This document shows, one piece after another, positions 1 through 64,000 of a stretch of 64,000 nucleotides of DNA. Source of the stretch: Phellopilus nigrolimitatus. Taxonomy: Eukaryota > Basidiomycota > Agaricomycetes > Hymenochaetales > Hymenochaetaceae. Positions within the stretch are counted from its first letter, which is position 1. Each line of letters opens with the position of its first letter. Both the position numbers and the translations under genes were made by a program. The notes beneath the pieces are model-generated. The model was not told where the DNA came from, did not search any database, and was given only the letters and a program-made list of their open reading frames with translations. The DNA lies in the NCBI GenBank assembly GCA_021029095.1, contig JAJOHG010000084.1, positions 52,245-116,244 of the forward strand, in the 5' to 3' direction.

Positions 1-1415
1 AATCTGGTAGCGATTTTCGCATCGCTGTCTGTGCTTTCATGTTTGCGAATAAGTTCGTTGACGAGTGCGTTTCAATCAAAATTTCTTGTCTTTTTTTTAC
101 TTTTTTTTAGTTTGATTTTAACTTTCTACAGTAATATGTATACGAACAAGACGTGGTCTGACGTATTTACAATCCCACTCGATGAGCTCAACAAAACGGA
201 GTGTGAATTCTTGCTCGGTGTTGGCTTCCGTCTTTTCGTCGATGAGCCCGACTCCTCCGCGGACTCGTTCTCGCTAAGGAGCACGAGCACATGTTCGCAG
301 CAGCACGCACAGGAATACACTGGTAGGAGGCTACGCTACTTTGCACAAAAGTCCCACCACTACAAGCACCCGCAGCAGCAGCAGCGCGTGCGCACAGCAC
401 CTCCCCACACCGTATGCGTGGTTATGCATATGCGCCGGTGTACCCCTTCATTTTCGGCGTGCCCTCCCAGTCGCACCACGCGGCCGTCAGCCCGGCATCC
501 GCGACTACGAGCCAGTCTGCGCAGACCTCCCCGAGCGACGCGTACAGTGGGGCGCGCCTGCACTCCTAAAGCACCGTGCGGCAGACGCGTTCTCGCCGAC
601 CTCAGCCACGTTCGCGGCGAAGCGGCCCCCCAAACTCACTCGATATCGTCTCTGGGCTGGTGGAGGTGAAGATCGAGGAGGCGGATGCAGAGGCAGCAAT
701 GGGCGAGGCGTTCTACCCGTCCTGTGCGGAGAGGAAGGTGCGGCTGAGGTACAGCCAGGCGCCTGCGCAGGCAGGTAATGGGTACTATGGTGCCTATGGC
801 TATAACAGCAGCCATGCAACTTATGTACCGTATGAATAGATGGTGTACAGCAACGGTAGCTGCACACAGGAAACCGCCGAGCGCGCATATTCGACACCGA
901 CATCTGTGCAAGAGTTTTCGTCTTCCTCTGGATCGAGCACATATAGCGAGACCGTGTCCGTCTGAGCTGCACCCACACGGCTGCCCCTCGTGTTTGCACT
1001 CTCACTCGCATTGTGCACCCCAGAGTGCGTGCACGAGCCCGCTGCTGAGCTTCGCAGACATGTACGGCGAGGTCGATGGCCCGTCGATGTCCATGTCCCA
1101 CTGTCTGCCGCTGATGCACACAACCGCCCCGCTGAGCGAGAGCGTCAATGGGGTGTACCTGCGCAGATGCAGCAGATGCAGCAGCTGTACTTGCTGCCGA
1201 ACCACCACCAGGCGGTGACCGCAACATCATTCACAAGCGCACTCAGCGAGCCGCAGCCCGCAGTGTTTGTGAACGCAGGCCCACCGGGCGTCACGCATCT
1301 CTATGGTGTGGACACTGGGAGCGCGCCGTACGCGTACTCACCTTTGTGCGGCTCCAGTATGAGCAGTGTGCTCATGACCATTTGCATGTTTCCTGTAGTG
1401 TATAGTTTCTTATAA
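1..1415 (+). pseudogene. cyclin (PCL/PHO80-like) relic, 3' part, copy 1
   Basis: The start of the window encodes SDFRIAVCAFMFANKFVDE. A short intron to about 135 follows, then YTNKTWSDVFTIPLDELNKTECEFLLG. These are the end of a cyclin box as seen in fungal Pcl-type cyclins that partner Pho85-like kinases. Downstream there are Ser/Pro-rich segments resembling the tail of such cyclins, but they are spread over several frames with stops between them (for example near 560, 838 and 964), and the last open frame ends near 1413. The gene is therefore broken. It is the captured cargo of element E1 and is nearly identical to the copy at 21.5-22.95 kb. Confidence 0.7.
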
Positions 1416-1772
1416 TGCATATGAAAACCACTCCACCAAACTCTGTGCATTAGCAGAAGTTCTACTATCCTGCCAGTGTGTGCTCCTTTAGAGGAAAAAA
1501 ATAGTTAAGAAAATAGAAGTAGTATGTAAATAACAAGCAATGTCATAAAATTGCTTCATATTTATTGATACAGAACCCCTTAACTCATTTTTTTTTTTGA
1601 CATTCAGACAGAAACACTATATGCCTACACATAACAGGGACTTTGGATGGATGCATTGCAGAAAGAAAGTTACAGGTGAAATTCAAAAGTGAACATCGCT
1701 GAGGACCATCACCGGAAGAAGCCGAGCGGTGGCTGTGAACGAGTGTACAATCTTACTTCGGAACGAGCTCAA

Positions 1773-1874
1773 TTTTGTACACTTTTTGTAATGAACACTG
1801 CCACATTTGCACAGCCACTGCTGGTGAAAACGCTCAGTTACAAAAAACGATTCTTCGTAAACTCAGTAATCGTA
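1773..1874 (-). repeat. Helitron-like 5' terminus of E1
   Basis: Read on the minus strand, the end begins GTTACGATTACTGAG. About 84 bp inside lies the motif TACAAAAAGTGTACAAAA (1773-1790 on the plus strand as its complement). The same motif lies 81-85 bp from the right ends of E2, E3 and E4. A subterminal GAATCGTTT-like block is also shared in degenerate form (GGATCGTC in E3 and E4). The terminal dinucleotide is ambiguous because a GT/AC is present both in the element and at the target. Confidence 0.65.
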
Positions 1875-1876
1875 AC

Positions 1877-2177
1877 AGGCGTGTCAGATCAAGGGGGAGT
1901 ATTGGATATAGTATGATCTTGGACACTTTTATTCCTTTTATTATTTTGCGTACCAGGTGACTTGAACTCCTGACTTGTTGTTCTGCGTCACCTGACATGT
2001 TGATGTATTACATAATGCTTCCCTTGAAGCGGCAGAGTCCATGGATGGTGCTCTCTATCTTTTGCACTCATCCATTGGACTCAGGCATGTTTAGTTTCCA
2101 TAATATATTATCTTTTGCACTCATCCATTGGACTCAGGTCATTGTCTGTGTTTGTTGTGAGACCACTCCGCCTCACA
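1877..2177 (+). mobile_element. copia element A: polypurine tract and 3' LTR
   Basis: The polypurine tract AAGGGGGAG (1891-1899) is followed by a 278-bp LTR (1900-2177) that starts TATTGG and ends CCTCACA. It matches the LTRs at 3104-3381 and, in reverse, those of element D. Only the last few internal bases of the element remain on its left, where E1 is inserted; the body, if present, lies outside the window. The LTR is joined directly to a reverse-oriented pol fragment on its right. Confidence 0.8.
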
Positions 2178-3103
2178 CGTCCATGGTGTTCAGGGTTCCT
2201 GGCAACAGCAAGGGCAGATTGGTTGTCCACATAGAGTGTGGAGGGCGCATTGAACTCATAGCCAAATTCAGAGAACAAGTTGCGCAACCACATAATCTCC
2301 TGACCACCCTGAACAGCAGAGATGTATTCCGCTTCAGTGGTGGAGAGAGTGACAATAGTCTGAAGACGACTAGCCCAGCTGATAGCACCAGTTCCCATCT
2401 TAACCACCAGGCCGCTTGTAGAGCGCCTGTCATCCTCATCCCCTCCATGGTCCGCGTCAGTGAATGTGGTGAACAATTCAGACGAGTTCTTGTCAGGCGC
2501 ATAAGTCAACTTCATGTCTTTGGTACCCTGAAGGTAACGACACAAGTGCTTTGCAGCCTTCCAGTGAGCAGGACCAGGATTAGAACTGAAGCGCGCAAGA
2601 AGTCCAACCGCATATGAGATGTCAGGACGCGTTGCCACAGCCAGATACATGAGTGCACCAATCAGCTGCCTGTAGGGGACAGTCTTCATGAATGCGATCT
2701 CTTCTGGAGTGAGGGGACCCATGGACTTGCTGAGACGATGGCCTTCTGGTAGTGGAGTGGAAACCTCGCCGCATCCAGCCATTTCAAAGCGCTCAAGCAA
2801 GTCAGTGATGTACTGGCGCTGAGATAGGGATAGGGATCGTATTGAGCGGTCTCTCTCAATATGGACACCAAGCAGGAAGGAGGTAGGGCCGAGGTCGCGC
2901 AGTTTGAAGTGCTTTTCAAGTTCGCGCTTGACAAACAAGAATTGCTCCTTTGACTTTGCAGCAATGGTCATGTCATCCACATAGACTGGGATGATGATGC
3001 GCACATCGTCACGTCTGTAGACCTAAATGCTGTTGTCGCAGCGAACCAAAGAGAAGCCCATGCCCTTCAACACAGAGTCGAGTTTCTTGTGCCATTGGCG
3101 CCC
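2178..3103 (-). pseudogene. copia pol fragment (RT end and RNase H), inverted between two LTRs
   Basis: On the minus strand the fragment encodes the end of the reverse transcriptase and most of RNase H. It has the YVDDM box, the RNase H segment near DADHGGDEDDRRSTSG and the stretch up to NPEHHGR. It matches element D (about 6547-7470) closely. There is one clear in-frame change near 3022, where a codon before the YVDD region is a stop. It is cut flush with the LTR ending at 2177 and with the LTR starting at 3104, both of which point the other way. It is either the target in which two plus-strand elements landed, or an inversion product of autointegration. Confidence 0.75.
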
Positions 3104-3381
3104 TATTGGATATAGTATGATCTTGGACACTTTATTTCCTTTTATTATTTTGCGTACCAGGTGACTTGAACTCCTGACTTGTTGTTCTGCGTCACCTGAC
3201 ATGTTGATGTATTACATAATGCTTCCCTTGAAGCGGCAGAGTCCATGGATGGTGCTCTCTATCTTTTGCACTCATCCATTGGACTCAGGCATGTTTAGTT
3301 TCCATAATATATTATCTTTTGCACTCATCCATTGGACTCAGGTCACTGTCTGTGTTTGTTGTGAGACCACTCCGCCTCACA
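3104..3381 (+). repeat. 5' LTR of copia element C
   Basis: This 278-bp LTR starts TATTGGATATAG and ends CGCCTCACA. It is followed at once by GGTTATGAGCC, a primer-binding site complementary to the anticodon arm of initiator tRNA-Met, so priming is of the half-tRNA type known for copia. Inside the LTR is a tandem pair of the unit CTTTTGCACTCATCCATTGG about 50 bp apart, as in all copies here. Confidence 0.85.
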
Positions 3382-4279
3382 GGTTATGAGCCTTGCGCTG
3401 TAACTTCACAACAACGTTCAGTACACCGTCGACAACATCCTCCTTGATTTTCGTTCAAATCGGAGTTGATCTGGTCCCTCTGGAAGAGTTTCTGTCAACT
3501 GCAAAGTTCTGGGTGTTCGGATTGGGCTGTAATCGCAGGGTTGGGTTCTGTGGTGTGTCCGTCGTCTCTGTGTCGATTTTCGTGCCGCCATTCGCACTTG
3601 CTGGCACTCTACACCTCTCTGCATCGACATCCATCCTTATCATCCTCTCATCTGCACTCTCTGCTTTTCGTCTCATCGCTCGAAATCGGCCAAGCGGATC
3701 GTGCTGAAACTTCGCACGTCGTCTCGTCACTCTGGTCCCACTCGTCGTACCAGCTTGTAGCCGATTCGACTTCGATTTGAGGGTGCTGCATCGATTTCGA
3801 CTTTTGCAGTCTCTATCTGTCTGTTTGTCTGCTCCCTGCATCGTTTCTGCATAGCGGACTCAGTTCTTGCCCGATCGCTCTGCAATTTTACACACGTGCT
3901 CGTGTTCACGTCGTCTTGGTGTGTGTTGATTTGCGTCTCAATCGCTCCACCCGTTCTCTCTCTGTGTCGCGTTTTGCGCGGTTTGCCAGCTCTGGTACCT
4001 GACAGTTCAGACCCATTTCATTCCATTTGGTTGTTGTTGGATCAGATAGTCTATTGGTTGTGAAGCTCGACTGCAGGGCCTTAGTTTGCCCTTTGTGACG
4101 CTCTTTTGAGTGTTTACTTAAGCCTAGAGCCTCTCTCATCCAGCGGTGCCTGCGGAGTCTTAACAGACTGACAGACCAGCACTGTCTTGCGACGATTCTG
4201 TGTATACATTGATCATTTTGGGTGTTTGGAATCTGTTTGGCTTGTATTGACCTGATATCTGCAAATCGCGTAATTCGGC
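3382..4279 (+). other. 5' untranslated leader of copia element C
   Basis: About 900 bp lie between the primer-binding site and the gag-pol start. They match the leader of element D (10989-11886) in reverse with scattered substitutions. Short ORFs here are not conserved as proteins and are likely noise. No gene other than the element is supported. Confidence 0.6.
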
Positions 4280-6074
4280 TTGTACACGTTTTCGGCCATC
4301 ACGCCCCAACCGCTTGTCCGTTTGATCCCCAACTTCGCGCTCTCACTCGCACCACCATCGTCTACCATCGCTCCCATCGCCATGTCCGCATCTACCACCT
4401 CCGACTCGCAATCGACATTTTCCTTCGCTAAGCTCAATGACAGCAACTATGCGACATGGAAACTCGAAATGCGAGCTGCTCTCCAAGCCAAGACTCTCTG
4501 GCGCATCGCTTCTGGCATTGCGACAAAACCATCAAAGGCAGAGGAGCAGGAGGCATGGGAGGAGAAATCGGAGCAGGCAGCTGGCTTTATCTACGGAAAA
4601 CTCGAGCATGGCATGCAGATCCTAGTTCAGGACGATTTGGATAACCCAGTGGAGATGCTGAAGAAGCTGAAGGAGCTCAACCAGCAGGACAATGCGGCGT
4701 CGCGTTTTATTGCCTATGACGAGTTCTTCAGCATTGCCAAAGCCGAGGACGAGTCGCTTACTGCACTCACTGCTCGCGTTGAGGAGTCGTTGCACAAGCT
4801 CAGGAATGCGCGCAGCTCCAAGCTCACCCTTGTCCAGTTTGAGGATGAGCTTGCATCCATGTGTCTTATTCGCGCTCTCCCAGACGAGTACAAAGCTTTT
4901 CGATCTGCCCTGCTGCTTATGCCTACCTTCACCCTCGAGACGGTCAAGAAAGCGTTCTTGCAGGAGCAGAAAGCCAGTGGACCTCGTGCTGCAGACTCTG
5001 CACTCGCTCTCAAGGCCTCTGCTCCACCCTCCAAATCGACTTCATCGTCCTCCTCCTCGTCTCAGCCTCTTGTCTGCGATTTTTGCGGCATGAAGAACCA
5101 CCTTGAAGCAACTTGCTACAAGCGTCGTGATGCGATGAAGGAGTTGAAAGACAAGAAGAAGAGGGGAGGCAAGGCAAAGGCCAATGCGGCGCAGGAGGAC
5201 ACAGAGTCGACTCAGTCTGCTGAGTTTGCTGGCAATGCAAGTACCCATGACTTCACCAATCCCAACTCGCCCCTCCTCTCTGATGCAGGATCTGACTGGA
5301 TTGTTGATACAGGCGCCACTTGCCACATGACACCTCACCGTCATTGGTTTAATCAATATACCCCTAATCGCACACCCATCCGCCTCGCCAACAACGACGT
5401 TATTTACTCAGTTGGAATGGGGACTGTCCGCTTTCAACCAGTGGTCAATGGAAAGAAGGGTCGTCTGCTAGAGTTTGAGCGTGTTCTTCATGTACCAGAT
5501 CTCAGAAACAATCTCCTATCAGTCCTGTATTTAACTCGAGTCAAATCCTACATTGTCACTATCAAGTCTGATCAGATTCTCTTTCGTCGCAACGGCACTC
5601 TCCTCTTCACTGCTGCAATCAACACCAACTACGCCGCGTTCCTCAATGGACAAGTTGTGCCCATGACCCAATTCTCTGGCATGGTTAGCACCTGTCCACT
5701 CGACTTAACGCTCTGGCATCGTCGTTTTGCGCACTTGAATCATGGGGATGTCAAGAGACTGATCGATCATGACATGGTTAAGGGGATCATTGTGAAGTCT
5801 ATGGAGTCGCCTGACCCAATCTGCGAGCCTTGCATTGCAGGCAAGCAGCATAGGTCGAATGTCTCAAGACTTGCATCTCATCGCTCTACTGGTCTGTTGC
5901 AGCTGGTCCACTCTGATGTGCATGGCCCTCTGCCAGTTCAAACTCGGCATGGTTATCGTTACTGGATCACATTCATTGATGATTTCAGTCGGCGCTGGGG
6001 AGTCATACCCCTTAAAAAGAAAAGCGATGCGTTTGACGCTTTCAAGCGCTACAAAGCACATGCAGAGAACCAAC
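4280..6074 (+). pseudogene. copia gag-pol, 5' part, interrupted by element D
   Basis: This open frame of about 598 codons holds gag, a CCHC zinc knuckle (CDFCGMKNHLEATC), the aspartic protease active site WIVDTGATCHMT, the GAG-pre-integrase segment (LWHRRFAHLNHGDV) and the start of the integrase core (HSDVHGP...FIDDFSRR). It stops at residue 598 because element D is inserted in codons for HAENQL. The frame resumes at 12170. An in-frame ATG at about 4382 (MSASTTSDS) is an alternative start. Protein identity to element D is very high, with few substitutions. Confidence 0.85.
6070..6074. repeat. target-site duplication CCAAC, left copy
   Basis: CCAAC at 6070-6074 and again at 12165-12169 directly flanks element D. 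Removing D and one copy restores the copia pol reading frame, so this is a clean 5-bp integrase footprint. Confidence 0.9.
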
Positions 6075-6352
6075 TGTGAGGCGGAGTGGTCTCACAACAA
6101 ACACAGACAGTGACCTGAGTCCAATGGATGAGTGCAAAAGATAATGTATTAGAGAAACTAAACATGCCTGAGTCCAATGGATGAGTGCAAAAGATAGAGA
6201 GCACCATCCATGGACTCTGCCGCTTCAAGGGAAGCATTACATAATACATCAACATGTCAGGTGACGCAGAACAACAAGTCAGGAGTTCAAGTCACCTGGT
6301 ACGCAAAATAATAAAAGGAAATAAAGTGTCCAAGATCATACTATATCCAATA
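6075..6352 (-). repeat. 3' LTR of element D
   Basis: This LTR is the reverse complement of the family LTR (starts TGTGAGGCGG on the plus strand and ends ATATCCAATA). I see no difference from the 5' LTR at 11887-12164. It should contain the polyadenylation signal; none was mapped with confidence. Confidence 0.9.
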
Positions 6353-6361
6353 CTCCCCCCT
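6353..6361 (-). other. polypurine tract of element D
   Basis: On the minus strand AGGGGGGAG directly precedes the 3' LTR. This is the expected plus-strand primer site for reverse transcription. Element A has a one-base variant (AAGGGGGAG). Confidence 0.85.
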
Positions 6362-6380
6362 GATCTGACACGCCTGTCAA

Positions 6381-9300
6381 TCACAGAAGACCCAGCATAC
6401 CACGCATCTCAATCACCTTCACACGTCCAAGCGCCTTGGTCATGATGTCAGCCGGCATAGACTTGGTGGGGAGGTAGCGAATGTCAATAAGACCCGACTC
6501 AACCACATCGCGCAGCCAATAGTGCCGCAAGTCCAGGTGCTTCATCCGTCCATGGTGTTCAGGGTTCCTGGCAACAGCAAGGGCAGATTGGTTGTCCACA
6601 TAGAGTGTGGAAGGCGCATTGAACTCATAGCCAAATTCAGAGAATAAGTTGCGCAACCACATAATCTCCTGACCACCCTGGACAGCAGAGATGTATTCCG
6701 CTTCAGTGGTGGAGAGTGTCACAATAGTCTGAAGACGACTAGCCCAGCTGATAGCACCAGTTCCCATCTTAACCACCAGGCCGCTTGTAGAGCGCCTGTC
6801 ATCCTCATCCCCTCCATGGTCCGCGTCAGTGAATGTAGTGAACAATTCAGACGAGTTCTTGTCAGGCGCATAAGTCAACTTCATGTCTTTGGTGCCCTGA
6901 AGGTAACGACACAAGTGCTTTGCAGCCTTCCAGTGAGCAGGACCAGGATTGGAACTGAAGCGCGCAAGAAGTCCAACCGCATATGAGATGTCAGGACGCG
7001 TTGCCACAGCCAGATACATGAGTGCACCAATCAGCTGCCTGTAGGGGACAGTCTTCATGAATGCGATCTCTTCTGGAGTGAGGGGACCCATGGACTTGCT
7101 GAGACGATGGCCTTCTGGTAGTGGAGTGGAAACCTCGCTGCATCCAGCCATTTCAAAGCGCTCAAGTAAGTCAGTGATGTACTGGCGCTGAGATAGGGAT
7201 AGGGATCGGATTGAGCGGTCTCTCTCAATATGGACGCCAAGCAGGAAAGAGGTAGGGCCGAGGTCGCGCAGTTTGAAGTGCTTTTCAAGTTCGCGCTTGA
7301 CAAACAAGAATTGCTCCTTCGATTTTGCAGCAATGGTCATGTCATCCACATAGACTGGGATGATGATGCGTACATCGTCACGTCTGTAGACCCAAATGCT
7401 GTTGTCGCAGCGAACCAAGGAGAAGCCCATGCCCTTCAACACAGAGTCGAGTTTCTTGTGCCATTGGCGCCCAGCTTGCTTAAGACCATAGATCGCCTTA
7501 GCAAGCTTAAGCACAAAGCCGGCGCCATAATACTCCTCAAACCCTTCTGGTTGATCCATGTAGACATCATGATCCAAGTCACCATTGAGGAACGCAGTGG
7601 AGATGTCAATGCTGAACAACTCCAAGTCCTCAATTGCAGCCAAGGCCAGTATAGCGCGAAGTGCAGCCCACTTGGCAGTAGGAGCAAACACCTGTGCAAA
7701 CTCTAAGCCAGGGCGCTGTGAGTAACCCTTTGCCACCAATCGCGCCTTATGCCTGTCCACTGAGCCATCTGCCTTGCGCTTGAGTTTGAACACCCACCGA
7801 CAGCCAATGGTCTTGCGACCAGAAGGAAGTCTGACTGGGGTGAAGGTCCCATTCTCAACAAGACTGATAAACTCGTCCATTGCAGCCTGTTCCCAGAGGG
7901 AAGCGTCAGGGCGTCCCTTGATGTCTCTCCAGTGTACCGGCTCAGGACCATACTGGGTGCGCACCTCCGCAGAGAAGACATGCTCAAAGCAGTTTGTAGA
8001 CTTCAACACATGATTGTGTGCGTCCTCAAAACTGATGTAGCAGTCCTCAAGTGCCGCATTTGCCCCAAAGTCCATAAGCCCAGCAAACATAAGCGCCTCA
8101 GCCTGCATCTCATCCTCAGACATGATGTCTAACTCGTCACTGCGCTCAATCACAGGCTCAGGTGTAGGTGCTGCTGCTGGTGCTGGTGCAGCTGGAGCCC
8201 TAGGAATGCGACGACCTGGATAATCTGCAAGTGGATTAATCACTGCATCTCTGTACCCATGCATGGGACGCGGCTGAGGGCGCCAGGACGTTGAAGGCCA
8301 AGAAGGCGCTTCAGGTGCAGGTGTAGACTCAGGTGCAGGAGTGGGAGCAGGAGGTTCCTTGGGTCGTTTCGCAGGAGGAGGGTGAGCAGAGGGAGAGAAC
8401 ACAGGAGGGTCAGGAGGTACATCCGATGGAGCTCGCTCGCGCTTTACAGCAGGCCGAGTTGGAGTCACTGGAGGTGGTGCAGGACGAAAAGGAGGAGTGA
8501 CTGGAGCTGGTGGAGGGTGAGGAGGAGGAGTGGCAGGACGAGGAGGAGGAGGAGCTGGTGGATTAGCAGGGAGAAGAAGTGGCGGAACATCATCCACATT
8601 GCCATCTCCCCCCTGTTCCGGCACAGCTGTAGCCTCTGGAGGAGTTGGAACCCTTAAGTCGACAGGGGACCTGGTATTTCCAGGGAACACGCGTTCATCA
8701 AACTGAGCAGAGTCACTAATGACCTCTTTGCGCGTTATGGAGTTCCAGAATATCCAGCCTTTGTAGTTCTCAGGGTAACCAATGAAGGAGCATTTCTGTG
8801 TGTGTGACTGGAGCTGTTTGCGCATATCTTTCTTGACATGCACATAGGAGGTGCAGCCAAATACTCGAAAATGCGACACATCCGGCTTGGAATTGTGCCA
8901 CAGCTCATAGGGCGTCTTGCCCTGAACAGCAGAAGTAGGAGAGCGATTGTGCACATGAACAAAAGCATTGACCGCATCCCACCAGAAACTGGCAGGTAGG
9001 TGTGCTTCGTTCAGCATAGTGGTAATACCTTCAGCCAAAGTGCGATTAGCGCGCTCAGCTACTCCATTCTGGTGGGGTTCATCACGAACAGTGTGTTGCC
9101 GGTGAATCCCTTCAGAAATGCAGAATTGCTCCCATGCCTTGGGCATGTACTCTCCTCCCTTGTCATCGCGCGTCGCTTTGATCTTCAGGTTGAGCTGGTT
9201 CTCTGCATGTGCTTTGTAGCGCTTGAAAGCGTCAAATGCATCGCTTTTCTTCTTAAGGGGTATGACTCCCCAGCGCCGACTGAAATCATCAATGAATGTG

Positions 9301-10988
9301 ATCCAGTAACGATAACCATGCCGAGTTTGAACTGGCAGAGGGCCATGCACATCAGAGTGGACCAGCTGCAACAGACCAGTAGAGCGATGAGATGCAAGTC
9401 TTGAGACATTCGACCTATGCTGCTTGCCTGCAATGCAAGGCTCGCAGATTGGGTCAGGCGACTCCATAGACTTCACAATGATCCCCTTAACCATGTCATG
9501 ATCAATTAGTCTCTTGACATCCCCATGATTCAAGTGCGCAAAACGACGATGCCAGAGCGTTAAGTCGAGTGGACAGGTGCTAACCATGCCAGAGAATTGG
9601 GTCATGGGCACAACTTGTCCATTGAGGAACGCGGCGTAGTTGGTGTTGATTGCAGCAGTGAAGAGGAGAGTGCCGTTGCGACGAAATAGAATCTGATCAG
9701 ACTTGATAGTGACAATGTAGGATTTGACACGAGTTAAATACAGGACTGAGAGGAGATTGTTTCTGAGATCTGGTACATGAAGAACGCGCTCAAACTCTAG
9801 CAGACGACCCTTCTTTCCATTGACCACTGGTTGAAAGCGGACAGTCCCCATTCCAACTGAGTAAATAATGTCGTTGTTGGCGAGGCGGATGGGTGTGCGA
9901 TTAGGGGTATATTGGTTGAACCAATGACGATGAGGTGTCATGTGGCAAGTGGCGCCTGTATCAACAATCCAGTCAGATCCTGCATCAGAGAGGAGGGGCG
10001 AGTTGGGATTTGTGAAGTCATGGGTACTTGCATTGCCAGCAAACTCAGCAGACTGAGTCGACTCTGTATCCTCCTGCGCTGCATTCGCCTTTGCCTTGCC
10101 CTTCCTCTTCTTCTTGTCCTTCAACTCCTTGATCGCATCGTTACGCTTGTAGCAAGTTGCTTCAAGGTGGTTCTTCATGCCGCAAAAATCGCAGACAAGA
10201 GGCTGAGACGAAGAGGAGGACGATGAAGTCGATTTGGAGGGTGGAGCAGAGGCCTTGAGAGCGAGTGCAGAGTCTGCAGCGCGAGGGCCACTGGCTTTCT
10301 GCTCCTGCAAGAATGCTTTCTTGACCGTCTCGAGGGTGAAGGTAGGCATAAGCAGTAGGGCAGATCGGAAGGCTTTGTACTCGTCTGGGAGAGCGCGAAT
10401 AAGACACATGGACGCAAGCTCATCCTCAAACTTCTCAAGGGTGAGCTTAGAGCTGCGCGCATTCCTGAGCTTGTGCAACGACTCCTCAACGCGAGCAGTG
10501 AGAGCAGTAAGCGACTCGTCCTCGGCTTTGGCAATGCTGAAGAACTCGTCATAGGCAATAAAACGAGAGGCCGCATTGTCCTGCTGGTTGAGCTCCTTCA
10601 GCTTCTTCAGCATCTCCACTGGGTTATCCAAATCGTCCTGAACTAGGATCTGCATGCCATGCTCGAGTTTTCCGTAGATAAAGCCAGCTGCCTGCTCCGA
10701 TTTCTCCTCCCATGCCTCCTGCTCCTCTGCCTTTGATGGTTTTGTCGCAATGCCAGAAGCGATGCGCCAGAGAGTCTTGGCTTGGAGAGCAGCTCGCATT
10801 TCGAGTTTCCATGTCGCATAGTTGCTGTCATTGAGCTTAGCGAAGGAAAATGTCGATTGCGAGTCGGAGGTGGTAGATGCGGACATGGCGATGGGAGCGA
10901 TGGTAGACGATGGTGGTGCGAGTGAGAGCGCGAAGTTGGGGATCAAACGGACAAGCGGTTGGGGCGTGATGGCCGAAAACGTGTACAA
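6381..10988 (-). CDS. copia gag-pol polyprotein (intact, 1535 aa)
   Basis: The domains in order are: gag of the UBN2/copia type (about residues 35-250); CCHC knuckle CDFCGMKNHLEATC (about 268-281); protease WIVDTGATCHMT; GAG-pre-integrase LWHRRFAHLNHG; integrase core with HSDVHGP, FIDDFSRR and NGVAERANRTL; a proline-rich linker of about 150 residues; reverse transcriptase with YVDDM; and RNase H with TDADHGGDE...STTEAEY. The frame is open from end to end. The first ATG (10988) is used here; a second in-frame ATG about 34 codons later (MSASTTSDS) may be the true start. The protein copies the element through a cytoplasmic particle and integrates its DNA. Confidence 0.93.
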   Translation of the reverse strand: MYTFSAITPQPLVRLIPNFALSLAPPSSTIAPIAMSASTTSDSQSTFSFAKLNDSNYATWKLEMRAALQAKTLWRIASGIATKPSKAEEQEAWEEKSEQAAGFIYGKLEHGMQILVQDDLDNPVEMLKKLKELNQQDNAASRFIAYDEFFSIAKAEDESLTALTARVEESLHKLRNARSSKLTLEKFEDELASMCLIRALPDEYKAFRSALLLMPTFTLETVKKAFLQEQKASGPRAADSALALKASAPPSKSTSSSSSSSQPLVCDFCGMKNHLEATCYKRNDAIKELKDKKKRKGKAKANAAQEDTESTQSAEFAGNASTHDFTNPNSPLLSDAGSDWIVDTGATCHMTPHRHWFNQYTPNRTPIRLANNDIIYSVGMGTVRFQPVVNGKKGRLLEFERVLHVPDLRNNLLSVLYLTRVKSYIVTIKSDQILFRRNGTLLFTAAINTNYAAFLNGQVVPMTQFSGMVSTCPLDLTLWHRRFAHLNHGDVKRLIDHDMVKGIIVKSMESPDPICEPCIAGKQHRSNVSRLASHRSTGLLQLVHSDVHGPLPVQTRHGYRYWITFIDDFSRRWGVIPLKKKSDAFDAFKRYKAHAENQLNLKIKATRDDKGGEYMPKAWEQFCISEGIHRQHTVRDEPHQNGVAERANRTLAEGITTMLNEAHLPASFWWDAVNAFVHVHNRSPTSAVQGKTPYELWHNSKPDVSHFRVFGCTSYVHVKKDMRKQLQSHTQKCSFIGYPENYKGWIFWNSITRKEVISDSAQFDERVFPGNTRSPVDLRVPTPPEATAVPEQGGDGNVDDVPPLLLPANPPAPPPPRPATPPPHPPPAPVTPPFRPAPPPVTPTRPAVKRERAPSDVPPDPPVFSPSAHPPPAKRPKEPPAPTPAPESTPAPEAPSWPSTSWRPQPRPMHGYRDAVINPLADYPGRRIPRAPAAPAPAAAPTPEPVIERSDELDIMSEDEMQAEALMFAGLMDFGANAALEDCYISFEDAHNHVLKSTNCFEHVFSAEVRTQYGPEPVHWRDIKGRPDASLWEQAAMDEFISLVENGTFTPVRLPSGRKTIGCRWVFKLKRKADGSVDRHKARLVAKGYSQRPGLEFAQVFAPTAKWAALRAILALAAIEDLELFSIDISTAFLNGDLDHDVYMDQPEGFEEYYGAGFVLKLAKAIYGLKQAGRQWHKKLDSVLKGMGFSLVRCDNSIWVYRRDDVRIIIPVYVDDMTIAAKSKEQFLFVKRELEKHFKLRDLGPTSFLLGVHIERDRSIRSLSLSQRQYITDLLERFEMAGCSEVSTPLPEGHRLSKSMGPLTPEEIAFMKTVPYRQLIGALMYLAVATRPDISYAVGLLARFSSNPGPAHWKAAKHLCRYLQGTKDMKLTYAPDKNSSELFTTFTDADHGGDEDDRRSTSGLVVKMGTGAISWASRLQTIVTLSTTEAEYISAVQGGQEIMWLRNLFSEFGYEFNAPSTLYVDNQSALAVARNPEHHGRMKHLDLRHYWLRDVVESGLIDIRYLPTKSMPADIMTKALGRVKVIEMRGMLGLL

Positions 10989-11886
10989 GCCGAATTACGC
11001 GATTTGCAGATATCAGGTCAATACAAGCCAAACAGATTCCAAACACCCAAAATGATCAATGTATACACAGAATCGTCGCAAGACAGTGCTGGTCTGTCAG
11101 TCTGTTAAGACTCCGCAGGCACCGCTGGATGAGAGAGGCTCTAGGCTTAAGTAAACACTCAAAAGAGCGTCACAAAGGGCAAACTAAGGCCCTGCAGTCG
11201 AGCTTCACAACCAATAGACTATCTGATCCAACAACAACCAAATGGAATGAAATGGGTCTGAACTGTCAGGTACCAGAGCTGGCAAACCGCGCAAAACGCG
11301 ACACAGAGAGAGAACGGGTGGAGCGATTGAGACGCAAATCAACACACACCGAGACGACGTGAACACGAGCACGCGTGTAAAATCGCAGAGCAATCGAGCA
11401 AGAACTGAGTCCGCTATGCAGAAACGATGCAGGGAGCAGACAAACAGACAGATAGAGACTGCAAAAGTCGAAATCGATGCAGCACTCTCAATTCGAAGTC
11501 GAATCGGCCACAAGTTGGTACGACGGGTGGGACCAGAGTAACGAGACGACGTGCGAAGTTTCAGCACGATCCGTCCAGCCGATTTCGAGCGATGAGACGA
11601 AAAGCAGAGAGTGCAGATGAGAGGATGATAAGGATGGATGTCGATGCAGAGGGGTGTAGAGTGCCAGCAAGTGCGAATGGCGGCACGAAAATCGACACAA
11701 AGACGACGGACACACCACAGAACCCAACCCTGCGATTACAGCCCAATCCGAACAGCCAGAACTTTGCAGTTGACAGAAACTCTTCCAGAGGGACCAGATC
11801 AACTCCGATTTGAACGAAAATCAAGGAGGACGTTGTCGACGATGTACTGAACGTTGTTGTGAAGTTACAGCGCAAGGCTCATAACC
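10989..11886 (-). other. leader and primer-binding site of element D
   Basis: The non-coding leader lies between the 5' LTR and gag. The primer-binding site is at 11876-11886 (GGTTATGAGCC on the minus strand). It is complementary to the anticodon arm of initiator tRNA-Met rather than to its 3' end, which is the half-tRNA priming of copia. Confidence 0.75.
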
Positions 11887-12164
11887 TGTGAGGCGGAGTG
11901 GTCTCACAACAAACACAGACAGTGACCTGAGTCCAATGGATGAGTGCAAAAGATAATGTATTAGAGAAACTAAACATGCCTGAGTCCAATGGATGAGTGC
12001 AAAAGATAGAGAGCACCATCCATGGACTCTGCCGCTTCAAGGGAAGCATTACATAATACATCAACATGTCAGGTGACGCAGAACAACAAGTCAGGAGTTC
12101 AAGTCACCTGGTACGCAAAATAATAAAAGGAAATAAAGTGTCCAAGATCATACTATATCCAATA
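11887..12164 (-). repeat. 5' LTR of element D
   Basis: This is the upstream LTR of element D and should hold the promoter. It looks identical to the 3' LTR. The second CCAAC target-site copy follows at 12165-12169. Confidence 0.9.
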
Positions 12165-12361
12165 CCAACTCAACCTGAAGATCAAAGCAACGCGCGATGA
12201 CAAGGGAGGAGAATACATGCCCAAGGCATGGGAGCAATTCTGCATTTCTGAAGGGATTCACCGGCAACACACTGTTCGTGATGAACCCCACCAGAATGGA
12301 GTAGCTGAGCGAGCTAATCACACTTTAGCTGAGGGCATTACCACCATGCTGAACGAAGCAC
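12165..12361 (+). pseudogene. copia gag-pol of element C, middle fragment
   Basis: The frame of element C resumes after D with NLKIKATRDDKGGEYMPKAW and runs through the integrase motif NGVAERANHTL to TTMLNEA. It stops there because E2 starts at 12362. The sequence that should follow (HLPASFWWDAVNAF) is found at 23411, on the far side of E2. Compared with D there is one substitution in the integrase motif (RANRTL to RANHTL). Confidence 0.88.
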
Positions 12362-12406
12362 TTGTGGGAGAGGGCCATTGCTTTGCATGGCAGTATACGA
12401 TTCCTG
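12362..12406 (-). repeat. Helitron-like 3' terminus of E2 (hairpin plus inverted repeat)
   Basis: On the plus strand the end reads TTGTGGGAGAGGGCCATTGC then TTTGCATGGCAG and TATACGATTCCTG. CCATTGC and GCATGG can pair as a hairpin around a 2-3 nt loop. The block recurs at 30000-30041 and 30282-30325, each time after an AC dinucleotide. Because three different flanks precede it, it belongs to the element and not to the target. Confidence 0.65.
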
Positions 12407-13042
12407 TTTTCCTGATCTGTCAAGGTTAATGTGATGGAAATGTACTTGTGATAGAGCATGTCCCCTTCCCAAACTTCACCTCTGTCCTTGAGCATAGTTT
12501 CACAGAGTATCCTGGACAGATGGGAGGTCCTCGGAAAAAGACGCTGATTCTGACAGAGGCATGTGGGATTGTATATCCAGCATATCAGGGAGATGGGACA
12601 TGTTAGATTAATCAAGTAAATCACCATTTGGCTACTTTTATTAACATGTCTTTGTGATGAGAAGAATAAGAGGACAATGTGATTGGAAGACAGACTCAAC
12701 CTTTCAGGTTAAATTCAACAATGCTGCTTCAAGTACTTAACTCCATGCTCTTTTTCTGGCTCAGAGAACACAGTAAGTCATGTGGTTATCACATTTCAAG
12801 CCTTTTTTAAAACTTACACCTATCTCTAACATTAGAATATGTTATGTAGTCAGAACTAAGATCATGGATGATTCACAACCTGTCTATAAACTCGCATTCA
12901 TTTCTTCATTTCCCCTTCTTTACTGCCATTTCCGGATCTTGCTCTACTGCCTTTGCGAGCTGGCATTGTTCCTTCAACTCAAAGTCCCACCAACCATCAA
13001 TGACCAGGCCTATAGGGCATGGGAAGAGGTTTCAATTTCATT
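12407..13042. other. AT-rich stretch without recognised gene (3' part of E2)
   Basis: About 640 bp of low-GC sequence lie between the E2 3' end and the SPF1 relic. The short ORFs on both strands have no recognisable motif. I see no gene here. Confidence 0.5.
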
Positions 13043-16000
13043 CTATGTTTTGTGCACATCCACAGAAAGACTGAGAGTACTTGCGAATTTCAACAATCTG
13101 CAGCCAGCACGAAAATTAGGCGACAGCGCTCGAACCGACCAGTCCCCAGTAGGGCGCGGGGTTCTCCCTGATGCTCTCGCGGAGTGGCTGGTCCTGCAGA
13201 TCAGAGATTTGAGGTCATAATTATGCGAGTGAGAAACTAATGAACGAACTTGAAACCTAATCGCAAAGGTTGAGACCTGCTGCGATAGACCGAGAAGGTA
13301 GATAGCGGTGTTTAGTAGATTCGGCTCGAACTTCGCCTCAAGGTCTATAGGACCGCACCTGCAAGTCGGTATCAATTGGCATTCAGCAAAACAAGAAAAG
13401 GAAATGATGTCAATGCAACGTAGGAAGGAGGAATGCGCACTCTTCACTGGCATTCGAAAGCGTAGTGATGTAGACCAGCGACGCGATATGGATCGCAAGC
13501 TGAATCAAAGTTGAAAGCAGGACTAAAGATTGAAGATGTTGCTAAAAGGGTGCTCGCGCAATAGCTTTTCTACAGGCTGCCCAGCAAAGGGAAAAGAAAT
13601 TTAAAAGCATAAATCAACACAATTAGGTTGTACATACAAAAAAGCTGGGCGTACCTTCGCACGCGAGACGCACAGGAAGCAAACTGGCATGAGCATGCCC
13701 GTTATCATCACCTGGTAGTCGTCATACTTAATACCGTCGAGTATTGCACGCTCAGCGCGTACGCAGAGATCAGACAGCTCAGCGCGAGAATCTTGTACAT
13801 CTGCGCCGTCGCGACAAGCGTGCAACGGCCCTGGCGGATGATGTGCACGACTAGGAAAGGTAGCCATGATTAAGTGTTATTGAAGGAAAAAGAAAAGAGA
13901 CGTACTGCTGTTGACATTCGATAGCTTGGAGGTGAACGGCGCGGCACAGGAGGCATCACCGAGTTTGATCTTCGGGACGTCATCTTCTGCATCCATGTCT
14001 GCCAGACTATTTGTATTGGAGTTTAGATCGAAACTGCATGCATGACATCATTCAGTATATTCCTACACAGCCAGATGAGTAAAGAATTTTGTACTTTTTC
14101 CATAGGATTTTGTCGCCTGTGCTGCCGCAGACTTCACCTGGGCCTCAACAATTTCCGGGAACGCGCTCGCCAAGGTGGGCGGAACAGGCGGAGGGGGCCT
14201 AGTTGAAGCGCGCAGAGACCCTGAGCTGCGGTTCATACACCTTCTCGACGTGTTCGAGGCGCTGGTGCTCTGTGATCTTCTTGAGGTCGTCCAGCGTGCC
14301 GTTGAGCAGCGCGACACCGACATGTGCATGTTTGAGCGCGCCGACGTCGTTCGGGCGACATCCGTCATCAACGTGACATATCCGAGTGACTTGAGTGTCG
14401 TTAAAATGAGCCCCTTCTGTGCGGGCGATACTCGCGCGTACACCCATGTGTGCTGAACAAGCGTCAACCAAGTTGGGCGATACTCATATTGCTTCAACGC
14501 AGCACCGGTGATGCAGATGTCGTATTCGCACAGTAGGGTTTGATCAAATGGCGCGGAGGGATCTACATGAATAAACTTCGTTTCATCGACCGTGCGCCAT
14601 TCGAGATCTGCGTAAAGCTGGATCAGTATTACCAACCACTATGTAGTTTCTCAGATTTCCTCACCTGCTTCATGCCCCGGGTTCTCTTTCAGATCTAAAA
14701 TGAATGCCTCGCGGTCCACGATTTCGACGTCGCGCGCGACATGCACATCAGCCAGAGGATTATCGCCAGTTATCATTATGCACTGTCCAAAGAAATGAGC
14801 AATTTCATTCAAGCCTCAAAATATTTAGATAAAACGCACCCTATGTGAAGACTCCGCAAGCATTTTGGGTGTCTCGACGGTGTCTTCCTTTAGCGGACAA
14901 GAAAGGCAGCAAAGTTGAGCTCGCTTTTAACCTGTTCGCGTGCAAGGTGATTAATCTGGAAAAAACTCATCAGTTATCAAGCCGAATCGAGTGACCAGGA
15001 GTAAGGCATACCTTATTGTTTCCGGTGCCGTCCATCTCCTTCCCTGCGAGAGCGAGCACACAGCTTCCGCGGCGAGTGAAGTACTTATACGTCTCGTCGT
15101 ACTCTTTTGAAACGCGCGCGAGCATCGTTTTAATCGTCTCGGGGGCACCCTTTACGCTCACCAAGGCTTGTCCGCTTCCGGGTCCCTTTTGCACTGTTGC
15201 AACAGTCGCCATGCGCTTCAGCGCGGAGAAAAACTGGAAGCACCGGCGTATATGCAGCTTGGCACCTGATACGGTGGTGCCGCTGTCGGGAGCGACGCGG
15301 TCCCCAGTAAGTAGCAGCCGAGCGCCTCAAGCGCGACCTTCTCCATGGGGTCGCCAACGATCATGCCGTCATCGAGACGCACGAGCGCGTGCGCCGCGAC
15401 GAGACACAATGCAGTTTCGCGCCTAGTTTCACAAACAGGTACGAGGCGGCGCGCAAGGCTCCCTCGACGACAAAAATCTCAGCCGTGATCGTGCCGGTTT
15501 TGTCGAACGCGCAGACTTCGACGCGGTCCGCGAATGGGACGCGGAAGGGCTCAGTGCAGAAGACAGCATGTTTCTGGAGTGCGACGAGCGAGACATTGAC
15601 GGCCAAGGAAAGCTCCATGGGAAGCTCGGGCGAGACGACCGAAGTGACGATCATGACACAGTCAAGGAGCAGCTCGGACGTTTTGAGCCCGCACGCGAAA
15701 CCACTGAACCCAAACGTAGGACGAGGCGGCAAGCGCGAAGACAAGCAAGAAGGCGATGAAAAGAAAGGACTCAAGCGTGTTGGCCGAGACACGCTCCGAG
15801 GAGAATAGCATCGTTCGCACGAGCGAGCCCGGAGCGGTGCCGAAGCCCGTGCGAAGCACGGCGGCAAGGCAGCCATTGTCCGGGGTCGTAGGTCCTCCTG
15901 TGCTCGCATTTCCGTTCGCGCTGCTGCTACTCGATTGGAGGGCCTTTGTCCCGCTGAAAAGGACCCTATTTTTGCGCGCGACGTCAACGTCGAGACGTTC

Positions 16001-16903
16001 GGCGCATTCAAAGAGCTCAATTGATTCCTTAAGGAGAGGCGTGGACTCCCCAGAAAGCATGGCCTCGCTGACAATGCAGGTGCCACGAAGAAGGAGCAGG
16101 TCTGCCCGAACGGTTGTACCCTCATTGAGGGACTGCCGGCGTGCGGCGGAAACCACGTCGCCTGGGAGGAGTTCGTCGGATTGAATGACGGTCCAGCTGC
16201 CGTCGCGGAAGCGATGTATGGGATAGGGCTCGATGCTCATCGATCGGAACTCAGTGAGTGTGCGGACGCGCTGCCAGACAACGGTGCACTCGAACATGAT
16301 GAGCATGAAAAGGGCGAAGATGGAATAGTACCAGTATTCGCCAAGGCACCAAAGCGCGACGCAGAAAATCTGAAAAACGAAGGGCGCGGTGGCATGTTCG
16401 CTGAAGAGCGCACCGAAGGCAGGAATCGGGATGTGGAACTCATTTTTGCCGTACAGACTGAGAAGGCTAGGGATGTCAGATGCAGTGAGTCCGAGAGCGG
16501 CGCGCCCGGAGGGAAGTTGGAACTCTGCAAGCGGCGGTCTGGCAGAAGACGGGTACGGGAGCGGGGCAAACACCGGAGGGTTTTCGGAGAGCAGGACGTA
16601 AGAGCCACCGAACGCGCCGGCGCCGGGGCCACGCGTGAGGCGATCTCGAAGGCGAGAACGGCGTGCGCGTGCTTCTTCGCGAGCTTGAGGACAACCTCGG
16701 GCGCGCCGGCGGCGGAGCGCGGCACGGCGAGGAGCGCGCCGGGCACGAGCAGCAGCGCGATGGCGCTGCCTTCGCACCAAGTTCGTGCGAGATGGCGAGT
16801 GCGAGGGCCGTTTTCCTGTGCAGGGAGCACGGGCGGGTAAAAGCGCACGACAAGAGAACCTGCGCGTCTTGACGAGGTCCACTACAACACCACGCCTAGT
16901 CAC
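13043..16903 (-). pseudogene. SPF1: P5A-type ATPase relic (SPF1/Cta4-like ER ATPase)
   Basis: Intact Spf1 is an ER P5A ATPase that removes misinserted transmembrane helices. Reading leftwards on the minus strand I see: CVALWCLGEYWYYSIFALFM...FECTVVWQR with [12 protein letters not shown], the actuator region near [11 protein letters not shown] and [13 protein letters not shown], the loop [19 protein letters not shown], the phosphorylation motif DKTGTI (about 15500), VSVKGAPETIKTML, and the C-terminal membrane part near 13310 (LLNTAIYLLGLSQQVSTFAI). The segments fall in different frames. The nucleotide-binding hinge that should read GDGTND is scrambled by a frame change (about 14350-14380), and the catalytic core is split by stops. 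A complete but dead gene copy is carried by E2. Confidence 0.8.
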
Positions 16904-16933
16904 GTCAATAGTCCGTTTTAAAAAGTAGATAAA

Positions 16934-17415
16934 TTACTCTCGCATACCTCCCGAGCGTTCGCTCGCTGCATCGGTTGCAGCCAGGCCCTCCGGCGAAAGC
17001 CCCAGGCCTTTAATGTGCGAGTGGGAGGCTATCCGCGACGTACGCGCCGCTGACGAAGAGGACGGAGATGGAAGTGCATTGTGAGGGACTAGGCCGAGGA
17101 CGACGCTGTGGATGTTGTCGCCTTCATCCCTGTACAATACAATGCCGTATATGGAAGTTGGCACGTCAAATAAAGGTTTACTTAGTTTTCACAGGAAATT
17201 TGAAGCCTACCTCCTCCGAAATAATTTGCAGACACGAAGACATGAAGTCAATATCTGAACATTTGTTGTTTTATTGGTCTACTTTCCGTTCCGAATAAAT
17301 GGGAGGCCGGCCGTACAGCGAGCTCGATACATTTATGACGCACGCGGTCGACTCCACTAGTCTACGGACTCTACCGTTTCGATACACAAGAGCCTGTTGC
17401 CTTCGTACTTTTTGA
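16934..17415. other. stretch of E2 without recognised gene
   Basis: The sequence between the SPF1 relic and the first HAD fragment has a 76-codon minus-strand ORF and a 76-codon plus-strand ORF. Neither shows a motif I recognise. Confidence 0.4.
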
Positions 17416-17700
17416 AAATAATGTGCCCCGCGCGCTCCTCATCGACCTCTCCGGCACGCTGCACATCGGGTCTACTTCGAGCCCGCCGCAGCTGCCGCTT
17501 TCTCGCGCGCGCGGAAGGTGGGGCTCGACGTGCTCTTCTGAAGTAACACCAGCCAGGAGAGTGCGCCCGCGTTGCGTGAGCGGCTTGGCAGCATGGGCTT
17601 CGACGTGCACGACAGTGAGCTCTGGACGAGCCTCGGTGCGCCCAGGGGGTCTCTGCCGTGTCTGGACCCAGACCAGGCAGCCCAGGACATGCCTTATCGC
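17416..17700 (+). pseudogene. HAD-type phosphatase fragment, copy 1 (HDHD2/LHPP-like)
   Basis: The plus strand encodes RALLIDLSGTLHIGST, which is HAD motif I of the HDHD2/LHPP branch (DLSGTLH). It then continues in shifted frames through SNTSQES-like (motif II) and RLGSMGFDVHDSELWTSLG. At about 17645 it switches abruptly into a 73-bp block that recurs at 20560-20635. There is no downstream catalytic lysine or acidic motif. It is a short captured N-terminal piece. Confidence 0.65.
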
Positions 17701-17770
17701 GGCAGCACTCCGTGAGTGAGCAACTGGTAAGTTTAATTTATTCTTCTTGTATATATAAAAATGCAAACAC

Positions 17771-18540
17771 TTACGCATAAACGGCAGCGCGTTTCGATTT
17801 CGACTCGACTGACGAGTCGACCATGACATATAGAGATAACCAAGGAGCAAGGTGAGCACGCCTCAAAATAAGTTTTAGTTCAGTATGATTGACAGATTTG
17901 TACCCACGCAGGTCTTGACGTCGAACCACGGGCGCTTCCTCCATCACCGCCTTCCTATCGACCAGCTGCCCCACCTCTAGCGTTTCCCCTTCCCGCCTTC
18001 CTCGTCCCATCCTCGCCCCATCGCCGTCGCCTCCCCGCCCGCGCAGCACACCCGCTCGCCCAACATCGGCTCCCCGTCCCCCGGCGGCCCGCACCTCAAG
18101 GACGACTTCGACTACCGCCAGGCGGCGCGCCAGTGCGCGTCCACCTCGCCGTCGTGCTTGTCCCCGTCGTCCCCGTGCAGTACGCGCTCGCGCGGCAGCT
18201 CCGCCGCGCACGAGGACGTCCTCGCGCTCGGATACTGAGTCGGCGCGCGCCTGCGCCTCCAGGGCGAGCTCCTGCGGCGCGTCGACCTCGCGTATTACCT
18301 CATCACCACCACTTATGCAGCTCACGCTACCTGTCACGACGGAGGCTCGATCTATCAAACCATTATCGTTACCTGTACCGGCTTCTACAGTAACATCGCC
18401 ATCAGCCTTTCCATCACGCTCTCCTACGTCTTTATTTGCCTCATCGCCGCTCATAGCCGAGGTATTGCTGCAGACTACTGCATCTCAAACCACTCCCTCT
18501 GATTTCCGCACACAACTATCAGATTTTCACTCAACATCTG
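17771..18540 (+). other. GC-rich cargo segment of E2, unrecognised
   Basis: A plus-strand reading of 18040-18240 gives a Ser/Pro/His-rich stretch (SPNIGSPSPGGPHLKDDFDY) typical of low-complexity parts of fungal regulators. After about 18270 there is a hydrophobic stretch (YYLITTTYAAHATC) interrupted by stops. On the minus strand a 227-codon ORF is rich in Arg/Gly and is probably the antisense shadow. No function can be given. Confidence 0.3.
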
Positions 18541-18544
18541 CGTC

Positions 18545-18778
18545 TCGATAGCAGTGCTGAATGACGAGCTGGAGAAGCAACGTTCGAGGAAGCGTGCCGA
18601 CGATACTTCCAAAACCGAGCTCAAGGCACAGACCAAGGCTCTCGAGGATCAGAAGCGCACGGCAAAGGGTGTGCGCCGCGACGCGGAGGAGCGACTTTTG
18701 GCGGCTTGTACAGAGAGGGATGGCGTGATCTCGCACACGCAGTGTCTCGAGCGCGAAGTGCGCGAGCTACGCGTGTAA
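18545..18778 (+). pseudogene. coiled-coil gene fragment
   Basis: An open frame of about 75 codons reads LNDELEKQRSRKRADDTSKT and continues with charged heptads (QTKALEDQKR, RDAEERLLAACTERDGV, LEREVRELRV). It looks like one exon of a long coiled-coil protein. It ends at a stop just before the second HAD fragment. Parent gene unknown. Confidence 0.45.
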
Positions 18779-18780
18779 AT

Positions 18781-19070
18781 GGAGACGCAGGGTGCGGCGA
18801 TCCGTGCGCTCCACATAGACCTCTCCGGCACGCTGCACATCGGGCCTACCCCGACGCCCGCCACAGCTGCCGCTCTCTCGCGCGCGCGGCAGGCGGTGCT
18901 CACCGCGCGCTTCTGCAGCAACACCAGCCAGGAGAGCGCGCGCGCGCGCGCTGCGTGAGCGGCTTGGCAGCATGGGCTTCGGCGTGCGCGACGGCGAGCT
19001 CTGAACGAGCCTCAGCGTGCTCAAAGAGGTCGTCCGGGAGATGAATCTGCAGAGGTGCGTTTCGTGCATG
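18781..19070 (+). pseudogene. HAD-type phosphatase fragment, copy 2 (HDHD2/LHPP-like)
   Basis: This begins METQGAAIRALHIDLSGTLH, with motif I altered only at one residue compared with copy 1. The next segment, SRARQAVLTARFCSNTSQES, holds motif II. A (GC)n run near 18940 and a stop then break the frame, although GLRRARRR/GVRDGEL-type sequence of the parent is still visible in the next frame. It is similar to but clearly diverged from copy 1, so the two pieces were captured separately or duplicated long ago. Confidence 0.65.
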
Positions 19071-19909
19071 GATAGTAAATAATCCTACAGGTATTTAAGT
19101 ACTTTTTTCAGGTCCTAGGCCCTCCTATCCGACTCCGCGATGCGAGGCGGGGGGTAAGGAGTACTCGACCCCAATGGGCGGCTCCGCGCGTTTGAGCCCC
19201 GTGATGGGCAACAGCCAGCAGCGCACGTTCAGCGCGCCGTCGACGCTGAAGGGCACGTCGACGACGCCGGCCCTCCAGGCGACCGCGCACGGCACGCAGG
19301 TGCCGTCGGCAAGGTTCTTCCCGCATGCACCGCCCAAGCTTGCCTGTGCAGGCCTCTCCGCCCGTACGACACCATTCGCCTCCTCAGCCGGCGCTGCAAT
19401 GTGCGTCTGCGGCGTGGACGACGACGAAGCGCCCGTGTCCGTGTTCGCAGGGCTCTCGGTTGACTGCGAAGCCGCGTCCAACTGGCCAAGAGACTGCGCT
19501 TCAGCCGGCGATGACGACGGCGGCGAACGCGAAGGGGTGGAGTACTTCAGAAGTTTGAGCTTCGTGGGTAAGGACGTGTACAGCGTCGTGGCTGCCGAGC
19601 GGCTACCCATCATGAGCGCGCGCTCCGCCGTCGCCTCCTTTTGCTCCTCCGGCGTGCGCGTGTCGCACTTGAGGTAGTCGATGCCCCGGGCCGCCTACGT
19701 CTGTGTGTCGATGCTCGCGCACAGGCCACAGGCCACACGTGAGCGCGGAGTCCGCGTGCACCCGACAACTCGGAAGCCGACGGCAGGTATGGAAATGGAT
19801 GACGTAGTGCGTACAGCGCGCTGTACGCACTACGTCATCCATGTCGAGACCTGCATCACGTGAAGATGACTAAGGTTTTAGGCACGTGGGCGAAGACAGC
19901 CGACAGAGC
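19071..19909. other. E2 cargo with open frames on both strands, unrecognised
   Basis: There is a 167-codon plus-strand ORF (19174-19677) and a 162-codon minus-strand ORF (19125-19613), both GC-rich and without known motifs. The minus reading has a Ser/Pro/Ala-rich part (TDTGASSSSTPQTH), which is slightly more protein-like. The stretch also contains the 48-bp palindrome described separately. Confidence 0.3.
19795..19842. repeat. perfect 48-bp palindrome
   Basis: The sequence from 19795 to 19842 equals its own reverse complement with no spacer. Each 24-nt arm begins ATGGATGACGTAGTGCGTAC and the centre is GCGC. The sequence outside it does not continue the symmetry. Confidence 0.9.
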
Positions 19910-20190
19910 TCCTAGATTTCGACAAGGCAAACGAGATATTGTTTCATCTTAGAATAATCTACAAACAACAGGGAAAATACATGGAGTCGCTCGAAGGCTT
20001 TGATTGCATTCTCAGAAACCCTCCGTCTCCGCTTGCACACGCCGATATTTGGTTCCAGGTCAGCCACGTCTACGAGCAGCAGAAGGATCATGCGCGCGCC
20101 AACGTTGCATATGAACGTGTTGTCCAGGAGACCCCGTCGCACGCCAAGGTCTTGCAGCAGCTCGGCTGGCTGTACCGACGGGACAGTCTG
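19910..20190 (+). pseudogene. CYC8: TPR fragment of a CYC8/SSN6-like co-repressor
   Basis: The frame reads LDFDKANEILFHLRIIYKQQ, then GKYMESLEGFDCILRNPPSP, HADIWFQVSHVYEQQKDH and HAKVLQQLGWLYRRD. These are tandem TPR units with the spacing and wording of the Cyc8 (Ssn6) TPR array, the part that binds Tup1 and DNA-bound repressors. Only about two and a half repeats are present, and the frame is lost after GWLYRRD. Captured fragment, not a gene. Confidence 0.75.
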
Positions 20191-20265
20191 TCACAACGTC
20201 GGCTCCCCTCCCTCAGGACGTACACCCGACGGCATACGCGAGCGCAGCAGGCCCGCCTGTGACAA

Positions 20266-20943
20266 TTGCTGGTGAACCGCCGTTACTCATGTTCCTCCGG
20301 TCCGATCCCGCGTCCGATCTTCACGCGCACCGAGTCATCCAATACTTGGGAACGGGAACGGCGCGGGGACAGGGTGCGTGAGCGTGTGCGCCCGAGGAGT
20401 GATTCCGATAGAATGGGGCTCACACCGTCCGCATCGAATTTCAGCCATGCACACTCGCAGTCTCGCGGACCGGCTTTGCCGAGGTCTGCTCATCCGTATG
20501 AACCGCTTTCACACCCGCCGTCAAGAAGGAGCATAATAGGAAGACTGTCGTCGGTGGTCTCTGCCGTGTCTGGACCCTCACCAGGCAGCCCAGGACATGG
20601 CTTATCGCGGCAGCACTCCGTGAGTGAGTGCTCGCCTTTTGTCGGTCCCGCTGGTGCGACAGGACTGGGCCAGCACTGGAAGGCGAGCGGCCCATATGGA
20701 GAGCATCTTGCGGCCTTGAGCCCGCACTTAAATGATGATTTGTTACTGACAGATTGGCCGCCGCCGATGGATTCGCCTACACCGGCGCCTGTGGCTCACC
20801 CGCGTGCACAAGCGCAAGCTCAGACGGCGGCGCCTAGCCGTCGTTATGATCCACGGTTTGACGAGAGCCCGCACGGAGCAAGGGCGGAGCGACAGGTTAC
20901 GCATAGACCGCGAGCGCGAGTACTCGTGCAGGCTGAAGCCTGA
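20266..20943 (+). pseudogene. Ser/Pro/Arg-rich ORF of unknown parentage
   Basis: This 225-codon open frame has a low-complexity composition (FSHAHSQSRGPALPRSAHPY, VSAVSGPSPGSPGHGLSRQH). It is like a disordered region of a fungal regulatory protein, possibly the tail of the preceding CYC8-like gene. A 73-bp part (20560-20635) is repeated at 17645-17720, where it is fused to the HAD fragment. No domain is recognised. Confidence 0.35.
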
Positions 20944-21049
20944 GAAAGAGCAGTTTGAGGCCCAGGCGAGTCCGCTCAAAAAGGCTCCTACCAGTAAGTC
21001 CGTGTACATTTAAAAAAACCTGAACACTTACGCATAAACGAATAGTGTG

Positions 21050-22951
21050 TGAAGTCGCCGACGTGGGGATGGACGACGCCCAGGGCGAGCTCGAGCCTGT
21101 CCAGCAGCAGGCACAACAGTGGACGGAGTGAGATGCGGCGGAATGGCAGAACGAGCTGCAGCAGCAAAACGAGGCAGACCCGTACGTGTGTCCGGAACCG
21201 GAGCTCGAGTCGGAGACGTCGCACCACCTCGCAGACTGGGTCAACAACTCGCAGAAGCATTCCGCGCACTCTATTGCAGAGAAGACATGCGAGATGGTCT
21301 GCTCCCTCTGGCTCTCCTCGTCGCTCGGGCACAGTGCTGCAGCCGCTCCCGCCACCGCCGGGAACGCAAGCAGGAGCGTTGTCGCGCCGCGTCTGCCACC
21401 CGTTCAAATGCAAATGAGAACGCGAACCGCGAGTGCAGGCCCCCGCTGTTTGCAGCTCGTCCGTTAAGCAATGCGCGCACAGCCAGTCTGCAATTCTGCG
21501 CATCCCCCAAGGGGGCTAACGACTTCACTCTCGGCAAATCTGGTAGCGATTTTCGCATCGCTGTCTGTGCTTTCATGTTTGCGAATAAGTTCGTTGACGA
21601 GTGCGTTTCAATCAAAATTTCTTGTCTTTTTTTTACTTTTTTTTAGTTTGATTTTAACTTTCTACAGTAATATGTATACGAACAAGACGTGGTCTGACGT
21701 ATTTACAATCCCACTCGATGAGCTCAACAAAACGGAGTGTGAATTCTTGCTCGGTGTTGGCTTCCGTCTTTTCGTCGATGAGCCCGACTCCTCCGCGGAC
21801 TCGTTCTCGCTAAGGAGCACGAGCACATGTTCGCAGCAGCACGCACAGGAATACACTGGTAGGAGGCTACGCTACTTTGCACAAAAGTCCCACCACTACA
21901 AGCACCCGCAGCAGCAGCAGCGCGTGCGCACAGCACCTCCCCACACCGTATGCGTGGTTATGCATATGCGCCGGTGTACCCCTTCATTTTCGGCGTGCCC
22001 TCCCAGTCGCACCACGCGGCCGTCAGCCCGGCATCCGCGACTACGAGCCAGTCTGCGCAGACCTCCCCGAGCGACGCGTACAGTGGGGCGCGCCTGCACT
22101 CCTAAAGCACCGTGCGGCAGACGCGTTCTCGCCGACCTCAGCCACGTTCGCGGCGAAGCGGCCCCCCAAACTCACTCGATATCGTCTCTGGGCTGGTGGA
22201 GGTGAAGATCGAGGAGGCGGATGCAGAGGCAGCAATGGGCGAGGCGTTCTACCCGTCCTGTGCGGAGAGGAAGGTGCGGCTGAGGTACAGCCAGGCGCCT
22301 GCGCAGGCAGGTAATGGGTACTATGGTGCCTATGGCTATAACAGCAGCCATGCAACTTATGTACCGTATGAATAGATGGTGTACAGCAACGGTAGCTGCA
22401 CACAGGAAACCGCCGAGCGCGCATATTCGACACCGACATCTGTGCAAGAGTTTTCGTCTTCCTCTGGATCGAGCACATATAGCGAGACCGTGTCCGTCTG
22501 AGCTGCACCCACACGGCTGCCCCTCGTGTTTGCACTCTCACTCGCATTGTGCACCCCAGAGTGCGTGCACGAGCCCGCTGCTGAGCTTCGCAGACATGTA
22601 CGGCGAGGTCGATGGCCCGTCGATGTCCATGTCCCACTGTCTGCCGCTGATGCACACAACCGCCCCGCTGAGCGAGAGCGTCAATGGGGTGTACCTGCGC
22701 AGATGCAGCAGATGCAGCAGCTGTACTTGCTGCCGAACCACCACCAGGCGGTGACCGCAACATCATTCACAAGCGCACTCAGCGAGCCGCAGCCCGCAGT
22801 GTTTGTGAACGCAGGCCCACCGGGCGTCACGCATCTCTATGGTGTGGACACTGGGAGCGCGCCGTACGCGTACTCACCTTTGTGCGGCTCCAGTATGAGC
22901 AGTGTGCTCATGACCATTTGCATGTTTCCTGTAGTGTATAGTTTCTTATAA
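21050..22951 (+). pseudogene. cyclin (PCL/PHO80-like) relic, nearly complete copy
   Basis: From about 21060 the frame reads AQGELEPVQQQAQQWTE, a stop, then AAEWQNELQQQNEADPYVCP and HHLADWVNNSQKHS...EKTCEMVCSLW, the usual N-terminal part of basidiomycete Pcl-type cyclins. After a frame change comes ASLQFCASPKGANDFTLGKS joined directly to GSDFRIAVCAFMFANKFVDE. The central cyclin-box helices between these two pieces appear to be deleted. An intron (about 21639-21666) and YTNKTWSDVF follow. The downstream half is the 1.9-kb segment shared with E1. Confidence 0.75.
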
Positions 22952-22975
22952 TGCATATGAAAACCACTCCACCAA

Positions 22976-23308
22976 ACTCTGTGCATTAGCAGAAGTTCTA
23001 CTATCCTGCCAGTGTGTGCTCCTTTAGAGGAAAAAAATAGTTAAGAAAATAGAAGTAGTATGTAAATAACAAGCAATGTCATAAAATTGCTTCATATTTA
23101 TTGATACAGAACCCCTTAACTCATTTTTTTTTTTGACATTCAGACAGAAACACTATATGCCTACACATAACAGGGACTTTGGATGGATGCATTGCAGAAA
23201 GAAAGTTACAGGTGAAATTCAAAAGTGAACATCGCTGAGGACCATCACCGGAAGAAGCCGAGCAGTGGCTGTGAACGAGTGTACAATCTTACTTCGGAAC
23301 GAGCTCAA
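22976..23308. other. AT-rich 5' part of E2 without gene
   Basis: About 330 bp downstream of the cyclin relic leads to the E2 right terminus. It is identical to 1440-1772 in E1 apart from one base. Poly(T) and A-rich runs occur; no ORF is supported. Confidence 0.5.
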
Positions 23309-23410
23309 TTTTGTACACTTTTTGTAATGAACACTGCCACATTTGCACAGCCACTGCTGGTGAAAACGCTCAGTTACAAAAAACGATTCTTCGTAAACTC
23401 AGTAATCGTA
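23309..23410 (-). repeat. Helitron-like 5' terminus of E2
   Basis: The conserved 18-nt motif (as its complement) lies at 23309-23326, 84 bp from the end. The last bases are AATCGTA followed by AC, then copia pol. Read in reverse this gives TTACGATTACTG, the partner of ATACGATTCCTG near the left end. Confidence 0.65.
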
Positions 23411-25793
23411 ACACCTGCCTGCCAGTTTCTGGTGGGATGCGGTCAATGCTTTTGTTCATGTGCACAATCGCTCTCCTACTTCTGCTGTCCAGGGCAAGAC
23501 GCCCTATGAGCTGTGGCACAATTCCAAGCCGGATGTGTCGCATTTTCGAGTATTTGGCTGCACCTCCTATGTGCATGTCAAGAAAGATATGCGCAAACAG
23601 CTCCAGTCACACACACAGAAGTGCTCCTTCATTGGTTACCCTGAGAACTACAAAGGCTGGATATTCTGGAACTCCATAACGCGCAAAGAGGTCATTAGTG
23701 ACTCTGCTCAGTTTGATGAGCGCGTGTTCCCTGGAAATACCAGGTCTCCTGTCGACTTAAGGGTTCCAACTCCTCCAGAGGCTACAGCTGTGCCGGAACA
23801 GGGGGGAGATGGCGATGTGGATGATGTTCCGCCACTTCTTCTCCCTGCTAATCCACCAGCTCCTCCTCCTCGTCCTGCCACTCCTCCTCCTCGTCCTCCA
23901 CCAGCTCCTGTCACTCCTCCTTTTCGCCCTGCACCACCTCCGGTGACTCCAACTCGGCCTGCTGTAAAGCGCGAGCGAGCTCCATCGGATGTCCCTCCTG
24001 ACCCTCCTGTGTCTTCTCCTTCTGCTCACCCTCCACCTGCGAAACGACCCAAGGAACCACCTGCTCCTACCTCTGCACCTGAGTCTACACCTGCACCTGA
24101 AGCGCCTTCTTGGCCTTCAACGTCTTGGCGCCCTCAGCCGCGTCCTTTGCATGGGTACAGAGATGCAGTGATTAATCCTCTTGCAGATTATCCAGGTCGT
24201 CGCATTTCTAGGGCTCCAGCTGCACCAGCACCAGCAGCAGCACCTACACCTGAGCCTGTGATTGAGCGCAGTGACGAGCTTAGACATCATGTCTGAGGAT
24301 GAGATGCAGGCTGAGGCGCTTATGTTTGCTGGACTTATGGACTTTGGGGCAAATGCGGCACTTGAGGACTGCTACATCAGTTTTGAGGACGCACACAATC
24401 ATGTGTTGAAGTCTACAAACTGCTTTGAGCATGTCTTCTCTGCGGAGGTGCGCACCCAGGTATGGTCCTGAGCCAGTACACTGAAGAGACATCAAGGGAC
24501 GTCCTGACGCTTCCCTCTGGGAACAGGCTGCAATGGACGAGTTTATCAGTCTTGTTGAGAATGGCACCTTCACCCCAGTCAGACTTCCTTCTGGTCGCAA
24601 GACCATTGGCTGTCGGTGGGTGTTCAAACTCAAGCGCAAGGCAGATGGCTCAGTGGACAGGCACAAGGCGCGATTGGTGGCAAAGGGTTACTCACAGCAC
24701 CCTGGCTTAGAGTTTGCACAGGTGTTTGCTCCTACTGCCAAGTGGGCTGCACTTCGCGCTATACTGGCCTTGGCTGCAATTGAGGACCTGGAGTTGTTCA
24801 GCATTGACATCTCCACTGCGTTCCTCAATGGTGACTTGGATCATGACGTCTACATGGACCAACCAGAAGGGTTTGAGGAGTACTATGGCGCCGGCTTTGT
24901 GCTTAAGCTTGCTAAGGCGATCTATGGCTTGAAGCAGGCTGGGCGCCAATGGCACATGAAACTCGACTCTGTGTTGAAGGGCATGGGCTTCTCTTTGGTT
25001 CGCTGCGACAACAGCATTTGGGTCTACAGGCGCGACGATGTGCGCATCATCATCCCAGTCTATGTGGATGACATGACCATTGCTGCAAAGTCGAAGGAGC
25101 AATTCTTGTTTGTCAAGCGCGAACTTGAAAAGCACTTCAAACTGCGCGACCTCGGCCCTACCTCCTTCCTGCTTGGCGTCCATGTTGAGAGAGACCGCTC
25201 AATCCGATCCCTATCCCTATCTCAGCGCCAGTACATCACTGACTTACTTGAGCGTTTTGAAATGGCTGGATGCGGCGAGGTTTCTACTCCATTGCCAGAA
25301 GGCCATCGTCTCAGCAAGTCCATGGGTCCCCTCACTCCAGAAGAGATCGCATTCATGAAGACTGTCCCCTACAGGCAGCTGATTGGTGCACTCATGTATC
25401 TGGCTGTGGCAACGCGTCCTGACATCTCATATGCGGTTGGACTTCTTGCGCGCTTCAGTTCCAATCCTGGTCCTGCTCACTGGAAGGCTGCAAAGCACTT
25501 GTGTCGTTACCTTCAGGGTACCAAAGACATGAAGTTGACTTATGCGCCTGACAAGAACTCGTCTGAATTGTTCACTACATTCACTGACGCGGACCATGGA
25601 GGGGATGAGGATGACAGGCGCTCTACAAGCGGCCTGGTGGTTAAGATGGGAACTGGTGCTATCAGCTGGGCAAGTCGTCTTCAGACTATTGTCACTCTCT
25701 CTACCACTGAAGCGGAATACATCTCTGCTGTTCAGGGTGGTCAGGAGATTATGTGGTTGCGCAACTTGTTCTCAGAATTTGGCTATGAGTTCA
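23411..25793 (+). pseudogene. copia gag-pol of element C, 3' part
   Basis: The pol frame resumes at the codons for LPASFWWDAVNAFVHVHN, first in one frame to about 24290, then after a frame break near 24280-24520 in another (437 codons, 24533 onward). It covers the proline-rich linker, the RT (YVDDM near 25060) and RNase H (TTFTDADHGGDEDD, STTEAEYISA). It ends at GYEF flush against an LTR start at 25794. About 80 codons of pol and the polypurine tract are missing. At least one frameshift near the linker/RT junction makes it defective in addition to the insertions. Confidence 0.85.
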
Positions 25794-25804
25794 TATTGGA
25801 TATA

Positions 25805-27482
25805 CAGCCCCCGGACAAAAGTGACCATGATTGTAACACTGTGTGACAGACGCGTTCGGCGGTCGCGTTTTTGAACTGGCTGTACATTACGATTTTCCAA
25901 CCTTTTCTTCTCTCTACATGGCACGAAATAAGACTAGACGCACTCAGCTTGACTCTCCTACAAAAAACCGCATCGTTGGGGCCATTATCAGTGGTGCAAA
26001 AGTTGCTGAAGCTTCGAGGACGTTTGGTGTCCCGTGGCAGACCTGCAAGGACGTGTACGCAAAGTACGAGGAGACCGGTTCGACTCACAACCAGCCTCGG
26101 TCTGGCCGCCCAAAGAAAACCTCAGCATACGGTCATCGCCATCTAGTCCGCCTAGCAAAAGAAAACCGCCGAATGCCCTTCCAAACTCTTGGGCAGGCCA
26201 CATCTCCAGAGATCAGTGGGCGGACGGTTCGGAGGGAGTTAGCACAAGCAGGATTACATCGAAGGAAGGCACGGAAGGCCCCGTTTCTTACGAAGAGGAA
26301 TAGACGGTTGCGGAGAGAATGGGCAAAGCAGTTGAAGGCTCGAAAAGCGAAGGATTTCAAAAACAAAATTTTCTCGGACAAGTCGTACATTTACCTTGGT
26401 GCCAACTCTGGCTCAGTTTTTGTTACTCGCACTGAGGATGAGGCATATGATGATAAGTGCACTATTCCTACCTTCACGCAGTCATCTATCCGAGTCATGG
26501 TGTGGGGGTGTATCATGCATGGCAAGAAAGGGCCACTGGTTGTGCTTGACTACCCGGGAGGTCGTGGAGGGGGGATGACAGAGGAAAGGTACCAGGACCA
26601 GGTCCTTGATGGGCCTCTTCTTGATTTTTATGGAGAGATGTCTAAGGAGTACAAGGACATAAGTTTTCAGCAGGATAATGCACGCTGCCACACGGCAAAG
26701 TCGACAATCCATTGGTTCGAAAAAGCAGGCATCCCGTTGTTTCCTCACCCACCATCTTCTCTCGACATGAACCCAATTGAACCTGTCTGGTGCGACCTCA
26801 AAGAAGCTATCCGAGCCCGCCCGCACGCCCCTACATCCACTGCTGAACTCAAACAAGCAGTTATTGAAGCTTGGGAGAATCTGCCCATGGACAGGATCAA
26901 CAAGTACATTTGGTCCATGCCGGAGAGAGTGAAGGCAGTCCTTGCTGCAGGTGGAGGGAATACTAAGTACTGATTATAATTAACTTGTAATATAAGCAAA
27001 AGTTGTTTGAAAAAGTGCTCAAACACCAGGAGCGTGCTCGTAACACTGAATGAGATTGACGGCGCGCACAAGATCCCAATATGGAAACTGCATATAGTGA
27101 GGGTACGAAATTGCACTTTTGTTTTTAATTTATTCAGCACTAATTTTGCACTGATTTTCCTGTGAGCAGCCTGAGAAATGCTAACCTCCAGGACTCAAAA
27201 ATATTGGACATTTTTGTTAAGGAAATTCAAGAACGGGATCAAGCTCTTCGAGCTGGACTGACATAGACTAGCTTCTGTACATCTCACCATCTATAGCACT
27301 CATTTATTGATTAATTCCTTAGAAAACTCACATATGCCATCTGGTTATACATATGAAATGATTGGAAAAGTATTATAATTTGCAGTGCAGTATTTACGGT
27401 GCAATTCGAGCAGCCATGTAATATTGTCGAGCCGAGGTTGTCACATGTGGTGACAATCACGGTCACTTTTGTCCGGGGGCTG
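25805..27482 (+). mobile_element. complete Tc1/mariner-type transposon
   Basis: The ends CAGCCCCCGGACAAAAGTGA (left) and the complement TCACTTTTGTCCGGGGGCTG (right) are perfect inverted repeats flanked by TA at 25803-25804 and 27483-27484. The element is 1678 bp long. It encodes one open transposase. After the transposase about 500 bp of AT-rich non-coding DNA leads to the right end. It landed in the 3' LTR of copia element C. Confidence 0.95.
25918..26973 (+). CDS. Tc1-family DDE transposase (DD34E)
   Basis: The 351-residue product cuts and pastes the surrounding element at TA sites in the nucleus. The N-terminal helix-turn-helix is near KNRIVGAIISGAKVAEASRT with the GRP-type linker SGRPKK. 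The catalytic acids are in KIFSDKSYIY (first D), QQDNARCHTAK (second D) and SLDMNPIEPVW (E), with 34 residues between the last two. The start chosen, ATG at 25918, lies before the conserved ARNKTRR; an in-frame ATG at 25843 would add 25 residues close to the terminal repeat. In the first catalytic motif the residue after D is K where Tc1 proteins often have E; the D itself is kept. Confidence 0.92.
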   Translation: MARNKTRRTQLDSPTKNRIVGAIISGAKVAEASRTFGVPWQTCKDVYAKYEETGSTHNQPRSGRPKKTSAYGHRHLVRLAKENRRMPFQTLGQATSPEISGRTVRRELAQAGLHRRKARKAPFLTKRNRRLRREWAKQLKARKAKDFKNKIFSDKSYIYLGANSGSVFVTRTEDEAYDDKCTIPTFTQSSIRVMVWGCIMHGKKGPLVVLDYPGGRGGGMTEERYQDQVLDGPLLDFYGEMSKEYKDISFQQDNARCHTAKSTIHWFEKAGIPLFPHPPSSLDMNPIEPVWCDLKEAIRARPHAPTSTAELKQAVIEAWENLPMDRINKYIWSMPERVKAVLAAGGGNTKY

Positions 27483-27751
27483 TAGTATGATCTTGGACAC
27501 TTTATTTCCTTTTATTATTTTGCGTACCAGGTGACTTGAACTCCTGACTTGTTGTTCTGCGTCACCTGACATGTTGATGTATTATGTAATGCTTCCCTTG
27601 AAGCGGCAAAGTTAATGGATGGTGCTCTCTATCTTTTGCACTCATCCATTGGACTCAGGCATGTTTAGTTTCCCTAATACATTATCTTTTGCACTCATCC
27701 ATTGGACTCAGGTCACTGTCTGTGTTTGTTGTGAGACCACTTCGCCTCACA

Positions 27752-28015
27752 GTCGCAGCTGTACTTTCAAAGAAATATAGCCTGTCACTTGGAAGGATGA
27801 AGACACGGCTTCGTCGTCTCTCGAAGGTTACTGAACGCTGAGCAATCAATTTGTACAATGCATTCTTGTATGTGCGAGCCTTGGAAGTCAACGAAAGTAT
27901 GATATCACAGCAGTCTTCAGTTCCTTTCTATTTGTTTTGACACATTATTGGCAGATCTTCCTGAGGGCAATCACATGCGCTTGCAAGACCTGCAATCTCT
28001 TGCGTCAAGGTCCAC
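27752..28015. other. short stretch between copia LTR and hAT-like end, unrecognised
   Basis: A minus-strand reading of 27750-27891 (SKARTYKNALYKLIAQRSVT) is protein-like but short and joins into the LTR. I cannot name it. It may be the end of another captured or interrupted gene. Confidence 0.35.
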
Positions 28016-28195
28016 TAGGGCTCATCACGAGTCCACCCGTGGGTTGACCTGGACCCGTTGGCGGGTCACCCGTGACGAAAAAACCTCGACCCGGATCCGC
28101 CTTGACCCGGACCTGTTGGGACACGGATCTACGGGTCACCCAATTCCCACGGTTCCAGCTCACAGGTTTGATCGCGGCCCCTGCGGGTCATGACT
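28016..28195. mobile_element. one end of a hAT-like non-autonomous element
   Basis: TAGGGCTCATCACGAGTCCA is a close match to the start of the MITE at 28564 (TAGGGCTCTTCACGAGTCAA). It is followed by the same kind of ACCCG/CGGGT-rich sequence as in the element at 39418. The partner end is not found nearby, so it is truncated, or its other end was replaced by the Hsp70 fragment. Confidence 0.5.
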
Positions 28196-28198
28196 TTG

Positions 28199-29048
28199 CA
28201 CGGTGCTGCTGTTCAGGCTGCTATCCTCACCGGTGACACTTCCGAGAAGACTCAGGACCTCCTTCTCCTCGATGTTGCGCTGCTCTTGCTCAGTATCGAG
28301 ACCGCCAGCGGTGTCATGACTGCGCTCATCAAGCGTAACACGACTGTCCCGACAAAGAAGTCCAAAATCTTCTCGATGTACACAGACAACCAGCCCGGTG
28401 TCCTTATCCAGGTCTTCGAGGGCGAGCGTGCGCACACAAAGGACAACAACCTCATTGGCAAGTTCGAGCTTTCTGGTATCCCTCCTGCACCGCGTGGTGT
28501 TCCTCAGGTTGAGGTCACCTTCGACATCGACACTAACAGTATCCTTAACGTATCCGCCTCAGATAGGGCTCTTCACGAGTCAACCCATGGGTATGAGCGT
28601 TTTGCTAATAGCACTGTGTGTTTTTCTTCAATTCGAATGATTATTTTTGTATTACGTGCGCACTGTTGAGTGCTACAGATAACTAAAACACACTTTTGAA
28701 TTGGTTCAAAACTCATAGCACTAGAGGCAAACAGGTCATTTTTACCTGTGCATGGGTAAAAAATGACCCGTTTGCCCCTAGTGCTATGAATTGTGAACCG
28801 ATTCAAGTGCGTGATTCAGTTATTTGTAGCCCTTGACAATGCGCACATAACACAAAAATAATCATTCGAATCAAAGAAAAACACACAGTGCTATTAGCAA
28901 AACACTCATACCCACGGGTCGACCCATGAAGAGCCCTAGCCTCAGATAAGACGACCGGAAAGTTGAACCGCATCATAATCACCAATGACAAGGGTCGTCT
29001 TACGAAGGAGATCGAGCGTATGGTCAGCAACGCTGAGAAGTTCAAGGG
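28199..29048 (+). pseudogene. Hsp70 (SSA-type) fragment
   Basis: The frame reads [20 protein letters not shown], the end of the ATPase domain, then [20 protein letters not shown] in place of the conserved linker, [15 protein letters not shown] and [20 protein letters not shown] of the substrate-binding domain. A 375-bp MITE interrupts it at VSAS|D, and it resumes with [20 protein letters not shown]. It stops at about 29048. Substitutions such as [10 protein letters not shown] for the usual PLSLGIETAG show decay. It has neither the N-terminal nor the C-terminal end of Hsp70. Confidence 0.85.
28564..28938. mobile_element. 375-bp hAT-type MITE in the Hsp70 fragment
   Basis: The ends TAGGGCTCTTCACGAG and CATGAAGAGCCCTA are inverted repeats, and the similarity continues inward for well over 100 bp on each side, so the whole element can fold on itself. 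The 8-bp duplication GCCTCAGA flanks it (28556-28563 and 28939-28946). Removing it restores the Hsp70 frame. It has no coding capacity. Confidence 0.88.
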
Positions 29049-29102
29049 TAAGCACATATTTAGTTCTATTGTCCATATTAAAATCTGACAAAAAAATTTA
29101 TA

Positions 29103-29575
29103 ACTGAAGCCGCGCTACGGCGGGCGCGGGCTCGTCATGTACGTCGACAACCAGCTGCACTACAGCAAGTGCTTCGACGTGGCCGGCATCGAGCGCGAAC
29201 ACCCCGAGCTCTTCGTGCTCTTCCCGCGGCGCCAGAGCTCGCTCGTGTCAATGGCGAGCGGCGCCGGCAACGGCAACGATGCGGAGTTTCAGACGAACCC
29301 GGAGGGCCAGCAGCGCTACTGGACAAGCAAGATGTGCAACAAGAGCCCGCACCTCTTTGACTTTGTCGTCACTGTGCGTGTTTTCTTACCCCCACGCTTC
29401 GCGTCCGGCTGACTGACACCCTGGCTGTAATAGCTCGGCGGCGACGACACTGGGCTCTTCACGTTGTGGCTCTTCCAGCGCATCATGCCGCCGGTGCTGC
29501 AGTTCGCGCTCGGCTTGCTCAGCTTCCTCACGAACTTCGACTTCGTGGACCATCGCACGGTGATGACCGCGCTTC
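29103..29575 (+). pseudogene. NAD kinase fragment
   Basis: The frame GLVMYVDNQLHYSKCFDVAG, EREHPELFVLFPRR, EFQTNPEGQQRYWTSKMCNK and SPHLFDFVVT is followed after an intron (29374-29433) by LGGDDTGLFTLWLFQRIMPP and LGLLSFLTNFDF. This matches fungal ATP-NAD kinases (Utr1/Pos5 type), which phosphorylate NAD to NADP. The signature GGDGT is here GGDDT. Only the middle of the protein is present and it is fused to unrelated sequence on both sides. Confidence 0.8.
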
Positions 29576-29992
29576 ACTCAAAATGGCGGCAGTATACAGC
29601 AGGCGCAATGCAGGCATACTACGGCGGTGCGGATGGTTATGACGCGGATACAGATGGGGCTCGGAGGCGGGCAAAAGCCACACGTGCTGTATACCACAAA
29701 GCTACTGACGGCCCCGCCTGACCCGCGCGAACTGTACGCACTGCCTCTTGAGTTCCACATACTGCCGAATGCGTGCATCTCACCACTGCCGCACGCGAAC
29801 ACGGACCCATCTTACCAGCGCTGCATAATCAACGCAGTTCCGACGACCTCTGCGCTGCTCGACAAATTCAAACTACCTCTCGGGCTCGTCCTCACGCCGT
29901 GCCGCTCACTCAAGGAGAGTGATATTCCGGTCCCACTCGTCACCAACACTGTCATTGTGTGTTGCCGCTACTGCAGGATATGGTGGCAACCA
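29576..29992 (+). pseudogene. SEC24: COPII coat Sec24 fragment
   Basis: After a frame change near 29690 the plus strand reads PPDPRELYALPLEFHILPNA, DPSYQRCIINAVPTTSALLD and LVTNTVIVCCRYCRIW. This is the entry to the Sec24 zinc-finger region, where intact proteins have RCRRCRTYINP. The first zinc-site cysteines have decayed (CCRYCR). Intact Sec24 selects cargo in COPII vesicles at the ER. The fragment follows the NAD-kinase piece with no spacer and ends just before E3. Confidence 0.8.
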
Positions 29993-29999
29993 ATGGTAC

Positions 30000-30041
30000 T
30001 TGGGTAGTGGCCACTGCTTCGCATGGCAGGTTACGAGCCCA
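30000..30041 (-). repeat. Helitron-like 3' terminus of E3
   Basis: This has the same layout as the left end of E2: hairpin-forming block (GGCCACTGC...GCATGG), then the inverted repeat GGTTACGAGCCC. AGTGGCCACT within it is a perfect palindrome. Confidence 0.6.
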
Positions 30042-30325
30042 GGTTAGCTGATGTAATCAATATATTCTGAATTTCTGAAGAAAGACAAGACATTATTCAT
30101 ATGATTAGTTGAGTCCTACCTTCAGGGAGATCAAGGTAACACTCTACTTATAACTCAAGATTTAGTTGGTAAATTATCTTAAAGCACATAAAAAATGCCA
30201 ACCACAAGTAGTTCCTTTGCTGAATATTTTCCCAGGAGCATCTCATATCCCTTTACATATCCTATGCTTCAGTTTTGAAACTTTGGTAGTGGGCCATTGC
30301 TAACGCATGGCAGGTTACGATTCCT

Positions 30326-31864
30326 TTTTTTTTCAGTTAATCCTTGCATTTGCTTTAGCGTATATGTATTCTAGATAAATGAGAAACAAAAGTTATGTAA
30401 TTTCTTTTTTGAATGAGTTACATGTAAGCTGGCAGAGGCAATGGTGAACGACTCTTCATGCGCGAGTGCATCGGAACGTTCGCAATCAGACGACGAAAAG
30501 CTCGACACGACTTTTAGAACCGGCTTTCGATGTCAAATCTCCGACATCATCTTCGACGTCGACCTCGATCTTGCGTGCTCGATGTCGTTTGGCGCGGCGG
30601 CCAAGGAGAAGCGCGGGCTCCGGAGACGCTGTTCATCGGTGCTCTAAACTGGTTCAGTTCGTTTTCAAGCACTTGTACACAATTGTGAACAAGATACACA
30701 CGAAATACAATACTCGTGCAGGTCCAGGAGAGGTATGCATTACTGCAATCTGCAATTCATATCACTGATGTTAGACAATGATGCTTCATGTGATCTGGGG
30801 CTTCTCTCTTTTCCAATACTTTCAAGATGACTCGTGGACTTAGCTGAGTGGCGGAAAGACAGACTATTGCAAGTGCATATCCAAGATGATCCTAGCCAAA
30901 TTTGCTAGGTACACCTTCGGAAAGCAACACCGAAAAACCGACTCAAGAGTCACGATAAAAAATGTCTTTCCTTCGTGCTTGTTGTCTTTTTCAACGTAAC
31001 GCATGGGTAGAATACCTGATGAGCATTCAGCATTCGACTTATGCTGCGCGTCGGCAAGCTGTCCGCAACCATGAGCGCCTTCGTCGACTAAACGCGTGTC
31101 AACGGATCCTATAAAGTAATCCGATAAAACGAAGGCTCAGTTAGTCGATTCTTTTGAAGCTCTCTTTAATCCACTCGCAGGCCCAACTTCATCCTTCATA
31201 AAAGGCCTTTATCATTGGCTCGTCTATCGCCAGAATCCCCACCATCCTCTGAGTCATCTCAGTCCAATTAACCTCTTCCGTGTCGGCCAGTTCCTCCAAC
31301 TTGCGCCCGCGTATTTTTATATTTGGCATAGGTAAGTTCTCAGCTAAAGTCCATCGTCATCTCTTTGTTTGTCGAAAAGGCAGATACCGTTTGAGTCGCG
31401 AGCTGAAGGGAAAGCTACCTGGTATCCGATGGACACTGTCAGCCGGTGCCCTGTGCTATTCCGAAGGCAATTACCTTTGTGCAATGGCACAATCACGTTA
31501 TGCTGCTTCAGTCGGGCAGCAAGGCCACCTCGCCGCATGCGAGCAGTAGACATGGGCATCCGACACAGTCATTGAATGTTCGGCAGCTGATCCGAGTATT
31601 GAGTCGTTCAGATGATACTGCGAGTGCTCATGGAGCAGCTAATCTGTCTGCAGCCATGCTCAGGGATCTCCACGACCTGATTTTAATAAGCACTGCTGCT
31701 TAAATCATTCTTGCACAAGAAACAGCATGACAAAATATTTACAAAACACTGCTTTTATCGTCCACCACCTGTTTCTTAACTACTGCCAGAATGGCTGGGA
31801 ATGAGTGACGGAGACCGAGATAGGGATACAATGAGAACCTCACTGCTAAGAGCGGGCATTGTGA
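30326..31864. other. left part of E4 cargo, unrecognised
   Basis: Several open frames of 68-100 codons occur on the plus strand (30441-30647, 30466-30768, 31280-31549, 31446-31703). The first reads VNDSSCASASERSQSDDEKL and may be a real exon of an unknown gene. A block near 31190-31225 (AAAGGCCTTTATCATTGGCTC) recurs in similar form near 33405-33440, so part of this cargo is duplicated. No function assigned. Confidence 0.3.
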
Positions 31865-32794
31865 CTATTCAGTGTCGGTATCGTCGTCAGGACTATCATT
31901 GGATTCTGACTCGGACGACTTGTACGCCGCGCCCTACTTCCAGTTAGAGACCGGATTGAGCTTCCATGGGCATTGATCCGGGACCACGTAGGGTCCGGCA
32001 GAGCATGTCCCTTGCCGAGAATGGGTGCTATTGTGGCTCCTGGTGGAGGGATTGATGGCAGAGGTGGTGGCAGCGGGGATGATTGCGGCGATGAAGATAG
32101 CGAAGGCGGTGTGGGTGGCAGCGGCGGGGATGATGGCAAAGGGGGAAGTGTCGGCGGAGGCGGAGATGGCGGAGGCGCGGATGGCGGAGGCGATGGGAGC
32201 GCCGGCGGCGAGGATGGCGAAGGCGGGGTTAACTGCTGCGGCAGGGATTGCAGAGATGGCGAAGGCTCATCTGTATTGCTAATCCTGGACTCCACCAGGA
32301 CCCGCTTGTTTGGGTGCAGAACGGGTCTGCTATCTTGCGGAGGGCTCATGTGTTAGAAACGCGGGCTTAGTGTTGATGACGATGAAGAGACTCACCATCC
32401 GACTCCAATTCCTCAGCCTTGCGCTTCCACGCGGCAAGTTCTTGGGCCATAATTCCGATGTTCTCCTTGGCGGCCCCAGATTCGGAGCTGGAGCTGGCAT
32501 CGTAGTTGTCTATGTTGTCCTCGAACCTGCAGCGGATGTAAAAATGGCGTCAACATACGATATATAAGCACGAGACAGAGAACCAGAACATACCCGATCT
32601 CCGCACGCCATTGGAGTAACCGCTCTCGGATTTGCTCTCGCAGCCCTGTGGCTTTCAAGCCATGTTTCTGCATACTAATCAGTAACGAGCAGCGACAGCG
32701 ACGGAGATGCGAGACTCACCCTTGCGAGCGTCCTCAACTCGTGGTATGCCAGCTCCTTGATTTGGGCCTCAGATGGGAGCGTCGATGAATCCAT
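31865..32794 (-). pseudogene. SAP-domain protein relic
   Basis: From ATG at 32794 the minus strand reads MDSSTLPSEAQIKELAYHEL, RTLAR, then after a short intron KHGLKATGLREQIRERLLQW. Together these form a SAP motif, a DNA-binding helix-extended loop-helix. Further exons encode an acidic stretch and a long Ser/Pro run (about 32010-32240, seen as GGC-rich repeats on the plus strand). The tail SSESESNDSPDDDTDTE with stop at 31865 lies in another frame and has a stop upstream of it, so the gene appears frameshifted. It lies in E4; similar SAP proteins are common in mushroom genomes. Function unknown. Confidence 0.5.
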
Positions 32795-33836
32795 GTGGTG
32801 TGGTAGGATGTGGAAGTGGAAGCAGAAGTGGATTGAAGTTGTGGTTGGGTTGTATTTGTGTTGTTCTGGTTTTCATTATGTTCATTGTGTTCATTGTGCC
32901 AGTCCGACTATCGTATCCGACCGGCCGGTCCAGGAGTGAAACACATTATTTGTATCTAAGTAGGTTGTGAGTAGCCTGAATGTATATCAAAATTGAGACG
33001 AACAGGTTTCATTGTGAGCCTTGGATCTAGTTTTCACCTTAATGCAATATTCTTCGATTCCACTGTACCGAGGAAGGATTCTAGGCTGAGATCTCCAAAA
33101 AGAATAGGACTGCTAACGAGACATTGGCGTTTCAACAATCGTCCCGATTCTAAACATACTTGAGAAGCAACGGGGCTCCACTATCTGCTGGAGGAAGAGT
33201 AAGTAATGAGGCAAGTTCGGACTTTTAAGGTCAGCTACGTCTGAGTCTCTTCTATCTTTGTGGTCGACGCTAAAGCTGCTCTACTCGGTTGAAAGTGCGT
33301 TGTTGACAGTACTTATTATGAAAGCTCGTCGGGGGAACGAAGGACGTACTTTTGGCTGGCTGACTCGCAGCACTTTGCAATTGGTGTTGGTGGCGGTTCA
33401 GCCTCCATCAAAGGCTTTTATCACTCGCTCGTCTATCGTGTCCGCTTATGTTTCAATCTCGCGCTCAATGTTTCGTTCTTCAGCACACCGACAGCACACC
33501 GACAACACGTATTCACCTGCTAAGCAGGCAATATCATTCCTCAACGATAGAATACATTTGATGCAAGTCTTTCGCGAATGCGTACCCATGCTGAAGGTCT
33601 TCCACGCGGACACACGCAGCGCCTTAAGTTCAAGTTTCGCACGCGAAATGACATCTCCTTAGCCGTGACCTTTCAAGATTCCGGCAGGTGCTCGTCGCGA
33701 CTGCACCGTCCACGGAGTTTGCACGCGTATGGCGGAAATGGTGTTTTTCGATTATCGCTTTCTATATTGTCATTCTGGTTCTGTAACCCGTGAGCCCGCA
33801 GAGAGAGGAGCGCTCGAGATCAGCGAGCCCATCGAC
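32795..33836. other. E4 cargo without recognised gene
   Basis: The open frames on the plus strand (33258-33662 and others) carry no motif I recognise. The block near 33405-33440 resembles 31190-31225. Confidence 0.35.
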
Positions 33837-34140
33837 CTAACCAAAAACGAAATACGTGCTGACGGTCCGCGCGTGCTGCGCGTCCTGGGTCATCTCCGTC
33901 CAGAGGTCAAGCGCACGGGCGGGCTCGGCAGCGTGCGCAGAGTGCCAGTAGCCCGTGTCTACGCATTCACGGATCATCAAGGTATAGAGGAGCCTGTCGT
34001 GCTTGGAGTGGGCGACGCAGTGCATGTGCACGAACGGCCATCCCGCGGAAGTGCGCCTCGTACGTGGGGTCCGCCACCATCCACCCCTGGACTTCCAGGA
34101 TCGCACCCGCGGACAGCTCCGGGATGCGCGTGCGTGCGCC
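33837..34140 (-). pseudogene. PPR-protein fragment
   Basis: The minus strand reads DRLLYTLMIRECVDTG and, after a short insertion, ARALDLWTEMTQDAQHARTV followed by STYFVFG. The wording and spacing are those of one pentatricopeptide repeat and the start of the next. PPR proteins bind organellar RNA. Only this piece is clear; the reading is out of frame upstream. Confidence 0.5.
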
Positions 34141-35490
34141 TGCGCGAGCGGCACCGCCGACATGCACGTCACGGACGGGTTGAGCGGCACGTTTGTGGGA
34201 AGCGGCGGCAGGCCGGTGGCAGACGCCGCGCCGCTGCTCGAGGACGACCCGCTCGTCGTGGGCAGCATTCCTTGGATGCGGGCGGGTGCAGCAAGTCCGG
34301 CAGGCGAGCCCGCGGCAGGACTCGGCCGCACAGTGTGCCGGGCAATGGCGGGACGCCGCCACCTACACCCATCATTCCCCTACCCAGCCGGACAGCGAGA
34401 CGCCGCTCCCTCCCGTCACGGCGGCGACGGGCACGTTGGGACGCACGGGAGTGCCTTTCATGTGCTGCATGGGTATTTGCGCGGCCAGATTCAGCGAGGG
34501 GTGACTGTCCTGACATTTGCGTCTGCTGAGCATCAATCCGTGGACCAGGTACTGCGCCAGCGCCTCCGTTGTCGGCGGCGGCCTGGTGCTGCATCTCCTG
34601 TTACTGTCGCTGATATGCGGCAAGCGCGATCTCCTTGCATTCCTACATGGCATGCATTCACACCAGATGTATCGCATTAGAAGTTCTATTGCGAAGTGGA
34701 GAGAGAAACACACGTATTGCTCATTCGTCACTGTTCCGCTATCTGTCTCGGCCGTAAGGTTGAGACGCGTCCACACATCCGTAGCATTTGAACCTGCGGG
34801 TAGTATCGAGTCTAAGCCGGAAGCCTCGAATATCAGACTATTGTTCAGCGTCGGGACAGTGAATTTGCGCACACTCGAATTGAGCTCCTTTCCACACCAA
34901 TCGAACCAGGTGAGCTGGGCCGACTGCATCTGGCTCTGGCTCATCCCGCGGCCCATGTGTTCATAATCTGGCTTAAACTACTCGTGTCTGTCCTACAGAC
35001 ACGAGCTTCTAAGCCAGCCTTTGTTTTTCTTCTTCCCGGTTGAAGTTGTGCAGTCGGCGTGCACGAGGGTGGGCGGCGGCGACAAGGGAGGGTGGCGGCG
35101 AGGACATCTGAGGGTGGCAGCGGAGACATCGGAGGGCGGCAGCGGGGACATCGGAGGGCGGCAGCGGGGACGAGGGAAGAGGGCGGTGGTGGGAACGACG
35201 AGGACCAGAGTGGTGGCAGCGGTGGCGGCAACGAGAGGAAGAAATTTGCATGTTTAGGGTCCTTCCATACTGGGTTTCGACTTCCTCCCGCCTCGGCCTC
35301 TTGCTCGCCGTCAAACTCCCTGTGCTCGCTGTCGCCGTCCTCGCCGTCTCTTGTCTCCGACAACTCCATATGGGGAACTGAAGCTGACCGCGCGTAAACA
35401 TGGCTGGCTTGCTTCGTCGGTGAAGTCTGACGCGTGTCTTCTGGATCATCGCTCTCGCTGTCCTCGCACACCTGCTTTTCTTTTCCTCAG
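34141..35490. other. E4 cargo: Gln/Pro-rich pieces, hairpin and tandem repeat, no named gene
   Basis: A 194-codon minus-strand ORF (34372-34956) includes MSQSQMQSAQLTWFDWCGKE and a run rich in Asn, Thr and Pro; parent unknown. A perfect hairpin (CTCGTGTCTG, 5-nt loop, CAGACACGAG) lies at 34981-35005. Three 22-bp units of the type ACATCGGAGGGCGGCAGCGG follow at about 35103-35168. Confidence 0.4.
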
Positions 35491-37375
35491 CTACGCCAGA
35501 GTCTCCCCAATTAAGACGCCAGGGCGTGCTCGACCTTGTATCAGGCTCGGACAGGCTCGACGTGCAGAAATACGACTTCCTCCAGGTGCGCATTGGGCGG
35601 GACGAGCGGCCAGACTTTTTCAGCAATGCCATACGTGATAGCGTCGACAACTTCTGGGAGCGGCTTCAGAAATCATGGTATGTTTACACCCGTTTTCGGT
35701 GCTCTCAAGGACTTGTCTAATGTACATGGCATGGCAGCATCACGGGCAAAGCGACTTCTCATTGGACCAGCAGAGCGTGCTGGCCGGCATTGAACAGCTG
35801 CTCACCTTGAACGGCTGGGTAGCCGCACTCTGCCCGACCCTTTCGCGTCCCTTCGGTCAGAGTGACAACGCGTATGACGAGCTCATACGCTCGACCCAAA
35901 TGTACTCCGTCGGCATGGTCATCCACTCCGCGGACCTCTTCCTGGTCGACCAGCGTGCTGTCATCATCCAGATGGCCCTTCGAATCGGGACGCAGAACAT
36001 CTTCGTGTCCATGCTGGACTACGACTTGTCGGACTCCACCGAGACGCTCCTCAACCTGTGCGAGGCCGTGCTGACTCTGCTCTGCGTACCCTTCAGCATA
36101 CGCAAGGTCCCGCCTGTGACGGAAGACCCGGCCGCAGCGTACTATCCCCTCGAGGCGCACACACGCAACCTCGTCCTCGAGCCGCTCTACAAGTTTTACC
36201 GGAGGCGCGAAGTCAAGTTCCACCGCGTCATCTGGCTCAAGGGCTTCACATGCCGGAACGACATCTTCGAGGCGATCATGGTCAGCTAGGCGAACGACGC
36301 CGCGATGGTGTGCGGCATGGACTGGGCCGAGCACAACGGCTTCTCCGACCGCTGGCGCACGTGCGACAACAACGGCGACAATTCCAGCAGTTCAACTTGT
36401 CCTCCGCCGCCTCTGCAGGCCCGCCGCGCGACCCCGCAGGTGCCGCGCGCTACGCGCAGCACCTCCCATTCCAGGTCTTCTGCTGCGAGTCCAGCACGCA
36501 CGTCGTCGACCACGCGCAGACGTTCTACACCGGCCTTACCACGCGGGCGTGCAGGTCACGAACCTCAGCTCGACGGACAACGTGCCGTGCCTCGACAGCT
36601 CGCAGGCGTATTTTTGCCGCGACCTCTGGCTGAGCGCCGCGCACGAGGGCGTGTGTGCCGTCGAGAGGCACGCGGGCGCGGTGGGCTCGGGCTTGGATTC
36701 AACCTGGCTGGGGCGCGGCGAAGCCCATGGAAGCCGCAGTCGCAGCCGGTGAGAACGCACGCCGGAGGCACGCGAAGCGCGCGGAGGAGGCTGCAGAGGA
36801 GGGCGAAGAAGCAAGTCGCGCAGAGGAGGACGAGCAAGTAAATCGCGCAGAGGAGGGCGAGCATGGAAGCCGCGTAGATGAGGGACACGTGCAGTGCCAG
36901 CGGCCACCGGGCGACTTGGACGCGAACCTTGGCTCCGACTTCGACGCGATGCCGGACACGGGGGAGGGCGAAGCGGACAGCGCGGCGGCAGGCGAGGACG
37001 ATGCGCTGGCGGACACGTTCTCCATCCCGAACGGCGTGTTCCGCGCGGCGCGAATCCTCGTGAACCCGCAGTGAGTGACGACGAACACCGGGGTGAGCCA
37101 CGCGTAGCTCGCGCTAGATCTGTTCGGGACGGACAAGGATGAGGAGGGCCTGGCTCGCGCGAGAAGTATGTCCTGGACGACTGGGAGGGTACACCCGAGA
37201 GCTTCGTCTGCCAGGAGCAGCGGTATGTTTTTCTTGGCCTCTTCTTGTTGTGAATACTAAACTGATGGCTTTTTCTTAGGTATACCGGAGGCCGGAAGGC
37301 ACCCAAAATGCAGAGGCGAAGTGAACGCCGAGCTAGATCATTCGGAGTCGGAGGCAGAGGACGGTCGTAGAAAAA
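35491..37375 (+). pseudogene. CAP59/CMT1-type alpha-1,3-mannosyltransferase relic (GT69)
   Basis: The plus strand reads NIFVSMLDYDLSDSTETLLN, HTRNLVLEPLYKFYRRREVK, FHRVIWLKGFTCRNDIFEAI and, beyond a stop, MDWAEHNGFSDRW. After frame changes it continues with SSQAYFCRDLWLSAAHEGV, RILVNPQ and a C-terminus near KYVLDDWEGTPESFVCQEQ ending TGGRKAPKMQRR. This is the layout of the GT69 family, Golgi enzymes that add mannose and are best known from Cryptococcus capsule genes. An acidic, Ala/Glu-rich expansion (about 36720-37010) is inserted before RILVNP. Several frameshifts and a stop near 36287 make it non-functional. Confidence 0.7.
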
Positions 37376-38692
37376 TAGGATAGGAATATCTATTCATCTA
37401 TTTGGTCTGGACGGCGCTTTTATTTTATTGTAATATGTGCTTTTGGCTGTTTGTACACCAATACACGGACGTGTTCGCAGTAGTGATAAGTGCGCTCGAC
37501 GGCACACGACATACGTTTATGAGGAGGAAACAGACGTCACACAAGGAGTGCGCGACAGAGTGATTTTTCACGACGGCTAGGTACAACAAAAGCATAAAAA
37601 AATTACATGCAAGCCTGGCCAAGAGACTGGCCATCCCGTCAGAAAATACAAAAAGACCGTACGAGCAGACTTAAAATAAAAAGGGGGAAAATACGAACCG
37701 GAAAGCTCACGAGGAAGAATGTGACGCGTGGCGGTGTCGTGTGGCGATGTCGAGAGTCGATAGTAAGAAAATATTTTGTACACTTTTGTACACTTTTTTG
37801 TAATAGTGACCGTGACAAAAGGCACAGCCACTGCAATCGAAAACGAGGAAGTGGAAAGAGACGATCCTTTGCAGGAATCGTAATAAACATTTGAATAGGT
37901 TGAGTTTAAACTCATTTATAGGGGAATAAGTACAAAATCTCCACCTTTGCCATATCAACTAGGCATGCTGAAGAATCCGACTAGTAATTAAAGGTGCCAA
38001 GATAAGGTGTACAAAATTTCAGAGCTGCAGTGTGGATAGATAGGTCAGAGTAAATTAAACAATATCTAAGTTTCACAAATAGCGGTGTGGGAAGTGATTA
38101 ACCAGAATAGACAAAATAAGATTAAAAGGCTGGTGACCTTGGAAATAAATATCAACGTACCAATGACATCCATTGAAGCCTACGAAAAGATTATGTTGAG
38201 CAAAAATAATGCATAATGAATTGACTGATCCATTTTAGGACTTCAAAAACATCATCCAAAAGGAGATTCAAAAACACATTCTGGACCCAATACTCAAAAG
38301 ATCAAAGAGGAGAAAGAGCCACCCAGAAGGCCTGAAGTAGACCTTTCAGACAGTACCATCCGCACAGAAGTGTACCAGCTTGGATTTTTCGGAATTTGGT
38401 GCATACAGCCTGCAAAGTCTGCAGGCTGGATAGGTTCAGGACAAATTGTCTCAGGGGTTATTTTTCAGCCCCCAAACCCATCTACTATGTTACATAATCG
38501 TGTAGGTATTGCGAGGCGCTGCATAATGCAAAAGAAATCATGTTTTTACGTGCAGTAGAAGAATTACTATGCTGAAAATACAAATGAGAATGGTGCTGAG
38601 CATGGGGGATTTTCCTAATTTGGTAACAAGTTTGAGTTTTGTAGTGGTTGTGGCACGGGCGCCGATACCAAAGTACACTCGGGTAACGCAAA
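37376..38692. other. AT-rich ends of E4 and E3, no gene
   Basis: The stretch runs from the mannosyltransferase relic through the E4 right terminus (37784-37883) into the E3 right part. A 9-bp perfect inverted repeat (CAGCCTGCA, 5-nt loop, TGCAGGCTG) lies at 38406-38428. No supported ORF. Confidence 0.45.
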
Positions 38693-38797
38693 TTTTGTAC
38701 ACTTTTTGTATTGCCACCAGCTGGGACCAAATATATGCAAGCACAAAGATAATGACCAGTTAGTAGGACGATCCTTCCTAAAGTCAGGGCTCGTAAC
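38693..38797 (-). repeat. Helitron-like 5' terminus of E3
   Basis: The 18-nt motif is at 38693-38710 (as TTTTGTACACTTTTTGTA), the GACGATCC block at about 38767, and the terminal inverted repeat GGGCTCGTAACC at the end. Spacing is as in E1, E2 and E4. Confidence 0.6.
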
Positions 38798-38824
38798 CGA
38801 GTACTGAAGCAAACAGGCAGCAGG

Positions 38825-39417
38825 TTGTTCTGTTCATCACACGCTCAGGATGTGAAGTCAACAAGCGATAAACTTCACCAAGAGGTGAGTTCGCAAGTGC
38901 TCGTGCATTACATACATGCTTATCTTGCAACGCAGCTAAAGAACCTTACTGCTCGTCGTGACACATCATCTTTGTGCATAACTGTCTGTACCGACGCCGA
39001 GCACAACAATGTGCCCGAATACTACATTGACACGATATCCCGTGACTTCATTGAAATATATCTAGCTATGAGTGTGCATGACTTCTACACAAAGTACGAG
39101 TCCTACATGTTACTGGGGCTAAGCGGGGTTACAGTCAATAACAACAATCGTAGGACACTGCTTAAAAAGACCATCCGGTCCATGGTATGCAGTGCGCTAT
39201 GTACGTTTTTCTCTGGATCTTATACACATGTCTCAGGTCAATTGACGGACATTGCAAAGGCCCGAATGTCATGGTTAAACTACAAAATCTGTGTTGTCCA
39301 GAAGTACAGTGTCGTCCTCGAAGGGTGGCCTACTTCAACCATGGAGCTCGGCGGCATGTCTCTCGCAGTGCTGCAATCCATAATTGATGGCATCCACAAC
39401 GGCAGTTGCTCGTGGAA
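38825..39417 (+). pseudogene. repeat-associated fungal gene, 5' part, split by a hAT-type element
   Basis: The open frame reads VTVNNNNRRTLLKKTIRSMV and YSVVLEGWPTSTMELGGMSL up to NGSCSW. I recognise the layout of a large uncharacterised family of mushroom genomes, with a segment like 'KIxxNL...YGVxLxGWP' followed by a short basic tail. The frame continues exactly at 41422 once the inserted element and one 8-bp repeat are ignored. The start is probably upstream of the first ATG at 38825 or lost at the E3 boundary. Function unknown. Confidence 0.55.
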
Positions 39418-41413
39418 TAGAGCATAGCATGGGTCAGGTTTACCCGTGGTGACCCACAGGGGGATCCGTGGGAACACTCACGGGTTCGGATCACCCGCGC
39501 GCGGGTGATCCGTTTCCCACGGATCAGCGAGAGTCCGGGTCTGGATTTTTGCAGATTTTACAGACCCACGGTTACCCGTGGGTATTGAGAACTTGTAGGT
39601 AAATAATACATGTGTAGATAGATTAGCAACTTTGCCATCATTTTTTTATGCCAATTGTTTTTTTTTTTCTGCTGAGTCGTGCTCGAAATTTCTTGTGCCG
39701 TCCAAAGAAAGTGTGTTACCGTATTAGGAAAGACATGCGTGCCATCCGCATGTTTGCTGCTCTCGATCTCCAAGGCCATCCCTCTCCGCTGCGCGACCGC
39801 GACCACGACTTGCACACGCGCGACACCGCAGCACAGCGGCTCCGGCGACCTACCTCTCCATCGAACAACCTGTGAGCCAGCTCGGCGAGGTCGGCCCCGT
39901 CAGCATCAAGAAGCCCGACCTCAAACCGAGTTCCCAGTTCTGCGACACCATCCTCTGCCGCACGCGCCCTGCCCACCCCAGCGGACGACGACGCTGCGGT
40001 GCACACAGCTTCGGCAGGAAGCCGCGGCTGTGGCCGAGCAGCAGAAGATCCAGCGCAGCCAGAGCGCGCGCATGGACATCCTGCCCCTCCCTTCGTCTGG
40101 TCAGCGCGCGCTCCAGGCGGCTGCGAACCAGGAGTTCCTATACGAGGCCAATCCCGACGAGTCCCTCTTCGCATCGCCCATGCTGCCGCCCGTCACTCAT
40201 GCGTCGCGGTGCCACCCTGCGTCGGTACCACGTCTTCGGCATACAACAATGATCTGTTTGGTCCACCGGTCGCTGTGGCACCAGCTGTGGAAGAGCCTGC
40301 CTGCCTACAGTCAGTCCTCCACGCTGCGCTTTCCTCCCCTGTTCACGAATGACTTTGGCCCTGCTACGCTCCTCTTCCCACAGCCGTCGCTTGCCAACCC
40401 GCTCCCGTACGGCGAAGACACGTCCTCGCGCGCCATCGCAAACGAGCGCTACAGGATGGAAGGACACGGTGTGCACCAGGTACGCTAGTTCTCCTGAGCC
40501 TCTTATGCGAGCTTTTATCGTTCCTATGCACCGACACGTCGCGTCGCGCTCTTCAATATACACATGTGCGCACATCGCGCAAACTCAAACTTGCTTTTCT
40601 CCCTCTAGGATAGCGCTGCGTACTCGTGCTCCCTCGCACCGACTTACGCGTTCAACCAGTACGCCCAGGGCCCGCAAGGTGATCCGTTCGCGCCACAGCC
40701 TCCGCCACAGTTCTTCCCAGACCCGAATCTGCACACTCCGACAGATGAGCTGGCCCAGACCGTTTCGAAGCCTGTGAAACGGAAGCGCCGCCTGCAGCGA
40801 GAAGAAGAGTGTGGATTTTGTGGGGGAAGTGATTCCAGATCCTGCGGCCCACCATCGAGCTCCCGCTCGACGAGATCCTCAAGGAAGTCTCCCGCAGCGA
40901 CAACCCCGACGGCTGGAGCTCTGGCGACAGCAGCATCAGCTCTGGCGCTGGCGCCGGCGCCGTCGTCAATTGCGTCGTACTCATCGTACGCGTCGGAGAC
41001 GTCGAGCGCGACACTATCATCGCACTCGTCATTCGACACGGGCGCGGCGTACGCGTACCGCCGTTCTCCACTGGCGGTGTGCACTGCGGGAGTGGCGGCA
41101 ACGGCATGAGGACGCTGCGCGCGCAGGCCCATTCTGGCACCCACCGATGCTGCCGCAGATGGTGGAAAAGTGTCTGGTAGTGTTCGTGCACCCGCAAACA
41201 AAAGATAAGTTCTAATTAAATTAAAGCAAAATATAAGGTGACCCGCAGGTCATCGCCTATACCCATGCGACCCGGACCCGCCTGACCCAGACCCGCAGGT
41301 CAGTACGACCCGCGGGTCCGGGTCAGGCGGGAGTCCGGGTCAGAGTTTTGAAATTCTCATACCCGCGCAAACGGATCCGGATCTACCCACGGAGCGACCC
41401 GTGCTATGCCCTA
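39418..41413 (+). mobile_element. hAT-type element carrying a captured host gene fragment
   Basis: The left end TAGAGCATAGCATGGGTC and the complement of the right end, TAGGGCATAGCACGGGTC, are inverted repeats. The 8-bp duplication TCGTGGAA flanks the element (39410-39417 and 41414-41421), as expected for hAT. About 180 bp at each end are rich in ACCCG/CGGGT units. The middle (about 39720-41215) is GC-rich coding-type DNA from a host gene, with an intron. There is no transposase. It resembles the Pack-type elements described for other DNA transposons. Confidence 0.82.
39720..41215 (+). pseudogene. captured fragment of a PHD-finger gene
   Basis: Recognisable pieces are GQRALQAAANQEFLYEANPD, a Pro/Phe-rich part (TNDFGPATLLFPQPSLANPL), an intron at about 40478-40608 and then YAFNQYAQGPQGDPFAPQPP, followed by KRKRRLQREEECGFCGGSDS. 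REEECGFCGG with a preceding basic run is the entry of a PHD finger; after the first Cys pair the sequence turns into unrelated Ser/Ala repeats, so the zinc-binding fold is incomplete. The frames shift several times. The name of the parent gene is not clear. Confidence 0.5.
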
Positions 41414-41421
41414 TCGTGGAA

Positions 41422-41584
41422 GAAGCTTACTGCTGAAGAGCTGCAAGCCCGTATCACAACACTCAAGGCCAGCAGGAACCAACCAACAATAATGTGCAAG
41501 AAGCGTAGTGATGCAGGGGTGAAGTGCAAGGCTGTCGCTAGCGACTCGGATAGCGAAATGGTGGAAGAGAATGATAGTGACTAG
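41422..41584 (+). pseudogene. repeat-associated fungal gene, 3' part
   Basis: The sequence reads KLTAEELQARITTLKASRNQ, then KKRSDAGVKCKAVASDSDSE and stops at 41584. The KKRSDAG basic motif and acidic tail are typical of the C-terminus of the family noted at 38825-39417. It is in frame with that part across the inserted hAT-type element. Confidence 0.55.
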
Positions 41585-42284
41585 CATCGCGCAGTGGGGA
41601 GCTCGTTTCAGTCTGTACGGCCTTTTTTTGATATCAAACTGTCCTGTTACCTTGCTGTTAGTTCACCATTGTGTCCTTGCACCTTGGTGGGTCCCTTAAT
41701 ATGTCGCAACCAGTGTTTTCTACATCCAATTGCATCCTAATTACAAAAATGTCCCGTCCTACCCCTATGCGTGCTACTCTAAATACTAACCAAGCGACTG
41801 GGATGCAGTCGACAGATGTAGGACAAAGCAAAAAGAAATGAGTTAAGAGTCAAAGATGAACGAGATAGTCGTTGGCGTCATCAGCAACAATGAGCACGAC
41901 ATCGCACGACATTGCGCGAAGCACATGATCTAATTAGTGAGTGGCTAGAACAAGCTCAAGAAATGCTACATAATGCAAAAGGAACAGAGTAGAATGGAGC
42001 AGAACGGAGTGGGATAGTCGTCGTTGTCGTTGGCGATGTTGAGCACGATGCTGTGTGGACTGTGTGGCGCGATCAGCGGTGTGGGAAAGCTGGGGAAGAC
42101 GAAGCGAGGGCCGATCAACAGTGTCGAAGCTTGATGGCGGTGATGGGGCAACATGCAGTCACCAGTGACAGCGAACACCAGTGACCGGCGGCCGGCGCGC
42201 TCCAGGCTCCAGCTCACTTAAGTCCCCGAGGGTTTATCTGCAGTACTATCGACGGTATAGGCCACTAGTATGCTAACGAACCTA
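41585..42284. other. intergenic, no gene seen
   Basis: About 700 bp lie between the repeat-rich part and the first housekeeping gene. One 83-codon minus-strand ORF (41966-42217) has no motif and is not supported. Confidence 0.5.
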
Positions 42285-42593
42285 CAGGTGGGTCCAGAAA
42301 GTGCCCACCATGCCTATATATGGAAATTCATTCCCATCCGTGCTGCAGCCAGCTCACCACCCGATTTACCGCCAGCATCGTCCCCAACCTCAACCAAACA
42401 CTGGCTTCAAATTACACAAAATCAAGTTAAATTTTAATAAATACAGTCCATTAGACACATGAGATAGAGATACAAATATATGCATCAGGATTTGAAGCTA
42501 AGGAGTTGCAGAATGACTTGCTGAGCTGTCTGCAGTGTGGATGGGAACAAATTTCCATATATAGGCATGGCGGACACTTTCTGGACCCACCTG
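42285..42593. mobile_element. 309-bp MITE with long inverted repeats, TA target
   Basis: CAGGTGGGTCCAGAAAGTGC at the left and its near-complement at the right are inverted repeats extending about 70 bp inward with few mismatches. TA flanks both ends (42283-42284 and 42594-42595). This is the Tc1/mariner pattern. No coding capacity. Confidence 0.82.
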
Positions 42594-42906
42594 TAACAGG
42601 TACCCACCTAACTAGATAAGGTGGGGTGGGAACTACAGGTGGTTAGATAGGCTGAAGTAGGGTCACAGGTGCATCTGTAAGCCTTTGCCACCTGAATCTC
42701 TTCAATTGGCATGTGCTGATCATTTGTCAAGATTACAAAGCGTGCACACTTTTTGGCAGCCGTTCGGAGCCGGAGGCAGCTGCTGTTTGGCGAAGAGCAC
42801 ATGACCAGTTCGGCACCGTTGATTTGCGGTTCGTTGCTTTCATTCTTATTTTTCCGTCTTTCACGATCGGACACGTAGTATTTGGAAAACAGCACCAGGG
42901 TGGATC

Positions 42907-43743
42907 ATGCAACATGTTGACTGGAGCAAACCGTCGCTGCTAGTCTCTTTGGTTTGCATCGCTTTTAACCCATTGGCATGGAATATCGTCGCGCGCAATG
43001 GTACGTTCCCCTTTGCTCGACGTTTCTTACTGCGAAAAATTGACGTGTCGCGGCAGAATACCGCAACAAGACATTGACACGCATCTTTGGTGGCAATGCG
43101 AAGTGGGGCTGTTATTTTCTGGCGTTCATGATCTTCTCGTTCGGTATTCTTCGGGACTCGCTGTAAGATGCAAGTCAAACTGGATTTCGTGCGCGTGCAT
43201 TCAACATTCGTCCAGGTATCACCATGCTCTATCCGAGCAGCCATCGCGTCCGCTATTGCCTAATGATGCGCCTTTTAATCTACATTTTCTTGTGCCCATA
43301 TTGCTCTTCGTCGTCGGTCAAACGTTCGTAATCACGTCGACATACGCGCTTGGAATTACGGGCACTTTCCTCGGCGACTATTTCGGCATTCTGTGAGCCC
43401 CGTTCTATGCGGAGTAGCGCACTATTTCCTTTTGACTTATCCTTGATTAAGCATGGACCACCGCGTCGAGGGCTTCCCGTTTAATGTTGTTGAGAACCCG
43501 ATGTACTTTGGCAGTACGCTGTGCTTCGCTGCTACCGCTCTTTGGTATGAAAAACCGGCTGGAATCATCGTTACGCTTTATGTGTACATCTGCTACGCTA
43601 TTGCACTTCGCTTTGAAGGGTATGGAGTGTCTTTGGTCGATTTCAGAAAAGGTCTTGACTACGTTTTCTTTAGACCTTTCACGACCATGATTTACTCGAA
43701 GCACACCGAGATAGCTTCTGAAGCGGCCAAAAAGAAGCTATGA
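42907..43743 (+). CDS. OPI3: phospholipid methyltransferase Opi3 (methylene-fatty-acyl-phospholipid synthase)
   Basis: Opi3 makes phosphatidylcholine from monomethyl-phosphatidylethanolamine with S-adenosylmethionine, in the ER membrane. Five exons join cleanly: 42907-43000, 43057-43162, 43216-43392, 43452-43619 and 43674-43743, giving 204 residues, the normal family length. The start ATG gives MQHVDWSKPSLL. Membrane segments are visible (LLVSLVCIAFNPLAWNIVA, FLVPILLFVVGQTFVITSTY). The methyltransferase region has GDYFGIL, MDHRVEGFPFNVVENPMYFG, ALWYEKPAG and ALRFEGPFT. All introns are GT-AG and 53-59 bp. The neighbour COQ8 is convergent, with 165 bp between the stops. A MITE lies 313 bp upstream. 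Appears intact. Confidence 0.9.
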
Positions 43744-43908
43744 TGGCTTATTGATCATAGATGATGGATGTTTACGGTTGGTAATGGATTCTGCATTGCT
43801 TGTGTAATCTTAGGGTCGGCCCACCGAGCGTACTTACTATAAAATAATAACATTTTGGGAATTAGTTGATCGGGTTTCTAATCTATGTCGGTTCATGAAG
43901 AAGGCTTG

Positions 43909-46208
43909 TCATGCCTGTTGGTCAAACCGATAGTTTTGGACTGTCTTCTCCCAAATACCGTAGCAGTCTACTTGTGCACCGAGCCGCGATGCAAGGAGAA
44001 ATGCGCCGCTTAATTTCCTGTTTGATTTCAATGTATGTCAGACTATGCGATATCGGCACATAATAGAGATACACAGCACCTGTTGAGGCTGTATGTCTCC
44101 CTTGGTGGGGGTGTGAGCCTATCGCTTAGCATCACGGGAATTAAAGAACGAATCTCCGCTGTGATGTGCGTCCACTCCGTGCCTCTTCCAAAAGCATATC
44201 GCCTTTCGCCCTCGGATTGTGCGCGGAAGGGCGATGCCAGGAGCGTGAGTGACTGCACATGCGCGTCGAGCATGCTTTTGCTTTCTGCACCTGTGAGATA
44301 CCCGAGCTCGAGGCTCCAGTGGATGCACTCCTCTCGGTCCTTTGCGACGGCGGCTTGCAGTTGATGCATCCACTTGTCGATGAATTCCTTAGAGTAGGAG
44401 CGTGTCGCGCCAAAGTCGATGAGCTCAATCTATGAGGGCAAAAATGAGCACAGTGGTCAGTAGCCAAGAGAAAAAACTATGCGGACTTGGCGTGTACGCT
44501 CATTCCACAGAAAATTCGACCAATTAGGGTCTGTTTGCATCATACGAAGCTGAAACAGCTCTTTCATACAGAGCTCGATAATCATGGAGGCAATCTTAAG
44601 AGAGAGGCTTTTAAGTTTGAGGTTTACAGGAGGGGTGTTGTGTCTCACCTGGTCCCTTGAATCTTGACTCAGCGTGTCAACCACATTACCGCCAACGCTC
44701 ACGCCACCCATGTGTTGCATTACAAGCACACGATCCGTGCTTCCGTCCCAAACCCAAGGCACTCTGAATCGCCCATCGCTCCCGATTCCCTCTTCAGATG
44801 CGAAGAACCGTCCACACGATGCTTCACGTTTATAGTCGCATTCGTCTGCGAGTTCACTTTTCATCACTTCAAGTGTTTTATCCAAGAATAAGCCCTTCGG
44901 CAGTATTCGCCCGGCATTGAGGAGTAGTTTAAGGTATCCGAGGTCGCTCTCGATGCTTTTCGCGATATCTGGGAACTGGATTTTGACTGCGACCTTCTCG
45001 TCTTTGCGAGTGGGTGACGCGTTAGCTGTGAGGACAGCTGAGTGTACCTGTCCAAGGGACGCTGCTGCAAATGGAACAGGATCGAATGATGAAAAATTCG
45101 ACGCCCATGACGTGCCTAGAGAATCGGCCATGACGCGCTGTGTAATACTTAATACATCGCTTATATCATCTAAGAAGGAATACAGATACCTCCATCTGCC
45201 AATTTGGCATGTAATGCGCACTATCGTGCACGCGGCGGAACACTTCTTCCACGTCCTTCGGCAGTAGATGAGAGTCTGGTGCGTCCGTTTAAAATGCGTA
45301 ACTTATCAAGTATACAACAATCGCACCTTGAATGCTCATAAACTGTCCCAGCTTCAGTGCAGCTCCGCGCATCTTCGACAACTTTTCCACAAGCCGTGTG
45401 ATGTTCGCCGACGTCATCATAAGCGACGACTGCGCTTCGTCAGATTGGGAGGACGAGACGCGTCGGAGCGCCTCGGAAGCGGCGCCATAGCCTAATGATG
45501 CGGCTAGACCGCCGTAGTGGAATAGGCGGCCTATGCGAGAGGACGGGACGCGAGACGCCTGGAGGTTGCGTTGGGTATGAGACAGTGAAGGAACGGAGTC
45601 TGATAGTTCGTCTAGGTCGGGAAACTTAAGAGTAGATAAGCATGGCGGACAGATAAAAAATCACGGATGTAACATGCTTGATTTGTGGTATGAGGGATGA
45701 TTCCACGTAAGTGCTTATCCGAATTAGCTGGAGCAAATTCACCCGCGTTTGCAACTTGGGAAGTGTTTGCTGTAGAAGTTGACGGCTCAAGAACATGCTT
45801 CGTGAAGAGGTTCGCCGCTTGAGGAGTGTTTTCCTGGGCTCGGGATTGCACCGTTGTGGTTTCGGACATCGGCTCACCCAGACGTGAGCCAGGGATGGCT
45901 GCTAGTGCTGACCCCGCCGTTCCATCCCATTCATTTGAAGAGCCCTGACCAGGCATCCCCTCCCCACCTTCAACATCGACATCCACTGGAGAATCAGCGT
46001 TCTTGAAGTCTTTCTTCATATCTACCGACATTCCTTTGGCGGCCTTCCTCCCGACGGCCCGTCCCAAACTGTCTCTTAACCCAAGCCCTCTTCTGAGTCC
46101 AGCATTTGCCTGTGCTGCCTGGATAGCCCTTATAGATGCAACATGAGTGAGAATCTCCGAAGCAGAGGTTACGACGCATAGCCAATTGTACAGAGGACCA
46201 GGAGGCAT
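43909..46208 (-). CDS. COQ8: ABC1/ADCK-type atypical kinase Coq8
   Basis: Coq8 is a mitochondrial matrix-side ATPase/atypical kinase that supports the coenzyme Q synthesis complex. The N-terminal exon starts MPPGPLYNWLCVV and is poorly conserved, as usual for a targeting and linker region. The family marks follow: the KxGQ motif in MRGAALKLGQFMSIQ (about 45340-45385), the Ala-rich nucleotide loop in FAAASLGQVHSAVL, VAVKIQFPDI (lysine), TDPNWSNFLW (catalytic-loop region) and LIDFGATRSYSKEF (DFG). The tail PPPRETYSLNR continues across an intron to KLSGAFLLASRLGAQVD and ends at the stop at 43909. There are at least six short introns. No break was seen in the conserved part. Confidence 0.88.
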
Positions 46209-46609
46209 AGATTCATGCTAAGGTACGGCAATGCGGCATCGGTTTGACGCGGTTTGACGCGTCGTGTCACGCTCGTTAAAATCACTATTCTCTCAATATT
46301 TCATTTCATTTCATTTTGTTGCTTGAGTACATATTGCGTAACAGTTATGATTTGTGGACCAGGTACGAAGAAAAAGAGGGATACTTTAGAGGACATACTC
46401 TATGTAAATTCCTGGTAACAATCTCAGAGCTCTCTTGTTCATGCGCGAAAAAGAGCCTCAGCATAAATCTCGCTGCCACAAAGGGGAAGGCATACTTATC
46501 TCACCCGAAAATCAGTGAACATGGAATACCCCTCTCATCCCCCTGCAGCAGCCAAGTAGCTCTGAAGAGAAACTATAAGTCATGGCATATCAAGCTTAGC
46601 CACAGTCAT

Positions 46610-47678
46610 TTATACCTCTCTTTCTGTCAGAAATTCCATATACGCCAAAGCAACCGTCACCCAAAAACTTCGATCAACTCCTAATTCACGTTCCATTGCG
46701 GTATCTATTGCCAATAGACCGGTCGTGGATCCGAAATTCCACGCCGGTGTGCGGTCATGAAATATGGCCAACGGAGGTGGTGATGATGGAATGAGTTCTC
46801 CCAGTCTCGCCAGCGAATGGTGTTTAGAATGTTTAACGTGAACAGGAGGCGCCTGCTGAGCGACAGAAGACGAGCGAAGGGTAGCGAGCGAAGGGAGAGG
46901 ACACATAGTGAATGAAAGGGAGTGAGAGGGCTTGTTATTTTTGAAGACAGACAGGGCCCTCGCTATTAGAGAAGTATTCTCCGACTGGGGCACATGCGGC
47001 GAGGAATGAGGCGCGAGTAGGAATTGTCGCACTTCCGGCATCATCGGACTGTGCATCTTCTGGAGGCTTGAAAGTTGGTCCAGTTTGGCCCGAATAGTCT
47101 TCGGAGAGGGAGGTTGTGTCAATACCGCGGGCGGGTTTGGAGAAGGCGTGGGTGGATAGGAGTGGACGATAGTTTCTGAACTCGATGTCACGGTCTCCAT
47201 GGAGGATTTTGCAGATTCAGAAGGAGGTGCGGACGATGAGATAGACAAAGCTGCTTCGGGGCTCAGTGTCCTTTTTTCTGAAGGATTGGACCTCGATGAG
47301 AATGAAAGAGCGGCTTCAACATGAAATGGCGAGGACGCCGGTACGGGTATCAACGGTATCGAGGCATTGGGAGAGAAAGAAGGGGCTCGAATCCTAATAT
47401 ACCAACCACGCTTCGGTCGATGAATCGTCCAACAAATCTTTGAAGTTGCGTTTTCCTGCGGAAGACGGTGCAGAACGTGTAAGTAAAGTGTGAGACCTCA
47501 TTCTAGCCGTTCGACGCACAACCACATTCTCAATTATTTCGTCATCTGTAAGAAACCGTTCCTTCGGGATTCTACTACTTAGCGAATGCTTCGAACCTGC
47601 TATGCTGAGGCTCACCTTGTACCAAAAGACTTTCTCTGAGCTTTCCTCCCGGACATAGATCCTTAAATCCTCGATCAC
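46610..47678 (-). CDS. uncharacterised Ser/Pro-rich protein
   Basis: Two open segments, 47394-47678 (MIEDLRIYVREESSEKVFWY) and 46610-47353 (a 247-codon frame), are separated by a likely short intron and form one gene. The middle is disordered (SPEAALSISSSAPPSESAKS, SYPPTPSPNPPAV). The C-terminus is ordered: GLLAIDTAMERELGVDRSFWVTVALAYMEFL, which faintly recalls the end of VIT/VWA-type proteins, but I cannot confirm this. The 5' end may include another exon because the first ATG follows an AG acceptor-like site. NPR3 starts 930 bp away in the opposite direction. Confidence 0.5.
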
Positions 47679-48231
47679 ATCTGAACTGGAGCAGGTAGAT
47701 CCTCAGCCTGACTGACGTCAGCAAAGCATGCATTTCATATTTCACCTTTGAATCACGTATTTATTGTATTCCGAAAGTTCTGCGAAGTGTTGTCGTGGAT
47801 TGAGCATGTTGGCACGAGAGACTACAGTGCGTAAAGGCAAGAGACAACAAGCCGAAATGCTCCGACTGACTTTTCTATCTCACCTTGCCACAACATTATA
47901 TTCCCTCTTTATTAATATACACTGGATAGGTCTTGTACGTGTCTTCACTACTTGTTGCTTAGATTTCTCAATTGTTGACTTTGTCTTTTTTGGCCACTGA
48001 AAATTTGAAACAAAAGATATTAATAATGAAATTGTGTTTAAAATAACCTAATATGGTATATTTTATTATATAAGCGCCTATTCTGAATAAAGACCATCGC
48101 TTCGGATGCCCGCTTCGCATTAGCCAGTTGGATTTTGGGATTTCTCATGGTCATTTCAGCATAGCAGAATAAGATTTTACCTGGGTAAAGTCATATTCTT
48201 GCCGACAGACACATACATTTCTCCGAATATG

Positions 48232-48266
48232 GCATTTATTATTTTATTTTATTTTATTTTATTTTA
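48232..48266. repeat. TTTTA microsatellite
   Basis: The five-base unit TTTTA is repeated about six times in the AT-rich spacer between the uncharacterised gene and NPR3. No gene is seen in the spacer (47679-48611). Confidence 0.85.
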
Positions 48267-48611
48267 ATTCTCCGAAATTTTTGAAACATCTACTTCGAAA
48301 TCGGGAAACCGCGTGTAATTGAGTATTTTGCTTACTTCTATTAGCGAAACCAAAAAAAAAATCCGAAATTCGCAAAATTCCGGCCCCAGCCAGTTGATGG
48401 CTTATGGCTTTACGCACTGTAGTACTCGCGTCAGCAAGCGACCAGACGTACTACATATGTTACGTAATCGCTCCGGTAATAGCACGTCGGACCGATTCAG
48501 ACGTCGATCATCGTCATGCTGCATTTGCCACTATCCTGTAAAACCTGCTGCCTCCTCCAGGTCTCGAAAGTCCAGGGAATTTCTTCTTCTTACTAGCTTG
48601 AGCTCTAGTGG

Positions 48612-51352
48612 ATGGCAGAGTCTTTACTGGCTGTTTTGCTCGTTGCTTCGTCGGCGAAGGGGTCAAATTTGATTTTTCACTGGCCTCCTTATCCATCCGG
48701 CCAACCGCGTCTTGCACGACCCAAGCCCCAGCATGATGGAAAAAATTCATTACTCGACAATGTCTGGCTTGCTGCGACGAACAATGATATTAAGGCTCCA
48801 GATAGTGTGCAACCGCGTACATCCGTCTACGACGATCCCGTGCTGGATGAATGGGACTACGAATGGCGGCGGCCGAACGGGAGATGTTCGCGTTCGCGTT
48901 CGCTCAGTTTCGCAGAGTCGACGGGCAGGTCGCGTCCGGGCTCGCGACGCGCATCGCCGTCCAAGGATGCAGGCTTATTTGATCATGAAGCCGCCCATCG
49001 CGCGAGCTCCTTCTCGGACGAATACGAGTACGAGAACCTCCTGGGATTCCCCGCCGAGTTTCTCGCAAATATTCTATGCCCGCAGGATGATATGTGCCAT
49101 CAGAAATTTGAGCTCATTGTCGACGATTTAGCGTTCATCGGGCATCCGGTTTGTGCTGAGACAGACGTTGGATGGCGATTCAAAAATGAGCAGTCCAAAA
49201 ACAAGCAGTCGCGAGGTAGGGAATCTCGGACTGCCAAAGAAGATGAGACCCCTCTATTAGAACCAGTGTCCCCCGAGGCACATCCATCCAAAGAACCCAT
49301 ACCTGTCATTCACACAGATGGCTCGTCTCCGCCTTCCACATTCCATCTAGTTTTCGTCATTGATCTTCCAGACCCGTCCTCGTCCGCGTCGGGCAACGTC
49401 TTCAAGTATTTCCACGTCATCTACGAGCAGCTCGCTTTCACGGTCACAGCAGTGCTGTTTCAAGAGCAAGTGCTAAACAGCTTCGTCGATAAAGAGTGCG
49501 AGACGCTCGGCGCCCTGCGCGAGGCGGCCTATTCACGCAGTGCTCCCTTCGCCGAGTTCGTCGCACAGGCTCTCGACGGCTCATCTCTCGCGCGCGCAAT
49601 GAAGACGCTATATGAGGCAGTCAAGACGAACGCGATTGCACGCCTTGTGATAAACGAGGTTGGCGTCGAGGTGCAACTCCCGCCTCAGCTGGACAATTTG
49701 CTTCATGCGGAAGAAGAAAACCCAGATTTCGTTGAACATCCGGATCCAGGCGCAGTAAGCTGGGGTCCGGAACTGAGCTTCGGTTGGGGCCTTCCGTCGC
49801 TTGCCCCATGGAAGAGCCTGCTGCTGTACGATGTGGACGAGGAGCACAATGATCTCAAGATGAACTTGTCTCGTCCTGGCCTGAGTCCAGAGGATCAAAT
49901 GCTTGCAGAAGGACTAGTCCAATTTCTAGAGACTGTTTCCATATTTGATTCGTGCGTCCATTGTTGTTCTGATAACCAGCCAACGACTGCGCTCACTCAA
50001 AGCTAGATTGGCTGTTGTAGCGCACTCGCTCGATTGGAGTCTTGAGCGCCAAGTGTATCCGACTGTCCGCTGGCTCGTATATCACCGCAGAGCTAAAATA
50101 GTCGACACAGTGCACAGAGGTCTACGCACTGTTTTTGCACTCTCTTCGAGAATGGAACACTCGTAAGCGACTCTTCAACGTCTGGTTATTGATTTATCAA
50201 TTGATGCCCTACACTAGCCTTCCAGAGATGACCGCTGATTTTTCCAAAGCTTTCCCTCACACTAGTGTCCCACCACTCCCAAAACTTTTCGCCTCCATCT
50301 CCAATCCTGCGTCCTTCGCCGCAGCCCCCTTTTCGCCCTCCCTTTCGCATTCAAAATCACATTCGCACTCACGTTTGAGCGCACCCGCACCGCCCTCCGA
50401 ACGAGCCTCTTCCGCCACTGCATTTGCTGACTTCTTCGCATCCGCCGTGCGCTCGAAAGACCTTATTCCGCTCTATCAGGACGTCGTCGTCTGGCTTCTG
50501 CGCCGTGAGCTCCTCGTCGCGCTGCATCTGCATGTGCGCATCGTTGCGACTCCCGCCGTCAAAGAGCACGTGCGCCGTTTGCTCGAGCGTGCGGCAAAAC
50601 GACGCTTCGAACGACGCCTCGGCCCGCAGGAACGTGGGCGCGAGCGTAGAAGGGGGAGCGCGGGCGCGATGGGCTCGGGAACAGGCGCGGGAACGTGGAG
50701 CCGGGATGAGTACAAAGGCGAATCGTTTGTTGCGCGCAGCCGGCCTCGCCGCTTCTCAAACCGATCTGCAGGTGGAGGTGTATTCGAGGGCGGAATCACG
50801 AGGAGTTTCAAATATGGAGAGGGAGATGGTCTCCGGAGCCGAGAGGTCGAGGAGGACGACGCGCAATACAGATCCAGGTCTCGATCTCAGCTCGATGAGG
50901 AAGGGGACGAGGAGAATGAGATCGACGATGAAGACGATCTGGGGAGTGTGCGGGACGAGGACCGGGCGGACGACAATCAACTGCTGTCGATCATCCCAGA
51001 GCCAGGTCAGGCGACGCCTTTGCAACGAAAATGGATTGAAGCGATGTCGGAGGGGAAGAGCGAGGAGGTTTCTCGGCGTTTTCAAATGTATGTACCTCCT
51101 CCATTCTAGAACACGAATGGTTGGTCTAATTGACTCATCATCATTATCTGGAAGTATTCACCAATATTTTGACGGCAAGTGCACGGACGACGAAATTATG
51201 TACCGCGCAGAGATCACGCGTAAACAGTTCCGAGAGGTTTTGCAACAGTATGATGAATACGTGAGTAACTCTGTGCGCGTTTGCACCGACAATATATTTT
51301 GACCGCTTTTTTTTTTCGGATACAGTTGCTTACATCTTTGCACCCTGCATAA
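48612..51352 (+). CDS. NPR3: nitrogen permease regulator 3 (SEACIT/GATOR1 subunit)
   Basis: Npr3 acts with Npr2 and Iml1 at the vacuole to restrain TORC1 when nitrogen is short. The start MAESLLAVLLVASSAKGSNL and the next FHWPPYP match the family opening. Typical later parts are LLGFPAEFLANILCPQDDMC, FHLVFVIDLP, FKYFHVIYEQLAFTVTAVLF, PWKSLLLYDVDEE and, after an intron, RWLVYHRRAKIVDTV. The C-terminal third holds VVVWLLRRELLVALHLHVRI and a long Arg/Ser/Asp-rich insert (about 50620-50990). The last exons give YFDGKCTDDEIMYRAEITRK, EVLQQYDEY and LLTSLHPA. At least four short introns are needed; their exact borders near 50160-50220 and 51090-51160 are inferred. Confidence 0.87.
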
Positions 51353-51802
51353 CGAAATATATTTTTTAACTCTTCGGCGTGTAAACGCTCTGGTATGCGT
51401 CTGGCTACTGGCGAAGCCACTTGTACTTTTAGGGACCTCACATCTTCCATCCATTGGTTTACAGTCTATCGGGGACGACGTCATGACTTGACATTTAGCG
51501 GCGCAAAGTGACGCGCTTGACATGTAGATGCAAGCCATGGACATATATCTTCAGTCTGCGAGTGTGGAAGCTCTTGTACCTATATTCTATTTTGCTGATA
51601 TATGTGCTTGTACGACACCCGCCGTACGATGAGTATTGCATATGATACATTACTATCCGCTCTGGCCGCGCACAAGAAATGTTAAAGCATGGGGTTTGAA
51701 AAGACGAAGGAAAAAGGACAACCCTGTTCATGTCGGTGTCTGAGAGCTAGGAACCCTGCAAAGCACTCTCATATATCCGAACGGAGCATTGGGCGTAGAA
51801 CC

Positions 51803-52816
51803 CTAGTCCTTCCGTTTGTCCGACACCGCGCCCGTCGCTTGATTGAATTCTGTCGCAAGTCGATCGTACTCGCGCGCCTGAGCCTCAGACTGCTTCTTTA
51901 AGATATCTTAGAGAAACAGCGGGTTAAACTTCGTGAAATAAAGCAGATCCAAAAGACGACGCACCGAAATCGCGCGCACGTGACTCCGCGGCGGCAAGCT
52001 TCTTTTTGAGTTGCTCGACGTCCTCGCCCGACTTTCCTGAACCCTGTGAGCCGCACAACGCGTGCATCAAAGGTGAATCAATACATTGCTTTCACTCAGC
52101 GCAAGTTCAGCTATGAGCAGCATAGATACGTACCTCAGCTGATTTTTTCAGTTTAGCGTATTCGTCCTGGGCGTGGATGAGGTCAAGGATAATGTAAAAC
52201 GTGCGCGTGAGCACGAGCGAGAGGAACAACGCAAAACCTGTCAGGTAGGTATTACGCTGAGCGCTAAAAACATGTTCCGTCTGTCAGAGGCTTGCCTCGG
52301 TAAATTGCATGAAATGACGCACTAAAATTTACGCGCAGCAAAGTTGGTCTCGGCGCGCACGTCGTGCACGCCAGATCCACCACCTGTTTTGGCGGCCTCC
52401 GCCTCGGCGGTGATGCGGAACATGCGCTGAAGCGCGTCGACAAAAAGAACGCCCACAAATCTGCATAGTTCGAAAGCAACACCGTCGCGTCGGCACTTTA
52501 TCAATATGTGTTTCAAAAAAGAGAGAAAGAAAAGAAGAAAACAGAGTTGGGACGCACATGAACGCGATCTTGAGCCCATACGCGACCTTAGCGACTACGG
52601 CGCTCTCTGAAAGGAAAGCAAATACGCGGCGGCGCACAGCACGCGGGAGGGGCGCGACTACGCCGCAGAAGGTCACCATCTCGGCAGCGAGCAGGAGGAA
52701 CGTGAGCGAGTAGCTATGGCGTTCAGTTAATTCGAGTTCAGAAAAACAAAAACAAAATAGAAAGAGGGCATTCTCAGGCAACGATATGAAGAAAGATGCA
52801 CGCACTAGATTGTCAT
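51803..52816 (-). CDS. Bap31-family ER membrane protein (Yet1/Yet3 type)
   Basis: The protein is an ER chaperone and export receptor of the BAP31 family. The first exon encodes only MTIY (52806-52816), then after an intron YSLTFLLLAAEMVTFCGVVA, AYGLKIAFM and, further on, LFVDALQRMFRITAEAEAAK and TNFAARKF. The third membrane segment is TGFALFLSLVLTRTFYIILD, followed by the cytosolic coiled coil (EYAKLKKSAE, DVEQLKKKLAAAESRARDF, QSEAQAREYDRLATEFNQAT) and the end SDKRKD. The three membrane segments and coiled coil are in normal order. There are five or more short introns. Appears intact. Confidence 0.85.
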
Positions 52817-52881
52817 GTTGAAGTGGACTAGGGGGAGAGAGATGAGGAGGGTGGTTAGAGGCAAGAGGTTATAGGAGACGT

Positions 52882-53110
52882 TTACTTTGCTGCGCCTTTG
52901 GCCTTCGAAGTCGTGGAGACGCGTCTTGCATACGTCACCTTCTCACGATACTTGATTTCTTCCGCAAATTTACGAAATCTCTTGTTGCACTTATTGCACT
53001 AAATAGATCAAAATACTTTGCTCATTTTCGTCCCTTCATTGACACAGTCTTTCAGGTTATCTACAACATCCTGTTCCTTTGCTCTGTCCACGAGAGCCTA
53101 GCCACCTTCA
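52882..53110 (-). CDS. possible small gene, C-terminal exons, unknown
   Basis: An open minus-strand exon (52882-52998) encodes CNKCNKRFRKFAEEIKYREK, then VTYARRVSTTSKAKGAAK and a stop. An acceptor AG lies at its 5' side, and a protein-like stretch (LSWTEQRNRML...NLKDC) lies upstream, but the splice joins could not be fixed. The charged, helix-prone sequence suggests a small coiled-coil protein. No family recognised. Confidence 0.3.
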
Positions 53111-53271
53111 AATAATAAACAAGAATATCGCAATACATAAAAGAAGTATAACGACCAGTACCAAACCGGCCTCGATGTGCGAGAATAATGAAATATATAG
53201 ATTGTCTGAACAACAGCCCGAGAGTAGCGCCCCAAAGAGCAGCGCACGACGCTGAAGATGAGCGGCGAGGC

Positions 53272-53618
53272 TTAAAAGGATTTCTTCCCTGTCCTAATTT
53301 TGTTCCTGCATGCACGAGAGGGAAGATTGTATGCAGCGACGGACGTTCAAGATCGAGAGACAACATACACTTGATACCGGATGGCAAGGATGGGGGTGCA
53401 TAGTGCGCCACATATGGCGGCGTAGTAGGCGGCCATCTGTAGCTTGTTGTTCTAGGAGTGAAGGTGAACAATGAAAGAGCACGAAAAGAAAATCGCGGGC
53501 GTACAGAGTCGACTCCAAAAGCGTCAAAGTGCGACGAGTGTGCAGAGCGCAACTGATGGCGGCCTGCGCGGACGAGCATCGGAGTGGCGCGACGGGCGGC
53601 AATGTTGAGGAGTGACAT
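53272..53618 (-). CDS. probable cytochrome c oxidase small subunit (COX8/VIIc-like)
   Basis: Exon 1 encodes MSLLNIAARRATPMLVRAGR, a mitochondrial-type presequence, then HSSHFDAFGVDS. Exon 2 gives NNKLQMAAYYAAICGALCTP and a hydrophobic end, which is one membrane helix. A short third exon gives RNKIRTGKKSF and stops at 53272, in total about 73 residues. A presequence plus one helix and a short basic tail fits the COX8/VIIc subunit of complex IV, an inner-membrane protein. The assignment is by shape rather than by a diagnostic motif. Two GT-AG introns. Confidence 0.5.
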
Positions 53619-54512
53619 CTTATGTTATGCGGATAGAGACGATGAGGGGCAAGAGTCTCTGATGCAAATGCAGATGTCGACGCAAATACTGGCTCGGGAA
53701 AGGCTCGTCAATGTCCATTTTATAAGCGGACCATTTTCGCAGCTCGGAAGACAAGAGTCGGAAATCGTACGCGGGACGGTTGCTCTTACCCACGTGTTCC
53801 TAGTTTCAAGCTCTCTATCAGCGTATAGCCCCGTTTTAACTACCTAACGAGGAAACCATACATGCAGAAAGCAAGGGCAATTCGGCGGGATTCGGTTGTC
53901 GTTGCCCATTATGGTAAAAATCGAGGACTCAGCCGCTGCGCCCATCCTCGAATTCCCGACCTCGGGCGTTGAGTCTGCGCAGAGTCGGAACTTTTCGCCT
54001 GAGCGGTGACAATAACCGCAGCTGAACGTCATAAGCTGAGCGCCAGCCTTTGATGTGGCTGCTTGGGGCGGGTAGCAATTGCTGAATGTTACAGCTTGAA
54101 GAGCAGACAGCCAGATATATCCGCAAAGATAAAGCATGCCCGAGAAGAATGAGTACAGAAACCCGGCTTACATGTATTCGCAAGGAAAGACGGCGTCTTC
54201 GCGATGTTTTTATTTGCATATCGACCGCCCTCAAGAAGAAAAGAAGGTGGTGAGTCATCGAGGTTGAGGCTGCTGCCAAACATGAACAAGCAACCTGCGT
54301 AGCGCACTTTCATTTCCGAATATAGAGGTCTTCACCGAACGTGCACGAAAGCAGACAAAACTGCGTGAAATCATGTATCATTTATGTGTCTTACTTGTAG
54401 GACCCACTCGAAATCCAAAATCCACATAACACCGCTCGCACCGCTCAGCACTGCTTCTAACTTTGGTCCAATTTGCGTATAAATCGAACCATGTGTTGTC
54501 TATAGATTAGTA
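53619..54512. other. intergenic, possible short Cys-containing ORF
   Basis: Minus-strand ORFs at 53844-54137 (97 codons, MLYLCGYIWLSALQAVTFSN start) and 53929-54279 overlap in different frames. The first has a hydrophobic start and several cysteines, as small secreted proteins do, but there is no family match. I do not annotate a gene. Confidence 0.3.
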
Positions 54513-55465
54513 TTATACGAGTTTTTTCGCCTCCTCGGCCTTCTCCTCTACCACTGTCTTTACCTCCTTCGCGCCTTCTTCAACCTTTTCCACCGCCTCC
54601 CGTCCGCGTACCTCTGCCGCCTTCACCACATCTTCGCCAAACGTGCGGCCGAGCCCCAGTGCTTCACGGAGCTTCAAGCCTGTTGACTCCTGCACCGCGC
54701 CCACCGCCTGCACGACCCCCCGCTCCAAGACGGCGCGCCCCTCACGCGCTTTGTCCTTCGCCATCTCCCGGGTCATTTGCGTGTGCGCGGCGGCGGTGTC
54801 GGTGAACTGCGCGGCACGTGGTACATAGGTGTGCTCAAGGTCGGAAATGTACGCGCCGACGTTGGTGGCGGTGTGCGGCAGGAAGTGGTTGAAAGAAAGG
54901 AGGAAAAGAGTCGGAGGAAGCAAGAAACGTGTTGGCAGCCCGCGTGTGCGTGCGAGGATGGATCCAGAAAGTGTTGCGACACCAATGTAGAGCGCACCCG
55001 GGGTAAGGACCTCGTCCGGAGCCTTGAAGCTCTTTATCCGTCCTACAAGTGTGAAAATGAGGATTAAAGCATGGTCATGCACAATGAAAGAAGGGAATCA
55101 TACGTTCAACGGCATGTTCGATAGCGATCCACTTGGATACCCATCCCTGGACATAAGCGTACGAATCTGCATAGGTGTGTGCCACGGACTCGCGGACGGA
55201 GCCGATGCGGCGCTCAAGTTCAGAAGGTGTGTCGACGAGAACGAGCTGTCCCTCGTTTTCTGGGTAGATTGAGAGCTTGAAACGCAAGTAGGCAAAATGA
55301 GCAGGGGGAAGGTAAGAGCCGAAGAAATATGTACCTTTTCCCGGGGTGTGATAGCTAGCGCTGTTGCTGCACCAAGATATGCCCTTCTGGGCTAATAAGT
55401 AGACAATTAAGACATCAGAGTTAAACTTCACTATTTGTTAGACATACCAGACGAACGCGAAGCAT
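54513..55465 (-). CDS. MICOS complex subunit of the MIC26/MIC27 (apolipoprotein O-like) family
   Basis: The protein shapes cristae junctions in the inner mitochondrial membrane. Small 5' exons encode MLRVRL, then PRRAYLGAATALAITPREK. A larger exon has KLSIYPENEG, LVLVDTPSELERRIGSVRES and YVQGWVSKWIAIEHAVE. The last exon has VGRIKSFKAPDEVLTPGALY, membrane-type GVATLSGSILARTRG and TRFLLPPTLFLLSFNHFLPH, then NVGAYISDLEHTYVPRAA and a charged Glu/Lys/Ala tail to the stop at 54513. UBP6 starts 218 bp away on the other strand, so the two share a promoter region. Confidence 0.82.
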
Positions 55466-55683
55466 CCCAGAGATAGACTCGGAGTCGTAGAGTGGACGTA
55501 GAGGAGTGAGGACGGGTCACGTGTAATGCATTAGCTCAGCAAAAGAAGCTTCCGCGTTCAAATTCGATCGTAAAAGACTTTGTTCACTGTACGCGTCATA
55601 CCCCACCATCTGAGCATTCATCGTAGACAAACGACGATAACGACAAAAGACGACAACAGGCGACAAGCGAAACACAAATCAGA

Positions 55684-57817
55684 ATGCCGACGCTCAACGT
55701 CAAAATCAAGCACGCTGGCAAGGTCTATGACGATCTCCCCCTCAATACCGATGCTCCGCCTGCCTTCTTCAGACAGGCTGTCTCTGAGAAAACAAGCGTG
55801 CCATTGGACAGGATGAAGATTATGGTGAAGGGCGGTGTGCTCAAAGTATGCTAATGAAACCTTTTTGATGGAATGATTACACTGACGAAGTCCGCCACTT
55901 GAAAGGATGATTCGGATTGGAATAAGGTTGCACCCAAAGATGTGAGCATACGCGTTGTGCGCGTAATAAGAACGTTTAACAGATTGTATATATGCGCAGG
56001 GCCAGACATTTATGGTGATCGGTGCGCCAGGAGACCTCCCCAAACCGCCTTCGAAGCCCATCGTCTTTCTCGAAGGTACGTACTTCTACCATTCCCTCCA
56101 GACTTTCATTTACAATTTTTGAAGATATGGACGATTCCGAACTCGCACAGGCCGTGAATGCTACCTTTTTCTTGCAATTCAATCACCGCTGACATAGCAT
56201 ACACTCACCTAGCTTGCGCTTCCTGTCGGGATGAATAACCTCGGCAATACGTGCTACATGAACGCCACCCTACAAGTTATGCGCGCGGTCCCTGAGCTTC
56301 AGTCCGCACTTGGTACATACACACCTTCCTCGTCGACCGGCGACGGAAATTCCGCGCTCACGCGCGCGCTACGCGACATGTATGCGGGCTTGCGCACTAC
56401 CGCGGGCGCGTTCACCCCGATGGGATTCCTAAGCGCGCTAAGGCAGGCGGTTCCACAATTTGGTGAACTCGCGAGGGTAGGGAAGAGCGGCACGGGCGGA
56501 TACGCACAGCAAGACGCAGAAGAATGCTGGACGCAAATCTTCAACGCGCTTAAAGCGGTCCCTGGCAATGAGCAAGATGGCATAGCAGCTCGCAAGAAAT
56601 TTATCGACCAGTACATGATGGGCGAGATGCGACGCGAGTGCGTTCTGTCCTTTAATTTGTATGTCCGGTTAGTAACGTGTTAAAAGGATGCGCTGCGATG
56701 AAGCGCCGGAAGAGGAGCCGACCGTATCATTCGAGAGCATACTCAAGATTGAGTGCAACATCGGAAAAGACACTAACTTCATGCACTCGGGCATTCTTGA
56801 CGCCTTAAACCAGAAGATCGAGAAAACCAGCTCATCGCTCGGACGTACGGCGGTGTACACGCAGCGCTCGCGTCTCTCGCGTATACCTGCAAATCTCACC
56901 GTGCACATGGTCCGCTTTGCGTGGAAGAGAGATATTGGAAAGAAGGCGAAGATAATGGTGAGTTCGCTTACTGTATTTGATATGCGATTTGCGTCTCAAG
57001 AAAGTGGCGCAATCTTTAATGCTTTAGAGAAAAGTGAAATTCCCGCTCGAGTTCGATGCACTCGATCTCTGTACGGACGAGCTCAAGCAGAAACTTCTGC
57101 CCGTGAATGCGCGCCTCAAGGAAATTGTTCGTGAACGCGCCGAACGCCGCAAGGTGCGCAAGCGCACTAAGAGCGCTGGACCGAGCAGGACCGAGCCCAA
57201 TACGGACGTTGAAATGGTGGATGCTCGCGCTCCTACGGCTGGTGGCCCTTCCTCTCCCGTCCTCATACAAGCTCCTGTTCCCGCCGGCGCGGAGCCGCTC
57301 ACTGCTGATGCCGCCGCCGCCTCGTCTGATAAGGGTAAGGGCAAAGGCGTATCTGGTGCCGCATTGGAGCCAGAGAACGTGTACCGCGCGCGAGAGCTTG
57401 CAGAATTGCAAGCACTAGTGCCTGCAGATGTGCATGAGGATGTCGGTGCAAGCGAGACGGGACTGTACGAGCTCGTCGGCATCGTTACACACAAGGGCGC
57501 CGCGGCTGATTCCGGGCACTACATCGGATTCGTGAAGAAGAGCGCGTTGCAACCCGTTAAAATTGATGACGAGGATCTTGAAGGGGGTACGGCAGCGCTG
57601 GACGAGGATGACGAGGATTGGTACAAGTTTGATGACGAGAAGGTGTCGGTATTTCCGAAAGATAAACTTGACACGCTTGGTGGCGGAGGTTCGTTGTTCC
57701 TTATTTTCTTCTTCCTCAATTGTTTTCCTCGTACTAATTCGTGATTTGTCTCGGAAACTTATAGGAGAGGATGCATCGGCATATGTCCTTCTTTATCGCA
57801 GCAAGCCAATTGCGTGA
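55684..57817 (+). CDS. UBP6: proteasome-associated ubiquitin hydrolase Ubp6 (USP14 type)
   Basis: Ubp6 removes ubiquitin from substrates at the 19S proteasome. The N-terminal ubiquitin-like domain is MPTLNVKIKHAGKVYDDLPL through MKIMVKGGVLK and GQTFMVIGAPGDLPKPP. The catalytic Cys box is GMNNLGNTCYMNATLQVM; the second conserved box is GGYAQQDAEECWTQIFNAL. The insert region has FNALKAVP and KFIDQYMMGE. The C-terminal His box is ADSGHYIGFVKK with WYKFDDEKVS and the end SAYVLLYRSKPIA. There is a disordered stretch (TADAAAASSDKGKGKG) before the His box. About six introns, for example one after RRE near 56638. Cys, His and supporting residues are present, so it should be active. Confidence 0.92.
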
Positions 57818-58043
57818 GGAGTCCTTGGCTCTGAAATGCTCTATTCGAAGACAGAGGTGGAATTGAATGCTATGGCGTTTAAAAAGGCTTCAGTAGAGAG
57901 CCTTAACGTGTACTGATCGTATTAGCAAGAATAATGCTCCTCGGTCGAAGGCCTTTATTCGTTGCACTCGTGATTTTTTTAATTAATATCTTCTGTTCCT
58001 TTCAATTAACAAAAGCGGCGACAACAAAGGTGACTAAACAAGC

Positions 58044-58421
58044 ATGTTGACGCACAACATCAAAATCAAATACGCAGGAAAGACCCACGACGACCTTCAA
58101 CTCCACACGGACCCTTCAGACAGAACGTCTCAGGAAGGACAAGCGTGCCTTTGCAAAGAATGAAGATCATTGATCAAAGGCAGTGTGCTTAAAGCATGTT
58201 GCTCAATCACCCACTACGGAGTAATAACCGCATCAACAAAGCGTGACACAAGGGATGATTCGAACTAGAAGGAAGTCGCACCCAGTGAGGAGAGCATGTG
58301 CATTGCGTTATTTTACAAAGGATACGAATTCGAATAGACTGTGCGCAGGGCGAGACATTCACGGTGACCGGCGCAGCGGGCGATATCTCAAAACCTCCCT
58401 CACAACCCGTCGTATTTTGAA
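58044..58421 (+). pseudogene. broken duplicate of the UBP6 5' end
   Basis: This reads MLTHNIKIKYAGKTHDDLQL, then decays. KGSVLK, a stop-containing 'DDSN*KEVAP', and finally GETFTVTGAAGDISKPPSQP in another frame correspond in order to the ubiquitin-like domain of UBP6 located 2.4 kb upstream. The positions of the introns are still recognisable, so it arose by DNA duplication, not through mRNA. The catalytic domain is absent and the rest of the spacer (58422-59079) has no gene. Confidence 0.8.
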
Positions 58422-59079
58422 GCTTCAATTTTTTTGTTCAGATTCACATGAACGAATTTCACGAGCTGTAAGCATCTATCGGTTTTGTAGACTTCGTCCG
58501 AACATCAAGCGCGAGTTCGACACGCATTTGAGTGCAACGCACGTTTTCATGTGTTGCGATTCACCGCGAAATGGACCTACCAAACAACACCAAGCCGCCT
58601 TTTCATTGACGGAGTGATGATTGAAACCGACAAACGAGAACACGGCAGTGCTGGTACGGCATGTGAAAGCGACTACAAAATCCAAAGTTGTCTGTGAATC
58701 TCGTTCATATGCAAATTGTCTGATACAGTTGAAGTTGATCCAACGGCAAGTTCGAAAAACCATGTGGCAGTCGCTCTAACGCTACTCGCGATCTATCGAG
58801 TGCTAACATACCAGACAGTCAAGCTTATACGCGAACTGGAAGCATAACGGTGGAGTAGAAAATCTGGCGTCAAAGCAATCCAGCCCAAGAGTATATTAAC
58901 AAATTAAGTCTAGCACATCACCCCTGATATAACAACGACGGCACACAGACGAGCCTCTGGTGACTTGCAGACTGCCTGGTTGTAATTGGAGTTTCGAAGT
59001 GACGGCAGGCGCATGCTCAGCGGCAGTGCGAAGGATTAGAATAGGCTTGTCAAGGAGTCCAAACAGAGTCCTACTAAAG

Positions 59080-59631
59080 TTATTTCTTTTGTGCTGATGA
59101 GGCCGCGGTTTTGGAAGAGGAAGGTTTACTTTCTTTTTTCCTGCGATGTCAATTTTTGATTAGAGATGTCGCGACACCAGAAAGTGCTACTTACGGGCTC
59201 TTCTGTTGCACCTCTTCCTCGGTATGGCCCATCCACTCTAGATTCATTTCTGTCCCACCCAGTTCCTCGAATTTTCTCCTAAACCGTCCCAAACGTCCAG
59301 CACTCGCACCTTCCACGTCCTCCGGATTGCTGCCCGCGAGCCACGGGTTCCACACCGGGTTGTTCGTCGTATCGCGCGTAAGTCTCAGCGTGGCACGGGG
59401 AGACGTTGTCCAATGCACGAATGTGCTGCCATCTGCGAGTATGACGCGCTGCGGAAATTGCGGGACAATGGGGTTGGGAAGTGCGGGCGGCCGCCGCCGC
59501 CAGACGTGGGTGCGCCCGTACGGGGACGAGGAAACACCTCGCGCGAGACCAGGATATGTGCGCACCGCACTACGGTCGAGGCTGAGGAGGGCGTGGGTTG
59601 TGCCCGTTGACCGCCAGATAGAGAGATTCAT
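59080..59631 (-). CDS. mitochondrial ribosomal protein bL31m (Mrpl36-like)
   Basis: The first exon (59631 to about 59206) starts MNLSIWRSTGTTHALL, a presequence-like stretch. It then has the family core PQRVILADGSTFVHWTTSPR and TLRLTRDTTNNPVWNPW, followed by RFRRKFEELGG. After an intron of about 55 bp, a short basic end KKESKPSSSKTAASSAQKK stops at 59080. The product belongs to the large subunit of the mitochondrial ribosome. It converges with UBP6. The family call rests on the ADGSTFxHWTTSPR and LTRDTTNNPxWNP motifs. Confidence 0.82.
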
Positions 59632-60104
59632 TGCGCTCTGAGCTCAAGTTATCGGACAGATGAGGACTAAAAACACGTACGGCTTTACGTACTAAATAGA
59701 AGACCATTCATAGTAGTGTCTATTTTGCTTACATATATCTCACTATGTAGTAAGTACTGTCACAACTGGACATAAAGTATTAAAAATGCTATAGTATTTA
59801 TTTACCTAGTGCCCACAACTCCGATGTTTCGGAAAACCACTTTGCAGCTTTCTGCTCATGCATGTACCAAGTCAAGCAGTGAAAGAAAAAGCTATGGTGC
59901 ATATGCAAATTAGAAGCGATTAATATTTGCCAGGACCTACGATTATGCATACACACCCCGCTTTTTAGTACTGTATACAACTAACTCTGCAATGAAGATG
60001 AATGCGATATTGTTCGTGCGTGAAAATGTAAATGCAAGTGTTCGTCCCTCTGATCGACATCTCCTTTCTTTTTCTTGCGTACACTCTCGGACCTTGCAGG
60101 TTGC
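59632..60104. other. intergenic, AT-rich, no gene
   Basis: About 470 bp lie between the L31m start and the end of the kinase gene. A 60-codon minus-strand ORF has no motif. Confidence 0.5.
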
Positions 60105-63100
60105 CTAGCGTACCTGCGCAACGAGGCCTTCTACTTGCGCCTTCACGCCCGCGATGTCTGCCATCAGTCGTTCGTACCGTCGTTCCATGTCCTCGTACAT
60201 TCCCGTCCCGCTCTCATATCCGCCACGCGCGCCAGGACTAAAACTCGGGCTGCGGCTTCGCGTCTGCATCCTATACTGAAGTTCATTCCCATTGAGGTCA
60301 TCATTCGCGGACCCACTCTCGCTTTCATTTTCGCTTCCGCTCCAGCTATGTGAGCGCTCCTCCGTATCGAACTCCACGTCCTCCTCAGGGTTCGCAATAA
60401 TATCTACAGTCTTCCTGCGCACACCCGTGCGCGGCTGCGCATTAGAATTTGTGTACGCGTGCGTCTTCGGGCTTGTTCTCGCCCGTGCGTGAGCGGTACT
60501 TATGGGCGGGGGAGCGTTCTTGAGCGCGCTTCGCAGTGGGAGATCCCTCCGGTGTACGACAGCGGGAGTAGACGGGTCAGCGGAGCGTGTCCTGTACGGG
60601 GTCGAGTGATTTTTTGAGGTTGTGGTAGGGTTCCGTTCAAACGTAGACCCTGCAGCGGTGATGTCCATACTCCTATACTTATTTTCATTTTCAGCTTCAG
60701 CTTCGGTCTCGCTTGCCGATTCCGATCTCGGCCGCGTTGCCTTCGTCTCTGGTGTCTCGCTGCTCGCGCGTGGCATACCCATGCCCACATTTGACCCCAT
60801 GACGCACATGCTCGATACTGTTGGTGTCGCACTGCGCCGCGATATCGAGAGCATTGACATTGCTGATCCGGGACGCGGACTTGGGCTCGGACTTGGTGGT
60901 CCCCCCGTACCCTCTGTGTCTGACGACATTGTAGCGTCCGAGCCTGGATACGAGGCATACTGTACGCCGCCACCCACGCCTGATCCGGTGTTAGTAGAGA
61001 ACGTATTAGAGTATGACAGGTCCCGGATCTGCGTCGTCGTATCGTCGAAGCGAAGCTCCTTGCGTACCGTGTTGATCGCCGACGAACGACTGAGAGAACG
61101 TGAATGCGATGCAGCGCGTGGGCGGCCCGCTCCTCCTCCCGTCCCGTTCCTCATCTCTCCCGCAGCCCCTGCCGCCATGATTGTTGGCGGTGGTGGCGGG
61201 AACCCAAGCCCGAAGTGCGGGAGCAGCACTTTCGGCTTCTTCCCGCTCTCGAGCACGCGCTTACGCGCGCTCATGCCAACACAATCCACGAGTAGACGCA
61301 TCGCCTCGCGTTCTGACATGGGACGCGCCTGCGTATTACTGCGCACGCTCATGACACGGCGTATCGTGCTCGGTGGGACAGCGCCTATGCCAGGCGTGCC
61401 TGTACCATGTGTGGGGCGCATCGGCGTGATGAGCGGGTGTGCGGGGTGCGCGGAGGTGTCAGCAACAATTGACGGGGCGAGAAGGCCGGGGGAAGCAGAA
61501 ACAGGTTCGGCGGGAACGACGCGGGTGACGTCATTGAACGCGTCCTTAGGCGGGCCCCATGAAAACCCAATAAACGACGCGAGCGTCTTTTGGGCACTGG
61601 CCCCGCTCGAGCGGGAGAGGTTCCGTCGGCCGAAAGACGGAGTGGATAACGTTGTCTGCAAATGTGACAATCCGGGTGACGTGGTTGGGCGAGAGGCGAC
61701 GGACGACTGAAAAAGAGCGGAGAAGGCAAAAGGCTTGGAGGCGTCGGGGGAGGTCTCGGAGCCCTCGTTGTCTCTGGAGACAGGGGGAGGGACGAGGGGC
61801 GTCGTATAAGTGAACTGCGGAAGGAGTAGGTCGCGGGGTGCTGGACCTGCGTATGAAGAGCTTGTAGTGTACAGTTCTTCCGATCTGAATTGTTAACTTA
61901 CGAGAATGGAGTGTAGACCAGTCGACGTCTTTGAAGTATATGTGGCTTTTGATCTCGTTGACAGAATGTCGGCCAAGTCGAGTTTCATGGTGCGTCAAGA
62001 GCCTTAACACAATTTTATAGAAACAGAAATGACGTCCAGAGCTAAGATACTCACCCCTTGAGGAGGCTGACTAAAACTGGGGGCACAGGAGCCTTCCGAT
62101 CGAACTTCAGGCTTATCTGAAGTACGGTTTAGAGCGTAAGTGTACATTCAAAAGGAGGACGGACCTCATGCTCCATAATCCGAGCGTATGTCTGGCGAAT
62201 GTCGTTTGCGAAGAAAGGTGCAACGCCGTACGCCATCTCGTACAACATCGCGCCTAAGCTCCACCAGTCCGTTTCGCGGCCATATTCGACTATGTTTTTC
62301 TTGCCTTTCCCTCTCATTCCCCTCTGTAGACCTGCATCCGAGTCATCATCTATGTCATCTTCATTGTCGGACATTTCGAGCGCGACAAGTGCTTCCTCAT
62401 GCGCTCGCAAAATCTCCGGAGAGATGTAGTCACACGTGCCACATGGGACAACACAGTTCTCCCGAGCAAGCAGCTGAGTTCCATCATTGGCGGGTGGCAA
62501 CAACGGAGCGGCGCTCCCAAAGTCGATGAGCAGAAGGTGGCCGGACGGGCGTAGCACGAAGTTGTGCGGTTTGACATCGCGATGGGCAAAGTCCTGCTCG
62601 TGGCACCATCCGAGAGCGGCAACGCACTGCGGAGCCCACCAAGCAAGGTCGGCGGGCGCAAGCCTACCTCGTGGTGCACATTCGAGCACATCCCACAGCG
62701 AGCCGCCCGCGGCATACTCCATGACGATGTTGAGATGTGTGGCACACTGGTATGCGCAGAGCATCCGCGGCGCCCATGTCACGTTGGATTTAGATTTGAG
62801 TGCGAGCAGGAGAAGGTGGCGTTCCGTTTGCGGGCTGGTCTGCTCGCGGTTCTTGAGCGCGAATGCCTTGGCGACGCGTTTGCGAACGTACACACGCCCA
62901 TCGAGGCGGCAGCTGACAAGCTCGACGATTCCAAATTGTGCGTCAGCGAGCGGTCCAAAAGACTCGAGATCATTGTCGGAGAAGCGCAGGCGCTCAATCT
63001 GGGTGGTTTTCTCTGTGGAATGTGGGTGAATGGAACGATGAGGCAAGCGTGAGAGGGTTTACACACGTGTTCTGCCAATGATTGCCTGACCGTGCAGAAG

Positions 63101-63199
63101 GCGATCGAGCGTTACGCCTTCTTGCTCATCATCATTACTGGTACAATCGAGGAGGAGCGAAGCTGCGCCTTGCGGTTGGGCCAGGTCGTGGATGCGGGA
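60105..63199 (-). CDS. AGC-type protein kinase (citron/DMPK/ROCK-like) with long C-terminal tail
   Basis: The kinase domain is complete in order: glycine-rich region LADAQFGIVELVSC, VYVRKRVAKAFALK (lysine), hinge IVMEYAAGGSLWDVL, catalytic loop HRDVKPHNFVL, DFGSAA, CGTCDYISPEIL and DWWSLGAMLYEMAYGVAPF with a Ser/Asp-rich insert before it. After an intron come LLTHHETRLGR and HIYFKDVDWSTL. A disordered tail of about 550 residues (60105-61735) ends in a short coiled coil, MERRYERLMADIAGVKAQVE. An upstream exon (ending 63067; DDEQEGVTLDRLLHGQAIIG) splices in frame over a 54-bp intron (63013-63066) to QKTTQIERL. Its own start codon is not found before an in-frame stop at 63200-63202, so another 5' exon is likely. 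Role unknown; probably cell-polarity or cytokinesis signalling. Confidence 0.8.
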
Positions 63200-63740
63200 C
63201 TAGGCATTCAGGTTCAAGTTCAAGTTCATCCAATTATTCAAGAAATGCAGTAATGTGTATCCAAGAAAGACATATAAATCAAGACAGGTCTTGTAGGCCA
63301 CTGACGGAAACGATGAGAGAAAGAGCGGGGTGGTGGCAGGCCTTGAATCCGTGAAAAAGAAAGTTCAACCTCAAGAGTCAGGACGCGCTCGACATCCGAC
63401 ACGCGTCCTAGTCACGTGTCACGCATGGTCTCTTGCGAGCACGCAAGTGGCAACAGGTTACGGACGAGTTGTGAGATGCCATTGTCGTATTAATCTCCTT
63501 CTCTAGCATCCTTTATGATTTCAATTATTCAGTAGTGAGTTCGCGGGAACAACGTCAAGCACAATGCCACCTGCGTGAAGTCGAATTTACTCGTTGTTTC
63601 TTCGGATACCATTGAAACCTATCGCAAAAAAACTGTACATGTAGATGTGAACGAGCTTGTCGAAAGGCGATTTTTTAGACTCACAGCTAGGTTTGACAGA
63701 ATTCGATTGAGACAAAATTGGGAGCTTCCTACTATCATGA
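63200..63740. other. window-edge spacer, no supported gene
   Basis: This may hold the 5' exon and promoter of the kinase gene. A short repeated (TTGAAC)-type stretch lies near 63210-63230. The ORFs here are short and lack motifs. Confidence 0.4.
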
Positions 63741-63742
63741 TA

Positions 63743-63945
63743 CAGTCGAACCTCCCATAATGCATAACCAAAAATGATGGTATAAACCCAGATAAGAATT
63801 CGACTTGCTCCACAACCTTGTGATGTATAGTCCCATTTGAAAGATACATAATCCCTTTTGCATTTAGTGAGGTTTTTAGGGTCAAATGGGTAATCAACGC
63901 AATAGAATAAAAAAGCTATTTTATGCAATATGGGAGATTCCACTG
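63743..63945. mobile_element. 203-bp MITE, Tc1/mariner/pogo type
   Basis: CAGTCGAACCTCCCATAATG at the left pairs with TGGGAGATTCCACTG at the right as an inverted repeat of about 25 bp with mismatches. TA flanks both ends (63741-63742 and 63946-63947). AT-rich interior, no coding capacity. Confidence 0.8.
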
Positions 63946-64000
63946 TACATGTGTATCTGTTTCAGTAACGCAAGTCCGCTATTATATGATCGCTCCTCAT

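Follow-up and report, generated by a model that had tools for sequence, protein, structure and literature searches.

A probable Helitron2-type element carrying pieces of host genes within a copia gene of Phellopilus nigrolimitatus

The element in copia and its relatives

The question raised by this locus is what kind of DNA separates the two halves of a copia pol gene, and whether it arrived as one unit. In the window (the whole stretch of 64,000 nucleotides analysed), pol is interrupted between positions 12360 and 23412, and an inverted copia copy of the same window is uninterrupted across the insertion point. The intervening DNA, copy W, covers 11,051 bp and constitutes a single mobile element within the copia gene.

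12361..23411, minus strand (Rep-helicase sense): whole element, copy W, without Rep-helicase; ends common to 12 further paired members, and empty sites
8903..9103, minus strand: empty target of W in the intact copia copy; 96% identity across the junction over 201 bp, gapless
1..1875, minus strand: tail part of sister copy C619A (C619:39856-54119); 99.96% identical to W over 10,772 bp

The boundary of W is ambiguous by one base, with A at both junctions (AC, two bases, in W). The near-identical sister copy C619A lies 10.5 kb away at a different site. The initial annotation had described an 11-kb mobile element cut into copia pol and lacking a transposase; the first point is borne out by the split pol, the intact copia copies and the gapless empty site, and the second by the absence of transposase matches within W (Pfam, E ≤ 0.01). 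W is a real, recently mobile element of the Helitron2 type. A transposon with inverted tips was dropped as an explanation, the tips of W showing no inverted repeat.

The ends were searched for in the genome (56.4 Mb) with patterns of 32 and 20 bp, supplemented by longer probes, instead of the 45 and 105 bp first proposed. The search found 20 left ends (≤3 mismatches) and 23 right ends (≤2 mismatches), and the reversed-pattern controls gave no matches in the whole genome. Sought as a pair, as the initial annotation had advised, the ends formed 13 same-strand pairs enclosing elements of 7.4-33.7 kb, W being one of at least 13 elements with these ends; 11 of these pairs were no more than 15 kb apart, against 0.06 expected by random placement. 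No partner was present for 7 of the 20 left and 10 of the 23 right ends. A second family end was not found inside any of the 13 spans by the end-pattern search, which more diverged ends could escape. The interiors of the members differ from one another where read, the cargo differs in the two further members scanned, and a 5' block is conserved.

23110..23411, minus strand: conserved 5' block; all 10 further distinct members compared cover it

The recovery of empty sites, also advised at the outset, gave identical end points for seven of the 13 elements (six positions, all gapless) and a near but not exact match for C598. For C610, C179, C190, C290 and C112 (5/13), a clear empty site was not found in the DNA compared. 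These sites also bear on a reading without transposition, in which segmental duplication, ectopic recombination or joins made between repeats during assembly produced the copies. Copia copies are nested in this region, the flanks of C190 lie 318 bp apart in copia and therefore do not mark a clean insertion, and C434 and C619A occupy the same copia position; against this stand the 13 end pairs, the six exact empty positions and the different flanks of the near-identical W and C619A, and such an origin is very improbable. An apparent enrichment of copia targets (copia at 16 of the 22 distinct right-end sites, where local density predicts 3.9 to 6.4) was set aside: that density is too low, as it counts only copies with one 35-mer.

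Termini, target and Rep-helicase genes

The 5' end of W reads TTACGATTACTG... and its 3' end ...CCCACAAG, followed by T. The shared terminal motifs noticed initially were retained, as they occur as pairs in the genome, and the polarity was corrected, 5' and 3' having been swapped. The terminal features are as follows.

12361..12420, minus strand: 3' terminus ...CCCTCTCCCACAAG, then target T; 20 genome copies, 17 aligned
12374..12391, minus strand: 3' subterminal hairpin GCCAT(GCAAAGCA)ATGGC, 13 nt from the 3' end; sequence, fold z -0.65 against shuffles
12396..12406, minus strand: 3' asymmetric terminal inverted repeat CAGGAATCGTA, 35 bp from the 3' end; 10/11 match to the 5' end
23400..23410, minus strand: 5' asymmetric terminal inverted repeat TACGATTACTG, 1 nt from the 5' end; alignment and shuffle test
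23383..23409, minus strand: possible 5' hairpin ACGATT...AATCGT involving the 5' repeat; sequence, energy z -0.31 against shuffles

The match between the asymmetric repeats of W (10/11) was equalled by 6 of 5000 shuffles, and that in C598 (11/11) by none of 5000. In all 12 aligned members TACGATTACTG lies 1 nt from the 5' T, and the 3' repeat has four variants among the 12. Hairpin stems were seen in the sequence at both ends, but their folding energies were not better than those of the shuffles.

The target is N-T (the hyphen marking the insertion point), with the 3' T invariant (12/12) and the 5' neighbour G in eight members, A in two and T in two. Target site duplications are absent at six positions (seven elements), save a possible 1-bp A; a 2-bp AC duplication was ruled out by C445, C190, C290 and C606, in which the right neighbour is other than C. 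The Helitron2 target TTTT-T/C was not seen among the 12 members. Canonical Helitron1 ends (5'-TC, CTRR-3') were also absent, all 12 having 5'-TT and CAAG-3', and the Helitron1 target A-T does not apply, with a 5' A in only 2/12 in spite of the constant 3' T. The absence of TC...CTRR ends, recorded at first for W along with that of the A/T target, extends to the 12 aligned members.

As the initial annotation had suggested, Rep-helicase genes were sought in relatives, and two members with the family ends contain one, whose end lies some 100 bp short of the 3' end they share. In C598, PF14214 (Helitron-like N) was detected within an uninterrupted frame of 2460 codons, which stops about 100 bp before the family 3' end. 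C606 has both family ends and a RepHel with a PIF1 domain, split by copia and terminating 103 bp before the same 3' end. The two are 98% identical over 1.5 kb and their RepHel proteins are homologous; among the pieces read, no single member showed both domains. The HLHL stretch of relatives is missing at the copia joint in the C606 piece read. From its uninterrupted RepHel frame, C598 is a candidate autonomous partner.

The very tips without inverted repeat, the short and ambiguous junction and the large cargo would also suit a tyrosine-recombinase element (Crypton or Starship-like) or another cargo transposon without inverted tips. The transposition gene found between the family ends, in C598 and C606, is nevertheless a RepHel, and the asymmetric repeats fit Helitron2, so that this origin is extremely improbable. 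A Helentron or another non-canonical Helitron branch would share the rolling-circle mechanism and differ in lineage, and Helentron termini, as far as the available descriptions go, resemble those of this family. Such a placement is unlikely: scans of the frames of C606 and of the C-terminus of C598 found no endonuclease domain, and the 5' neighbour is G in 8/12 and T in only 2/12, which does not agree with the Helentron TT target. From the Helitron2/Helentron-like family proposed initially, the Helitron2 part was kept on terminal anatomy and the Helentron part found no support, the scanned pieces of C606 and C598 showing no endonuclease domain. The Helitron2 reading fits because of the asymmetric terminal repeats, the lack of target duplication and the invariant 3' T; the filing rests on this terminal anatomy, not on RepHel phylogeny, which also defines Helitron2.

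Captured gene pieces and an internal palindrome

The translations of W were scanned against Pfam with stops read as X, and captured pieces were also compared with donor loci in the genome.

15680..16222, minus strand: captured E1-E2 ATPase (SPF1-like) fragment; PF00122 5e-14, over the cut-off
16811..17035, minus strand: weak TIP49-like fragment; PF06068 0.0013, below the cut-off
17482..17637, plus strand: HAD phosphatase fragment 1 (Hydrolase_6); PF13344 8.4e-5, below the cut-off
17645..17721, plus strand: TPR (CYC8-like) gene, second small piece; 96% over 77 bp to the C1 donor
18294..18798, plus strand: captured piece of a coiled-coil-looking gene; 93% over 506 bp to an open 466-codon frame, C112:524500-525900
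18815..18961, plus strand: HAD phosphatase fragment 2 (Hydrolase_6); PF13344 0.0014, below the cut-off; repeats 17428-17644
19902..20954, plus strand: TPR (CYC8-like) gene, three fused pieces with two internal deletions; 93, 93 and 89% to an open 767-codon frame, C1:2594600-2596900
21669..21770, plus strand: cyclin fragment; PF08613 0.0034, below the cut-off
19797..19840, no strand: perfect 44-bp palindrome, with imperfect arms over 19783-19854; genome copies, fold z, pair counts

Among the gene pieces named initially, the SPF1-type ATPase exceeded the cut-off and the TPR gene was recovered by DNA match to a donor with TPR domains (Pfam); the two HAD phosphatases and the cyclin appeared only below the cut-off. 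The SPF1-type label is the initial naming, and the coiled-coil label was judged by eye alone, the C112 donor giving no Pfam match. Both donor loci fetched consist of a long open frame, and their identity to the captured pieces is 89-93%; the description as dead host genes is therefore right for the fragments and not for these two donors. The pieces in W stand in both orientations, contain internal deletions and share recurring break points with other members. In C179, an OmcA-like match was weak (0.0099, below the cut-off) and was put down to chance.

The palindrome is present in 11/11 complete members without Rep-helicase and also in C598; of its 20 genome copies, 12 are in complete members and eight near unpaired family ends, in a set biased to intact palindromes by a search that allowed only three mismatches. 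It folds with a z of -10.6. Covariation is modest, two of 22 pairs having changed on both sides (equalled by 147/500 shuffles), and the covariation score was equalled by 4/500 shuffles. In rolling-circle plasmids, a single-strand origin starts second-strand synthesis. By analogy, the palindrome (at least 44 bp) might be a third cis-acting part, folding on the transferred single strand and starting second-strand synthesis on the circle, with interchangeable cargo and with ends and palindrome kept, although this role is doubtful. Its presence in the members examined points to a rolling-circle part that is absent from the Helitron descriptions compared, as far as these were available.

Transposition, capture and comparison with known Helitrons

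W is very probably a non-autonomous Helitron2-type rolling-circle transposon that collected pieces of host genes. The RepHel of a member such as C598 would nick the strand at the 5' end of W (TTACGATTACTG), and the nicked strand would be peeled off, the gap being refilled meanwhile. Strand transfer would halt at the 3' hairpin and CCCACAAG, and the joined ends would give a circle that is inserted before a T. Host pieces may have been added stepwise to the interior, through template switching or filler repair while that synthesis proceeds, a proposal drawn from the two orientations, the internal deletions, the recurring break points, the constant ends and the lack of a second family end found inside. 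Few junctions stand behind this route. Capture mainly by read-through past the 3' end to a new terminator was rejected, since the 3' end is identical in kind in all 13 elements and the end-pattern search, which more diverged ends could escape, gave no second family end within them.

Capture of gene fragments by Helitrons at large scale is best known from maize, in which the gene-capturing elements have canonical TC/CTRR ends, unlike this family. The following comparisons refer to the available parts of the cited papers. As in the maize elements, although these are from a plant, host gene fragments would have been captured stepwise (PMC3288121). With Helitron2 (Bao and Jurka 2013, PMC3627910) the family shares a 5' repeat within 0-2 nt of the 5' end, a 3' repeat upstream of the 3' hairpin stem, a 5' T and the lack of target duplication, described there in elements with TTTT targets. 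It differs in the 3' repeat (35 bp from the end in W, about 20-30 in Helitron2), the target (N-T against TTTT-T/C), the 3' end CCCACAAG, and the internal palindrome and host gene patchwork of W. The TTTT target was taken as variable, not defining, because FoHelis of Fusarium oxysporum with the target TNAT-T were filed as Helitron2-like by Chellapan et al. 2016 (PMC5148889). FoHeli elements are likewise fungal, with RepHel and asymmetric repeats (20-40 bp from the end for the 3' repeat), but end in TCAG...ATTTT or TGCCT...CTCCTGT; 27 putative captures are reported, and the authors give no evidence of capture being important (PMC5148889). HELPO elements of Pleurotus ostreatus are also basidiomycete RepHel elements, in one of which an LTR element interrupts the RepHel (gypsy, against copia in C606), but have the 3' end CT[A/T]G; their captured genes are of unknown origin, and the intact elements are without P. 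ostreatus gene fragments (Castanera et al. 2014, PMC4289320). Helitron2 is reported in Agaricus bisporus (PMC12730594), and a review mentions capture by fungal Helitrons, with elements up to 14 kb.

Neither an internal palindrome in Helitrons nor massive host capture in a basidiomycete was found in the titles and abstract starts of the literature searched (full texts from open-licence PMC only). New here are the scale of capture for a fungus and the internal palindrome. The family matters since two published fungal Helitron surveys (PMC5148889, PMC4289320), in their available parts, saw little host gene capture. In one genome there are a recent copy almost identical to W, a candidate for the autonomous partner, donor loci with open frames, and empty sites; with these four together the steps of capture could be ordered and tested.

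Family ends and insertion sites

The window corresponds to C619:52245-116244. The genome was searched completely for both ends of the element (56.4 Mb, all 635 contigs), yielding 20 copies of the left end (at most three mismatches) and 23 of the right end (at most two mismatches), left and right following the orientation of the initial annotation. Reversed end patterns, used as controls, had no matches in the whole genome. When the ends were sought as a pair, as the initial annotation had proposed, 13 same-strand pairs were found to delimit elements: the copy in the window (W), its sister copy C619A and, named by contig, C434, C610, C445, C135, C179, C190, C71, C290, C112, C606 and C598. The 12 fully read elements measure 7.4–31.8 kb, and the partly read C598 spans about 33.65 kb according to its end coordinates. 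Seven left and ten right ends are partnerless. The final 300 bp at the right end of W is covered by all ten other distinct members, and mean coverage of its interior is 0–5 of the 10. Matches of 100 bp or more between the interiors of the 11 distinct members are mostly in the same orientation (141, with 16 inverted). A further 17 related right ends (73–83% identity; L033–L038 and 11 other places) probably represent sister Helitron families; in the three inspected closely (L034–L036) the repeat reads TACGATTCCTG.

W does split a copia pol gene, as first described: the gene is broken at 12360/23412, and uninterrupted copia copies span the site. Also the recovery of empty sites succeeded, gap-free sites for W, C434, C619A, C445, C135, C71 and C606 corresponding to six copia positions, one of them common to C434 and C619A. 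The latter two (C434:149347-158568 and C619:39856-54119) carry differing cargo at this identical position, and the flanks of C619:24150 and C2:938267 likewise meet at one copia position. The flanks of C190:2096-10616 are copia positions 1360 and 1679, with 318 bp of target missing or rearranged. C598 is located inside another family member. A paralogue spans the C598 junction at 87%; its small gaps include a single A at the joint. In the Rep-helicase sense, T follows all 12 fully read insertions, and the preceding base is G in eight, A in two and T in two. W and C619A are 99.96% identical over 10,772 bp but occupy different copia positions, which makes one of them a recent copy. C619A additionally has a 3.2-kb insertion (L050:583-3807, beyond the window) which, by its predicted DDE_1 and HTH_Tnp_Tc5 domains, is a nested pogo/Tc5-type transposon.

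Right-end flanks belong to one copia family in 17 of 23 cases. C605 and C610:73370 have the same flank and were counted once as an apparent single site, which reduces the tally to 16 of 22 distinct sites. This copia family is young, with 86 copies and about 0.8% of the genome as counted by one 35-mer. Element orientation relative to copia is uniform in 14 of the 16 sites (p 0.004). The copia bias is partly nesting within copia-rich stretches. The window also holds a copia-containing inverted repeat of 2972 bp (3104-6075 and 9193-12164; 98% complementary).

Rep-helicase and terminal anatomy

Matches to PF14214, the Helitron-like N domain of the Rep-helicase, occur in 11 places of the genome, of which a single one, C598:6076-6729, is enclosed by paired family ends. 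The C598 frame has 2460 codons and stops near 1167, the family 3' end being at 1065. C606 has both family ends and a Rep-helicase that is 98% identical to C598 across 1.5 kb; this gene is interrupted by copia and includes the PIF1 helicase domain. At its joint with copia, the C606 piece lacks the HLHL stretch known from relatives. A Rep-helicase, suggested initially as something to look for in full-length relatives, is thus present in two. As it ends about 100 bp (C598) and 103 bp (C606) from the family 3' end, the predicted gene runs from right to left. Homologues above the threshold comprised 235 proteins, the top one 41% identical. Among the best 120 of these, identity reached at most 48%, with 70% of the query covered, and the majority had both PF14214 and PF05970. 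The helicase part matched 19 distinct solved sequences, including Helraiser.

The termini agree with Helitron2, a non-canonical Helitron type, as characterized in the published descriptions: the repeats are asymmetric, with the 5' repeat at the tip and the 3' repeat above a hairpin. Chance is an unlikely explanation for the asymmetric repeat match; the terminal hairpin energies were unremarkable. By analogy with the Helraiser work, one strand of the element would be nicked and transferred, closed into a circle and then inserted.

Cargo and its capture

Pfam matched ATPase, HAD, cyclin and TIP49-like pieces in W, the ATPase alone exceeding the cut-off; the ATPase (SPF1), HAD and cyclin pieces had been named in the initial annotation. 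Two other members were scanned: C445 carries TPR, ubiquitin hydrolase and glyoxal oxidase (all above the cut-off), and C179 ATP citrate lyase (above) and a galactose-oxidase-like piece (below). Both candidate donors fetched have an open frame throughout the fetched stretch. One, with TPR domains, bears out the reported TPR gene piece: it matches W as three parts (93, 93 and 89%), which in W are joined together, 433 and 535 bp having been lost. The second is 93% identical to a W piece and had no match in the Pfam scan. Further candidate donors were often found on a pair of contigs, the pattern that two haplotypes would give. An intron-like unit GTAAGT...CACTTACGCATAAACG is repeated at cargo joints (window 17727-17783 and 20994-21040), and a relative of it adjoins the C598 insertion.

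Read-through capture past the 3' end would leave new 3' ends or old ends inside the element. It fits less well, because neither was found in the genome-wide left- and right-end searches. Capture of host pieces by filler or template switch fits better, judged from few junctions.

Internal palindrome

Window 19797-19840: 44-bp palindrome, found at 20 places in the genome

The palindrome is present in all 11 complete members without a Rep-helicase, 1.6–6.3 kb from the 5' end, with at least 20 of the 22 bases in each arm identical to the W arm. The C598 palindrome lies at 23514; C606 has only a degenerate one. At up to three mismatches, 12 of the genomic palindromes lie within complete members; the other eight are on contigs bearing unpaired family ends, at most about 6.5 kb from such an end by coordinates (C598:972 measured omitting the nested element). 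Folding far exceeds that of shuffles (z -10.6). Two pairs are altered on both sides, a number that shuffled sets often attain as well. Shared descent could explain the palindrome, as could arm-to-arm copying. The region contains TGACGTA half-sites with CACGTG nearby, and a regulatory role suggested by these motifs could likewise explain it. In the boldest of the readings, the palindrome could be a putative second-strand origin.
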